This document shows positions 1 to 44,734 of a DNA stretch of 44,734 bases, piece after piece (within the stretch, counting starts at the first letter, position 1; every line of letters starts with the position of its first letter). Below the pieces are notes generated by a model. The model searched no databases and was not told the DNA's origin. It was given only the letters and a program-made list of their open reading frames with translations. Both the position numbers and the translations under genes were made by a program. Source of the stretch: an uncultured Bacteroidales bacterium (GTDB lineage Bacteria; Bacteroidota; Bacteroidia; Bacteroidales; UBA4417); NCBI GenBank assembly GCA_903946925.1, contig CAJAXK010000443.1, positions 1-44,734 on the forward strand. Direction: 5' to 3'.

Positions 1-1366
1 AAGCTGAGGCAGGAATAGTATGCGTTGGCGAAGCAGCCGCCATTATATAAGTGATAAGGGTTTCGTTGTATCCCTGAAGTTGGAAATTCATGTCCCAACC
101 ATAATTTGGCGACCAGTGCCAATAAAGCACATTTTGCCCGCCCCGTGTGTACCAATCCCATTCAATGCCGTTGTACAATTCTGTTATTCTGTCAATTACA
201 AGTTTTTCCTCAGCCGAGGATGGGTTTAGGTATTGCCTCATAGTGATAAGCCCTTGAGCCATAAAGGCTGTTTCAACCAAATCGCCGCCATTATCTTTTG
301 TGCCAAAAGGGATTACTTTTCCTGTATTGCCATCAATCCAATGCGACCAGGCACCATGAAACCGGTCGGCAGTTTCAAGAAAAGTGAGGATTTTGGTTAA
401 ATGTGCGATTCCTTCGGCACGGGTAATGAAGCCTCGTTCCATTCCAACCATCAGGGCTATTACCCCAAATCCGGAACCACCGGTTGTTACGGTATTTCCT
501 GAACCATTACGTTCCCTTGCCATACCACTTTTAGGATGGGCATAATCGTAGAAAAACTTAAATGTCTGTTTTTGGACCAGGGTTAATAATTCATCATCAG
601 AAATTAATGGGAATTTGAGGGTGGAATCGAGGACTGTGAAAAATGAGTTGGTAAAACCATCAAAACTATTGCCATTCGCACCTTTCAAATTGGGTGAAAC
701 AGAAAATGTGTAAGTTGTATAACCCTTAAAATTATCCGAAAAATTCACTTCCACAGATTTGTTCCCATTGGAAGTTGTTATTCCCATTGGGGAACCACCC
801 GTAATATAAAATTGGGATTCAAGTTGCTCGGTGTTGATTGGGTCCGAAAATTCGATATTGATTTTTGTTCCTGAAAGTTTAATGTTTTTCCCTTTTGCAG
901 GAGGCATAAAGTTTTGACTGTTGATTGTAATCGAATTGATGGTTAACATTCCAACGGCAGTGGTAAAAGAAAACTGCAAGCCGGGGAAAGTTTCCCCGTT
1001 TTTGCCGCGCAGGGACGACTGTAAATCAAATATGTAAGCGGTAACTTCTTCAAGTTCTTGTTCAGGTTTTAAAACTACCGTTTTATGGTCGTTGGTAAAC
1101 GAAATTCCGTATTTTATTTCGGTGGTGTTATTTTTGATTTTAATAAAGTTTAAAGCTGATATACTGTCAATTGCTGCTGAAAAATTGATAATTAAATCCT
1201 TATCGAAAGGAACATCCGAGGTGCTGCCGGGATAATTAAGCAGCGTTGTGCCAATGTAACACGACGACAGTTGCATGGAACCGGGGTTGCTGTTGTTTTC
1301 TTTATTGCACGACAACAAAATTAAGGTTGTGGCAACTACTAATGTTATGGCAATCGAATGTTTCAT
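1..1366 (-). CDS. GH144-like glycoamylase-domain lipoprotein (partial)
   Basis: The reading frame is open from an ATG at 1366 to the left edge, so the C-terminus is missing (455 codons visible). The N-terminus is a lipoprotein signal (MKHSIAI..., lipobox LLSC, Cys20), pointing to an outer-membrane or periplasmic lipoprotein. Residues about 30-215 look like two Ig-like (Big_5) modules. From about residue 225 the protein matches the PF10091/GH144 'glycoamylase-like' fold, with FKFFYDYAHP, GMARER, a Gly-rich TTGGSGFG segment, WSHWIDG, NGGDLVETAF and NYGWDMNFQLQGYNE. Characterised GH144 members are endo-beta-1,2-glucanases, but the family is broad, so the substrate here is inferred only. It is the last visible gene of the SusC/SusD operon, separated from the LamG gene by a terminator-like hairpin. 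Family call is confident; substrate is not. Confidence 0.85.
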   Translation of the reverse strand, partial: MKHSIAITLVVATTLILLSCNKENNSNPGSMQLSSCYIGTTLLNYPGSTSDVPFDKDLIINFSAAIDSISALNFIKIKNNTTEIKYGISFTNDHKTVVLKPEQELEEVTAYIFDLQSSLRGKNGETFPGLQFSFTTAVGMLTINSITINSQNFMPPAKGKNIKLSGTKINIEFSDPINTEQLESQFYITGGSPMGITTSNGNKSVEVNFSDNFKGYTTYTFSVSPNLKGANGNSFDGFTNSFFTVLDSTLKFPLISDDELLTLVQKQTFKFFYDYAHPKSGMARERNGSGNTVTTGGSGFGVIALMVGMERGFITRAEGIAHLTKILTFLETADRFHGAWSHWIDGNTGKVIPFGTKDNGGDLVETAFMAQGLITMRQYLNPSSAEEKLVIDRITELYNGIEWDWYTRGGQNVLYWHWSPNYGWDMNFQLQGYNETLITYIMAAASPTHTIPASA

Positions 1367-1392
1367 AAGTCGAATAAAAAAGTGAAAAAAAA

Positions 1393-1421
1393 GGAGGGAT
1401 CCGGAAATCCCATCACCCTCC
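1393..1421 (-). terminator. Intrinsic terminator or attenuator inside the PUL operon
   Basis: On the minus strand GGAGGG (1421-1416) can pair with CCCTCC (1398-1393), with an inner GGGAT/ATCCC stem, followed by eight T residues. It lies 22 nt after the LamG gene stop and 27 nt before the glycosidase start. It would therefore end or attenuate transcription before the glycosidase. Confidence 0.8.
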
Positions 1422-1442
1422 TCTAACATCAAACCAACCTGA

Positions 1443-2684
1443 TTAAAGTTTTTCTGATTTATACATTAAGTCAACCTCAGCAGCAGTAATGCATGTATTG
1501 AAAATGCGTACATCGTCGAGCTGTCCTTTGAAGTGGTTTGCACCAGGTATTCCATAACCGCCCCAAGGCTCGGTATCCCACATGGTGCCGGCCCTTGATT
1601 GGATAAATCCGAAAGCAAGTTCGTTAACCACATCGGGAGCTTTTCCGCCATATTTCATTCCGTTAACTTTTACCCATTTGTCAGTAGCTGGCCAAAGGTT
1701 ATAATCCTGTGCTTTTACTGCTTCACCGTTCATGTATATGGTAGCAACGCGTGTTGAACTGCTAAAAGTACAAACTACATGTGCCCATTTGTCTTTCAAT
1801 AAGCTTGGGATGCCTCCTGAACCGGTCATGTCTTTGTTTAAAGTCCAGCCTTGCCATCCGCCATTGTCTTTGTTTTTACCATCACCATTCCACCAGTTGT
1901 CGGTAAATATGGCTGTATCGCCACCACCTTGGTACGAATATGCACCTGCAAGTTTGCAGTTTGTGAAATCACCTGCAATTTCGAATTGGAAACCGTAGAA
2001 AGCACCAAGACCCATTACAAAATGTCCTTTATCCTGTGTTTCGGCTTTTACCCAGAAACTCAAAGTAAAATCAGGGTTCATTAGTTTATCTCCATTAGGG
2101 ATTTCGATAATACTGGTAGTTCCATTAAATGTGGCGGCTTTACCGGCAGCAGTGCTGTGGGATGCGTTGTAGTTAACGGATAATGATGTACCATTGAATG
2201 TTCCAATCTGATCTTTGGCATCGCCTTCAAAATTCCAATATGCTATCAATCCTGATGGTGCAAATTTACCAATAGTGGTAAAGTTCCTTTCCAGGGCAGT
2301 AAGAAGTTCACCTTCAGTTGATTTGATGGTTCCAGCAAAATTCAGTTTGAAAAGAGCGCCTGAAGCAAGTGCTTCGATAGGTACAATGGTGATTTTGTTT
2401 CCGGCAACGGTAACTGTAGTTGCTACTGTAGCCTTGTCATAATCCCTGGTAAGTGTAATGCTTGTGGTAGTGGCAGTAGTGGCATCAACGTCGGTTGAGA
2501 ATGAAGCTACTATTGTTGGGTTAGTAGGCACTGTGGTTGGGGCAACTGCGCCATTCATGTCAATATCCCCGGCAACAAGGGTTTGCAGTGTTAAAGCCGT
2601 GGGATCATCCTTACAACTGTTCATTCCTGCCAGGAATACAATTGCCAAAATAAGGGAACTCAGGTAAGCAAATTTGTTTTTCAT
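1443..2684 (-). CDS. Big_5 + LamG-domain surface lipoprotein
   Basis: 413 residues when started at ATG 2684, which begins a clean lipoprotein signal (MKNKFAYLSS..., lipobox ending in Cys24). A start 9 codons upstream at 2711 is possible but adds nothing signal-like. Residues about 35-130 resemble a bacterial Ig-like Big_5 domain. Residues about 140-405 form a LamG/concanavalin-A-like lectin fold with YWNFEGDAKD, FTLSFWVKAE, WAHVVCTF and GQLDDVRIFN. It is encoded just after SusD, in the place usually held by a SusE/SusF-type or other surface glycan-binding protein, so a glycan-capture role is inferred. No catalytic residues are evident. An enzyme of the GH16-like fold is an alternative, but the ExDxxE motif is absent. 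Confidence 0.8.
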   Translation of the reverse strand: MKNKFAYLSSLILAIVFLAGMNSCKDDPTALTLQTLVAGDIDMNGAVAPTTVPTNPTIVASFSTDVDATTATTTSITLTRDYDKATVATTVTVAGNKITIVPIEALASGALFKLNFAGTIKSTEGELLTALERNFTTIGKFAPSGLIAYWNFEGDAKDQIGTFNGTSLSVNYNASHSTAAGKAATFNGTTSIIEIPNGDKLMNPDFTLSFWVKAETQDKGHFVMGLGAFYGFQFEIAGDFTNCKLAGAYSYQGGGDTAIFTDNWWNGDGKNKDNGGWQGWTLNKDMTGSGGIPSLLKDKWAHVVCTFSSSTRVATIYMNGEAVKAQDYNLWPATDKWVKVNGMKYGGKAPDVVNELAFGFIQSRAGTMWDTEPWGGYGIPGANHFKGQLDDVRIFNTCITAAEVDLMYKSEKL

Positions 2685-2747
2685 AAATTGTGTTGATTTA
2701 AGGTTTAACATTAATTAATTATTGATTGGATTTAAGATTTATTTTTT

Positions 2748-4241
2748 CTACCATTTAGGGTTTTGAACCAGCGAACCTTGCGATATGTCAATTTCGGTCT
2801 GAGGGATTGGGAGTAATTCGTTTTTACCGTTCACAAATCCTAAAGGACCCAGCACTTCAACAGCTTTTCCAGTACGGACCAAATCCCAAAAACGGTTGCC
2901 TTCCAAAGCTAGTTCGATTCGGCGCTCGAAAAGTATTTTGTCGCGCAAAGCGTTTTTATCGGTGGTTGTAATATTTGGCAATATGGTTGTGTTTCCTTCG
3001 CGGGCACGTTCCCTAACCTTGTTAAGGTATATCAGCGCATCGGTTGGTTTATTGTTTTCGTTCAGGGCTTCGGCAGCCATAAGCAAAACATCGGCATAAC
3101 GCAGGATGCGGCGGTTATGGTTAAATTGTGATGGAACATCGTTGCCAGGCGTCCACACCTTGCGGTTGTAACACTCTGTTTCCAAAATGGTACCATTTGC
3201 ATCAGTAGTAACATCGGGGGTAATGCCATCACCTGCAATTACAATGCCATCCAGAACATCGCCCAGATCAATAATGGTACCTTTCATACGTGGGTCGCCT
3301 GCTTCGAACGAACCGCGAAGGTTGGGTGTCGGGCGGTTAAATCCCCAGCCCCTGTTAGGGTTTCCCCTAACGCCTTGAACGTTTGCGAATTGGTTCCCTG
3401 CTTCAGCTTCCACGCCTAAAGCACCAATTTCAAAAACGGATTCAATCCCGTGCTCGCCATTTACCCCGTTTGCATCGGTGAAAACAGGCTCCAAACCGTA
3501 GATGCCTGAATTTATCACTTCCATGGCATATTTTTCGGCATTGGCAAAATCGCCTTTGAACAAATAAACTTTTGCCAATAAGGCTTTTGCAGCCCCTTTG
3601 GTTGCCCTTCCAAGCTCTTCTGTTGGCACATCGCTTTTTTCGGTTAGTCCAGCTATTGCATCCACCAGGTCTTTTTCAATTTGAGCATAAATTTCATCTT
3701 TCGACGAGCGCTCAAGCTTTGTTGGTGGGTTAAGAGCCGTTACCAGCGGAACCCCTCCCCAAGCCCTAACGAGATCGAAGTAATACAGTCCTCGCAGGAA
3801 TTTTGCTTCGGCAATATAGCGGGTTTGTAAAGCGGCATCCATATCAATGCCCGGTATTTTTTCAATAACCACATTAGTCCTTTTAATCCCTTCGTAAAGC
3901 GTTGCCCACCACGAGCTTAATTCATTCCCAGTTGTAGTGAACCCGAAATTGTCGTAAGGCCCAATTGTGGAAGCCTGATCGTTAGGATTGCTCCCTTTCC
4001 GCGCATCGTCGGTCATAATATCGAGTATCGGGAAGGTTCCTGAATGATACCCAACGTTACGCAAAGTTGCATAAGCTGCATTGGTTGCCAATAAAGCGTC
4101 AGAGGCTGTGGTTGGGAATGTAGCCTGGGTTAGGGCGCCTTGAGGCTGCTTATCGAGAAATGACTCGCATCCCGAAAAGGTGATTGCAGCAAAAATTACA
4201 AGGGCAGAAGTATATATTTTTATATTGTTTTTCATAACCAT
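2748..4241 (-). CDS. SusD/RagB-family nutrient-binding lipoprotein
   Basis: 497 residues. The lipoprotein signal ends in FSGCESFLDKQPQG, and the C-E-x-F-L-D start of the mature protein is typical of SusD. TPR-like helical motifs follow (FLRGLYYFDLVRAWGGVPLV; AKALLAKVYLFKGDFANAEKYA), then the C-terminal signature of RRILRYADVLLMAAEALNE, LNKVRERA and FERRIELALEGNRFWDLVRTG. SusD proteins cap the SusC barrel and capture oligosaccharide at the cell surface. The ATG at 4241 overlaps the SusC stop (TAATG), suggesting translational coupling; a second ATG two codons later (4235) is equally good. Family is certain; ligand is not known from the sequence, though the downstream GH144-like gene suggests a glucan. 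Confidence 0.95.
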   Translation of the reverse strand: MVMKNNIKIYTSALVIFAAITFSGCESFLDKQPQGALTQATFPTTASDALLATNAAYATLRNVGYHSGTFPILDIMTDDARKGSNPNDQASTIGPYDNFGFTTTGNELSSWWATLYEGIKRTNVVIEKIPGIDMDAALQTRYIAEAKFLRGLYYFDLVRAWGGVPLVTALNPPTKLERSSKDEIYAQIEKDLVDAIAGLTEKSDVPTEELGRATKGAAKALLAKVYLFKGDFANAEKYAMEVINSGIYGLEPVFTDANGVNGEHGIESVFEIGALGVEAEAGNQFANVQGVRGNPNRGWGFNRPTPNLRGSFEAGDPRMKGTIIDLGDVLDGIVIAGDGITPDVTTDANGTILETECYNRKVWTPGNDVPSQFNHNRRILRYADVLLMAAEALNENNKPTDALIYLNKVRERAREGNTTILPNITTTDKNALRDKILFERRIELALEGNRFWDLVRTGKAVEVLGPLGFVNGKNELLPIPQTEIDISQGSLVQNPKW

Positions 4242-7200
4242 TAGAATGTTAAGTTTATACCAAATGAATAAACTGCGGTAATAGGATAAATGCCTGTATC
4301 AATACCGTTGGATAGCACATTATCGCTACCGATTTCGGGGGTATAACCTGTAAATTTGGTCAAAGTATAAAGGTTGTTCCCTTTTGCATATAGCCTGCAT
4401 TGCTGAACGTGCATTTTTTTGCTCATGGCTTCGGACAATGTGTAACCAACCACTAAACTTCGCAGCCTTAGAAACGAACCGTCCTGGATGAACTTATCGG
4501 AAGGTATATAGTTGTAGCCACCGAAAGTTGCCCTTGGCTCAACATTGCTTGTTCCTGGCCCGGTCCAGCGATCCATAACATGCTGTTCAAAATTATAAGC
4601 ATCAGGACGTATGGCTTCTTTTCCATTGAAAATTTTGTTTCCTGCCTGACCTTGTAAACTGAACGAAAAGTCGAAATTATGGTAAGTGAGTTCAACATTT
4701 AAGCCAAAAATCACTTTTGGAATCGGTGACCCGATTTCTGTGCGGTCGCTTCCATTAATAATACTATCACCGTTTACATCTACACGGCGGAGATCACCAA
4801 CTTTGGCATCGCTGGTATGAGGATATGCATCAAGTTCGTCTTGCGATTGGAAAATGCCATCTGTTTTGTAGCCCCAAAACGAACCAATGGGTAACCCTTC
4901 GCGGCTTTGGGTAACGTTTCCATAAAAATTGTCGCCACCAAAAAGCAATGAATCTATTCCACTGTTACCGCCGATACTTTTCACTTCGTTTTTAATTGTC
5001 GAAGCAAGTATGCCAACACTATAGCCCAATTCGCCAATTTTGTCGCGCCAGTTGATGTTCGCCTCCAAACCGCTGTTCAACACCTGGCCTGCATTGTAGG
5101 TTATTTTTTGTCCTTGGCCGTTGCCGAGAAAACCTGGTGTGGAAAGATCGACAAGGATATCATCTGTAAAACGGTGATAATAATCAAATTCGCCGGTAAG
5201 CCTATCGTTAAGCATACCAATTTCCAAGCCTATATCTGTTTGAGTAGTTGTTTCCCAAACCAGGTCAGGGTTGCCGCTTTTTGCGTAAGATACACCCGGA
5301 TATTTAATATCGCCCTGTCCGAAAACAGCCATAAGGTTTTGGGTAAGCGAAAACCTATTGGAATAGGCTATTTTCTCATTCCCGATTTTTCCCCAGCTTG
5401 CCCTGACTTTAAGTTTGTTGACCTTGGTAAAATCCTTCATAAATGCCTCTTTCGATATATTCCAACCTGCGGCTAACGAAGGGAAATTGCTGTATCGGTT
5501 TTCCAAGGCAAATTTTGATGAACCATCGCGGCGGAAAGTTGCAGTAAGTATATATTTTTCACTAAATGTGTAGTTCGCCCTGAAAAGGTACGAAAGCATG
5601 GAGTAGTTGAGGTATGGATCAACCCCATTGCTAAAATTGCCATTGATATCACTACCAAAAAGGTTGTTGTATTGCAGGTACCAGAAATCTTCCCCATCCC
5701 TAATAATATTTTCGCCCGAGGCGTTCATGTATTCGGAAGATGTATTCTGCATGGTATATCCAGCCACTGCATTGATTGAATGTTTACCTATGGTTTTGGT
5801 ATAGTTAAGTGTGTTTTCCCACAACCAAGTCAAATTTTCGGAAGTCCCTTTCGAAAGGCTGCTTTTTGTATGCTCCTGCATCGATTTGGATCCATCATAA
5901 TACAACACGGCATAAACAGGCGAAAAGCTTTCGTTTTTGTTGTACCCTGCATCAATCCCAAAACTGCTTTTTGCCGTAAACCCATCAAGGAAAGTAGCCT
6001 CCAGAAACAAGTTTCCGACAGCACGCAAGCCTTTGTTAAAACTATTGTTGTACTCGATACTGGCTAATGGGTTCCCAACTCCTGGCACGCCTGCAAAACT
6101 TCCATCGGCCCTGTATGGTTCCAGGGTTGGCCATGCTCGGTAAACCTGAAAAGTAACGCCTGGTTCGTTTTGCTGCTTGTAAGGGGCTAATGTAATGTTG
6201 TTGCCAAACTTGAGGTGGTTGGTAAGGTTATAAGTGTTGTTAAATTTCAAGGTAATACGCTCATATCCCGATTTATCAACAATCCCTTTTTGGTTAAAGT
6301 AACCAATGCCTATATAATATTGCGTTTTTTTGGTGGATCCCCAGGCCGAAAGCTGATGGCTGTTGATGGGTGCCGGGTTGAAAACTAAGTCCTGCCAATC
6401 GGTATTGGGAACAGCATCCACGTTATTGTAACTTGGGTCGCCAGGGATTTCGTTGGCAATGGTTGCAAAGTCCCTTCCATTTAAAAGGTCAATTTTCTTT
6501 GACAGGTTTTGTATGCTGTATTCGCCCGAATAGCTGAAATTTGTTTTTTCCTCGCCAATTGTTCCACTTTTGGTGGTAATAAGTATAACCCCGTTTGCCC
6601 CTCTGGAACCATACATGGCGGTGGCGGAAGCATCTTTCAAAATTTCCATCGAAGCAATATCAGCGGTGTTGAGGAACGAAATATTATCGAGGATTACACC
6701 ATCAACCACATAAATAGGGGAGGAGTTGTTAAAAGTGCCCACACCACGTATCCTCACCGATGGCGTTGCACCCGGCGCTCCCGAAGTACTTGTAACCTGA
6801 ACACCGGCAACCTTTCCTTGCAAACTCTGTTCAGGGCTGAGTGAGGTTACTTTGGTTAGCTCTTTGGCTTTTACCGAACCAACTGCACCTGTTAAATCGC
6901 TTTTGCGCACAGTACCATAGCCGATAACTACAAGTTCCGAAAGCATGATTTTACTTGATGTAAGGAAAATAGAATAATTGTTTTGGCTGCCAATGCTAAC
7001 TTCTTTGGGTTCGTAACCAACAAAGGTAATTGCCAACAAAACATCGTTTGGGCCTACTTCCAATGTAAATTTTCCATTTATATCGGTTGATGCACCCTTG
7101 GTTGTACCTTTAATTACCACTGTGGCCCCGGGCAGGGTTTCCTTGGTCAATTCGTCCGAAACTGTGCCGGAAATGCTCCGCACCTGGCCAAATACTGTTG

Positions 7201-7288
7201 TTTTCAGCAGCAGCAAAGCCAAAATCAAGAGCAAACTTTTCGCCCGGTAAATAATCTTTGGAGGGAGTACTGGTTTTTTCATATACAT
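4241..7288 (-). CDS. SusC/RagA-family TonB-linked outer-membrane transporter
   Basis: 1015 residues, normal for SusC. After a signal peptide there is a carboxypeptidase-D-regulatory-like domain (about 37-110, GTVSDELTKETLPGATV...). A TonB-box-like segment (LSELVVIGYGT) and the plug domain follow, with VRIRGVGTFNNSSPIYVVDG and MEILKDASATAMYGSRGANG. The remaining ~750 residues are a beta-barrel ending in an aromatic-rich strand (YSFGINLTF). It imports oligosaccharide captured by the SusD partner, powered by TonB. ATG 7288 and ATG 7282 are both usable starts. It is the first gene of the SusC-SusD-LamG-glycosidase series and lies about 560 bp from the sensor-regulator gene on the same strand. Confidence 0.96.
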   Translation of the reverse strand: MYMKKPVLPPKIIYRAKSLLLILALLLLKTTVFGQVRSISGTVSDELTKETLPGATVVIKGTTKGASTDINGKFTLEVGPNDVLLAITFVGYEPKEVSIGSQNNYSIFLTSSKIMLSELVVIGYGTVRKSDLTGAVGSVKAKELTKVTSLSPEQSLQGKVAGVQVTSTSGAPGATPSVRIRGVGTFNNSSPIYVVDGVILDNISFLNTADIASMEILKDASATAMYGSRGANGVILITTKSGTIGEEKTNFSYSGEYSIQNLSKKIDLLNGRDFATIANEIPGDPSYNNVDAVPNTDWQDLVFNPAPINSHQLSAWGSTKKTQYYIGIGYFNQKGIVDKSGYERITLKFNNTYNLTNHLKFGNNITLAPYKQQNEPGVTFQVYRAWPTLEPYRADGSFAGVPGVGNPLASIEYNNSFNKGLRAVGNLFLEATFLDGFTAKSSFGIDAGYNKNESFSPVYAVLYYDGSKSMQEHTKSSLSKGTSENLTWLWENTLNYTKTIGKHSINAVAGYTMQNTSSEYMNASGENIIRDGEDFWYLQYNNLFGSDINGNFSNGVDPYLNYSMLSYLFRANYTFSEKYILTATFRRDGSSKFALENRYSNFPSLAAGWNISKEAFMKDFTKVNKLKVRASWGKIGNEKIAYSNRFSLTQNLMAVFGQGDIKYPGVSYAKSGNPDLVWETTTQTDIGLEIGMLNDRLTGEFDYYHRFTDDILVDLSTPGFLGNGQGQKITYNAGQVLNSGLEANINWRDKIGELGYSVGILASTIKNEVKSIGGNSGIDSLLFGGDNFYGNVTQSREGLPIGSFWGYKTDGIFQSQDELDAYPHTSDAKVGDLRRVDVNGDSIINGSDRTEIGSPIPKVIFGLNVELTYHNFDFSFSLQGQAGNKIFNGKEAIRPDAYNFEQHVMDRWTGPGTSNVEPRATFGGYNYIPSDKFIQDGSFLRLRSLVVGYTLSEAMSKKMHVQQCRLYAKGNNLYTLTKFTGYTPEIGSDNVLSNGIDTGIYPITAVYSFGINLTF

Positions 7289-7849
7289 ATGGGTTAGTTT
7301 GAATTGGTTGAGGTTGCCGCTTTGCTGTATTCCGTAACTTTACTTATTGGATATTTCCGCAATCGTTTGTTACGGGATTAAAAGTACAAATAAAAAAGTT
7401 ATTTTTTGAAAATGATTGCTTTTTGCCTTCATCATGATTACTACATGGCATCGGAGAAAGAAAACCATAGCTCTACAACAGTACATCAAAATTAAATTAT
7501 AGGATATTAAACTATTATAAATCAGTTAAATATATAAACATCAATGTTAGAAATATATTTTGCATAATTTCATTTTGATGAAGTGGCTTTGAATACAAAT
7601 CCCCTTATTTTATGACAGATTTAAGGTTAGATTGTGAAGTTTTTAACTATTTATTCAAAGTGTGCTTAATATTGTAGTTTGCGGTTTCAAGGTGATACGC
7701 TTAATTTAAGGTTTTGGTATGCAATTTACTGGATTTTTCCGATTATCAATGTGTTTTTAGCCGCTGCAAGCTGCATGAAAGAAATGTACTTGCATTTTTG
7801 ACCGCTGCAAGCTGCACAAGAGGAAAAGACCAAAAGGGATACCAGCAAC
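7289..7849 (-). promoter_or_regulatory. Non-coding leader and upstream region of the PUL operon
   Basis: No gene is seen in these 560 bp. On the minus strand TACTTTTA (7386-7379) differs by one base from the Bacteroidota -7 consensus TAnnTTTG and would give a ~80-nt leader for SusC. The region also holds two copies of CCGCTGCAAGCTGCA (7761-7775 and 7802-7816). Promoter assignment is tentative. Confidence 0.35.
7761..7816. repeat. Pair of 15-bp direct repeats after the regulator gene
   Basis: CCGCTGCAAGCTGCA occurs at 7761-7775 and 7802-7816, 41 bp apart and about 35 bp beyond the regulator stop. The flanks are also similar (tttttagc / tttttgac before each copy). They could be operator half-sites or a local duplication. 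Confidence 0.6.
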
Positions 7850-10693
7850 TTAAAACTGCATTATGTAGGCCACCAGATTTTCATCGGATGCAAGTGCAAG
7901 CCTCTTTCTCAACCTATACCTCCTTATCTCTACACCACGGATTGAAATATTGAGCAAGGGTGCGATTTCTTTCGACGATAGGTTTAGTTTCAGGTAAGCA
8001 CACAGCTTTAGGTCGCTTTGTGTGAGGTCAGGAAAGGATTGTTTGAGTCGTTTGAAAAAATTTTCATGGGCTTGATCGAACAAGGCTTCGAACATTTCCC
8101 AGTCGTTGTCGTTGGAAATATTTTTATCTATCAGCGTGGTAAGCCTTTGTAAGTATCGTGCCGGATAACGCGCTCCCAACTCTTCCTTTTGTTTTTCCAA
8201 CTCATTTTTAATTTCTATCAGCACTTCATTTTTCTTTATTATCGAAAGGGTAGAATCAGCTAATTGCATGTTTTTATGCGAAATTTCGGCATGAAGTTTT
8301 TCGTTTTGCAGTTTCATGATTTCCTGCTCGGAATGTTGCTTTTCCAGTTCCCGTTTTTCGTCGGCTATCAGGTGCAACCTGTCGTGGTGTTTTACAAGGC
8401 GTTTGCGGTACCAATACTGACTGACCACAATGCCCCCGAAACCTAACATGAAGTATATCAAAGTTGCCAAAACGGAAGCATACCAGGCGGGCTTTACCCT
8501 GATTGTTAACGACACTTCATCGCTAATGGTTCCATTGGGGTTTAGGGTGCGTACTTTAAAGGTATATTTCCCAACAGGCAAACGGAGGAATTGCGCTTCG
8601 GGTGTTTCCGTCCATTTGCCCCAATCACCATCAATGCCTTCTAATTTGTATTGATAAAGTTTACGCGAACACGGCGACTGTATGGTTGAAAACGTAACTG
8701 ACAAATTGTTTTTTGAGTAGTTTAGTGTTATTAACGGGTTTTTGGGATTGAGAACGAATTTGTTCCCGTTTGCATCCCAACATACTAAAGCCCTGATTTT
8801 TAATTTTGAATCGGATGTTGGATAAAGCGCGTTATTTTTGTTAAATACTGCGAAACCGTTATCGAGGCAAATTAAATGGAGGTTTTCGGTTAGTGGTATA
8901 ATATTCTCATACCCATCAACCATGTTGAGGTTGTATTGATTAAGGATAATACGGTAGAGCATTTTGGGCTTGGAACCTTTGATACTGAAAAGGGCCGCCT
9001 CGGTTTTTGTGGTAAACCAGTATGTGCTGTCGTTTACCGTGGCGATGGATGTGGCTGCTTCAAAGCCATCCAGCTTGCTGTTCAACTCGGCATAAGGTAT
9101 TATTTGCTGTTTGATGTCGTCCCAGGTAAACAGTTTTTCGCCATTCGAAAAAACAACCCGGTTTGCAATTTTAAAAACCCTGATATTTTGTTCCGACTTA
9201 ATTCCATTTTTCTGGTCGAAAACTTGTTTTTCGGTAACTTTATCCAGCGAATCGGATAAGCGGAGGCGGTACAATCCTTTCACCAAATGTCCAATCCAAA
9301 TATTTCCGAGTGGGTCAATTTCCATATAACGCGCGGGCTCCAAAAAACCTGCTACCAAATGGCTGAACACCCATGTTTTACCTGACTTTTTATAAACCAC
9401 AAGGTTTGTAAAAGTGCTCTGGATCAGGTATTCGGTATTGTTGTGGATGATTTTTTGCAACATATACCCACCATTCACACTCGATATCGGCAAAAGGTTT
9501 TTCCCCTCTATTTTGAACGTACCGTTGCGTCCACAGAATAATTCGCCATCAATATTTTTCAACTGCCACACTTGCCCTTGTGAATTAGGCAAAAAACCAT
9601 CGTATATAAATTTTTCACCTGCTTTGGTATAGGTAAAAATGCCGCGGTTTGTCCCAACATACAAAGTGTTGCCTTTCAATGCCGCAGCATAAACGCTTCC
9701 CAAGGCTTCGTTCCTCACCGGATATATATCAACAGGCTTGTTGAAAGAAACATTATCTATCCCATTGTCGAGGCCAATCCAGATGCTTTGGTTGTTGTCG
9801 TTGCACAACGAAAGGACTGTATTGTTCTGCAAATCGTTTTCACTATATAAATGGTTTAAAACAATGCCGTTAGAGTCCAAAACCAGCAAGCCTTTCACTA
9901 TAGTGCCGAACACTATTTTGTTGCCAAAAACAATTCCGTTGTTGATTTGAAACTCTTTAAGCAAGGGGTTTGCAGGAACATTCCAAGGCGTAATGGTTTG
10001 GTTGTTGAGCACAAAAACACCTTTCGATGAAGTCCCAACCAAGAAAGAACCGTTTTTGTATGGCAAAACGGCTTTCACCTCGGTGCCATAAAGTAGGTTG
10101 CTTTGGTTTATTTTTACCAACTTATCGTTAATAACTTCGTAAATATCGCCTTGCACGGCATGGGCAAACAAGCGGTTTCCTGCCTTGAGCAAAAAAATGA
10201 TTGGGCCGGGAAGGCTTATAGGCTTAACTGTTTGTTTATCATACACAAACAAAGAAGAAAAACCCTGAAAGTAAACTTTGTTGTTGGACTGCACAATTTT
10301 CCAGATTTCCTGGTTGTGCAAATCGAAATTTTTTAAAAGTGGGAGCAATGAGGTGTATTTCAAACTTTTGGATACATCTTGTGTCCAGTAACCAAATTCT
10401 TCGTTTGAACCGGTATAAATCCGACCATCAGGGCTTACCGATACTGACCTGACAATGGATTGTGAAGGCAAAGGGTAAATCTCCCAGTGAATGCCATCAT
10501 ATTTCATCAAACCATTGTTATTGGCCACATAAACAAATCCTTGACTGTCCATATCAATCGACCAATTCTGGCTTCCGGCCGCATAATGGTTTCGGGTATA
10601 ATGTGTTACCATGCACGATGACTGCGCAACCACAACCGTATTTATCACAAATACAGAAAAGGAAACAAGCAAAATGGTGAAAAGATATTTCAT
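7850..10693 (-). CDS. Sensor-regulator with reg_prop propeller, Y_Y_Y domain and LuxR-type HTH
   Basis: 947 residues from ATG 10693, which starts a clear signal peptide (MKYLFTILLVSF...VVVAQ). Residues about 30-650 contain two-component-regulator-propeller (reg_prop) repeats such as GFVYVANNNGLMKYDG, IWIGLDNGID and LYVGTNRGIFTY. Residues about 665-730 are a Y_Y_Y domain (YKLEGIDGDWGKWTET, LPVGKYTFKVRTLN). A transmembrane helix (about 738-760), a long charged coiled coil and a C-terminal LuxR-like HTH follow (about 885-947; LNLSSKEIAPLLNISIRGVE). There is no histidine-kinase or receiver domain, so it is a membrane-spanning one-component regulator sensing periplasmic ligand. Its position upstream of SusC on the same strand suggests that it controls this locus. 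A start 8 codons earlier (10717) is less likely. Confidence 0.88.
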   Translation of the reverse strand: MKYLFTILLVSFSVFVINTVVVAQSSCMVTHYTRNHYAAGSQNWSIDMDSQGFVYVANNNGLMKYDGIHWEIYPLPSQSIVRSVSVSPDGRIYTGSNEEFGYWTQDVSKSLKYTSLLPLLKNFDLHNQEIWKIVQSNNKVYFQGFSSLFVYDKQTVKPISLPGPIIFLLKAGNRLFAHAVQGDIYEVINDKLVKINQSNLLYGTEVKAVLPYKNGSFLVGTSSKGVFVLNNQTITPWNVPANPLLKEFQINNGIVFGNKIVFGTIVKGLLVLDSNGIVLNHLYSENDLQNNTVLSLCNDNNQSIWIGLDNGIDNVSFNKPVDIYPVRNEALGSVYAAALKGNTLYVGTNRGIFTYTKAGEKFIYDGFLPNSQGQVWQLKNIDGELFCGRNGTFKIEGKNLLPISSVNGGYMLQKIIHNNTEYLIQSTFTNLVVYKKSGKTWVFSHLVAGFLEPARYMEIDPLGNIWIGHLVKGLYRLRLSDSLDKVTEKQVFDQKNGIKSEQNIRVFKIANRVVFSNGEKLFTWDDIKQQIIPYAELNSKLDGFEAATSIATVNDSTYWFTTKTEAALFSIKGSKPKMLYRIILNQYNLNMVDGYENIIPLTENLHLICLDNGFAVFNKNNALYPTSDSKLKIRALVCWDANGNKFVLNPKNPLITLNYSKNNLSVTFSTIQSPCSRKLYQYKLEGIDGDWGKWTETPEAQFLRLPVGKYTFKVRTLNPNGTISDEVSLTIRVKPAWYASVLATLIYFMLGFGGIVVSQYWYRKRLVKHHDRLHLIADEKRELEKQHSEQEIMKLQNEKLHAEISHKNMQLADSTLSIIKKNEVLIEIKNELEKQKEELGARYPARYLQRLTTLIDKNISNDNDWEMFEALFDQAHENFFKRLKQSFPDLTQSDLKLCAYLKLNLSSKEIAPLLNISIRGVEIRRYRLRKRLALASDENLVAYIMQF

Positions 10694-10717
10694 CCTTTTG
10701 AAAACAAACAGGTGCAT

Positions 10718-10994
10718 CCAACTTAGTTTGCGGATAAAATTACTGCATTTTGATTATCAAAACAGAAATTGCCCAGAAATTATCCTAATCATTTATGAAA
10801 CCTATCCTACAACCTGAATTGCACAGAAATGGTTAAATAAAGACCAAATTTTCGTAAACCAAATAAAATCAGTGGTTTATATATCTTTAAAATTATTTTG
10901 CGTCTGTAATTATTGTTCGGTTTCTATCATTAATTCTGGCGCCACACAATAAATCGCATATACTCACTTTTTTATAGGTAGAAATTTGGATACA
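10718..10994. other. AT-rich intergenic region between divergent genes
   Basis: About 275 bp separate the regulator start and the coiled-coil gene. TATCTTTA (10882-10889) is one mismatch from the -7 consensus on the plus strand and could serve the coiled-coil gene. Nothing else clear is seen. Confidence 0.3.
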
Positions 10995-12215
10995 ATGATA
11001 CATGGAATATACGAAGGTTTGAAGCGAGGTTTATTTTTTGGATTGCTGTTTATATGCTGTTTAAAGGCGTTCCCTCAGGGAACTGATCCGCAAAGCGATA
11101 GCCTCTATTCATCGCGGCTTATGCAGGCAAACCTTGAATTATATGGTCAGATTGATAGCTTGAACGTATTGTTAAAGGAAACCAAGTTAAGGAACAATGC
11201 GCTTGTGCAGCAGATAGATTCCTTGAAAACTATTGTTGCAAGGCTTCAAGGCGACCTGGTTTTATCGAACACCAAAGTTGATACACTGTTGTCTCAAAAG
11301 TTGCACACCACCCAGGAATTGCTCAGCCTGAAGCAACAAATGCTTTTAGCCAGCACAGCACTCGAGGAAAGGCTTCAGTTACTGCGCGAAAAGGAATACC
11401 AATTAAACGAATGTGAGATTAAACTTAGGGAAGCCAAATCGGAGGCCTCGCTCAACCAGGCAAAACTCGAAGGCAAAATTGATGTGAACAACACCAAAGT
11501 TGAGGCCAGGGACAGGGAAATTGCTTATATGAACGAAACTATTGCTGAAAAAGTCCGCATAATTGCCGAAAAAACTACTGAACTATCTGTGTTTTACCGT
11601 GATAAAAGTACTACGCTTAGGCTTGTTGATTCGCTTTCGAGGGCATTGAATGTAAAGGAACTTGAACTGATTAAAGTGAGCGAACGGTTAAAAATAATCG
11701 AAAGCCAATACAATGAGCTAGTTGCGCAGCGAACTGCAGCCCAAAACAAAAAAAAGAAAGTCCGTTTTGTTCAAGGTGTGGCATTGAAAAACTACCGTAC
11801 ACCCGATTACCAGTTGGCACCACAAAGCTCAGCTTCTACGGCAACTTATGTTATCACAAACAAGAATGCAGGCAATCTCGAATTTGATTATATAACAGGA
11901 GTTAGCCTTTCGCTGTACGATTTGAGCAAACCAGATGGCAAATACACATACGATGCCGGTTTGTTTTTTGGGTTTGGAGGCACAAACCTGTTCAAGAATT
12001 TTTATGTTTCCCCAAGCTTTAAAGCATTCGACTTTTTCCACTTTATGATTGGATTGAATATTGCCGAATACCAGCAATTGCAATCGGGGTTCAACGAAGG
12101 CGATGTGCTTCCTCCCGGTATGGGCATCCCTACAGTGAAGGAATGGAAAGCAAATATGTTTTTTGGAATGACAATAGATTTTGAATTATTATCGAATATA
12201 CCGAAGAAAATGTAA
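10995..12215 (+). CDS. Exported coiled-coil protein with outer-membrane-like C-terminal domain
   Basis: 406 residues from ATG 10995; a TTG three codons upstream is less likely. The N-terminus is a signal-anchor or signal peptide (LFFGLLFICCLKAFPQG). Residues about 30-250 are heptad-like and rich in Leu, Lys and Glu, with no Pro, indicating a long coiled coil. A basic KKKKVRF joint leads to a ~150-residue domain with alternating hydrophobic/aromatic strands (GNLEFDYITGVSLSLYDLS, YDAGLFFGFGGTNLFKNFYV), suggesting a small beta-barrel or sandwich. I do not recognise a named family. It may be a cell-envelope structural protein spanning the periplasm; that is inference from architecture only. A tandem-repeat array begins about 20 nt after its stop codon. 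Confidence 0.75.
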   Translation: MIHGIYEGLKRGLFFGLLFICCLKAFPQGTDPQSDSLYSSRLMQANLELYGQIDSLNVLLKETKLRNNALVQQIDSLKTIVARLQGDLVLSNTKVDTLLSQKLHTTQELLSLKQQMLLASTALEERLQLLREKEYQLNECEIKLREAKSEASLNQAKLEGKIDVNNTKVEARDREIAYMNETIAEKVRIIAEKTTELSVFYRDKSTTLRLVDSLSRALNVKELELIKVSERLKIIESQYNELVAQRTAAQNKKKKVRFVQGVALKNYRTPDYQLAPQSSASTATYVITNKNAGNLEFDYITGVSLSLYDLSKPDGKYTYDAGLFFGFGGTNLFKNFYVSPSFKAFDFFHFMIGLNIAEYQQLQSGFNEGDVLPPGMGIPTVKEWKANMFFGMTIDFELLSNIPKKM

Positions 12216-12235
12216 GTTTTTTGGGTTTAATGTTT

Positions 12236-12505
12236 AAGGGTTCAATTGGCTTCGCCGTTTAAAAGGTTCAATTGGCTTCGCCGTTCAATTGGCTGCGCCG
12301 TTTAAAAGGTTCAATTGGCTTCGCCGTTCAAATGTTCAAATGTTCGTTTGTTCAAATGTTTAAATGTTCTTTTGTTCTATTGTTCAATTGGCTTCGCCGT
12401 TCAAATGTTCTATTGTTCAAATGTTCTTTTGTTCTATTGTTCAATTGGCTTCGCCGTTCAAATGTTCTATTGTTCTATTGTTCAAATGTTCTATTGTTCA
12501 AATAA
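12236..12505. repeat. Nested tandem-repeat array after the coiled-coil gene
   Basis: The motif TTCAATTGGCTTCGCCGTT recurs at about 12242, 12268, 12311, 12382 and 12440, plus one partial copy (ggctgcgccg) near 12290. Between copies are runs of 8-10-bp units such as TTCAAATG, TTCTATTG and TTCTTTTG. The last two higher-order units are spaced ~58 bp. Open frames across the array arise only because the units lack stops; I do not consider them genes. Confidence 0.9.
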
Positions 12506-12679
12506 TCAATATTCAACTCTTCCCTATCCAATGCTTTGGTCACTCAGCCTGTCGTGGTGCGCGTTCAAATATTTTGATGTTCTTTTGCATAGCTTTCCTT
12601 TCCATTTTCGCAATTGGCTTTGCCAGTGCGTTTTTCAAAATATGAATAGTATCAAAAGCTGCAATATCAGGAAAATGTG

Positions 12680-12687
12680 TACTTTTG
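12680..12687 (+). promoter_or_regulatory. Bacteroidota -7 promoter element for efp
   Basis: TACTTTTG, followed by CACCC, matches TAnnTTTG and lies about 40 nt before the efp ATG. A good -33 TTG is not seen at the usual spacing. Confidence 0.55.
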
Positions 12688-12728
12688 CACCCATTTTAAC
12701 AAAACATAAATTCCTTTAACAACTTATT

Positions 12729-13292
12729 ATGGCAACAACCTCTGAATTCCGCAATGGACTTTGCATCGAATTCAACAACGACCTTTTCAAAATTGTAGAA
12801 TTTCAACACGTTAAGCCTGGCAAAGGTGCAGCTTTTGTGCGCACAAGGCTTAAAAACCTCAAAACCGGAAAAGTTATACCAAATACTTTTGATGCTGGTG
12901 CCCGCATTGATATAGCCCGCGTTGAGCGCCGCCCATACCAATTCCTTTATAAGGATGAAAATGGTTACAATTTCATGAATACCGAAAATTTTGATCAGAT
13001 TTCGATTGATGAGGACTTGATAGAAGGATATCAGTTTATGAAAGAAGGCCAAATGGTAGAAATGATGGTCCATGCCGATACCGAAACACCTTTAACATGT
13101 GAACTTCCCGCTTTCGTTGAGCTTGAAATTACTTATACCGAACCTGGTTTTCGTGGCGACACCGCCTCAAATACCCTAAAAAAAGCAACTGTCGAAACAG
13201 GTGCCATTGTTCAGGTTCCTCTATTTATTGACGAAGGGACAAAAATCCGTGTTGATACCCGTACTGGCGATTATTTCGAAAGGGTTAAATAA
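12729..13292 (+). CDS. efp: Elongation factor P
   Basis: 187 residues, the normal length. EF-P binds the ribosome between the P and E sites and relieves stalling at polyproline stretches. The N-terminal KOW-like domain contains [17 protein letters not shown]; Lys32 at the tip of the PGKG loop is the equivalent of the residue modified in other bacteria. The OB domains follow, ending in the conserved [25 protein letters not shown]-type C-terminus. No modification enzyme is encoded nearby. It lies 54 bp ahead of the lpxD-like gene in the same direction, a linkage I recall as common in Bacteroidota. The gene has its own -7 element. Confidence 0.97.
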
Positions 13293-13346
13293 ATCCGTTT
13301 GGCACACAAATGTTGTTTGCCTCTAATTTCAAAATACAACGGATTT

Positions 13347-14273
13347 ATGCAATTCCCTTCACCTTTGACGCTTGAAGAAACAGCGCGTCTGATCAATGCT
13401 ACGCTTATTGGAGAGGCCGATATCCAAGTAACAGGAATCAATGAAATACACATGGTTTCGCATGGTGATATTACGTTTGTCGATCACCCGAAATACTACA
13501 ACAAAGCTTTGTCATCAAAAGCCAGTGTAGTTATCATTAACCAAGTAGTCGATTGCCCAGCGGGTAAAGCACTCCTTTTTCACGACGATCCTTTTTTCGC
13601 TTATACATCCCTGGTGCGAAGGTTTATGCCTTTCGTTGCATCCATGGTTTGTGTTAGCCCATCAGCCAAAATAGGGGAAGGGACAGTTATCCAACCCGGG
13701 GCGTTTATTGGCAACGAAGTTGAAATCGGGAAAAATTGTATAATCCATTCAAATGTGAGCATTTATGATTATACTTCGATAGGCGATAATGTGGTTATTC
13801 ATGCCAACAGCGTTATAGGTGCCGATGCATACTATTTTCAGCGTAAACCCGAAGGCTACCGCAAACTTGAATCGTGTGGCAGGGTTGTAATACGTGATAA
13901 TGTGGAAATTGGAGCACTTTGCTCAATTGATAGAGGTGTGTCGGGTGATACTGTTGTAGGGAAAGGCACCAAATTCGATAACCATGTACAGGTTGGGCAC
14001 GATACCAAAATCGGCTCAAACTGCCTGATTGGGGCACACACGGCCATTGCAGGTGTAACCTGTATTGAGGATGATGTAATTATTTGGGCAAAAGTTGCCA
14101 TAAACAAAGATCTTGTTATAGGCAAGGGTGCAGTAATCCTTGCTACTTCAGCAATTGACAAATCACTCCCTGGTGGAATAACTTACTTTGGAAGCCCAGC
14201 CATTGAAGCAAGGAAAAAATGGAAAGAATTGGTGATGTTGCGCAAATTGCCCGATCTTTATAATAAACTGTAA
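13347..14273 (+). CDS. lpxD: LpxD-type UDP-3-O-acylglucosamine N-acyltransferase
   Basis: 308 residues from ATG 13347; a TTG at 13299 would add 16 unlikely residues. An N-terminal uridine-binding-like domain (about 1-95; LTLEETARLINATLIGEAD, GDITFVDHPKYY) is followed by left-handed beta-helix hexapeptide repeats. His218 in DNHVQVGHD aligns with the catalytic His239 of E. coli LpxD. The enzyme adds a 3-hydroxyacyl chain to UDP-3-O-acylglucosamine in lipid A synthesis at the inner-membrane cytoplasmic face. The protein is somewhat shorter than the typical ~340 residues. It could be a second, LpxD-like paralogue beside a main lpxD elsewhere, which the window cannot settle. A strong bidirectional terminator follows. 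Confidence 0.85.
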   Translation: MQFPSPLTLEETARLINATLIGEADIQVTGINEIHMVSHGDITFVDHPKYYNKALSSKASVVIINQVVDCPAGKALLFHDDPFFAYTSLVRRFMPFVASMVCVSPSAKIGEGTVIQPGAFIGNEVEIGKNCIIHSNVSIYDYTSIGDNVVIHANSVIGADAYYFQRKPEGYRKLESCGRVVIRDNVEIGALCSIDRGVSGDTVVGKGTKFDNHVQVGHDTKIGSNCLIGAHTAIAGVTCIEDDVIIWAKVAINKDLVIGKGAVILATSAIDKSLPGGITYFGSPAIEARKKWKELVMLRKLPDLYNKL

Positions 14274-14302
14274 ACGAAAGTTTATTGGAAATACAAATTC
14301 TA

Positions 14303-14334
14303 AAACTGCCTTGTATGAAAAACAACGGCAGTTT
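14303..14334. terminator. Bidirectional intrinsic terminator between lpxD and the O-antigen ligase gene
   Basis: AAACTGCC (14303-14310) pairs with GGCAGTTT (14327-14334), followed by more T residues on the plus strand and preceded by A residues that serve the minus strand. It sits between convergent genes. Confidence 0.85.
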
Positions 14335-14346
14335 TTTTATGGTACA

Positions 14347-15786
14347 TCAGGGGATTTGCTGATGGATTTCCTCCTCCGAGCTGTAGTATAAGTCGAGGGC
14401 AACTATAATAGCAACAAAACCCCAGAAGGGAACGCTGGCTTTATCTGTATTAAGGAAGTTATTTAAAGTGCCATGCACAAAATAGGTTATCAAACCCAAA
14501 GTTGCCGACAGTGCAAGCAACCTAGTTTGATTACTTTTAGCCTTACGATATACTTTTAAGCCTGTATAAATAACAGTAACCAATATAAACAGTACACTCA
14601 ACAATCCGGGAATCCCACTCTCGGCCAAAGGCCCGATATACTCGCTATGCGAGTTCCCTTGGTCCCCAAGGTTTGTGCTTATAATAGTTTTTTCCTTCGA
14701 CCTTTGAAAAGGTGCATATTCGAACTGGTAAGTCCCTGGTCCCCAACCCACCAATGGCTTTTCGACAAACATGCGCAGTGCTGCTTGCCACCTGTTAATA
14801 CGTTCCAGATTGGATGCATCCGACGAAATATTCGAGATGGATTGTAAATGTTCGATAAAATTGGCCGAAGCATCTTGTTTGTTTTTTTCCAGTTTATCGA
14901 GGATTTCGAATTGAAAAGTAAAAAATATTATTAGCAACCCCGCAATCGAAAGGGCTATCCACTTGAATTTGATACGCAATTTTACCAAAACCAATACCCC
15001 AATGGCAAAGCCAACACTCACCCATGCTGCACGGCTATACGATAAATACAGGGCAATTAATAATATTAGCAGTGCAATTACTGCAAAAATCCTTTGCTGG
15101 TACGAAACAGTTTTATCAACCGCCATACCAAACATAACAGGCACAAACAATGCCAATATTACGCCATAAGCAGTATGGTCATTATAAAAAGGCGACATCA
15201 CCCAATGGCCGGCTTTTTCGCTGAAACCGTAACCCATGTGAATATAAGTAGTGTAGAAAACTACAAGTATCAATGCTGATGCATAAGCCCAAACGAACAA
15301 CCTGATATTGGTTTTTACCCTAAAAAGCATTAGCCCACCAAAATAAATGGGTATAATAAACCATAATCTTGATAAAAGGTACTTAAAAGATACAATGGGT
15401 ATATCAGAAGTAATGGAGGTAATAAGCATCCACGACAAGTTGAAAAGTATTGCCAATGTTACCGGGTGACGGATAATCCGGCCTTCAATGCCTCCTTCGA
15501 GCAGAATCTTCAGTATAAAAAAGAAAAGGATTCCAATCAGCAGTGGTTCACTTGGGATGGAGATGCTGACACCCATGTCGTAATTGCCAATATCAACAGC
15601 AAGCGGAGTAACAAAAACAGCAAGCAAAAGTATTTTTTCGAGGCTGAATATATACATTATCAGCATAATACAAGCAATAGGGACAATGATCCCGTAGTAA
15701 ATCTCCTTATATACCAAATAAGTATTCAGCAATACAAATATTGCCGTAACCAAATATACAATCGATATTTTTTGCTTGTCAGTCAA
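14347..15786 (-). CDS. O-antigen ligase/polymerase (Wzy_C) family membrane protein
   Basis: 479 residues with about 10-12 transmembrane helices, several in short succession from the N-terminus. The Wzy_C/O-antigen-ligase domain has a large periplasmic loop with RWQAALRMFVEKPLVGWGPG, YQFEYAPF and NSHSEYIGPLAESGIPGLL; the His in NSHSEY is the conserved family residue. Such proteins ligate polysaccharide to lipid A core (WaaL) or polymerise repeat units (Wzy). The first codon appears to be TTG (15786), 9 nt after the upstream Wzz stop; the next ATG is about 40 codons inside and would remove a membrane helix. The two adjoining Wzz-like genes favour a polymerase or ligase in capsule/O-antigen assembly. 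Confidence 0.87.
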   Translation of the reverse strand: MTDKQKISIVYLVTAIFVLLNTYLVYKEIYYGIIVPIACIMLIMYIFSLEKILLLAVFVTPLAVDIGNYDMGVSISIPSEPLLIGILFFFILKILLEGGIEGRIIRHPVTLAILFNLSWMLITSITSDIPIVSFKYLLSRLWFIIPIYFGGLMLFRVKTNIRLFVWAYASALILVVFYTTYIHMGYGFSEKAGHWVMSPFYNDHTAYGVILALFVPVMFGMAVDKTVSYQQRIFAVIALLILLIALYLSYSRAAWVSVGFAIGVLVLVKLRIKFKWIALSIAGLLIIFFTFQFEILDKLEKNKQDASANFIEHLQSISNISSDASNLERINRWQAALRMFVEKPLVGWGPGTYQFEYAPFQRSKEKTIISTNLGDQGNSHSEYIGPLAESGIPGLLSVLFILVTVIYTGLKVYRKAKSNQTRLLALSATLGLITYFVHGTLNNFLNTDKASVPFWGFVAIIVALDLYYSSEEEIHQQIP

Positions 15787-15795
15787 GGTGCGAAA

Positions 15796-16764
15796 TTATC
15801 CGATATTTGTTCCTGCTCCTGATGACCGGCGGCGTTCGAGGAAAGAGATGGTAAGCACACTGAACAACAAAGTTCCGGCAACAAAATAGAACAACACAAA
15901 AAGCCTTTTGGGATAGGATTTTTTGTCAGCTACCTGTGGAGGGGTAACAATATTTACGAAAGTAAACTGCTTTTCGATATCGAACCTTGCAACATCATAT
16001 TTTCGCATAATTTCGCTGTATTCGTTTGCCAAAGTGCTAATGCGGCTTGTGAGGTATAACAAATCGCCACTTTTCTCCATCATGCCTTGTTTTAGTTTCT
16101 GCACATCTTTAGTATTGATGCCTCCCCCGCCGCCATCAACGGTACGGAGTTCGCCGCGGGTAATTTCCTGGCTTTGGCCACCAACATCGTAAACACCATA
16201 AATAGAGGTTATTTCCCTGTACTGGTTTTTCACCGAATCTATTTCTGCACGTTTGGTCGAAAGCAATTTTTCCATGGCAACCACAACTTCTTTATATTTG
16301 ATCATGTGTGTGGCGCGGATTTTTTGGTCGGTGTAAAACAAAATTGCACTAACCATTTCCTTTGCCAAAACAGGATCAATATCGGTAACACTTACTTCTA
16401 CGCTCTCGAACTGGGTTTTCGAAATTTTTACATTTTTGGTATATGTATATTCCAAAGTGGATGCAAAATATTTTTCATCGGGCGATATACCGTAGTGTTT
16501 TGCAAGATCAAATTTCTTGATTACGCTATCGCGCACCTCGATGGAATTTATCCATTGCAGCATCTGCTCTGTTTCACTCTCGTCAGAGTAAGGCATCACG
16601 TTGGATGGATAAACAAGGGCTACCGATTTAAAACGCGGTTTCATCATCAGCGGGCTTGAAACAACCAATGACACAAGTGCCGCAACAACGGAGAGGATAA
16701 TTAAATGCCATTTCCACTTTACTATGATTTGCAGCAATTTGGTATTATTAAAAAAGTTATCCAT
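15796..16764 (-). CDS. Wzz-type polysaccharide chain-length determinant (second copy)
   Basis: 322 residues from ATG 16764; a TTG at 16824 would lengthen the cytoplasmic tail by 20. Two transmembrane helices bracket a periplasmic coiled-coil region: one near residues 20-40 (WHLIILSVVAALVSLVVSS) and one near the C-terminus preceded by KKSYPKRLFVLFYFVAGT, the Pro-containing Wzz motif. There is no C-terminal BY-kinase domain. An acidic segment with ETEQMLQWINS is shared with the upstream paralogue. It sits 9 nt ahead of the ligase gene and behind a related Wzz gene, so it is co-transcribed. It should control O-antigen or capsule length; the partner polysaccharide is not encoded here. Confidence 0.85.
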   Translation of the reverse strand: MDNFFNNTKLLQIIVKWKWHLIILSVVAALVSLVVSSPLMMKPRFKSVALVYPSNVMPYSDESETEQMLQWINSIEVRDSVIKKFDLAKHYGISPDEKYFASTLEYTYTKNVKISKTQFESVEVSVTDIDPVLAKEMVSAILFYTDQKIRATHMIKYKEVVVAMEKLLSTKRAEIDSVKNQYREITSIYGVYDVGGQSQEITRGELRTVDGGGGGINTKDVQKLKQGMMEKSGDLLYLTSRISTLANEYSEIMRKYDVARFDIEKQFTFVNIVTPPQVADKKSYPKRLFVLFYFVAGTLLFSVLTISFLERRRSSGAGTNIG

Positions 16765-16848
16765 TTGTGGTAGTTGCTTTAAATTTTTTGATTTGATAAT
16801 TACCGGCAATTTTATTTTGTTCAATTTTGCAATGGGCGGATATGCTAT

Positions 16849-17886
16849 TCAGTTATTCGTTTGTTTCAGTTTTTGAAGAAAATCAGGACTTCGTTCTACG
16901 AAAAAAATAACCAGCATTCCTGCCAATAGGGTGCCAATTATGGAAAGCAATGTAATTATCCATGTAACGGGGTATGCTTTCTTTTCGGATTTGTATGCAC
17001 TTTCGACAATAAACTTTTGGGGGATTTTCTCAAATGCATCAATTTTTGCTTCTTCATAGCGTGCTTTAATGTAGCTCAACTGCTTCTTCTCATGTTCAAG
17101 GGCATCCCTGATGGAAACATAAGGCCCGCCATAAGTGGCTAAAACTTCTAATTTCCCTTCAATAGCTTTAATCCCGCGTGAGTTCCCCTTTGCAATTTCC
17201 ATGGCCAATTGCTGGTTCATCATTTCGGCCTGTGTTTCATAATCGTGAACACCTAATTTTCGGAGTTGCGTGAGCGAATCTTCCATCTTACGGACTTCGT
17301 CTTTTAACATCAAATATTCTGATTCAACAATTTTAAAACCTTGGATAGCGCGTTCCTTTTGCATGTCGTTTTTTACCGAATCGAGCAAGGCAGCTATATT
17401 GTTTGCAATATCGGCTGCCATTTGTGGGTCTTTGTCTAAAACGGAGATTTTTACAGCCATGTATTCTGTCCGTTTAAAAGTAATATTCGATTCGAATTTA
17501 TTATTTAACCTGGTTTGCTGGTATTTTGACCCGGGGCGGATTTCATAATGTTCGGCCAATTTAAACGTGCTGATAACCCTGTCGCGAATCCGGCTCGAAT
17601 TTAAAATCTGCAACATTTGCTCTGTTTGCTCGTCTTCGCCAAATTGAAGTATATCTTGTTTCGCGATTGCATTTTCGTTCAGCAGCGATTTGGAAATCGA
17701 ATTGCTGGATGCTGGGTACATTATAACAGTTGACCTGTACAATGGGGTAATGAAAAGGCTTGATGAAAATACAATTGTTAGCACAGCCGACGCAATACCT
17801 AATAGAAACAACGTTTTACGCCATTTGTAAAGGAAAAAAGCAACTTTATAGGAGTCAGTGTTGGTATTCGTGGAGTCGTTCAACAT
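16849..17886 (-). CDS. Wzz-type polysaccharide chain-length determinant (first copy)
   Basis: 345 residues from ATG 17886. The N-terminal transmembrane helix (about 27-47) is followed by the Wzz fold (LYRSTVIMYPASS), the segment DEQTEQMLQILNSSRIRD, coiled coils, and KKAYPVTWIITLLSIIGTL before the second membrane helix. It resembles the next gene in order and motif, so the pair looks like a tandem duplication that has diverged. No kinase domain is present. The gene is first in a three-gene cluster driven by a near-consensus promoter 27 nt upstream. Confidence 0.87.
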   Translation of the reverse strand: MLNDSTNTNTDSYKVAFFLYKWRKTLFLLGIASAVLTIVFSSSLFITPLYRSTVIMYPASSNSISKSLLNENAIAKQDILQFGEDEQTEQMLQILNSSRIRDRVISTFKLAEHYEIRPGSKYQQTRLNNKFESNITFKRTEYMAVKISVLDKDPQMAADIANNIAALLDSVKNDMQKERAIQGFKIVESEYLMLKDEVRKMEDSLTQLRKLGVHDYETQAEMMNQQLAMEIAKGNSRGIKAIEGKLEVLATYGGPYVSIRDALEHEKKQLSYIKARYEEAKIDAFEKIPQKFIVESAYKSEKKAYPVTWIITLLSIIGTLLAGMLVIFFVERSPDFLQKLKQTNN

Positions 17887-17912
17887 AAGGCCATCCTCGG
17901 TATTTTGGCTTG

Positions 17913-17942
17913 CAAAGGTAGAAATTTATGGCTAAAAACCAA
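17913..17942 (-). promoter_or_regulatory. Consensus Bacteroidota promoter for the wzz-wzz-ligase operon
   Basis: On the minus strand TTG (17942-17940), a 19-nt spacer and TACCTTTG (17920-17913) match the -33/-7 pattern. The -7 element ends 26 nt before the ATG. Confidence 0.8.
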
Positions 17943-18026
17943 TTAGCACAATAAGTTGGCAAAATATTGCTTTAGCTGCAATTAAAGATATTGGTTAAAC
18001 ATTGCGTTCAATACCATCAAGGTTTA

Positions 18027-18052
18027 TGGGCTAATGGTTTAGCCCAGTTTTT
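18027..18052 (+). terminator. Orphan intrinsic terminator on the plus strand
   Basis: TGGGCTAA (18027-18034) pairs perfectly with TTAGCCCA (18039-18046) across a 4-nt loop, followed by GTTTTTT. No plus-strand gene lies upstream before lpxD, which has its own terminator. A short RNA ending here, or a block to antisense transcription, is possible. Confidence 0.65.
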
Positions 18053-18203
18053 TATAACTGGTTATATTTCGATGTTACGTTTGTTAAATAACTGGTTAAT
18101 TGCAATATACCACAAAGAACTGATTGCTTTTTGCTTATCGGTTGCGTTATGAAAAGCCAAAAGCTTGAAACAAATAAAAAAAAACAATTTCACAAAAAAC
18201 AAA

Positions 18204-18230
18204 AAACCACCCCGGTTGCCGAAGTGGTTT
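18204..18230 (-). terminator. Terminator of the DUF2892 gene
   Basis: On the minus strand AAACCAC (18230-18224) pairs with GTGGTTT (18210-18204), with CGG/CCG in the loop region, followed by T-rich sequence. It begins 21 nt after the gene's stop codon. Confidence 0.85.
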
Positions 18231-18250
18231 TATAAGCACCGTTGCCAATT

Positions 18251-18454
18251 TTAATTCTTTTTTGATGTGTCCATTTTAAAAACAGGATAAAGCGGACAAT
18301 AACTGATGAGGCTTGTAAGCACGAAAACACCTGCGAACACGAGTAAGACAACCCCTAATGTGCCACTGATTACATCGAGAAAAAACAATAATGCAATAAC
18401 TGCCGCAATTGCTATACGGATGATTTTGTCGGTACTCCCCATGTTTGGTTTCAT
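18251..18454 (-). CDS. DUF2892 small inner-membrane protein
   Basis: 67 residues. MKPNMGSTDKIIRIAIAAV matches the start of the DUF2892 (YgaP-like membrane) family, where N-M-G-x-x-D-R/K-xx-R is typical. Two transmembrane helices lie at about 12-30 and 32-48, followed by the family's CPLYPVF end with a conserved Cys. In other bacteria the domain occurs alone or fused to rhodanese; the function of the stand-alone form is unknown. It has its own terminator and stands alone between the Wzz promoter and divergent mntP. ATG 18442 is a second possible start. Confidence 0.85.
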   Translation of the reverse strand: MKPNMGSTDKIIRIAIAAVIALLFFLDVISGTLGVVLLVFAGVFVLTSLISYCPLYPVFKMDTSKKN

Positions 18455-18638
18455 AATTTATTTTTTTGAAAGGTTATTTTATTGACGTAGAGTTAACTCT
18501 TTTCAAAGGTTATTGTTCAATCAACAATTATTTTATGATACCAGTTTAATAGGATGGTTTTGTTATAAAAAGGATGTCCCAGGTTATTATTTCTGCTTAA
18601 AAGTAAATCTGTGGTAGGCTCAATAAAGCTGCTTTCCC

Positions 18639-18646
18639 TACATTTG
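18639..18646 (+). promoter_or_regulatory. -7 promoter element for mntP
   Basis: TACATTTG matches TAnnTTTG, 22 nt before the mntP ATG. It implies a very short leader, so no yybP-ykoY manganese riboswitch fits between it and the gene. Confidence 0.6.
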
Positions 18647-18667
18647 CAACTCTTTTCACAAAAACCC

Positions 18668-19228
18668 ATGGAATTACTCACTATTTTCCTGATTGCCATT
18701 AGCCTTTCCTTCGATACTTTTGCCGTATCAATTTCCAGTGGGTTGATATTAAAAAAGATAGACTTTATTAATGCCTCAAAAATCGCAATCACACTTGCAG
18801 TTTTTCAGGCGGCAATGCCATTGATTGGTTGGCTTTTAGGATCAAGCATAAAAGATTATGCCGAAAGTTTCGACCATTGGATTGCATTTGGAATACTTGG
18901 TTTGTTGGGCGGGAAAATGATTTACGAAAGTTTTAGCAGCAGTCCAGAAGACAGATCGTTTAACCCATTGGATATTAAAGTAATGATTGGAATGGCAATA
19001 GCAACCAGTATTGATGCGTTGGTGGTTGGGTTTAGTTTTGCACTGTTGGATTTTAAAATCATTATTTCGGTCGCCATAATTGGGGTTGTTACCTACATTG
19101 TTGCAATGTTGGGGATGCTTTTCGGAAAAAATATTGGCTCACGATTGGGAAAACGTATGGAAATGTTGGGAGGTATAATGTTGATACTGATAGGGTTGAA
19201 AATTTTGATCGAACACCTTTCGGCTTAG
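18668..19228 (+). CDS. mntP: Manganese efflux pump MntP
   Basis: 186 residues with six predicted transmembrane helices, the usual size for MntP/YebN. The two internal repeats carry the family's acidic signatures: SLSFDTFAVSISSG in helix 1 and TSIDALVVGFSFAL in helix 4. MntP exports Mn2+ and protects against manganese toxicity. ATG 18668 is chosen because it begins the first helix; an upstream GTG at 18611 would cover the -7 element. No Mn riboswitch or obvious MntR box is seen. Confidence 0.93.
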   Translation: MELLTIFLIAISLSFDTFAVSISSGLILKKIDFINASKIAITLAVFQAAMPLIGWLLGSSIKDYAESFDHWIAFGILGLLGGKMIYESFSSSPEDRSFNPLDIKVMIGMAIATSIDALVVGFSFALLDFKIIISVAIIGVVTYIVAMLGMLFGKNIGSRLGKRMEMLGGIMLILIGLKILIEHLSA

Positions 19229-19258
19229 TCGCAAATTGTTGAACTGATTTTTAACCTT

Positions 19259-19376
19259 AAGCCTCACATTTTTAGGCTTGGCAAAGGTGGCGATTTTCAC
19301 CGCAAAGCTTGATGCGAAGAACCAAACTTTAATTTACCACAAATGTGCTTGAGGAACACTTAACCGCCACTTTTGC
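19259..19376. other. Inverted-repeat region between convergent mntP and a T9SS gene
   Basis: AAGCCT (19259-19264) pairs with AGGCTT (19274-19279), without a T-run. A wider inverted pair follows: GCAAAGGTGGCG near 19281 and CGCCACTTTTGC near 19365. It may act as a weak bidirectional terminator. Confidence 0.45.
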
Positions 19377-19413
19377 AAAACCTGTGTTTTGCCTGGTGAT
19401 GTTGTCTTTGAGG

Positions 19414-20214
19414 TCAGTCTGTAATTAATATTTTCTCTACTGCGATGATTTTATTTCCTTCTGTCAGCCTAAAAAAATACAGTCCGCTTGGGAGGTTGTA
19501 GCGGGATAATGAAACAGTCTGCCCCGAAATATTATTAACCTGCTTTAATGTCTTTCCATTTGAGTTGTAAATTGTCAGGGTGGCATTTTTAAGATTGCCA
19601 ATTGCATGTATTGTTGTCGAAGAATTGAATGGATTTGGAAAGACAGAAAAAATATTCTTGTTTAAGTTTTCATTAATACCTATGATGGGTTGTCCCGACT
19701 GAATGCAAGCTTTTGGGGTGCTCTCGTAAGCGTAATCTTTTATGGTGAACGATGTGGATGTAGCAAGGAAATCTAAACGAGCCCAGCCATAGTATGTGTT
19801 TGTTCCCACAATTAGTTTTAGTGCTAAATATTTATTTGTTGCTCCTACCCAGTAACCGATGCTTGTTCCCCAAGCCATTGTACCAGGGTTATCAGAATCA
19901 TACCATGTTGCGAGTGTGTCACAAATACTCATAGATTCAGATAATGCCCATGGTAAAGGTTCACCTCCAACAAAATTCCCCGAATACGCATTGTTGTTTT
20001 GAGGCTTACACATCACTTTATCAACCAAATCGAATTGAATTAAAAAATCAATTATAGTGTCATTATTCAAATCTAAAGGATATGTGGCATTAGGAGTAGC
20101 GTCAGGGATATCCGTATATATAATTTGTGAGAATGACCTACTGTTGAAAATAAATACCATCAATAAGAAGCAAAAAGGTGCCGCTTTTTTCAGAAATATT
20201 TTTTTTGATTCCAT
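19414..20214 (-). CDS. Secreted protein with type IX secretion C-terminal domain
   Basis: 266 residues from ATG 20214, which starts a signal peptide (MESKKIFLKK...FSQ); a start at 20292 would put 26 odd residues ahead of it. Residues about 30-175 form an all-beta domain with NGDG-like DLNNDTIIDFLIQFDL, two Cys and GWARLDF; I do not recognise a specific family. The last ~80 residues are a Por-secretion-type (T9SS type A) domain: FSVFPNPFNSSTTI, LTIYNSNGKTLKQ, LPSGLYFFRLTEGNK and a basic end. The protein is therefore exported by the type IX system to the surface or medium. It faces mntP and lies just downstream of the large PKD protein gene, possibly co-transcribed with it. Confidence 0.82.
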   Translation of the reverse strand: MESKKIFLKKAAPFCFLLMVFIFNSRSFSQIIYTDIPDATPNATYPLDLNNDTIIDFLIQFDLVDKVMCKPQNNNAYSGNFVGGEPLPWALSESMSICDTLATWYDSDNPGTMAWGTSIGYWVGATNKYLALKLIVGTNTYYGWARLDFLATSTSFTIKDYAYESTPKACIQSGQPIIGINENLNKNIFSVFPNPFNSSTTIHAIGNLKNATLTIYNSNGKTLKQVNNISGQTVSLSRYNLPSGLYFFRLTEGNKIIAVEKILITD

Positions 20215-20347
20215 TTGTTTCGGTTGTGAATATCGTGCTACCTCAAGAATTATAATTGTAACGTTAATACCGTTATGATGCCATTTTACCATTGGGCATA
20301 ACTGCCTAATATCCCATCATTACCAAATCATAAAAGCCTTTTAACTG

Positions 20348-23300
20348 TTATGGTGTTATTTTTCCAACAAAAACAGAAGCATTAGAATTTACCATTGTAA
20401 AATCGGCTTCATCTACAAATCCATCCCCATTCACATCCGTATTCAGATAACCGCTCAAAAAGTTGGCTGCATCGTTGTCAACTGCCACAAAATCGTTGGC
20501 ATCAATTATCCCATCCTGGTTTATATCCCCAACTTGAACCACATATTTCCCCGCAATCAATTTTAAATTATTTCCAAAAGCCTGACCTGCTGAACTGCTA
20601 AAATTGTAGCTCACAGTAGTACCACCAAACGAAAGCGGGTTTGAGTTCCAGGTTTCTACACTGTTCCTGTGTTTTACAACTATATAATAACTCGAACCTA
20701 ATGATGCAGGTATAACCACATTAGCTGTTCCATCCGTGTTCACATTTACGGTAAACGGTCCGCCAGCCAAAGCATAAGGTGAAGTTGCTTCGTGAAGTTC
20801 AACTGTAATCTGGTCGGCAATTGTTCCTGCAAATTTATCCGTAGCACCATCCTTTGATTTGTTCATGCTTGTGCCATTAAACAAGCCTTCGAGGAAGAGC
20901 GTGAGGTTGAGGCTTTTATCCAAACTTAGGATGTTGACATTATAATCCTCGGTTTCGCCATAACCTTCTGTCGAACAGGGATCAGGGTCAGGGTTTCCCC
21001 AAACTTCCCGAACCCGCATCCTTGTTAAACCAACCGATGCATCCATTGGGATCGTGAAATCGATCGTTCCAATGGCAGGCATAGCGGGGATGGAAATATT
21101 GCCAAGCTTTTCAGAAATAGCAAATATGCCGTCCTGGTTGTAATCAATCCAAACAGATACATAATTGCTCGTAGGGAAAGTGCCAAGGCTCAATGTTATG
21201 GTATGTACAGTTCCAATAGTTAAATCAGTTGAAAGGCTGCTATAAAAGGTATAATAAGGGCTAAACGAAGCAACTGTGGAATTATTGATGTCACCAAGTT
21301 GTACAAGCGAAATAAAATCACCATCGCTGGTACCTGCTGTATATACAGGGATGCAATATGTATTTAACGAAACGTTTATAAAATTGGTTTTGGTTTCCGA
21401 ATCCGAACCGTTTGCATTTGTTGCTACTAGAGTAACCGAATATAAGCCTGGTGAAGAAAACTTTAGCTGTGGGTTTTGTGAGCTGGCCGTGGTACCGTTT
21501 AAAAACACAACAGTATTTGGGCTGAAGCTCCATGCCCAGGATGTTGGCAAATTGGCAGATTGATCGGTAAATAACACAGTTGAATTGACTGCAGGTGCAT
21601 TGTTGGATGCCGAAAAATCAGCAACTGGCGGTACCGTTAAATCAAAACAGCTTAATGCAGCTGACCAGCCAGATTCTGTAACCCCCACATCGGAAGTAAA
21701 ATTAAATGTGAGCGCACCAGCAATGTTAGTAGCTGTTACCACGCCAGGGCTGGTTGTGCCATGATAAATCCCTATTAATGGGGCTGATGTGCTTGTTCCA
21801 TCATAAATCCTCAAATAGTCGTACCCAGACTCGGTAAAGAAAGAATTGAAGGTACACCTCACCATATCCCCTGCTGTGGCTGGGTAAAAAGTTTGTGTGA
21901 CATTTTGGTTGTTCAAATAATTGTTGGAAACCCCGCCCGGATCGTAGAAGTTGGCATAACAAGTAGTTGCTGTACCATTATCCATATCGAAATATGGATC
22001 TATTACGGAAATATAGTTTGTTTTGGTGGTCGTAACCGCCCCATTTACTGTTAATGATACTGTTTTTGTCCCTAAAGTGTTATAGGTTACAACATGTGGC
22101 CCTTGGGTATTTGCTGTTGCGGGTGAAGCGCCTGCACCAAAATTCCACGACCAGGAAGAAATGCCACAAGTGGAAGCATCGGTAAAAGTTGTTGGTATTC
22201 CAATAACAACGGTTTGGGAAGCCACTGTAAAATCAGAATTTGCTGCATTTACGGTAATATAATTTGTTTTGGTCAACGTATTGCTACCTTGAGTATTGGT
22301 GGCAGTCAAAGCCACTGTATATGTTCCTAAAGCAGTAAACTGTATATGAGGGTTTTGCGAAGTATTTGTTGTGCCATCAACAAAAACGTGGGTGGCTGGG
22401 GTTACTGTCCAGGACCAGGAAGTTGCAAGACCCGAAGACTGATCAGTAAACAATGAAGTTTCATTTAAACATGGCAAAGTGTTATTAACGGTAAATCCAG
22501 CAACAGGGGCAATAGGATCAAATTTAAAGGATGCTATACGCGTTTTCCAATTTCTGGATCCTGAAGTCCCAATATACTCGGTTGTGTACCAAAATGTTTC
22601 ATCATCGGTTGGATCAACCGACATCATACTATAATCGCCCCAGCGGGCAGCAGAACCTGATTGGTATCCAGTACTGTTTTTTATAGTTTGTTCAATAAAA
22701 GTCATTTGACCTAATGGATCGCTTGCAAACCTGCCTGTATATCGGATTGCAGGATAAATTGTTGCGTCAGAGACTGAATACCCAAGTGCAATATCGCCAT
22801 TGCCATTCATGGCCACGCTACCCATCCACCTATTGGTTGCATCGGGCGAATAGGTGCCTTGTTGGTAAATTGCCCATCCACTCCCCGAATTCCTTAATTC
22901 GTACCACCTTATGCCCCCAAGCCCGGACCCGTTAGCATTAACCGTATGGTTTGTAACCATTGATTGGTGGCCGCCAAAATTGCGGTACTGTAACCTGTAC
23001 ATCAACCGGTCGCCCAATACATCCAACAAAACACCCGTGCCTAATTGGGGTATGCATTTGCCCGAGTAGCACAATTGTGAATTGAAGTCGGCAGTTACAA
23101 CGCTTGAGGTTTCAACAAATGTGGAATTCTCAACGGTATTCCAATCGGCATGGAATTCCCAAATTTTCAGATAATTTTCACTTACCGAACTCCAATCATT
23201 GAAGTAAGTGAAATAATTAGGCTCGTTGGCAACAGGTGCTGTAGCACCATCCCAATCTGCTGGCAACATGCTTTGAGGGTCGGCACTAAAACCTAAGTCA

Positions 23301-24130
23301 AAATAAATCATACGGGCTGTAGGGTCGCCAATCAACATTTTTGATCGCTCAAATGCACATGCCCCAACACCGGCCCAGGATGAGCCAGATAAAAACTGGT
23401 TTACAGACATGTAATATCCATCAGACCAAACACCAAATTTTGGATAATCAGGCATTTTATTGCCGAATTCAAAAACATATCTATTCCAAGCACCAGTGGG
23501 ATTTGCAGTTTGGGAAACAGCAATTAACATGGCATACTGTGTTGAGTTTGGTAACGAAAACTGTGCGATCATCCATCGGTTTGCAGCCTGATCGTATAGT
23601 ACAATTGGGTCGCCATTATTGGTGCCGTTCCATGGAGCAGGGATTCCTGCCCAAATGGTGCTCAGGTTTGCCGGACCATAGAGCGAATTACCGGCCTTGT
23701 CCCAAATCTGGAAGCCCAAATTGACAACCTGCACATAATGATCGGGGCCAACATCGCCTTGTGTATCAGGAGGATAAACGCCATACGTATTGCTTATCCC
23801 ATCAAAATTCCGGATTGGTGCCGTAGGTGCATGGGCACTGCTTTTTACAGCACCTTGAAGTGCAGGGTCGTTAGTATAAGGAAATTGGTTTCGTGTTAAA
23901 TTCCTTAAAGCATGTAGGTTAAATTCATTTTTAACTTCATCCTCTTCAGTTTCTTTTTCACTTCCAACCTCCTGACGGCTGATTACTGGTATGTTGAGCA
24001 TGGAAGGAATAGCATCGGAATATATGGCGGCTTTCGCAGAAGTTGGACGTAATTTTTGCTGCTGCGCGACTAACTGGGTTGAAATAAACAGTAACGGGCA
24101 CAGCAAACCGATTAGTATGGTTCGTTTCAT
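20348..24130 (-). CDS. Large secreted PKD/CUB/GEVED protein with dockerin-like C-terminus
   Basis: 1260 residues with a signal peptide (MKRTILIGLLCPLLF...VAQ). Residues about 95-540 have propeller-like repeats (GDVGPDHYVQVVNLGFQIWDK, NDGDPIV-like Asp/Gly turns, WMGSVAMNGNGDIALGYS). Then come PKD domains (about 545-625, 630-710 and 835-925), a CUB-like domain (about 715-830, with GYDYLRIYDG) and a GEVED domain (about 930-1065, with VWIDYNQDGIF and GYGETEDYNV). The C-terminus has two Ca2+-loop/dockerin-like repeats, GDINQDGIIDANDF and DVNGDGFVDEADF. No T9SS C-terminal domain is evident. PKD and CUB modules suggest surface adhesion or polymer binding; no catalytic site is recognised. Domain boundaries are approximate. 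Confidence 0.82.
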   Translation of the reverse strand: MKRTILIGLLCPLLFISTQLVAQQQKLRPTSAKAAIYSDAIPSMLNIPVISRQEVGSEKETEEDEVKNEFNLHALRNLTRNQFPYTNDPALQGAVKSSAHAPTAPIRNFDGISNTYGVYPPDTQGDVGPDHYVQVVNLGFQIWDKAGNSLYGPANLSTIWAGIPAPWNGTNNGDPIVLYDQAANRWMIAQFSLPNSTQYAMLIAVSQTANPTGAWNRYVFEFGNKMPDYPKFGVWSDGYYMSVNQFLSGSSWAGVGACAFERSKMLIGDPTARMIYFDLGFSADPQSMLPADWDGATAPVANEPNYFTYFNDWSSVSENYLKIWEFHADWNTVENSTFVETSSVVTADFNSQLCYSGKCIPQLGTGVLLDVLGDRLMYRLQYRNFGGHQSMVTNHTVNANGSGLGGIRWYELRNSGSGWAIYQQGTYSPDATNRWMGSVAMNGNGDIALGYSVSDATIYPAIRYTGRFASDPLGQMTFIEQTIKNSTGYQSGSAARWGDYSMMSVDPTDDETFWYTTEYIGTSGSRNWKTRIASFKFDPIAPVAGFTVNNTLPCLNETSLFTDQSSGLATSWSWTVTPATHVFVDGTTNTSQNPHIQFTALGTYTVALTATNTQGSNTLTKTNYITVNAANSDFTVASQTVVIGIPTTFTDASTCGISSWSWNFGAGASPATANTQGPHVVTYNTLGTKTVSLTVNGAVTTTKTNYISVIDPYFDMDNGTATTCYANFYDPGGVSNNYLNNQNVTQTFYPATAGDMVRCTFNSFFTESGYDYLRIYDGTSTSAPLIGIYHGTTSPGVVTATNIAGALTFNFTSDVGVTESGWSAALSCFDLTVPPVADFSASNNAPAVNSTVLFTDQSANLPTSWAWSFSPNTVVFLNGTTASSQNPQLKFSSPGLYSVTLVATNANGSDSETKTNFINVSLNTYCIPVYTAGTSDGDFISLVQLGDINNSTVASFSPYYTFYSSLSTDLTIGTVHTITLSLGTFPTSNYVSVWIDYNQDGIFAISEKLGNISIPAMPAIGTIDFTIPMDASVGLTRMRVREVWGNPDPDPCSTEGYGETEDYNVNILSLDKSLNLTLFLEGLFNGTSMNKSKDGATDKFAGTIADQITVELHEATSPYALAGGPFTVNVNTDGTANVVIPASLGSSYYIVVKHRNSVETWNSNPLSFGGTTVSYNFSSSAGQAFGNNLKLIAGKYVVQVGDINQDGIIDANDFVAVDNDAANFLSGYLNTDVNGDGFVDEADFTMVNSNASVFVGKITP

Positions 24131-24240
24131 GATATTTAAGGAGTTGGATTGTTACAAATAGGAAGCTAGAAATCAATTAACAAATAGAAACTGGATTTGT
24201 TGATTGTGAGCCTGCGGGTGGGCTGTGAGATAGTCCGGGA

Positions 24241-24248
24241 CAAATTTA
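24241..24248 (-). promoter_or_regulatory. Possible -7 element for the PKD protein gene
   Basis: TAAATTTG on the minus strand matches TAnnTTTG and would give a leader of about 100 nt. No clear -33 element is seen. Confidence 0.35.
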
Positions 24249-24307
24249 GGAATTAAATGTTCTCGACTTTTATTTGATTGATGACAAAAATTTGTTTAAT
24301 AAAAACA

Positions 24308-24341
24308 AAAACCTTCGTCACTTAAAGTGGACGAAGGTTTT
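24308..24341 (-). terminator. Strong terminator after the small Cys-rich protein gene
   Basis: AAAACCTTCGTC (24308-24319) pairs perfectly with GACGAAGGTTTT (24330-24341), with further ACTT/AAGT pairing in the loop. The minus strand continues with a T-rich tract. Confidence 0.92.
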
Positions 24342-24365
24342 CCGGAATTTTTGTTGCCAGAAGTT

Positions 24366-24602
24366 TTAGTTTTTTGTAGATTCGGTATTGCTTGATGCTT
24401 TCTTATCCATTGTACCATCTTTCGCACCAACTTCGGGACTATTTTCGCATTTTTCCATCCTCTGGTGTCCACAGCAGTTTTCGGTCTTGTGGCAACATTT
24501 GTGTCCCCGATTGAAGTGTTGCTGCCCAAGTGTAGCATAAAGCAACCCAAATGTTATCACTGCCGTGGATAAACCAATTATAAATTTCGATTTTCTGTTC
24601 AT
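24366..24602 (-). CDS. Small membrane-anchored Cys/His-rich protein
   Basis: 78 residues. One transmembrane or signal helix (about 7-26) is followed by a compact Cys/His cluster, HKCCHKTENCCGHQRMEKC, and a hydrophilic tail. The spacing of two CC pairs plus His and Cys suggests metal binding in the periplasm, but I know of no named family. It is the last gene after the 104-residue membrane protein (24-nt gap) and is followed by a strong terminator. Its position downstream of an ECF sigma factor suggests a role in an envelope or metal response; that is inference. A second frame overlapping this gene lacks such features. Confidence 0.7.
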   Translation of the reverse strand: MNRKSKFIIGLSTAVITFGLLYATLGQQHFNRGHKCCHKTENCCGHQRMEKCENSPEVGAKDGTMDKKASSNTESTKN

Positions 24603-24626
24603 TTTATTACAATGATTATTAACTGT

Positions 24627-24941
24627 TTATTTTGTTTTTTCTTCCGAAATGTTTTTGCCAACCGGGTTTGATTGAAATTTTGATCCGTTATTGCAACATC
24701 CAAACGAATGGTTATTCTTGAATTCGGCATATTCTGCTTCGCTCATCGAGCGGATTTTATCGGCCATCGCGAACCTGAGCATGTTGTGATGTTGGCCACA
24801 CCAACCATGAGCTTTCCTGTAAAAGATTAATCGCATGAGGATTGCGAAGATAAAGATGCCCAGTAACAATTTAGGTATAAAAAAAGCTATTGCCCCAATT
24901 GCTATTCCAGCTACTACTACTTTTAAAATTGATTTTGTCAT
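24627..24941 (-). CDS. Small membrane protein of the ECF-sigma locus
   Basis: 104 residues. The first ~42 residues are one or two hydrophobic helices (VVVAGIAIGAIAFFIPKLLLGIFIFAILM). A basic/His segment (FYRKAHGWCGQHH) and a helical segment DKIRSMSEAEYAEFKNNHSFGCC follow. That last segment resembles the C-terminus of the 112-residue protein encoded upstream (DKLMEMNDDEKQQFKEQW), so the two probably share a functional unit. No named family is recognised. It is separated from the upstream gene by a hairpin, so it may be expressed at a different level. Cys and His residues could bind metal. Confidence 0.72.
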   Translation of the reverse strand: MTKSILKVVVAGIAIGAIAFFIPKLLLGIFIFAILMRLIFYRKAHGWCGQHHNMLRFAMADKIRSMSEAEYAEFKNNHSFGCCNNGSKFQSNPVGKNISEEKTK

Positions 24942-25023
24942 TTTAAGTGGATTTAATTTTTCGATTATTATGTTCTTTATTGTTGAAGACGGCTTACTAT
25001 GTTTTTTACTTTAAATCCATAAA

Positions 25024-25049
25024 AAAACCCACCGTTACTGATGGGTTTT
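25024..25049 (-). terminator. Internal terminator in the ECF-sigma locus
   Basis: AAAACCCA (25024-25031) pairs with TGGGTTTT (25042-25049), followed on the minus strand by T residues. It lies 15 nt after the stop of the 112-residue protein gene and splits the locus into two sub-units. Confidence 0.8.
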
Positions 25050-25063
25050 ATCATTCTTGACAT

Positions 25064-25402
25064 TTATTGCTTGTTGAAACAACGGCTTTTCCATTGTTCT
25101 TTAAACTGTTGTTTCTCGTCATCATTCATTTCCATAAGTTTATCCTTAAGTTCCGGATGACCAAAATGATGCCTATGCATTCGGTGATGGTTCCCAAAAT
25201 GGAAACCGCCAAACAAAATACGGCTCAGTGCAAACAATCCCATGCTTTGCCAATAGGTTAATGGCTGAAGGCTTGAAATTGAAGGCAATATCCAGTTCCA
25301 AAGCAGCATAACAACTGCACTTATCCCCAGGAAGCCAATGATGAGGAATGGAATAAAGAAACACTTTTTCCCGGAACAAAAGTTTTTACGTGGTGTGTCC
25401 AT
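25064..25402 (-). CDS. His-rich small membrane protein next to the ECF sigma factor
   Basis: 112 residues. A short N-terminal segment with two Cys (FCSGKKCFF) is followed by two transmembrane helices (about 18-40 and 48-65), then a His-rich stretch (GNHHRMHRHHFGH) and a charged helical tail ending in WKSRCFNKQ. The gene starts 10 nt after the sigma-factor stop, so the two are co-transcribed. Small two-helix His-rich proteins downstream of ECF sigma genes are familiar in Bacteroidota but have no assigned function that I know. A role as an anti-sigma factor or metal-responsive partner is possible; it shows no zinc-anti-sigma HxxxCxxC motif. Confidence 0.75.
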   Translation of the reverse strand: MDTPRKNFCSGKKCFFIPFLIIGFLGISAVVMLLWNWILPSISSLQPLTYWQSMGLFALSRILFGGFHFGNHHRMHRHHFGHPELKDKLMEMNDDEKQQFKEQWKSRCFNKQ

Positions 25403-25412
25403 ATTTTTTAGA

Positions 25413-25994
25413 TTATTTATTGTTGGTTAATTCCAAATAGAGGTAATTTAGTTTGTTGCGTAAGTGCTTCACTGCGTATCCTTTACGGCTGATTATAGTT
25501 TTCAGTTTTTCGCCAGTTTGGTCAGCAATTTGCTGTAAAGTCATATCTTCCATTTCGTTGAGCAGGAATACTTCCTTTTGATTCGGGGGAAGTTCGTCCA
25601 AAGCAATTTGGAATTCTTTCCAAAACAATTCCTTGAAAAACGCCATTTCGGGGTTGCTGCTGTCATCAATCAGCAATAATTCTTTTAAATTGAATTCTCC
25701 TTCCTCATTTTCAAAAGCAAAATCTTCGATGGAGAGATTGCTTTTTTTGCGCGATTTATCCGTGATTTTATTTTTGGCCACTTCATAAATCCAGCCACTG
25801 ATATTTTCTAATTCGGCAATGTTGTTAAGTTTACTGAGCTGATACCAAACATCTTGTAAAATATCTTCAGCATCTTCGCTCGACTTTACCCTACTTTTGA
25901 TAAACCCAAACAACTTTTGCCCAAATTGCCGTATGGTTTTGGTTACAGACATCGGGGTTTGGTTGCTCATCGGGATATTTAATGTTGACTCCAT
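25413..25994 (-). CDS. ECF-type RNA polymerase sigma factor
   Basis: 193 residues. The sigma region 2 (about 20-85) includes SSEDAEDILQDVWYQLSKL and ISGWIYEVAKNKITDKSRKK. The region 4 (about 128-185) includes ALDELPPNQKEVFLLNEMEDMTLQQIADQTGEKLKTIISR, the HTH that reads -35 DNA. Region 3 is absent, as in ECF factors. A linker of about 35 acidic residues separates the regions. ATG 25994 is used; ATG residues at 9 and 15 are alternatives. It leads three small membrane protein genes and is divergent from the RS-repeat membrane protein. No classic anti-sigma factor (FecR or zinc-type) is encoded beside it. Confidence 0.93.
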   Translation of the reverse strand: MESTLNIPMSNQTPMSVTKTIRQFGQKLFGFIKSRVKSSEDAEDILQDVWYQLSKLNNIAELENISGWIYEVAKNKITDKSRKKSNLSIEDFAFENEEGEFNLKELLLIDDSSNPEMAFFKELFWKEFQIALDELPPNQKEVFLLNEMEDMTLQQIADQTGEKLKTIISRKGYAVKHLRNKLNYLYLELTNNK

Positions 25995-26031
25995 ATTTTA
26001 GGAGACGATTGAAGTTGATTTTTACTTTAAA

Positions 26032-26039
26032 CGAAGGTA
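26032..26039 (-). promoter_or_regulatory. Candidate -7 element for the ECF sigma gene
   Basis: TACCTTCG on the minus strand differs by one base from TAnnTTTG, about 38 nt before the ATG. It may instead reflect self-recognition by the ECF factor. Confidence 0.4.
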
Positions 26040-26133
26040 TAAAAAAGTGGTTATTTTTTGGAAATTTTTACCCTCTATAAGTATGTAAGTATATCATTTG
26101 ACTGAAAAAAAATAGCTTTTAGTTCAATTTTAT

Positions 26134-26141
26134 TACATTTG
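26134..26141 (+). promoter_or_regulatory. -7 promoter element for the RS-repeat membrane protein
   Basis: TACATTTG followed by CC lies 20 nt before the ATG at 26161, implying a very short or near-absent leader. Confidence 0.6.
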
Positions 26142-26160
26142 CCTAATATTAGCATAAAAA

Positions 26161-27669
26161 ATGGATTCCAGTAGCAATCGACATTCTTCAAGAAGCAAAT
26201 ACAGGTTAGTACGACGAATCAGAAGATGGTTCCGTAAAGTAACAGGGCAAAGTTCAGGAAATGTTCATCGTTCCCTTTCCTCGGAAAATACTCAAGTTGC
26301 TGGGCAACAATCTGTAACATCAACAAAAAAGCAATCTAATCATAAGAATTCGTATTTTTATAAATTATTCAGGCCAGTCAGGCATTGGTATCGCCGACAA
26401 ACAGGCCAGGGTTCCGGCAGGGTTCATAGCCACAGATCTGGATCACATTCACCTTCTACCAGCCAGGTTCCAACTCCAACATCCGAAAGTACTGGATCAA
26501 GGGAACGTTCGCAAGGAATAGGAAGGGTAATTAGGCGATTGGGCAGAAGGTTTCGCAGGTTTTTCGGATTGGGCAGCTCCCGGTCGAGGAGTCAACGCAG
26601 TTCTTCGAGATCCTTTTCGACAGTTCCGGTACCTTCCCGGGAACGCTCAAGGCGCCAAAGAGCAGGCGGTTTTTCAAGGTCATTTAGGAGCATAAAGCGC
26701 CGACTGAGGAAATTGAGCGGTAAAAATGAACCTATTCGTCGCAGCAGCAGATCTTCAGCTCCAATAATTCAGCCTATAATTGTTGAAAAAGCAAAAGAAG
26801 CCGAACTTGACTATTTTCCATATTTCGTCAATTCAACCCTAATGTTTATGCTGGCTTATCTTGTGGCCTGGCTCACCCACCAGTTTGCGGTAATAGTTGC
26901 GGCTGCATTTTTCCATATCGATTCGGTTCTATTTTACTACGAGGTTATGTTTCCATGTGGTGTTTTGTCGCGCTTGTGGACAGTTTCAAATATCATACTT
27001 ATTACCCTTACTGGTCCAATAGTATCCCTTATTACCGGAATGTTGTACCTCGAATTTGTGATTAGGCGAAAGCGTGCCCGGGGAAACATGCTCATGTTTT
27101 TCAATTGGCTTGTAATTCATTCGTTTTGCATGTTTTTTGCGGCATTTGTGGCCGGGGCAATTACCTGGCGTGGGTTTGGATATGCAATAAACTGGTCGAA
27201 CCTGCCAATATTCGTGCGGATAATGGTGTCGGCTATTTTCTTGTTCCTCCTGAGTTTATTTGGGTACTATGGCACAAGGTTCATCCTCGAAACAACTAAT
27301 TCAATTGACAGGATAAGGACCAAAAACCGTAAAATTTTCTTGTTGAACCAAACCCTGTTGCCGTGGGCATTTGGCACAGCTTTGTTGGCAGGCATAAAAT
27401 ACACATCACTTAAACCACAGCACAACAATATTTTAGCTTATGATTTGATTATTATTTTTGGGGTGTTGTTTATGATTGTGCCACAGTTTTTTAATAAGCG
27501 TGTAAGGCCAAACCTCAACGAAAATAAAATGAAACACACCCGTACCGAAATCAGCATTTTAGCTGTAGCGATTACAGTTTTGTCTTTTTTGGTTTTTAGG
27601 TTTGTGCTCGATTATGGTTTGCACATTTTACTTCATTTTTCGGTGAATTTGAGTTGGTGGAGGGGGTAA
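26161..27669 (+). CDS. Multi-pass membrane protein with four Arg/Ser-rich N-terminal repeats
   Basis: 502 residues. Residues 1-210 are highly basic and Ser-rich with four imperfect ~22-residue repeats about 52 apart: 17-38 (RRIRRWFRKVTGQSSGNVH), 69-90 (RPVRHWYRRQTGQGSGRVH), 122-145 (RRLGRRFRRFFGLGSSRS) and 174-197 (RSIKRRLRKLSGK...). RS dipeptides fill the linkers (SRSRSQRSSSRS). Residues about 215-500 have roughly seven transmembrane helices and no family that I recognise. The basic tail should be cytoplasmic and could bind nucleic acid, phospholipid headgroups or the ribosome; that is inference. The gene is divergent from the ECF sigma gene, sharing a 166-bp intergenic region. It is a candidate target of that sigma factor. 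Confidence 0.75.
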   Translation: MDSSSNRHSSRSKYRLVRRIRRWFRKVTGQSSGNVHRSLSSENTQVAGQQSVTSTKKQSNHKNSYFYKLFRPVRHWYRRQTGQGSGRVHSHRSGSHSPSTSQVPTPTSESTGSRERSQGIGRVIRRLGRRFRRFFGLGSSRSRSQRSSSRSFSTVPVPSRERSRRQRAGGFSRSFRSIKRRLRKLSGKNEPIRRSSRSSAPIIQPIIVEKAKEAELDYFPYFVNSTLMFMLAYLVAWLTHQFAVIVAAAFFHIDSVLFYYEVMFPCGVLSRLWTVSNIILITLTGPIVSLITGMLYLEFVIRRKRARGNMLMFFNWLVIHSFCMFFAAFVAGAITWRGFGYAINWSNLPIFVRIMVSAIFLFLLSLFGYYGTRFILETTNSIDRIRTKNRKIFLLNQTLLPWAFGTALLAGIKYTSLKPQHNNILAYDLIIIFGVLFMIVPQFFNKRVRPNLNENKMKHTRTEISILAVAITVLSFLVFRFVLDYGLHILLHFSVNLSWWRG

Positions 27670-28512
27670 ACGACCTAATCCAGTAATTTATTTTTGAGTC
27701 CACTCCGAAAACCCTCAATAAAAGAAAACCACGGAGCGATGTGCTGAGCTTGTCGAAGCAGCGCATAGGATACAGAGATACACAGAGTATAGTTAATCAG
27801 CTATTTAAGCTTTGTGAACTTAGCGAAGCGGTATTACACGATGCACTGAGACTTCGGCGTGAGCTCAGTCGAACGCTTGTCGAAGTGAACACCTAAAGAA
27901 TACTCAATTGTGAATAAACTAAAGATTTAGTGCCTTAGTGGCAAAAGAGACTTTTCGGAGTGGACTTATATTTTAGATATTGGATACGCATAGGAATAGG
28001 CTAAATGCTGTGGCCCCTTTTCAATGGCCAAAGTTTACTTGCTTTCGCGAAATTTGATTGCTCCCGAACCAAAATAGAGAATGTTTATTGGCTTTGTTTA
28101 ATTCAGAATGTTCGGATTGCGATTTGTGATTGGTTTTCAGCGGGTTATAATCGTCAATCGTAATTCGTCAATCGTAAATAAAAATAAAACTTTACTCTAT
28201 GGACAGAATCTAATCAGGTACTTTCCAATTTTGCAAATGTATTTTTATAAATTAGAGTTGTTTTCAGTTCTTCTTTTCTAGTGGATTTATTCTATGTCAA
28301 ATTAAAATAAATGGCATAGTTTTACAAAAAAATAACACTTGTAAGGTCAGGTAAATTTTGAGAGCCAATAATTGCAAAGAAGAACATGAACATTCAATCC
28401 TTTCCGTGATTAAATTCCGGAATTCTTTGTATGTCCAAACCCTTTTTTTTAATTCTACTGATTTATAAAACTAAACCCTGAACCAACAAATCAAACAAAA
28501 CTTATAGAAATT
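27670..28512. other. Repeat-bearing intergenic region before the M16 protease
   Basis: 843 bp without a gene. The first third is a MITE-like element (27696-27967). A short direct repeat, TCGTCAATCGTAA twice, lies at about 28151-28177. The rest is AT-rich with nothing recognised, and no good TAnnTTTG promoter is visible ahead of the protease. Confidence 0.6.
27696..27967. repeat. MITE-like element bounded by inverted repeats
   Basis: AGTCCACTCCGAAAA begins at 27698 and its reverse complement ends at 27966, bounding ~270 bp with no ORF. Inside are REP-like motifs: GAGCTTGTCGAAGC (about 27772) and CGCTTGTCGAAGTG (about 27873), and a CTGAG...CTCAG hairpin between. Related end sequences occur at 39806-39850 and 40054-40085. 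Confidence 0.65.
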
Positions 28513-31335
28513 ATGAAAAGTAAACTCACCTTTACATTTATTGTTCTCACCCTTTGCATTAACCTTGTCCTCTTTGGTATGGAAAAGAAAAAAGAATTTA
28601 AAATTCCTTATGAAAAATATGTTCTGGCCAACGGAATGAATGTTATTCTTCATGTTGACAGCACTAATCCAATCGCGGCTGTATATGTGGTTTACCATGT
28701 CGGTTCGGCAAGAGAAGTTGAGGGGAAAACCGGTTTTGCACATTTATTCGAACACCTTAGGTTTAACGAATCGCAGGATATACCTCAAGGACAATGGTTT
28801 AAAAAACTCCAGACTGCCGGGGCAAGCGGTGTAAATGGTTCCACAAGCAACGACAGGACAAATTATTATGAGGTAGTTCCTAATAATGCTGTTGAAATGG
28901 CCTTATGGATGGAAGCTGACAGAATGGGATTCCTGCTTAGTAAGGTAAACCAGGAAACATTTGTAACCCAACAGAATGTGGTGCAGAACGAAAAACGGCA
29001 GGGAGATAACAAAGCCTATTCGCAAAGCGAATACATGTCAACCAAATTATTATATCCATCAACGCATCCTTATGGGCATACCGTTATCGGCGAACTTGAC
29101 GATCTCGCAGCAGCATCACTTCAGGATGTTGTTGATTTTCACAATAAATATTATGCACCAAGCAATGCAACTCTTATTGTTGTAGGAGATATTAAAATTG
29201 AAGAAACAAAGAAATGGATTGACAAGTATTTTGCGGAAATAAAATCCGGTCCGGCTCCCGAAGCTTTGCCCAAAATGCCTGTTAAGCTAAACGAAACAGT
29301 AAGAGCCTATTGTGAAGATAACCTGGCAAACGCTCCAAGGTTAGGGATGCAGTATCCTACCGTGGAAGAATATAACAATGATGCGTATGCACTTGAATTT
29401 TTCGGTAGGATTTTTTCGGGAAGCAAAAAATCAGCATTATATAAAGTGATTGTAGAGGAGAAAAAACTTGCAGTTTCAGTATCGGCACGTCAAAGGAGTT
29501 CGGAAATTGCCGGCGAATTCGGCATCACAATTACTGCTTTACCAAATATTAAATTAAGCGATGTTGAAGCCGCTGTGAAAGAAGCATTCCTGCGATTCGA
29601 AAAAGACGGGTTTACAGAAAAAGATGTGGAACGGCAGAAAGCAGGTATTGAATACGGCTTTTACAGTTCCAGCGCAAGCGTTCTGGGTAAAGCCAGGCGC
29701 TTAGGCGATTACAACATTTTTAAAGACACACCTGATTATATGACAACCGATTTCAACAACCGGATGAGCGTCACAAAAAAAGATGTTTTGAGAGTGTATA
29801 ACAAATACATCAAAAATCAGAATTACGTGATTACCAGCATTGTTCCAAAAGGAAAAGCAGATCTGGCAGCAGCGGATTCAAAATTGTGGGTTGTTGAGGA
29901 AGAGTCGATCGATAAACAGGGGACTAAAAAGAAAGATATCGTAAATGCTCCTTATGTGCCGATTCCTTCAAAAATTGACAGAACCATCGAACCCGTTAAA
30001 GGTCCTGATCCGGTTGTGAATATTCCGGCGATTTGGCAAGACAAAACCGTAAATGGAATCCCTGTTTTCGGAATAAGGAAAAGTGAATTGCCGCTGGTTC
30101 AGTTTTCCATTATTTTGAAAGGCGGAATGCTTCTGGACAGCCACGATCTGATTGGAGTAGGCTCATTAACGGCACGCCTGATGAACCAGGGAACAAAAAC
30201 AAAAACACCTGTTGAACTGCAGGAAGCCATCCAGGATTTAGGCGCAAACATCAGTATTTACGGCGACAAAGAATCAATTACAATTTCAGGGAGTTGCTTG
30301 TCAGGTAAATTGCAGGAAACGGTTGCTCTTGCAAAAGAAATGATACTCCAGCCCCGCTGGGATGAAACTGAGTTTGATCTGGCTAAAAACCAAACGATTG
30401 AAGGTCTGAAAAGAACAGAAACTGCACCTGCTTCTATAGCTCAAAGCGTGTTCAGCAAATTGGTTTACGGTGCGGATAATATCCTGGCAAGTGAAGCGGC
30501 CGGAACAATAAAGTCAGTTGGAAATATTACACTCCCTGATTTAAAGAAATACTATGATCAGTTTTTCTCGCCTTCAGTCTGTAAAATAAGTATAGTAGGA
30601 GATGTATCTCAACAGAAGGCTGTTGAATTGTTCAATAGTTTAAAAGACTGGAAAGTAAAAGACGTGAAAATGCCGGATGTTCCGGGTAATACTTCGGCAA
30701 AACCGGGAATTTATTTTATTGATATTCCCAATGCAAAGCAATCGCAGGTTCTGGCTGGGCATTCTGGACCCAGCTACATGAATCCTGATTTTTATAAAGC
30801 GGTTGTGGTAAATTATAAGCTGGGCGGTGATTTCAGCAGCGTTCTGAATATGATTTTACGCGAAAAGAAATCGTTCACTTATGGAGCCCGTTCATCGTTC
30901 AGCGGTGCTACATACGGAGGCCAGTTTCTTGCCAGTACTTCGGTTCAAAGTAATTCGACATTTGAAACTACCCAAATCATACGTGATGAAGTGAAAAAGT
31001 ATAATGAAGGAATTACGAAAGATGATCTTGACCAGGTAAAAAGCACTTTATTGCTCAGCTATTCAGGTAAATTTGAGACCTTACAGCAACTCAATGAAAT
31101 GCTTGCCCCTATTGTTATTTATAATCTTCCTTTCGATTACATAAAACAACGGGAAGGAATTGTACAGAAAATAACTCCGGCCGAACACACTCTGTTGTCG
31201 CAGCAGTTTATTCATCCTGATAAACTCATTTATCTGATTGTCGGCGATAAGGCTACTCAATTTGATGCCTTGAAAAACCTCGGTTTAGGCGAGCCAATTT
31301 TATTAGACAAGGAAGGGAAACAGATAACTAATTAG
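28513..31335 (+). CDS. M16-family zinc metalloprotease (pitrilysin-like)
   Basis: 940 residues, with a signal peptide (about 1-22). The catalytic inverted zinc motif HLFEH is at 77-81, with the third ligand probably the Glu of VQNEKRQ about 75 residues later. The four-domain M16 architecture is complete: an active N-half, then an inactive C-half beginning near residue 500 (PAIWQDKTVNGIPVFGIRKS...) with GGMLLDSHDLIGVGSLTARLMNQGT. It degrades peptides, likely in the periplasm. ATG 28513 starts the signal peptide. The gene appears monocistronic; a weak GC hairpin and a copy of a dispersed repeat follow. Confidence 0.93.
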   Translation: MKSKLTFTFIVLTLCINLVLFGMEKKKEFKIPYEKYVLANGMNVILHVDSTNPIAAVYVVYHVGSAREVEGKTGFAHLFEHLRFNESQDIPQGQWFKKLQTAGASGVNGSTSNDRTNYYEVVPNNAVEMALWMEADRMGFLLSKVNQETFVTQQNVVQNEKRQGDNKAYSQSEYMSTKLLYPSTHPYGHTVIGELDDLAAASLQDVVDFHNKYYAPSNATLIVVGDIKIEETKKWIDKYFAEIKSGPAPEALPKMPVKLNETVRAYCEDNLANAPRLGMQYPTVEEYNNDAYALEFFGRIFSGSKKSALYKVIVEEKKLAVSVSARQRSSEIAGEFGITITALPNIKLSDVEAAVKEAFLRFEKDGFTEKDVERQKAGIEYGFYSSSASVLGKARRLGDYNIFKDTPDYMTTDFNNRMSVTKKDVLRVYNKYIKNQNYVITSIVPKGKADLAAADSKLWVVEEESIDKQGTKKKDIVNAPYVPIPSKIDRTIEPVKGPDPVVNIPAIWQDKTVNGIPVFGIRKSELPLVQFSIILKGGMLLDSHDLIGVGSLTARLMNQGTKTKTPVELQEAIQDLGANISIYGDKESITISGSCLSGKLQETVALAKEMILQPRWDETEFDLAKNQTIEGLKRTETAPASIAQSVFSKLVYGADNILASEAAGTIKSVGNITLPDLKKYYDQFFSPSVCKISIVGDVSQQKAVELFNSLKDWKVKDVKMPDVPGNTSAKPGIYFIDIPNAKQSQVLAGHSGPSYMNPDFYKAVVVNYKLGGDFSSVLNMILREKKSFTYGARSSFSGATYGGQFLASTSVQSNSTFETTQIIRDEVKKYNEGITKDDLDQVKSTLLLSYSGKFETLQQLNEMLAPIVIYNLPFDYIKQREGIVQKITPAEHTLLSQQFIHPDKLIYLIVGDKATQFDALKNLGLGEPILLDKEGKQITN

Positions 31336-31399
31336 TCAAAACATGTTTCAGGATTTTTTCCCGGCATTAGTAATCACATATTCCAAATTTACACAAAAC

Positions 31400-31420
31400 A
31401 GGAGGTCACTTTCGCCTCCT
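31400..31420 (+). terminator. Weak hairpin after the M16 protease gene
   Basis: AGGAGG (31400-31405) pairs with CCTCCT (31415-31420) across a 9-nt loop. Only a short T-containing tail follows, so it may be a weak terminator. Confidence 0.45.
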
Positions 31421-31497
31421 ATTTCTAATTCCAACAACAACCCCAAACCCTCGCAGCGGTTTTTGCCAACCCTTCGAGCGGTTGCTTTTAAAAACCT
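31421..31497 (-). repeat. Dispersed palindromic repeat, copy 1
   Basis: Read on the minus strand it holds tandem AACC...GGGTT units: AACCGCTCGAAGGGTT followed by a GGC-A spacer and a second AACCGCTGCGAGGGTT. The stretch from ATTTCTAATTCC (31421) to GGTTGCTT (31487) matches copy 2 at 35189-35254 over nearly its whole length. Confidence 0.8.
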
Positions 31498-31589
31498 TAT
31501 TTCTGTATCAAGGTTTCAGAGTGTCAATAAACAGAGCCATCAATTATTCTTCTTCAATCATACGCTGGGTTAGAATCCGCGCACAAACT

Positions 31590-32225
31590 TTACCTGATAA
31601 AACTTGTTACTACTTTCTTCACTGCGGCTGGTGCCGGCAATGTGCTTTTGGTTTGTTCACGCATTTTGAGTAACCAAGCCATATTATTGCCAAGTACGCT
31701 CATTATCTGTGCACCTTCATGGTCTTGTTCCACCTCTCCAGGAGTTCTTCCGTGGATAATGTTCCAGTAACTGGAAGTGGCTAATATCATTTCGGAATAA
31801 GTGAGATAATGATTCAGACTATCGAAAGTTACCGATCCTCCGGTGCGGCGTACAGCAACCACCGCGGCTCCAACTTTTTGCCGGAATAATCCCCCGTTAC
31901 TGCCCGAAACATAGAAAGCCCTATCGAGAAAGCATTTCATGGTTCCTGCAATACCTGCATAATATACCGGGGAAGCGAGTATAATACCATCGGCATTCTT
32001 CATGCTTTGTATCCATTCGTTAAGGTTATCTCCGGTAGTAGTGCACATTTCATCCTTATTTTTTGCACAGTTACCACATGCCAGGCAACCTCTTACCCCT
32101 TTATTCCCAATATGGATGATTTCAAAATCAATACCGTTCTCTTCCAGTTGCGCACCAACCATCCTTAAAGCATGGTATGTATTTCCTTCTTTTTTCGGAC
32201 TTCCGTTTATGGCTACTACTTTCAT
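31590..32225 (-). CDS. FMN-dependent flavodoxin-fold reductase (iron-sulfur flavoprotein type)
   Basis: 211 residues. The flavodoxin-like fold begins MKVVAINGSPKKEGNTYHAL, the NGSPRxxGNT phosphate-binding loop of the NADPH-dependent FMN reductase/ISF family. A Cys-rich segment GCLACGNCAKNKDEMC (about 46-61) is typical of the iron-sulfur flavoprotein branch. ADGIILASPVYYAGIAGTMKCFLDRA is the other family signature. It should bind FMN and transfer electrons or reduce quinone-like substrates in the cytoplasm. No partner gene is adjacent, and a ~1-kb non-coding gap precedes it. Starting at ATG 32225 gives the expected beta strand 1. Confidence 0.9.
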   Translation of the reverse strand: MKVVAINGSPKKEGNTYHALRMVGAQLEENGIDFEIIHIGNKGVRGCLACGNCAKNKDEMCTTTGDNLNEWIQSMKNADGIILASPVYYAGIAGTMKCFLDRAFYVSGSNGGLFRQKVGAAVVAVRRTGGSVTFDSLNHYLTYSEMILATSSYWNIIHGRTPGEVEQDHEGAQIMSVLGNNMAWLLKMREQTKSTLPAPAAVKKVVTSFIR

Positions 32226-32877
32226 TTATCGTGTTTTTAAACTTATTCATATTCAGTGAATATTGAAATCCAAAATTATTCCTTTTTTCAAAGTAAACAG
32301 CAGTTGGTATAGCATATCTTCATCTGGAAGTAGAAGGCACACGTGCGTGCATTGCTTTCAACCAAATTTTCAAAGTATATCATTTTCAAATTCCCACATT
32401 ACCGCATTACCGCATTAGCACATTACCACATTTTCAAATCCCATAACCCCAAGGATAAAAGACCCCACCCAAAACGACAAATCACTCATTCAGCCAGTAG
32501 GGGAGAGGCTTATAATTGAAGAAACCTATACCAGGCCAGTATATCCCCATACATCAGGCTATCATCAGGCAAAAAAAGCCCAGAAAGCAAACAATCAAAC
32601 CTACACCCTCGGCGACAGAATAAACCCCAACTCATAGCTCACTACTCTCCACTCAACACTCACAAACTTACTCAAATCTTCAACATTTATTGACCCTAGA
32701 ATATAACACAAAAATAAATTGAGCGGTCACCATCAAACAACTATTTAATCAATTTCAAATGTCAGAAGAAATTCTAATCCATCAATTTTCAATTGTTGGC
32801 AATTCGATTTATTTAGAATACATGGAAGAATTTGCCTTCTTCAGATTTAATAGATTGGGTCAATAATGTTTCAAATA

Positions 32878-33108
32878 TCAATTTATACTCTGCTTTAATC
32901 CTTCAGTACGTTTCGGGCGTATCATATCTTCATATATATTAGGGTTAGGTCGCTCACAATCCAATCCTTCAAATGTTTTTTTGTCAACACTCAAAGTGGA
33001 TGAAATCATGGAGTAGTAGAAAATCAATGGCGGGAATCCCTTGTGCCTCTCCTTTATCTGTAGTAATAACGCCACCCACTGTAACGAAAATTTCGGATGT
33101 GGCTTCAA
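32878..33108 (-). pseudogene. Possible frameshifted gene relic
   Basis: A 76-codon minus-strand frame ends in a protein-like stretch (SSTLSVDKKTFEG, RPNPNIYEDMIRPKR). Just upstream a different frame reads protein-like (VTVGGVITTDKGEAQGIPAIDF). The switch of plausible frames suggests a decayed gene with a frameshift near 33025. No family is recognised, so this is a weak call. Confidence 0.25.
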
Positions 33109-33185
33109 CCGTTCACACTCATCTTATTAACTGATTAGGCGTGTAAGGATACTAATTGGTTGCTTGCGCTTTTTAAAATTTTCTG

Positions 33186-33214
33186 TTGAAACTTCTTAAT
33201 ATTTTCTACATTTG
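33186..33214 (+). promoter_or_regulatory. Consensus promoter for the amidase gene
   Basis: TTG (33186-33188), an 18-nt spacer and TACATTTG (33207-33214) fit the Bacteroidota -33/-7 pattern and give a leader of about 58 nt. Confidence 0.8.
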
Positions 33215-33278
33215 AAAATCCTAATTCCTTCAAATAAATAGGTTTGTAGTTTACAATTCCTGTTTAAAACAAAATATT

Positions 33279-34952
33279 ATGAAAAATATCACATCCTTTA
33301 GCCTGTTTTGTTTATTGTGTACGATAATTGCTTTTAGCAGTTGCAGCAAGAAGACAAATCCTAAAAACATTGAACCAGATCAGATTCTGGCCACCGAAAA
33401 ACTCTTCGATCTTTCGATGAGCACTCCTGAACGCGATTCCATGATCGATATGCTCGAGAGCCAACTGGCCGACTATAAAATAATTCACAGCCAGTCTATC
33501 GATAATTCGGTTCCGCCGGCTTTATGGTTTAATCCCGTTCCTGCCGGTGTAAGCTATAATAACGTCCAATTGCCAATCGACTGGAAATTGCCGGCAAAGG
33601 CTGAATTACCAGTTGATAAAAACCAGCTTGCTTATTATACCGTTGCCGATCTCTCGGTACTGATTCGTACCCGAAAAATAAGTTCGGTTGATCTCACCCG
33701 CTTTTACCTCGAAAGGCTTAAGAAATTCGGTGACACCTTACATTGTGTGGTTTCATTAACCGAAGAAAGGGCCATGAGGCAAGCCCGTAAAGCTGATGAG
33801 GAACTATCACGAGGTATCTGGCATGGACCTCTACATGGAATTCCATATGGGATTAAGGACTTATTTGCCGTTCAGGGATACAAGACCACCTGGGGAGCCG
33901 CACCGTATAAAGACCAGGTTATCAATGCCGATGCAGCCGTTGTGACGAAACTGGATGAGGCAGGGGCTGTATTGGTAGCCAAATTCTCTTTAGGTTCATT
34001 GGCCATGGACGATGTGTGGTTCGGAGGATTAACCCGCAATCCATGGGATTTGAAACAGGGATCGAGCGGCTCGTCGGCAGGATCAGCTTCGGCCACAGCC
34101 GCCGGATTGGTTCCCTTTGCAATCGGAACAGAGACATGGGGATCGATTGTTTCGCCCAGCACCCGTTGCGGGGTCACAGGCTTGCGTCCCACCTTCGGAC
34201 GTGTAAGCCGTACCGGAGGGATGGCATTAAGCTGGAGCATGGATAAAGTCGGACCTATCTGCCGGAATGCATTCGACTGTGCATTGGTTTTTAATGCCTT
34301 GCGTGGATCTGATGGTATCGATAAATCGGTTACCGATTATCCTTTTAATTATAATGCAACGGTTGATTACAGGAAACTTAAGGTTGGTTACTTGCAATCA
34401 CTTTTCGGGAAAGATGATGAAAATAGGGTGAACGACAGTATTTCGCTTGCAGTATTCCAAAAAATGGGGATAATACTCACGCCTGTTGTATTGCCCGATT
34501 CGGCCACAATCCCTGTTAAATCCCTGGCTATTATCCTTGTAGCTGAAGCCGCAGCAGCTTTTAATGACCTGACAATGAGTAATAAAGACGACGAATTGAA
34601 CCTGCAGGATAAAAACGCCTGGCCTAATATTTTCAGGTCGGCACAATTTATACCTGCTGTTCAGTATATACAAGCCAACAGGCTTCGCTACAAGCTTATC
34701 CAGGAAATGTACTCGGTTATAAAAGATTTTGATGTTATCATCTGCCCTACAGATGGGGGCAACCAGATGCTGCTTACCAACCTTACAGGGAATCCTTGTG
34801 TTGTCGTTCCAAATGGATTTGACAAAAAGGGTCATCCCACGAGTATCAGTTTTATTGGAAACCTATATGATGAAGCAAACATTTTAGCTTTGGCTGCCAT
34901 TTACCAGAGTGCTACTGAATATGATAACCAAGTGCCTCCCTTGTTTAAATAA
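33279..34952 (+). CDS. Amidase-signature-family lipoprotein
   Basis: 557 residues with a lipoprotein signal (lipobox FSSC, Cys22), so it is membrane-attached in the periplasm or outer membrane. The amidase signature lies at about 180-310: HGIPYGIKDLF with catalytic Lys193, the Ser/Gly stretch QGSSGSSAGSA (261-270, holding the cis-Ser), and GTETWGSIVSP with nucleophile Ser289. The Ser-cisSer-Lys triad is therefore present. Family members include GatA, fatty-acid amide hydrolases and peptide amidases; being exported argues against GatA. An N-terminal ~110-residue extension of unknown function precedes the catalytic domain. It is monocistronic with its own promoter. Confidence 0.9.
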   Translation: MKNITSFSLFCLLCTIIAFSSCSKKTNPKNIEPDQILATEKLFDLSMSTPERDSMIDMLESQLADYKIIHSQSIDNSVPPALWFNPVPAGVSYNNVQLPIDWKLPAKAELPVDKNQLAYYTVADLSVLIRTRKISSVDLTRFYLERLKKFGDTLHCVVSLTEERAMRQARKADEELSRGIWHGPLHGIPYGIKDLFAVQGYKTTWGAAPYKDQVINADAAVVTKLDEAGAVLVAKFSLGSLAMDDVWFGGLTRNPWDLKQGSSGSSAGSASATAAGLVPFAIGTETWGSIVSPSTRCGVTGLRPTFGRVSRTGGMALSWSMDKVGPICRNAFDCALVFNALRGSDGIDKSVTDYPFNYNATVDYRKLKVGYLQSLFGKDDENRVNDSISLAVFQKMGIILTPVVLPDSATIPVKSLAIILVAEAAAAFNDLTMSNKDDELNLQDKNAWPNIFRSAQFIPAVQYIQANRLRYKLIQEMYSVIKDFDVIICPTDGGNQMLLTNLTGNPCVVVPNGFDKKGHPTSISFIGNLYDEANILALAAIYQSATEYDNQVPPLFK

Positions 34953-35188
34953 TTTCAGAAAATACAATTAATAGTTGGTTCTTCCCGATGCAGACGGATT
35001 ATACTTGCTGCCGCGCCTTTATAACCCGTGCCATTTATAAACCCCATACTGCCCTCATGCCCCTTGAGAGCATGCTACAAATACTCCTTACTATTCTCAT
35101 ATTTCTTTATGAGTAAAGGAGCATAATCACCCCTGATGGCGCTAGTTTGTAACGCGTGACGGTACAAGCAACAATGAAATAAGCAAAT
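34953..35188. other. Non-coding stretch after the amidase gene
   Basis: No gene, hairpin or clear repeat is seen here; copy 2 of the dispersed repeat follows at 35189. Confidence 0.5.
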
Positions 35189-35254
35189 ATTTCTAATTCC
35201 AAAAACAATCCCAAGCCCTTGAATCGTTTTTGCCAACCCTTCGAGCGGTTGCTT
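35189..35254 (-). repeat. Dispersed palindromic repeat, copy 2
   Basis: It matches 31421-31487 closely, including ATTTCTAATTCCAA at the start and TTTTTGCCAACCCTTCGAGC toward the end. Each copy lies downstream of a plus-strand gene. Confidence 0.85.
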
Positions 35255-35302
35255 AAAATAGGCAAAAAATATACCATTACCAATACCGTTACCAAAAACA
35301 AA

Positions 35303-35335
35303 AACCGCTTGTAAATACAACATTTACAAGCGGTT
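35303..35335 (-). terminator. Intrinsic terminator of the tRNA-Ser gene
   Basis: A perfect 14-bp stem, AACCGCTTGTAAAT (35303-35316) with ATTTACAAGCGGTT (35322-35335), has a 5-nt loop and is followed by T-rich sequence on the minus strand, 14 nt beyond the tRNA. Confidence 0.95.
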
Positions 35336-35348
35336 AAAATATGTTTTG

Positions 35349-35436
35349 CGGAGAAGGGGGGATTCGAACCCCCGGTACCCTAATCGAGTACGACAGTTTA
35401 GCAAACTGTTGGTTTCAGCCACTCACCCACCTCTCC
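35349..35436 (-). tRNA. tRNA-Ser (anticodon GCT)
   Basis: 88 nt on the minus strand with no encoded CCA. The acceptor stem GGAGAGG pairs with CTTCTCC (one G-U), and the discriminator is G. The anticodon arm is ACAGT-TTGCTAA-ACTGT, giving anticodon GCT for AGC/AGT codons. A long variable arm (CGTACTCGATTAGGGTAC) marks the class II Ser type, and the T-arm is GGGGG-TTCGAAT-CCCCC. Confidence 0.97.
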
Positions 35437-35627
35437 AGTGGTTATGAATAAACTAATTAGCTTGTCCAAAAACGGAGTGCAAAAGTAATCATATTAATTA
35501 TAACTCCAAATATATTTTAAATTTCTTAGGTTATTTCTTCGCAATAGGCCGAATCGAAAGAAAATCATAAGCCGGACACAATTTTTGAAACATATTCAAT
35601 GTTATTAGGATTGATACCAATTAACCC

Positions 35628-35635
35628 TACATTTG
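35628..35635 (+). promoter_or_regulatory. -7 promoter element for the beta-barrel gene
   Basis: TACATTTG followed by CC lies 63 nt before the chosen ATG at 35699 and matches TAnnTTTG. Confidence 0.6.
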
Positions 35636-35698
35636 CCGAAAACACAATCCGTCATAATTTTTCAACCTTCAACATTTAATCATCAATTTCAATTTTGT

Positions 35699-36301
35699 AT
35701 GAAAAAAATAATTTTTGCATTAGTGTTTACAATGCTCGTTACTTCAGGCTTTGCCCAAATTTTAGCGACAGCCAACTCGCCAGAATACAAAAACATACTT
35801 AAAATGTCGGCTTCGCTCTTCACGCGCAACACTTTTCAAATGGGATATGAGAGGTTTTTCAATCCAAACACTAGTTTTGTGCTTGCTGCCGGGATGAGTT
35901 TCAAAGATTCGGACTATGAAAAAGTTTGGGGCGTGCGTACCGAAGCCCAGATGAAATTCCATGTTTACACCATTGTTAAACCCGATCAAAGCCATAGGCT
36001 GTATTTCGCACCGTACCTTTTGAACGAATATTATGAAACAGAAGGCACACAATATGACAATTATGGAAATTCGTATTGGCAGACCGAATCATTTGATGCT
36101 TTTGGAGGAGGGATGTTGTTCGGTTGGTCGTTTTCGTTTGCTAACCGAATAAACCTCGACATTTATACTGGTGGCGGATTGCGAAAGACATTTAATTATG
36201 ATAACACTGACAATGATTATTATTACGATAATGGGGTTTTTGATTATGCATACAGTGGCATATCGCCAAGATTAGGAATTGATGTGGGATTTTGGTTTTA
36301 A
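35699..36301 (+). CDS. Outer-membrane beta-barrel protein
   Basis: 200 residues from ATG 35699, which starts a signal peptide (MKKIIFALVF...GFAQ); a frame start at 35633 would overlap the -7 element. The mature protein has alternating amphipathic strands: FQMGYERFF, TSFVLAAGMSF, RLYFAPYLLNEYY, GGGMLFGWSFSF, INLDIYTGGGLRK, and a terminal strand ending in GFWF with an aromatic last residue, typical of an eight-stranded OmpA/OmpW-like barrel. It resembles the outer-membrane beta-barrel/DUF3575-type proteins common in Bacteroidota. A Tyr/Asp-rich loop lies near the C-terminus. No operon partner is present. Specific ligand is not known. Confidence 0.82.
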   Translation: MKKIIFALVFTMLVTSGFAQILATANSPEYKNILKMSASLFTRNTFQMGYERFFNPNTSFVLAAGMSFKDSDYEKVWGVRTEAQMKFHVYTIVKPDQSHRLYFAPYLLNEYYETEGTQYDNYGNSYWQTESFDAFGGGMLFGWSFSFANRINLDIYTGGGLRKTFNYDNTDNDYYYDNGVFDYAYSGISPRLGIDVGFWF

Positions 36302-36334
36302 AAACCTATTATATTACATATCAAGTAAATTTAG

Positions 36335-36371
36335 CCATAAAATGGAAAATGCGACACATTCCATTTTATGG
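36335..36371. terminator. Bidirectional hairpin between convergent genes
   Basis: A perfect 13-bp stem, CCATAAAATGGAA (36335-36347) with TTCCATTTTATGG (36359-36371), has an 11-nt loop. T-rich tracts are weak, but the position between converging genes supports a terminator role. Confidence 0.75.
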
Positions 36372-36439
36372 TTAATTGGTTGAACAACACATAACAGCCC
36401 TTTGTAATCTTTCAATAGATACTGTAATCACAGGCAATG

Positions 36440-37552
36440 TTACCCTTCCCTCAAAATATTATAAACTGAATCCCTTTCGGCAGGCAAGCGGCCGGCTTTA
36501 ATTATCAATTGCCTTATTTCGTCGCTGCTCAAGGATGGGTTTTGGTCGCCGGCACCTGCAAGTGAATATATTTTTGTAGAATCGTTAATAGTACCATCCA
36601 GATCATCAACACCAAATGCCAGCGAGAGTGCGGCCATTTCCTTGCCAATCATGGGCCAGTAGGCTTTTATATGGCTAAAATTATCGAGATAAATCCGTGA
36701 AACTGCATAATTCCTCAAATCTTCAATCACCGAAACTTCTTCGATGTACGACATATCGTTATTCTTGTTTTTGAACTTTAACGGGATGTAGGCATTAAAA
36801 CCTCCAGTGCGGTCTTGTAATTGGCGAAGCAATTCGATATGGTGTATGCGATGCTCAAATTGCTCCACATGGCCATAAAGGATGGTAGCATTGGTTGGTA
36901 TGCCGAGTTTATGCGCGGTTTCGTGAATCTCAAGCCATGCTTCGGTTGATGATTTTTTACCGCAAATCTGCTCCCTGATTTTATCGTCGAATATTTCGGC
37001 ACCTCCGCCTGGGAGCGAATTAAGCCCTGAATCCTTGAGCAGTTGCAGGCCTTGTTCAAAACTCAATCCCGACCGCTGCGCCATATATTCAATTTCAATG
37101 GCTGTATAAGCTTTTATATGCAGGCTTGGCCTTGCTTCGTGCACACGTTTTACCAGGTCGGCATAATAATAAATATCGCGCCCAGGATGCACCGCGCCCA
37201 CAATATGAACTTCGGTAATATCGTCGCCAAGGTTTACAACAGTTTTCACCATTTCGTCAACCGTAAGCTCCCATGATTCTTTGCTTTGGTGATGCGAATA
37301 CGAACAAAATTTGCAATCGTAAACACAAATATTGGTAGGCTCGATATGTACGTTGCGATTGTAAAACACATACTCGCCAACCTTGCGTTTCCTCACCTGA
37401 TCGGCAAGCAAAGCCAATAAGGATGTTTCGGCATCGCGGTAAAGTAGTACGCCTTCATCGGGTGTAATGCGCTGCGAATCCAATACTTTTAAGGCAATTT
37501 CTTTAATGCGTCTTTCGATTGACGCTGCTTCAATTATATGTTGTATTGTCAT
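36440..37552 (-). CDS. mqnE: Aminofutalosine synthase (radical SAM)
   Basis: 370 residues. The radical-SAM cluster CVYDCKFC (Cys76, Cys80, Cys83) binds the 4Fe-4S cluster. The surrounding motifs YNRNVHIEPTN, GWELT-like ESWELTVDEM, TEVHIVGAVHPG, NSLPGGGAEIFD, GIPTNATILYGHVE and IAYW-like KAYWPMIG follow the MqnE branch of the CofH/MqnC/MqnE family. The enzyme joins SAM to 3-[(1-carboxyvinyl)oxy]benzoate in the futalosine route to menaquinone. MqnC is the main alternative, but the HIEPTN and GGGAEIF pattern matches MqnE as I recall it from Bacteroides. Other mqn genes are not in the window. Repeat units lie just upstream of the start. Confidence 0.9.
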   Translation of the reverse strand: MTIQHIIEAASIERRIKEIALKVLDSQRITPDEGVLLYRDAETSLLALLADQVRKRKVGEYVFYNRNVHIEPTNICVYDCKFCSYSHHQSKESWELTVDEMVKTVVNLGDDITEVHIVGAVHPGRDIYYYADLVKRVHEARPSLHIKAYTAIEIEYMAQRSGLSFEQGLQLLKDSGLNSLPGGGAEIFDDKIREQICGKKSSTEAWLEIHETAHKLGIPTNATILYGHVEQFEHRIHHIELLRQLQDRTGGFNAYIPLKFKNKNNDMSYIEEVSVIEDLRNYAVSRIYLDNFSHIKAYWPMIGKEMAALSLAFGVDDLDGTINDSTKIYSLAGAGDQNPSLSSDEIRQLIIKAGRLPAERDSVYNILREG

Positions 37553-37566
37553 GTAAATCAGGTTTT

Positions 37567-37630
37567 GGATGTCGGATGTCGGATGTTAGATGTTAGATGA
37601 GGGATTTTAGATTTTAGATGTGGGATGTCA
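37567..37630 (+). repeat. GGATGTC-type heptamer repeats upstream of mqnE
   Basis: Units GGATGTC, AGATGTT, AGATTTT and GGATGTC follow one another in 7-bp phase. The same unit family occurs at 41690-41756 (reverse) and 44483-44592. Confidence 0.8.
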
Positions 37631-37696
37631 AAAGGGGAGGTGGGAAATATTGAGAAACAGAAACATCAATTTACTGCTTTAATATCCGGAAATACG

Positions 37697-37811
37697 GGCA
37701 TCTCAACCTCTCAACCCATCAACCCCTCAACCCATCAACATCTCAACACTTCGACAACGCTCAGTGTCCGCCCATCAACCTCTCAACCCATCAACCTCTC
37801 AACCCATCAAC
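37697..37811 (-). repeat. GGTTGA-type heptamer repeats directly after the protease stop codon
   Basis: On the minus strand GGTTGATG/GGTTGAGA units run from the stop codon (37812-37814) without a gap, in 7-bp phase. A GAGCGTTGTCGAAGTG REP-like motif interrupts them near 37747-37762. Confidence 0.85.
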
Positions 37812-39716
37812 CTACTTCCCATCAGCAATAATAACCTTATGCACCTGCACTTGATCGCCTTGTGTAACCCGAAGGATAAACATGGTTCCAAAGTTGGGGA
37901 GTTTGATGGTATTATTGGTTGAAGTACCTCCTGAAAACTCAAAGTGTTGCGCTATTTTTCCTTGTGGATCGAAAACATCAATCAGTATATCGTTGGTGTT
38001 GAGTATATCCGAAAAAATATTTACTTCGCCAGTTGAGGTTGGGTTTGGCGATATTACTGCTTTAACATCAATATATTCATCCTTTGCAAGGGTATCAATA
38101 TTCAGGTAATTCTCAACAATTAGCTTGATGTTCATTTTGCCATTCCTGTCGAAACGTATGCCAACTGGGTTTTGTTCGGTTGATTCGGGAGGTGTGCCAC
38201 CTTCGAAAAACCAATGCCATGAGTCAGGTTTTCCCGACGAAAGATCCTGAAAATCAACACTTCCACCAACGGGGATTACCTCGCTGCTGGCAGAAAAATT
38301 TGCGTGTGTATAATTTTCGTTGAACGAACCCTGCATTTTGGTCTTTCCGGTATTGGTAGGATCGAGCCAGGGTTTGAGCTGCTGCGAAGCTAAGCTTCCG
38401 TTCGATTGCCAGGAGAACTGAACTTTTCCGTACTTATCCAAACCCGATTTGTCCGAACATCCACTTTCGCCACCAGTAAGCGAGCCAATAACCAATCCTT
38501 CGTTATCGAACAACGCCGAGCCAGACGAACCACCTTCCGTAACGCCGATGTATCCACTGCTGGTGGCAGCCCATTTCACTACCCAATGCGTGTTAGGTGT
38601 TGATTCCCAAGTGCCGGAGGTTGGGGGAACTGTGTAAGTAGATATTTTTTTAACCTGCCCGTTTGGATGGTGGATGCAAACCCCTGATGTTGAAATTTCA
38701 TTATTGGCATCCCAGCCACAGTAATAAGGCCTGTAATTGGAAGGGATTTCGGACAGCAGTTTAACTAAAAGGAAATCGGACCCAACATCGTTTGGATTAT
38801 CAGATAATGCAACTTTTTCGGCCCCGGTAATAGTGAAGTTTGTAGCCGCAGAAGTTATACAAGTGGGAGCTTCGTAATTGAAATAAAAAACCCAAAGGCT
38901 CAAATCGTTGGCTGTTGCCGAAACCCCAGAACTTTTGCTGCAATGGGCAGCCGTAAGCAACAGATTGGCAAAATCCTGCTTTGTATTATTTAGCAATGTG
39001 CCCGAACACCAAAAATAACTTTGTCCAACCTTGGAATATATTTTCACCACCCCTTGTTTTTGATCTTGCCAATTCAGGCCTTCACTGCAATTAATATTAA
39101 CTTCGCAGGTATCGGCAGCAAGAGTAGATGTGTTTTTGGGGATTGGTTTATCGAAGTTGCGGTACATATACACAAGCCCGTTGATTTCGATTATTCCTTT
39201 TTTGCTAACATATTCAGGTTCATAATATTCGACCGTAATTTCATCGCCATAAACCGGACGGGTGGTAAACAAATTATTCTTCAATACCTCATTTGCAGTA
39301 AATGAACCAAGTATTGTATTATGGTCAGGGGTATAAACAAACAAATCAGCCCCTTCGGGCAAGTGCAAATTACTAAAGTTTAAACCTATTCCTAAAGCGG
39401 ATTTACACTTTAAAGTAAGGCGCCATATCCGGCCACCATTTGGCAAGAAGTTAAATTGACCGGCATTTTCCATTGTTACCGAAACAGGCAATTCAATCCC
39501 AACCCTATAAGATTTTTCAAGCATCGCATCAGCATTGTCCTCTTCTGCAAGCTTGAGCAAATCGGGTGGGGCAATTTCCATTGTTAAAAGTTCTGATTTT
39601 TGCGACTGTAGCAGGCTGAAACTTCGCGGTAGCCCACCTCTATCGATTTGACAGAATGCTGAATAAGCGAAAAAAGTAAGAAGAAGCGATAGAAAGCAGG
39701 TATAAATACGTTTCAA
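37812..39716 (-). CDS. Secreted trypsin-fold protease (lysyl-endopeptidase-like) with T9SS domain
   Basis: 634 residues. The protein begins KRIYTCFLSLLLTFFAYSAFCQ, a signal peptide, with TTG as the apparent initiation codon; no in-frame ATG exists between it and the promoter. Residues about 205-450 form the S1 fold with LLTAAHCS (His258), VGSDFLLVKL (Asp314) and TEGGSSGSAL (Ser398). This matches the lysyl endopeptidase/Achromobacter-protease type. A PKD-like domain (about 475-555, FFEGGTPPESTEQNP) and a T9SS type A C-terminal domain (VISPNPTSTGEVNIFS..., ending IADGK) follow. It is exported by type IX secretion. Cleavage specificity is inferred from family only. Confidence 0.9.
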   Translation of the reverse strand: MKRIYTCFLSLLLTFFAYSAFCQIDRGGLPRSFSLLQSQKSELLTMEIAPPDLLKLAEEDNADAMLEKSYRVGIELPVSVTMENAGQFNFLPNGGRIWRLTLKCKSALGIGLNFSNLHLPEGADLFVYTPDHNTILGSFTANEVLKNNLFTTRPVYGDEITVEYYEPEYVSKKGIIEINGLVYMYRNFDKPIPKNTSTLAADTCEVNINCSEGLNWQDQKQGVVKIYSKVGQSYFWCSGTLLNNTKQDFANLLLTAAHCSKSSGVSATANDLSLWVFYFNYEAPTCITSAATNFTITGAEKVALSDNPNDVGSDFLLVKLLSEIPSNYRPYYCGWDANNEISTSGVCIHHPNGQVKKISTYTVPPTSGTWESTPNTHWVVKWAATSSGYIGVTEGGSSGSALFDNEGLVIGSLTGGESGCSDKSGLDKYGKVQFSWQSNGSLASQQLKPWLDPTNTGKTKMQGSFNENYTHANFSASSEVIPVGGSVDFQDLSSGKPDSWHWFFEGGTPPESTEQNPVGIRFDRNGKMNIKLIVENYLNIDTLAKDEYIDVKAVISPNPTSTGEVNIFSDILNTNDILIDVFDPQGKIAQHFEFSGGTSTNNTIKLPNFGTMFILRVTQGDQVQVHKVIIADGK

Positions 39717-39739
39717 AGTAGCGTGATTTTAAATTTATA

Positions 39740-39747
39740 CAAAGGTA
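39740..39747 (-). promoter_or_regulatory. -7 promoter element for the protease gene
   Basis: TACCTTTG on the minus strand matches TAnnTTTG and lies 23 nt before the TTG start. Confidence 0.65.
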
Positions 39748-39860
39748 AATAAAAAAGGGTGAACGGTGATTGGGGGATTTAGAATGTATTGAACGATTTA
39801 ATGCTGAATCCACTGAGAAAACCCTAAAAGAAGAAAACCAAGGAGCCGTGAGTCAAAAAG

Positions 39861-39900
39861 AACCGCTTCGAGTGTTGGTAAAAACCACCCGAAGGGTTCA
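39861..39900 (+). repeat. Dispersed palindromic repeat, copy 3
   Basis: AACCGCTTCGAGTGTT, then a GGTAAA spacer, then AACCACCCGAAGGGTT: two tandem 16-nt units, each an imperfect AACC...GGTT palindrome, matching the reverse complement of copies 1 and 2. Confidence 0.8.
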
Positions 39901-40266
39901 TTTTCAAATTTTCAAACTAATTGATCACAACATAGGCACAATAGGGCACAGTGGAGGATATATTGATTTGTAACTTTCCTATATTTTCAAATTCCAAAAC
40001 TAAATTATCAACACAATAGGCACAGTAGGGCACAATAGAGGGTATGTAAATTCGAGTCCACTCCGAAAAGTCTTTTTTAGCCACAAAGACCCAAAGCCTC
40101 TAAGCTTCACTAAGTCTATAACGCTGAATAGCATTGCTTTGTGAACCTTTGTGTCATAGTGCCTTAGTGGCGGTTCTTAATTTTTAGGATATCTGAGTAG
40201 ATTCGTATTTGTAACTTTCGTGCATTTTCAACTTCCTGCATTTTCACATCCCCAAATCCTTGACAG

Positions 40267-40306
40267 AACCACTTCGAGGGTTGTTAAAAACCAATTGTAG
40301 GATTCA
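40267..40306 (+). repeat. Dispersed palindromic repeat, copy 4
   Basis: AACCACTTCGAGGGTT, then GTTAAA, then a decayed second unit AACCAATTGTAGGATTC. Same organisation as copy 3. Confidence 0.75.
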
Positions 40307-40402
40307 TTTTCACATCCCCAAATTTTCACATCCCCAAATTAACCCATTATCGCATTCCCACATTCCCACATTTTCAAATTTTCAAATTTTCGAATTAACA
40401 CA
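40303..40402 (-). repeat. Short-unit repeats directly after the dihaem gene stop codon
   Basis: On the minus strand the stop codon is followed by AAAATTTG, GGAATGTG and GGGATGTGAAAATTTG units to about 40303. The coding strand carries the G/T-rich sense. Confidence 0.75.
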
Positions 40403-41599
40403 TTATTTACCCCCAATCGGCTTCGCCCCATCTGGCAATTTAACTGGAGGTCCGAAGGCAGGGGTGGTAAGGAATGTTTCATCGCGCAGGGTTTTGATAA
40501 ATGAAACCAAATCCGCTTTTTCATTGGGTGTAAGCTGTATTCCGCCATCGTAGGCATGGTGCATCAGCGGATGTACGTTTGCCGACCAGATAATTCCCTG
40601 CGAATAAAAATCTATGACTTCTTCCAAAGTTTTAAACCGCCCATCGTGCATGTAAGGACCTGTTAGTTCAATGTTCCTCAAGGTTGAAGCTTTGTAAGCA
40701 CCATGATCGGATGGATCGCCGGTAACAGAAAAACGGTCGCGGGAATCGTTGAAAACAGAATCTTTGCCATTGTTATAAAAAAGGTTTGTGGTAAACAGGG
40801 GGTTGCCGGATCCACCATGGCAATGAAAGCAATCGGCACCTTCCTCGGTCATAAAAAGCACGTAACCATTTAATTCGTTGGTGCTGAGCTGCTGTTCTCC
40901 ACGCATGTATTTGTCGAATTTTGAATCGGATGAAATCAAAGTGCGAGAAAATTGTGCTACTGCCTTACTGATATTTTTCATGGTAACGGTATGGGATCCA
41001 AAAGCTTTATAGAACAGTTCGGGATAACCATTTATACTCTGTATCAAGGCTTTGGTTTTGTTGGTGTCGCCAGCAAATTCGTGAGGCGCAGTAACTGCCA
41101 TGCCAACAATATCTTCAATATTCCTTTGTGCAGGATTAGGATTTTCCTCATAAATTGAACCTGACCATAAATAGCCCGACTCGTTCCAAACCAGGTTTAT
41201 CATCGGAAGCATAAAATGTGGGGTATTTATGCCCGTAATCCCAAAAGTGCGCCCACCAATAAATTTAGGATGGTTTATCCCACACTCGAACGAACTGGAT
41301 TGCAAATGGCAAGTACCACAACTCATCAAACTGTCGGGATGGGTTTTACCTGATAAACGCCCGTCGTAAAAGAGGTTTCGTCCTAATTCCACACCTTCCA
41401 CAGTCATTGGGTTATTCGAAGGGATATTCATACGGGTGGGGAAATACTTTGGCACAACAATTTGATAAGGTGTAGGGTTGTAATCCGCCGCATCCTCATG
41501 TTTACAATCAGAGAAAAGAAAAGCAAAAATGATGATGCCCAAAATGAACATCATCCGGGAAATAAACCATCTAAAATTCCCAAGTACCATACAACTCAT
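40403..41599 (-). CDS. Dihaem cytochrome c peroxidase/MauG family enzyme (MbnH-like)
   Basis: 398 residues with a lipoprotein-like N-terminus (FLFSDCKHED). Two haem c sites are present, CGTCH (94-98) and CFHCH (257-261). The family motifs ELGRNLFYDGRLSG near residue 71 and TGPYMHDGRFKTLEEVIDFY near residue 313 are also present. Bacterial cytochrome c peroxidases reduce H2O2; the MauG/MbnH branch uses the same fold to oxidise protein Trp residues. It lies downstream of an MbnP-like gene on the same strand, the arrangement of mbnP-mbnH, so a modifying role is plausible. Start alternatives are ATG 41590, 41554 and 41551. The Tyr316-Met317 pair leaves the axial-ligand question open. Confidence 0.9.
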   Translation of the reverse strand: MSCMVLGNFRWFISRMMFILGIIIFAFLFSDCKHEDAADYNPTPYQIVVPKYFPTRMNIPSNNPMTVEGVELGRNLFYDGRLSGKTHPDSLMSCGTCHLQSSSFECGINHPKFIGGRTFGITGINTPHFMLPMINLVWNESGYLWSGSIYEENPNPAQRNIEDIVGMAVTAPHEFAGDTNKTKALIQSINGYPELFYKAFGSHTVTMKNISKAVAQFSRTLISSDSKFDKYMRGEQQLSTNELNGYVLFMTEEGADCFHCHGGSGNPLFTTNLFYNNGKDSVFNDSRDRFSVTGDPSDHGAYKASTLRNIELTGPYMHDGRFKTLEEVIDFYSQGIIWSANVHPLMHHAYDGGIQLTPNEKADLVSFIKTLRDETFLTTPAFGPPVKLPDGAKPIGGK

Positions 41600-41689
41600 T
41601 ACTTTCCGATTAATTTAATTTTGATGCACAATCCAAATCAGTGCCTGCAATAGCCTTTTCAACTGGCGTATCGTTTGTTACGCGCAACG

Positions 41690-41756
41690 CATCCCACCTT
41701 CCACATCCCACATCGCACATTGCACATCCCACATCCAACATCCCACATCCCACAAC
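41690..41756 (-). repeat. GGGATGT-type heptamer repeats directly after the MbnP-like gene stop
   Basis: On the minus strand GTTGTGGGATGTGGGATGTT and further GGATGTG/GCGATGTG units run from the stop codon (41757) into the 157-bp gap before the dihaem gene. Confidence 0.85.
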
Positions 41757-42530
41757 TCACTTTCCCGAAAAAGAAACCTCAAAAGCATTGGCACCATTTT
41801 TACAAGCTTTCAGCATGGCATCCTGGTTTTGCATAATTTGCCCGCCGGTTTCGTTCCAATCCCATAAATTTGGGGTTTCGAACCATTTTTCGATGTTCAT
41901 GGTAATAGTAAATTCATTTCTGGTAGGGTTGGTTTGTATATTTAATGGGAGCGTTACCTTAAAATAATTTTGATAAAAAACAGTCCCTTCATCGTTCATA
42001 CCAATACCAAGGTGTAGGTTAAACGGTTTTATTGTATCGCCGGTAGCTTTCCATTTCCCGTTCATTTTCATATAATGATACCCGCCGCCCATCATATCCG
42101 GCCAAAACATATCCCGTTCGGGAGGGTTGACAAACAAACCGATTTTGTTTTTTGCCTCATTTATCCCAAAAACAAATGAAATGCTTGAGTAGCTTGTAAC
42201 CGGCAATAGGTCTGTTGGGGTCCATTCCAAAGTGGCAGGAATGTCAATGTCAACATAGTGGATTGCACTGTCGGATTCTATCGTAAACACTTGCCCATCA
42301 GAAGTAATAAGTTGTACTTCCGAAATAAAATACTGCAATTCGTCAACCTGATATATATTTCCAGCTTTATTGGTGTATTTCATTGTGCCCTTTTGCAATT
42401 GCGCACCATCCACATTGGTTTTAAAAACAAAAAGTGGAGTTATGGGTTCAACTTTTTCGTCGTTACACGAAACGAGGAGTAACATTAAAACAATAAGGGA
42501 AAAGGTAAATTGATAGCGTTGAGGGGTCAT
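41757..42530 (-). CDS. MbnP-family copper-binding lipoprotein
   Basis: 257 residues from ATG 42530; a TTG at 42557 would overlap the promoter. The lipoprotein signal ends in LLLVSCNDEK (Cys22). The mature part fits the MbnP-like family: FVFKTNVDGAQLQ, YQVDELQYFISEVQLIT, SYSSISFVFGIN, and MFWPDMMGGGYHYMKMNGKW (141-160), where other members have MxWxWxxGY; Trp143 is kept and the second Trp is lost. In methanotrophs MbnP binds copper after its partner MbnH converts a Trp to kynurenine. The neighbouring MauG-type gene completes the pair. Role in copper handling outside methanobactin loci is inferred. A -7 element lies 25 nt upstream. Confidence 0.85.
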   Translation of the reverse strand: MTPQRYQFTFSLIVLMLLLVSCNDEKVEPITPLFVFKTNVDGAQLQKGTMKYTNKAGNIYQVDELQYFISEVQLITSDGQVFTIESDSAIHYVDIDIPATLEWTPTDLLPVTSYSSISFVFGINEAKNKIGLFVNPPERDMFWPDMMGGGYHYMKMNGKWKATGDTIKPFNLHLGIGMNDEGTVFYQNYFKVTLPLNIQTNPTRNEFTITMNIEKWFETPNLWDWNETGGQIMQNQDAMLKACKNGANAFEVSFSGK

Positions 42531-42554
42531 TTTTCTGTTTTGGTTTAAAACGCA

Positions 42555-42562
42555 CAAAATTA
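42555..42562 (-). promoter_or_regulatory. -7 promoter element for the mbnP-like/dihaem gene pair
   Basis: TAATTTTG on the minus strand matches TAnnTTTG, 24 nt before the ATG at 42530. Confidence 0.6.
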
Positions 42563-42674
42563 GCCAATATTACACATCAAACTTCCCTGATTCCATGCAA
42601 GATGTTTTTTTGATGTGCTGAGGGGATCTTAGAGTTTTTAGGTGTTTTCCTGAATGTTTTTCCACTTTCTGTTT

Positions 42675-43170
42675 CTTGTCCTTTTGTCTTGACACAAAAG
42701 TACCAAAAAGTCAAGGCTTTATATAAATTTTACACATCTGTACACCTTGGTAAATACCCGCAAAACATGGCTTGACAGTTTGGGTACAACATCCTTGGAG
42801 CAGGTGAAGCTGTGTTTTGCTACGCACGTGCCCGCGCGATTTACCATCGGCTACATCTGCGTAAAATTTCTATAAGGCCAGTCCCTACAACCTCAAAATC
42901 TACAATATTTACCCAGAGCCTTCCGAACCGGTTTTGCCCCAGGCAAGGACTATCTTGCGAAGGACAGGCCTTATAAAAATACGATAGCGGTTCTTAGACG
43001 GAGGTATGTGCGGGAGGCATGTGCGTAGCAATACACAGCAACGACAAAAGTTTGGAATTGTGCCATATCAAATGCCTTGTATTGCGGGAAGATAACTTCG
43101 GCTTAGAAACGCAACGTATTTTTATAAAGCCTTGATTTTTTGTTACTTTTTGATCAAGCAAAAAGTAAGA
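42675..43170. repeat. ~496-bp imperfect palindrome (long inverted repeat)
   Basis: The left arm (about 42675-42890) and the reverse complement of the right arm (about 42957-43170) align along their length. Shared stretches are TCAAGGCTTTATA, CCCGCAA, TTGCTACGCAC with GCTGTGT before it, and TATAAGGCC. Each tip is itself a small palindrome (CTTTTG...CAAAAG; CTTTTTG...CAAAAAG). The centre is ~65 bp. No gene is seen. Transcribed, it would form a long hairpin. Confidence 0.8.
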
Positions 43171-43286
43171 GAATGTATTCAAATCGATAATACCAATCAA
43201 GAAGTAAATTCTAATCACTTTTCCGTCAAGCAATAAACTAGCACATCAAAAAAACTTATAGCCTGATTCCACTCTCAATTTGTTGC

Positions 43287-43294
43287 TATCTTTG
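43287..43294 (+). promoter_or_regulatory. -7 promoter element for the Smr-domain gene
   Basis: TATCTTTG followed by CACCCCCC matches TAnnTTTG and gives a leader of ~90 nt. The sequence closely resembles the one before efp. Confidence 0.65.
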
Positions 43295-43390
43295 CACCCC
43301 CCAAAAATCAGTTCACAAATTTGATTGATAAGCTGAATCGCTATTTCTAATTTGGTTTTTAGGCAACCCTTTTCATAAAAAAATACAGAC

Positions 43391-44482
43391 ATGAAATTTA
43401 AACCAGGAGATAAAGTAAGGTTTCTGAACTCAACAGGGGGCGGGACGGTAGTAAAAGAGATCAATGCATTTATGGTTTCGGTCGAAATTGAAGATGGTTT
43501 CGAGATACCAACCCTTAGCAGTGAGCTTGTTGCCATTGAACCGGCTGGCACTTCGGGCGATTTGTTCTTGAACAAAAACGAAAGGCGGAGTGAAATTCCG
43601 GTAAAAAAGGAAGAACCAAAGCCTGAAGTTGTTGAGGATGAAAGGCTGAGCAAAATCGTGCTTCGTGGCGAGGGCCAACAAATGTCGAACGGGGTTTTTC
43701 TTGCCTGGGTCCCACAGGATCAGCAGCGTTTGCTTACCGGCGGTATTGATGTATATTTGGTAAACAACACTTTACACGACATACTCTACACCTTTTTTAT
43801 CAAAAATGCTGATGGGAATTTTTCGGGCATGGATTATGGCTCGGTTCCACCTGATTCGAAAATTGTGATTGAGAGCATTGTTCGCGACGATATTGGGCTA
43901 TGGTCGAATGGGGTGGTTCAGGTAGTTTTCTTTTCCGATGAAAATGAAAAAGTACTCATGCCTGTTAGTGCTACATTCAGGATAAAAGGTTCTGTCTTTT
44001 TTCAGGAAGGCAGCTACCACGAAACCCGTTTCCTGGCCAACCGCAAATCAATTATTTATACAGTTTGCGAATTAAACAGGATACCAAGCACTTACGAACA
44101 GCTACTGATAGAAAAAGAGAACCAGCAACCCATCCCGGCCGCGGCAGTGCGCTTTAAGCCCGAAACCGCTATTGATAATTATCGCACCGCCCCGGGCGAA
44201 GCTGAAATTGATTTGCATATTTCGGCTTTGCGCGATGAATACGGAAAACTTACGCCCCACGACATACTTACCATACAAATGGGCGTTTTTGAACGCATGT
44301 TGGATAGCGCAATTGCATTCAGGTTCAATAAAGTGGTTTTTATTCACGGTATCGGTAACGGAACTTTAAAACAAGCCATAATTAAACGCCTTGCCGAATA
44401 TGAAGATATTGAATTCCGTACAGCATCCTTTGCTAAATATGGAAATGGCGCGGTTGAACTTTTGTTAAGGAAAAACCAATAG
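43391..44482 (+). CDS. DUF2027/Smr-domain protein
   Basis: 363 residues. The N-terminus (MKFKPGDKVRFLNSTGGGTVVK) resembles the MutS2-type small beta-barrel/KOW-like segment. A DUF2027 beta-rich domain follows (about 85-245: ISNGVFLAWVP-like, YTFFIKNADGNFSG). The Smr domain occupies about 272-363, with IDLH (274-277) and HGIGNGTLK (319-327), the metal-independent endonuclease motif. Smr domains nick or cleave structured nucleic acid; their role in this architecture is not established. ATG 43391 is the sole sensible start. The gene stands alone, with a repeat array directly after its stop codon. Confidence 0.9.
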   Translation: MKFKPGDKVRFLNSTGGGTVVKEINAFMVSVEIEDGFEIPTLSSELVAIEPAGTSGDLFLNKNERRSEIPVKKEEPKPEVVEDERLSKIVLRGEGQQMSNGVFLAWVPQDQQRLLTGGIDVYLVNNTLHDILYTFFIKNADGNFSGMDYGSVPPDSKIVIESIVRDDIGLWSNGVVQVVFFSDENEKVLMPVSATFRIKGSVFFQEGSYHETRFLANRKSIIYTVCELNRIPSTYEQLLIEKENQQPIPAAAVRFKPETAIDNYRTAPGEAEIDLHISALRDEYGKLTPHDILTIQMGVFERMLDSAIAFRFNKVVFIHGIGNGTLKQAIIKRLAEYEDIEFRTASFAKYGNGAVELLLRKNQ

Positions 44483-44594
44483 GATGTGGGAGGTGGGAGG
44501 TCGGATGTGCGATGTCGGATGTCGGATGTCGGATGTCGGATTTCGGATTTCGGATTTCGGATGTCGGATTTCGGATGTCGGATTTCGGATTGGG
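44483..44594 (+). repeat. GGATGTC-type heptamer repeats directly after the Smr gene stop
   Basis: The stop codon TAG is followed at once by GATGTGGGAGGTGGGAGG and then GGATGTC/GGATTTC units in 7-bp phase up to the IS-like end at 44595. Confidence 0.9.
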
Positions 44595-44734
44595 TGTCCT
44601 ATCATGAAATAGGTTGACAAGAAGTTTAGTTCATAACTTTACAATTTGTCAAAAATGGGACAGAACAAAGTGCGACGCACCTTCAGTGAACCTTTCAAGC
44701 GGGAGAAGGTTAAAATGCTTGAAGATAGACAAAT
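44595..44734 (+). mobile_element. Left end of an IS3-family-like insertion sequence (partial)
   Basis: The left end begins TGTCCTATCATGAAATAGG, a TG-starting terminal inverted repeat candidate, and leads within 60 bp to a transposase ORF. The rest lies beyond the window, so the other end and target duplication cannot be checked. It is inserted at the edge of the heptamer-repeat array. Confidence 0.65.
44655..44734 (+). CDS. Transposase OrfA-type, IS3 family (partial)
   Basis: 26 codons are visible from ATG 44655: MGQNKVRRTFSEPFKREKV then KMLEDRQ. The pattern R-R-x-F-S-E-x-F-K-R-E-x-V matches the N-terminal helix-turn-helix of IS3-family OrfA (Tnp-1-type) proteins. It runs off the right edge. 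Confidence 0.7.
   Translation, partial: MGQNKVRRTFSEPFKREKVKMLEDRQ

Follow-up and report, generated by a model that had tools for sequence, protein, structure and literature searches.

Arrays of 7- and 8-bp repeats at stop codons of an uncultured Bacteroidales genome: placement, strand polarity and species-specific words

The window analysed here is a stretch of 44,734 nucleotides from an uncultured Bacteroidales bacterium (contig CAJAXK010000443.1, assembly GCA_903946925.1). It carries several short tandem arrays, most of them beside gene ends. The arrays and the adjoining genes are listed below.

12221–12509, + strand: composite array, words GTTCAATT and GTTCAATTGGCTTCGCC, periods 8 to 57, 3' of the stop at 12215; G and C balanced
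32381–32443, − strand: 8-bp array in a divergent region, absent from the earlier list
36440–37552, − strand: radical SAM gene with a CofH/MqnC C-terminal region (PF04055, PF19288; earlier named mqnE), array upstream
37565–37628, + strand: 7/21-bp array, GGATGTC and TAGATGT, upstream of the mqnE start; G-rich outward from the gene
37702–37814, − strand: 8/16-bp array, words GGTTGATG and GGTTGAGA, overlapping the stop at 37812; coding strand G-rich
37812–39716, − strand: trypsin-like gene (PF13365), array at its stop; match to the PF18962 secretion sorting tail weak and below cut-off
40306–40396, − strand: 8/16/24-bp array, words AATTTGAA, AATGTGGG and GGGGATGTG, 3' of the stop at 40403; coding strand G-rich
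40403–41599, − strand: gene of the di-haem cytochrome c peroxidase (MauG) family (PF03150), array at its stop
41690–41765, − strand: 7/21-bp array of GGGATGT words, running from the stop at 41757; coding strand G-rich
41757–42557, − strand: MbnP-family gene (PF20243; ORF), array at its stop
43391–44482, + strand: gene of a DUF2027 and Smr protein (Pfam PF09640, PF01713), its stop anchoring an array
44482–44590, + strand: 7-bp array of 15.6 copies (GGATGTC/GGATTTC), starting at the stop of the DUF2027-Smr gene; coding strand G-rich, G-skew 0.56

The arrays at the stops at 37812, 40403, 41757 and 44482 were found where the original prediction had placed them, and all four were G-rich on the coding strand. 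The C-terminus of the DUF2027-Smr protein aligned to its end in relatives. The array after 12215 had been described as related and about 20 nt from the stop. Its TRF boundary lies 5 nt past the stop, its periods range from 8 to 57 bp in a composite, and its skew is 0.06. Because of the composite periods and the balanced G and C, it cannot clearly be grouped with the others. The array upstream of mqnE had been set apart as an exception; read outward from the start it is G-rich, like most skewed leaders. It had also been argued that a 7-bp phase rules out coding. Three such units make seven codons, so a 7-bp period is compatible with coding; yet none of 18 in-gene arrays had a smallest period of 7 or 8, and in 13 of them the smallest period was divisible by three.

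Stop-adjacent arrays are real and genome-wide, not confined to the window. We sampled 938 kb of the window's genome, leaving out 19 sampled contigs below 3 kb, which were read as N; gene ends came from our own hexamer caller, not from Prodigal. The sample held 142 arrays of the 7/8 type scoring at least 50, of which 14 overlapped called genes and 19 were unplaceable between two called genes. With no called gene beyond it, the array at 44482 is not among the placed ones. The intergenic 7/8-bp-unit arrays numbered 109, compared with 2–4 in five Markov shuffles. As in the class of long simple-sequence (heptamer) repeats, tandem units of 5–11 bp exceeded chance, and units not divisible by three were largely kept out of genes in this sample.

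In co-directional regions, the array began within 10 nt of the upstream stop in 31/83 cases (expected 6.6). When the window was left out and one random array was taken per region, the figure was 24/61 against 5.6 expected, and in a second species it was 9/19 against 2.0. An array lay within 25 nt at 45 of 548 sampled stops, that is, in about 8% of sampled genes. Array-adjacent stops were TAG or TGA in 26/39 cases, compared with 203/509 elsewhere (p = 0.001). The base that followed them was G in 19, T in 17, A in 3 and C in none; elsewhere, C followed at 77/509.

Strand polarity was examined in the same sample, arrays with |G-skew| below 0.3 being counted as ambiguous and excluded. On the stop side, within 50 nt of the nearest gene end, the coding strand was G-rich in 35 of the 37 clear arrays. 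Array-free regions had no such bias on that side (34:29), and the difference was significant (p = 1e-5). Hence both the enrichment at stops (31/83 vs 6.6) and the strand bias (35:2) survived the genome-wide check of the original prediction. The strand rule, with the G-rich sense on the coding strand, held near gene ends but not over all co-directional regions, where 28 arrays were G-rich-sense, 31 C-rich-sense and 24 ambiguous. More than 50 nt from a gene end, the polarity was lost (14:11). In the second species, arrays within 25 nt of a stop were G-rich-sense in 8 cases, C-rich-sense in 2 and ambiguous in 1. Within 50 nt on the start side, arrays were C-rich-sense on the coding strand 20:1, no different from array-free leaders (98:13). 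C-rich-sense arrays upstream of starts merely track general leader composition.

The words were compared across 16 genomes of the genus; outside the genus, GGATGTC was the one word searched for. From the 938-kb sample came 69 different words of 7 or 8 bp in exact tandem, some of which differ from one another by a single change; 23 of the 69 were common to at least two sampled arrays. The dictionary of words is species-specific and is used at many loci per genome, while orthologous stops carry other words or none. Overlapping matches to GGTTGAKR numbered 326 in genome G000, 142 in G002, 143 in G005 and 175 in G011, with 24 or fewer in each of the other 12. GGAAGTC had none in G000 and G002, and 90, 78, 45 and 34 in G003, G007, G001 and G013, respectively. 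GTGAAWA had 149 in G003, where its reversed control was also high (51), and none in G005 and G001. Counts for GGTTAWT were dropped as evidence because its reversed control is almost the same word. At the four orthologous stops compared, the relatives examined mostly had no array or another sequence. A related array was present in G002 at the stop corresponding to 40403; at those corresponding to 37812, GGTTGAG-type words occurred in G002 and GTGAAWA in G003 and G009. Of the two options in the original prediction, the microsatellite that spreads and settles at 3' ends fits better than elements that define those ends, since the loci of one genome have words in common whereas other species have different ones. 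Few long exact matches linked one array to another (2 pairs at 36 nt), so direct copying between loci is no more than a candidate process.

Heptanucleotide families of heterocystous cyanobacteria are known as STRR sequences. PMC4692102 describes mostly intergenic heptamers, GGGAATC in Xanthomonas and GGGGA(T/C)T in Nostoc. They are found on the sense strand up to 50 bp from a stop, or on the antisense strand up to 50 bp before an ORF. They are closer to the 5' neighbouring ORF whatever its orientation, form convergent inverted pairs in two Xanthomonas genomes and are under-represented between divergent genes. The same placement, on the sense strand after stops and the antisense strand before starts, was found here within 50 nt (35:2 and 20:1). 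In that account each species group has one consensus word with quadruplex-capable G-tracts, whereas we found the 69 words in a mixture of 7 and 8 bp, mostly without such a motif, and sister species carry different words. The arrays are a fast-changing, species-specific version of the Xanthomonas and Nostoc heptamer repeats, and their placement rule had already been published there.

TAACTGA heptamer repeats, according to PMC4679880, occur in Beggiatoaceae, Cyanobacteria and five Bacteroidetes. Like the present arrays they are intergenic and oriented to genes: of the 14 sets in Flexibacter litoralis, 12 are forward before starts and one is reverse directly after a stop. Unlike them, they consist of a single word and stand mostly before starts, and the main species have them in two to six copies. 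Mrazek 2007, as cited in the same paper, found heptamers to be the commonest long simple-sequence unit in most genomes and proposed slippage; to this, the present analysis adds placement relative to stops and species dictionaries. Borg repeats (PMC9879509) are also fast-evolving, with a composition bias on the gene-carrying strand. They differ in having perfect, A-rich units, 43–65% of them inside ORFs, and in belonging to extrachromosomal archaeal elements. Nothing specific to these arrays came from PMC4060949. A search of the open-access literature found no description of these Bacteroidales arrays, though one may exist elsewhere.

We tentatively give close to an even chance to the arrays being lineage-specific, satellite-like DNA, whose 7- or 8-bp units grow, spread and turn over in intergenic regions. 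Growth in the G-rich sense would be favoured after stops. Recombination between existing arrays, or template switching from one to another, may carry words to further loci, and the arrays may grow by slippage. Just after a stop, where ribosomes no longer cover the nascent RNA, a G-rich non-template strand would promote growth or survival; judging from sequence, an R-loop-type bias is a candidate basis. Upstream of starts, ordinary leader composition (C over G on the coding strand) would permit only C-rich-sense arrays.

Several observations weigh against parts of this reading. An R-loop bias would be expected to act further from the stop, but the polarity is gone beyond 50 nt. In G013, the convergent near-stop cases split 1:2. 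The terminator-like hairpins of array regions, which are at shuffle level (see below), are not necessarily predicted by a purely neutral satellite. No proximal-to-distal gradient in unit homogeneity was seen in 32 arrays, and polar growth therefore finds no sign there. Nor can the supply of a stop codon by the array account for everything: among 33 near-stop arrays of G-rich sense, 7 were free of stops in all frames over their first 60 nt. Loss of mutS1 was discarded, matches being present in 16/16 genomes (in G000 and G014 they are partial and do not reach the family cut-off), as was DinB, present in 14/16 without a pattern. It is possible, though somewhat unlikely, that a genome-wide vocabulary of 7–8-bp satellite words multiplies in trans and overwrites orthologous trailers with words particular to the species, stop codons nucleating new DNA in one direction through a process coupled to transcription or translation.

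Selection on mRNA alone could produce the same polarity if arrays arose anywhere in both orientations, and C-rich trailers (Rho-like sites or a weak stop context) and G-rich leaders were then purged. The likeness of start-side polarity to array-free leaders and the absence of C after array-adjacent stops (0/39 vs 77/509) agree with it. However, array-free trailers do not avoid C (34:29), and convergent genes, for which a Rho stop downstream is harmless, follow the rule as strictly in G000 (10:0), though not in G013. A Rho-polarity filter was rejected on this equal polarity of convergent regions in G000. Purging also leaves the flush anchoring at stops unexplained. We regard this explanation as rather doubtful.

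The arrays could instead be functional 3'-end elements that replace hairpins and act by termination, exonuclease block or protein binding. Their position and strand at stops are consistent with this, and the original prediction had contrasted array genes with hairpin-bearing ones. Within the window the contrast was not confirmed: in a scan reaching to the next gene or 400 nt from the stop, a hairpin with a T-run occurred at 0/5 array stops, yet at only 3/20 array-free stops. The scan recovered the hairpins of the sigma-factor gene, of the gene at 1443–2711 and of the M16-peptidase gene that ends at 31335, and the tRNA's was seen separately; lpxD and the DUF2892 gene, cited earlier as bearing hairpins, were not located in the window. 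A modest contrast appeared genome-wide. Terminator-like hairpins within 400 nt were found at 5/44 stops with near-stop arrays (shuffled 5), 5/47 with an array elsewhere in the region (shuffled 4) and 63/298 in array-free regions (shuffled 11). The deficit was significant for all array regions together (10/91, shuffled 9; p = 0.03) but not for near-stop arrays alone (p = 0.16), and a trailer displaced or lengthened by an array would give an equal deficit.

Other results argue against a role of this kind. No U-tract lay 3' of the window arrays, and within 80 nt of near-stop array stops a hairpin with a U-tract was found at 0/44. When the five window trailer RNAs were folded, three behaved like shuffles (z −0.42 to 0.28) and two folded somewhat better (z −1.94 and −2.61). 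The tRNA was the sole match in an Rfam search of the window, and at the four orthologous stops the relatives examined mostly lacked an array or had another sequence. Hence the proposal that arrays define 3' ends keeps the shuffle-level hairpins in its favour and loses on orthologous stops, U-tracts and three of five folds. Intrinsic termination was rejected on the missing hairpin and U-tract and the mostly shuffle-like folds, and the arrays are probably not dedicated terminators. Functional 3'-end elements in general are unlikely.

In a break-and-extend process, an intergenic break would gain G-rich repeats on the 3' strand of each end before being rejoined, which would put G-rich sequence first and C-rich last on both strands. 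Co-directional regions with at least two clear arrays were ordered G..C in 13 cases, GG in 2, a complex CGCC in 1 and plain C..G in none. Sign switches inside contiguous arrays ran from G to C in 8/8 cases in G000 (excluding L108, a 75-bp hairpin repeat) and in 1/1 in G013. Against this, convergent regions with two clear arrays numbered two, one ordered GC and the other CG, and leader composition explains the start-side polarity. Ku-dependent joining was rejected, as Ku was not found in any of the 16 genus genomes. Obligate synthesis by a reverse transcriptase or telomerase-like enzyme was likewise rejected: RVT_1 was found in 9/16 genomes, and no reverse transcriptase in the array-rich G013 (99% complete), G005, G011 and G010 (64% complete). 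We consider the process quite improbable. Matched hairpin arms, as in REP/BIME-like palindromes, were also rejected; the arms of G..C pairs were no more complementary than mismatched ones (−35.9 vs −38.8 kcal/mol, 10 pairs).

Regulatory G-quadruplexes, as proposed for Xanthomonas and Nostoc, would share the placement rule of PMC4692102, but are very improbable here, as four G-tracts of at least three, the three-tetrad motif, occur in only 7/109 arrays, GGG-free near-stop arrays are still 10:0 G-rich-sense and GGG-free arrays follow the mirror rule 21:5.

A rule reported for quadruplex-prone words thus applies here to many words from several families, most of the words lacking quadruplex potential. 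The search for a cause therefore shifts from quadruplex function toward the origin or tolerance of such DNA beside stop codons. On the start side the rule matches ordinary leader composition, which leaves the stop-side half as the part that calls for explanation. As about 8% of sampled genes have such a trailer, gene callers, repeat maskers and terminator predictors will often meet these arrays in this genus.

The assembly of the genome carrying the window (G000; 6.17 Mb, 498 contigs) was sampled at every fifth contig, with 19 contigs left out, giving 82 sequences including the window, which is contig C443 (938,077 bases in all). A self-trained hexamer caller returned 632 genes (80.7% coding), and the 590 kept after filtering by score or length bound intergenic regions of three kinds: co-directional (345), divergent (67), and convergent (61). 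The intergenic sequence held 131 arrays scoring at least 50 (3–7 in five Markov shuffles), 109 of them with 7/8-type periods (2–4 in the shuffles). Exact tandem words of 7 and 8 bp occurred in 58 and 62 instances, respectively. None of the 18 in-gene arrays of the sample had a smallest period of 7 or 8, and in 13 it was divisible by three. Within the window, the positions originally given for arrays and stops were borne out by Tandem Repeats Finder and an ORF listing. Arrays of ~10–11-bp units around GTGGTCATTC in three sampled sequences (L044:2595–2719, L111:9661–9791, L117:3395–3553) form a further word class beyond the 7/8-bp periods. The window also has a 10-bp repeat, CACAATAGGG, at 40012–40038, with related runs, CACAATAGG and CTATTGTG, in further intergenic regions (L099, L125).

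The predicted enrichment of arrays at stop codons was found genome-wide: 31 of 83 co-directional arrays start no more than 10 nt from the stop of the gene upstream, compared with 6.6 when arrays were placed randomly in the same co-directional regions. For the same distance from the start of the gene downstream, the corresponding values were 9 and 6.5. Stop anchoring was also seen with one random array per region and the window excluded (24/61; 5.6 expected), and in a second species of the genus, G013 (319 kb; 9/19, 2.0 expected). Array density in G000 was lowest in divergent regions (0.35 per kb), with 0.85 in co-directional and 0.62 in convergent ones.

The G-rich strand had been noted to be the coding strand. 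This holds close to gene ends but not across all co-directional regions of G000, where 28 G-rich-sense, 31 C-rich-sense, and 24 ambiguous arrays showed no bias. Within 25 nt of a stop, 33 arrays were G-rich on the coding strand, one was C-rich and 11 were ambiguous. For arrays no more than 50 nt from the nearest gene end, the strand that reads away from the gene was G-rich in 35/37 at stops and 20/21 at starts; farther away, this was so in only 14/25. Counted once per stop, regardless of the nearer end, arrays up to 50 nt from a stop were G-rich-sense by 36:4. By region type, the 50-nt polarity in G000 was 10:0 at convergent stops, 25:2 at co-directional stops, 17:1 at co-directional starts, and 3:0 at divergent starts; the same classes in G013 gave 1:2, 10:1, 2:0, and 1:1. 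Leaders of array-free regions, read outward from the start over 50 nt, were already G-rich by 98:13, and arrays were alike (p = 0.70); hence, the leader half of the strand rule is ordinary composition. Outward from stops, array-free regions gave only 34:29, from which arrays differ (p = 1e-5), and the trailer half is therefore particular to arrays.

Array order was counted for all arrays scoring at least 40, in regions with two or more clear arrays. In co-directional regions, a G-rich array preceded a C-rich one in 13 cases; the order was GG in two, CGCC in one, and plain C-then-G in none. There were two convergent cases, one each way, and two divergent ones (GG and GGG). Sign switches within single contiguous arrays ran from G to C in 8/8 cases in G000, sampled sequence L108 excluded, and in 1/1 in G013. 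L108:865–1638 consists of 75–76-bp hairpin repeats with a CTCTCTTTCCTTCAAAGAGAGGGGG core, also present in L060, and is a separate REP-like family. At window 37747–37766, an inverted-repeat sequence of the CACTTCGACA..CTCAGTG type lies within the repeat array; this type has six matches, both strands of 938 kb counted.

The arrays had been proposed to mark genes without hairpin terminators. Terminator-like hairpins within 400 nt followed 5/44 stops that have an array nearby (5 in shuffles), 5/47 whose region holds one at another position (4 in shuffles), and 63/298 array-free stops (11 in shuffles). Relative to array-free regions, this deficit has p = 0.03 for all array regions and p = 0.16 for near arrays alone. 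Within 80 nt, the counts were 0/44 near-array stops versus 32/298, the array itself occupying that space. The result favors the proposed association of arrays with absent hairpins, but such a deficit would also follow if the array displaced the hairpin or if arrays preferred positions inside operons. Folding z-scores of five window trailers were −2.61, −0.13, 0.28, −1.94, and −0.42. Canonical terminators exist in G000, since the tRNA-Ser gene (window 35348–35436, minus strand) has a strong 15-pair hairpin with a T-run directly 3′ of it (35303–35335). A termination system is a candidate reading only.

Array-adjacent stop codons were TAG in 15, TAA in 13, and TGA in 11 cases (elsewhere 126, 306, and 77). 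TAG plus TGA is enriched beside arrays (p = 0.001); therefore, some stops may come from the array. As the whole cause, an array-supplied stop is excluded by 7/33 near-stop G-rich-sense arrays, whose first 60 nt lack any stop. Pairing of array arms into hairpins was rejected, as matched arms pair no better than mismatched ones, and so was a G4 explanation, for which only 7/109 arrays qualify while arrays without GGG still follow the placement rule. Ku was found in 0/16 genus genomes (the control scored in one of 14 genomes). RVT_1 was present in 9/16, and was not found in array-rich G013. All 16 had mutS1 matches, 14 above cut-off; that of G000 is partial (profile positions 2–578 on contig C405), with a second fragment on C472 (positions 2–89, one stop), perhaps an assembly effect.

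Orthologous stops were compared among genomes of the genus. GGTTGA-type words are present at the trypsin-like gene in G000 and G002, and GTGAAWA-type words in G003 and G009; G011 has a run around ATTGACA, and G013 and G007 have just a short GTGAAA- or GTGCAAA-type start; G015, G008, and G005 have no array. The MbnP gene is followed by GGGATGT-type (G000), GATGTGG-type (G007), or GTGAGAG-type (G005) arrays, by a short G-rich run in G003 and G013, and by none in six other genomes. Related arrays follow the MauG gene in G000 and G002, and no such array lies at this stop in the other genomes having a complete gene end. The DUF2027-Smr gene has a long array solely in G000, and a short related stretch in G002. 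In overlapping word counts, GGTTGAKR matched 326 times in G000, 142 in G002, 143 in G005, 175 in G011, and at most 24 in each of the other 12 genomes. GGAAGTC matched 90 times in G003 and never in G000 or G002; GTGAAWA matched 149 times in G003 (control 51) and never in G005. With three mismatches allowed, GGATGTC-type matches occurred in 14/16 genus genomes, G000 included (those listed for G001 and G012 being mostly the GGAAGTC word), and in 7/44 genomes of the order's other genera, with 1 to 7 each.

Two further elements lie in the window. A dispersed ~0.6-kb element at 42664–43264, with many partial copies in G000 and its genus, and to which many sequence matches fall (query 7065–7665), is probably a non-autonomous mobile element. 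The contig end (44595–44734), which matches short stretches of G010 (97%) and G014 (91%), is probably an insertion sequence end abutting the 44482–44590 array.

PMC4692102 describes heptamers of Xanthomonas (GGGAATC) and Nostoc (GGGGA(T/C)T) that lie within 50 bp of a stop on the sense strand or, alternatively, on the antisense strand no more than 50 bp ahead of an ORF. They sit closer to the 5′ neighbor, and two Xanthomonas genomes contain 70 and 75 convergent pairs; as described there, their placement is the same as that of the G000 arrays. PMC4679880 reports TAACTGA heptamers, with five Bacteroidetes among the carriers. Since these accounts already describe them, the repeat class and the placement rule are not claimed as new. 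As far as the open-access literature searched shows, what is new is many words together in one genome, the little G4 potential of such arrays, the leader-composition control for the placement rule, and the differing words at sister species' orthologous stops. The arrays are a genuine satellite phenomenon that spans the genome, has its anchor at stop codons, and is common to most of the genus; their words may spread in trans between loci, and their growth may be coupled to transcription.
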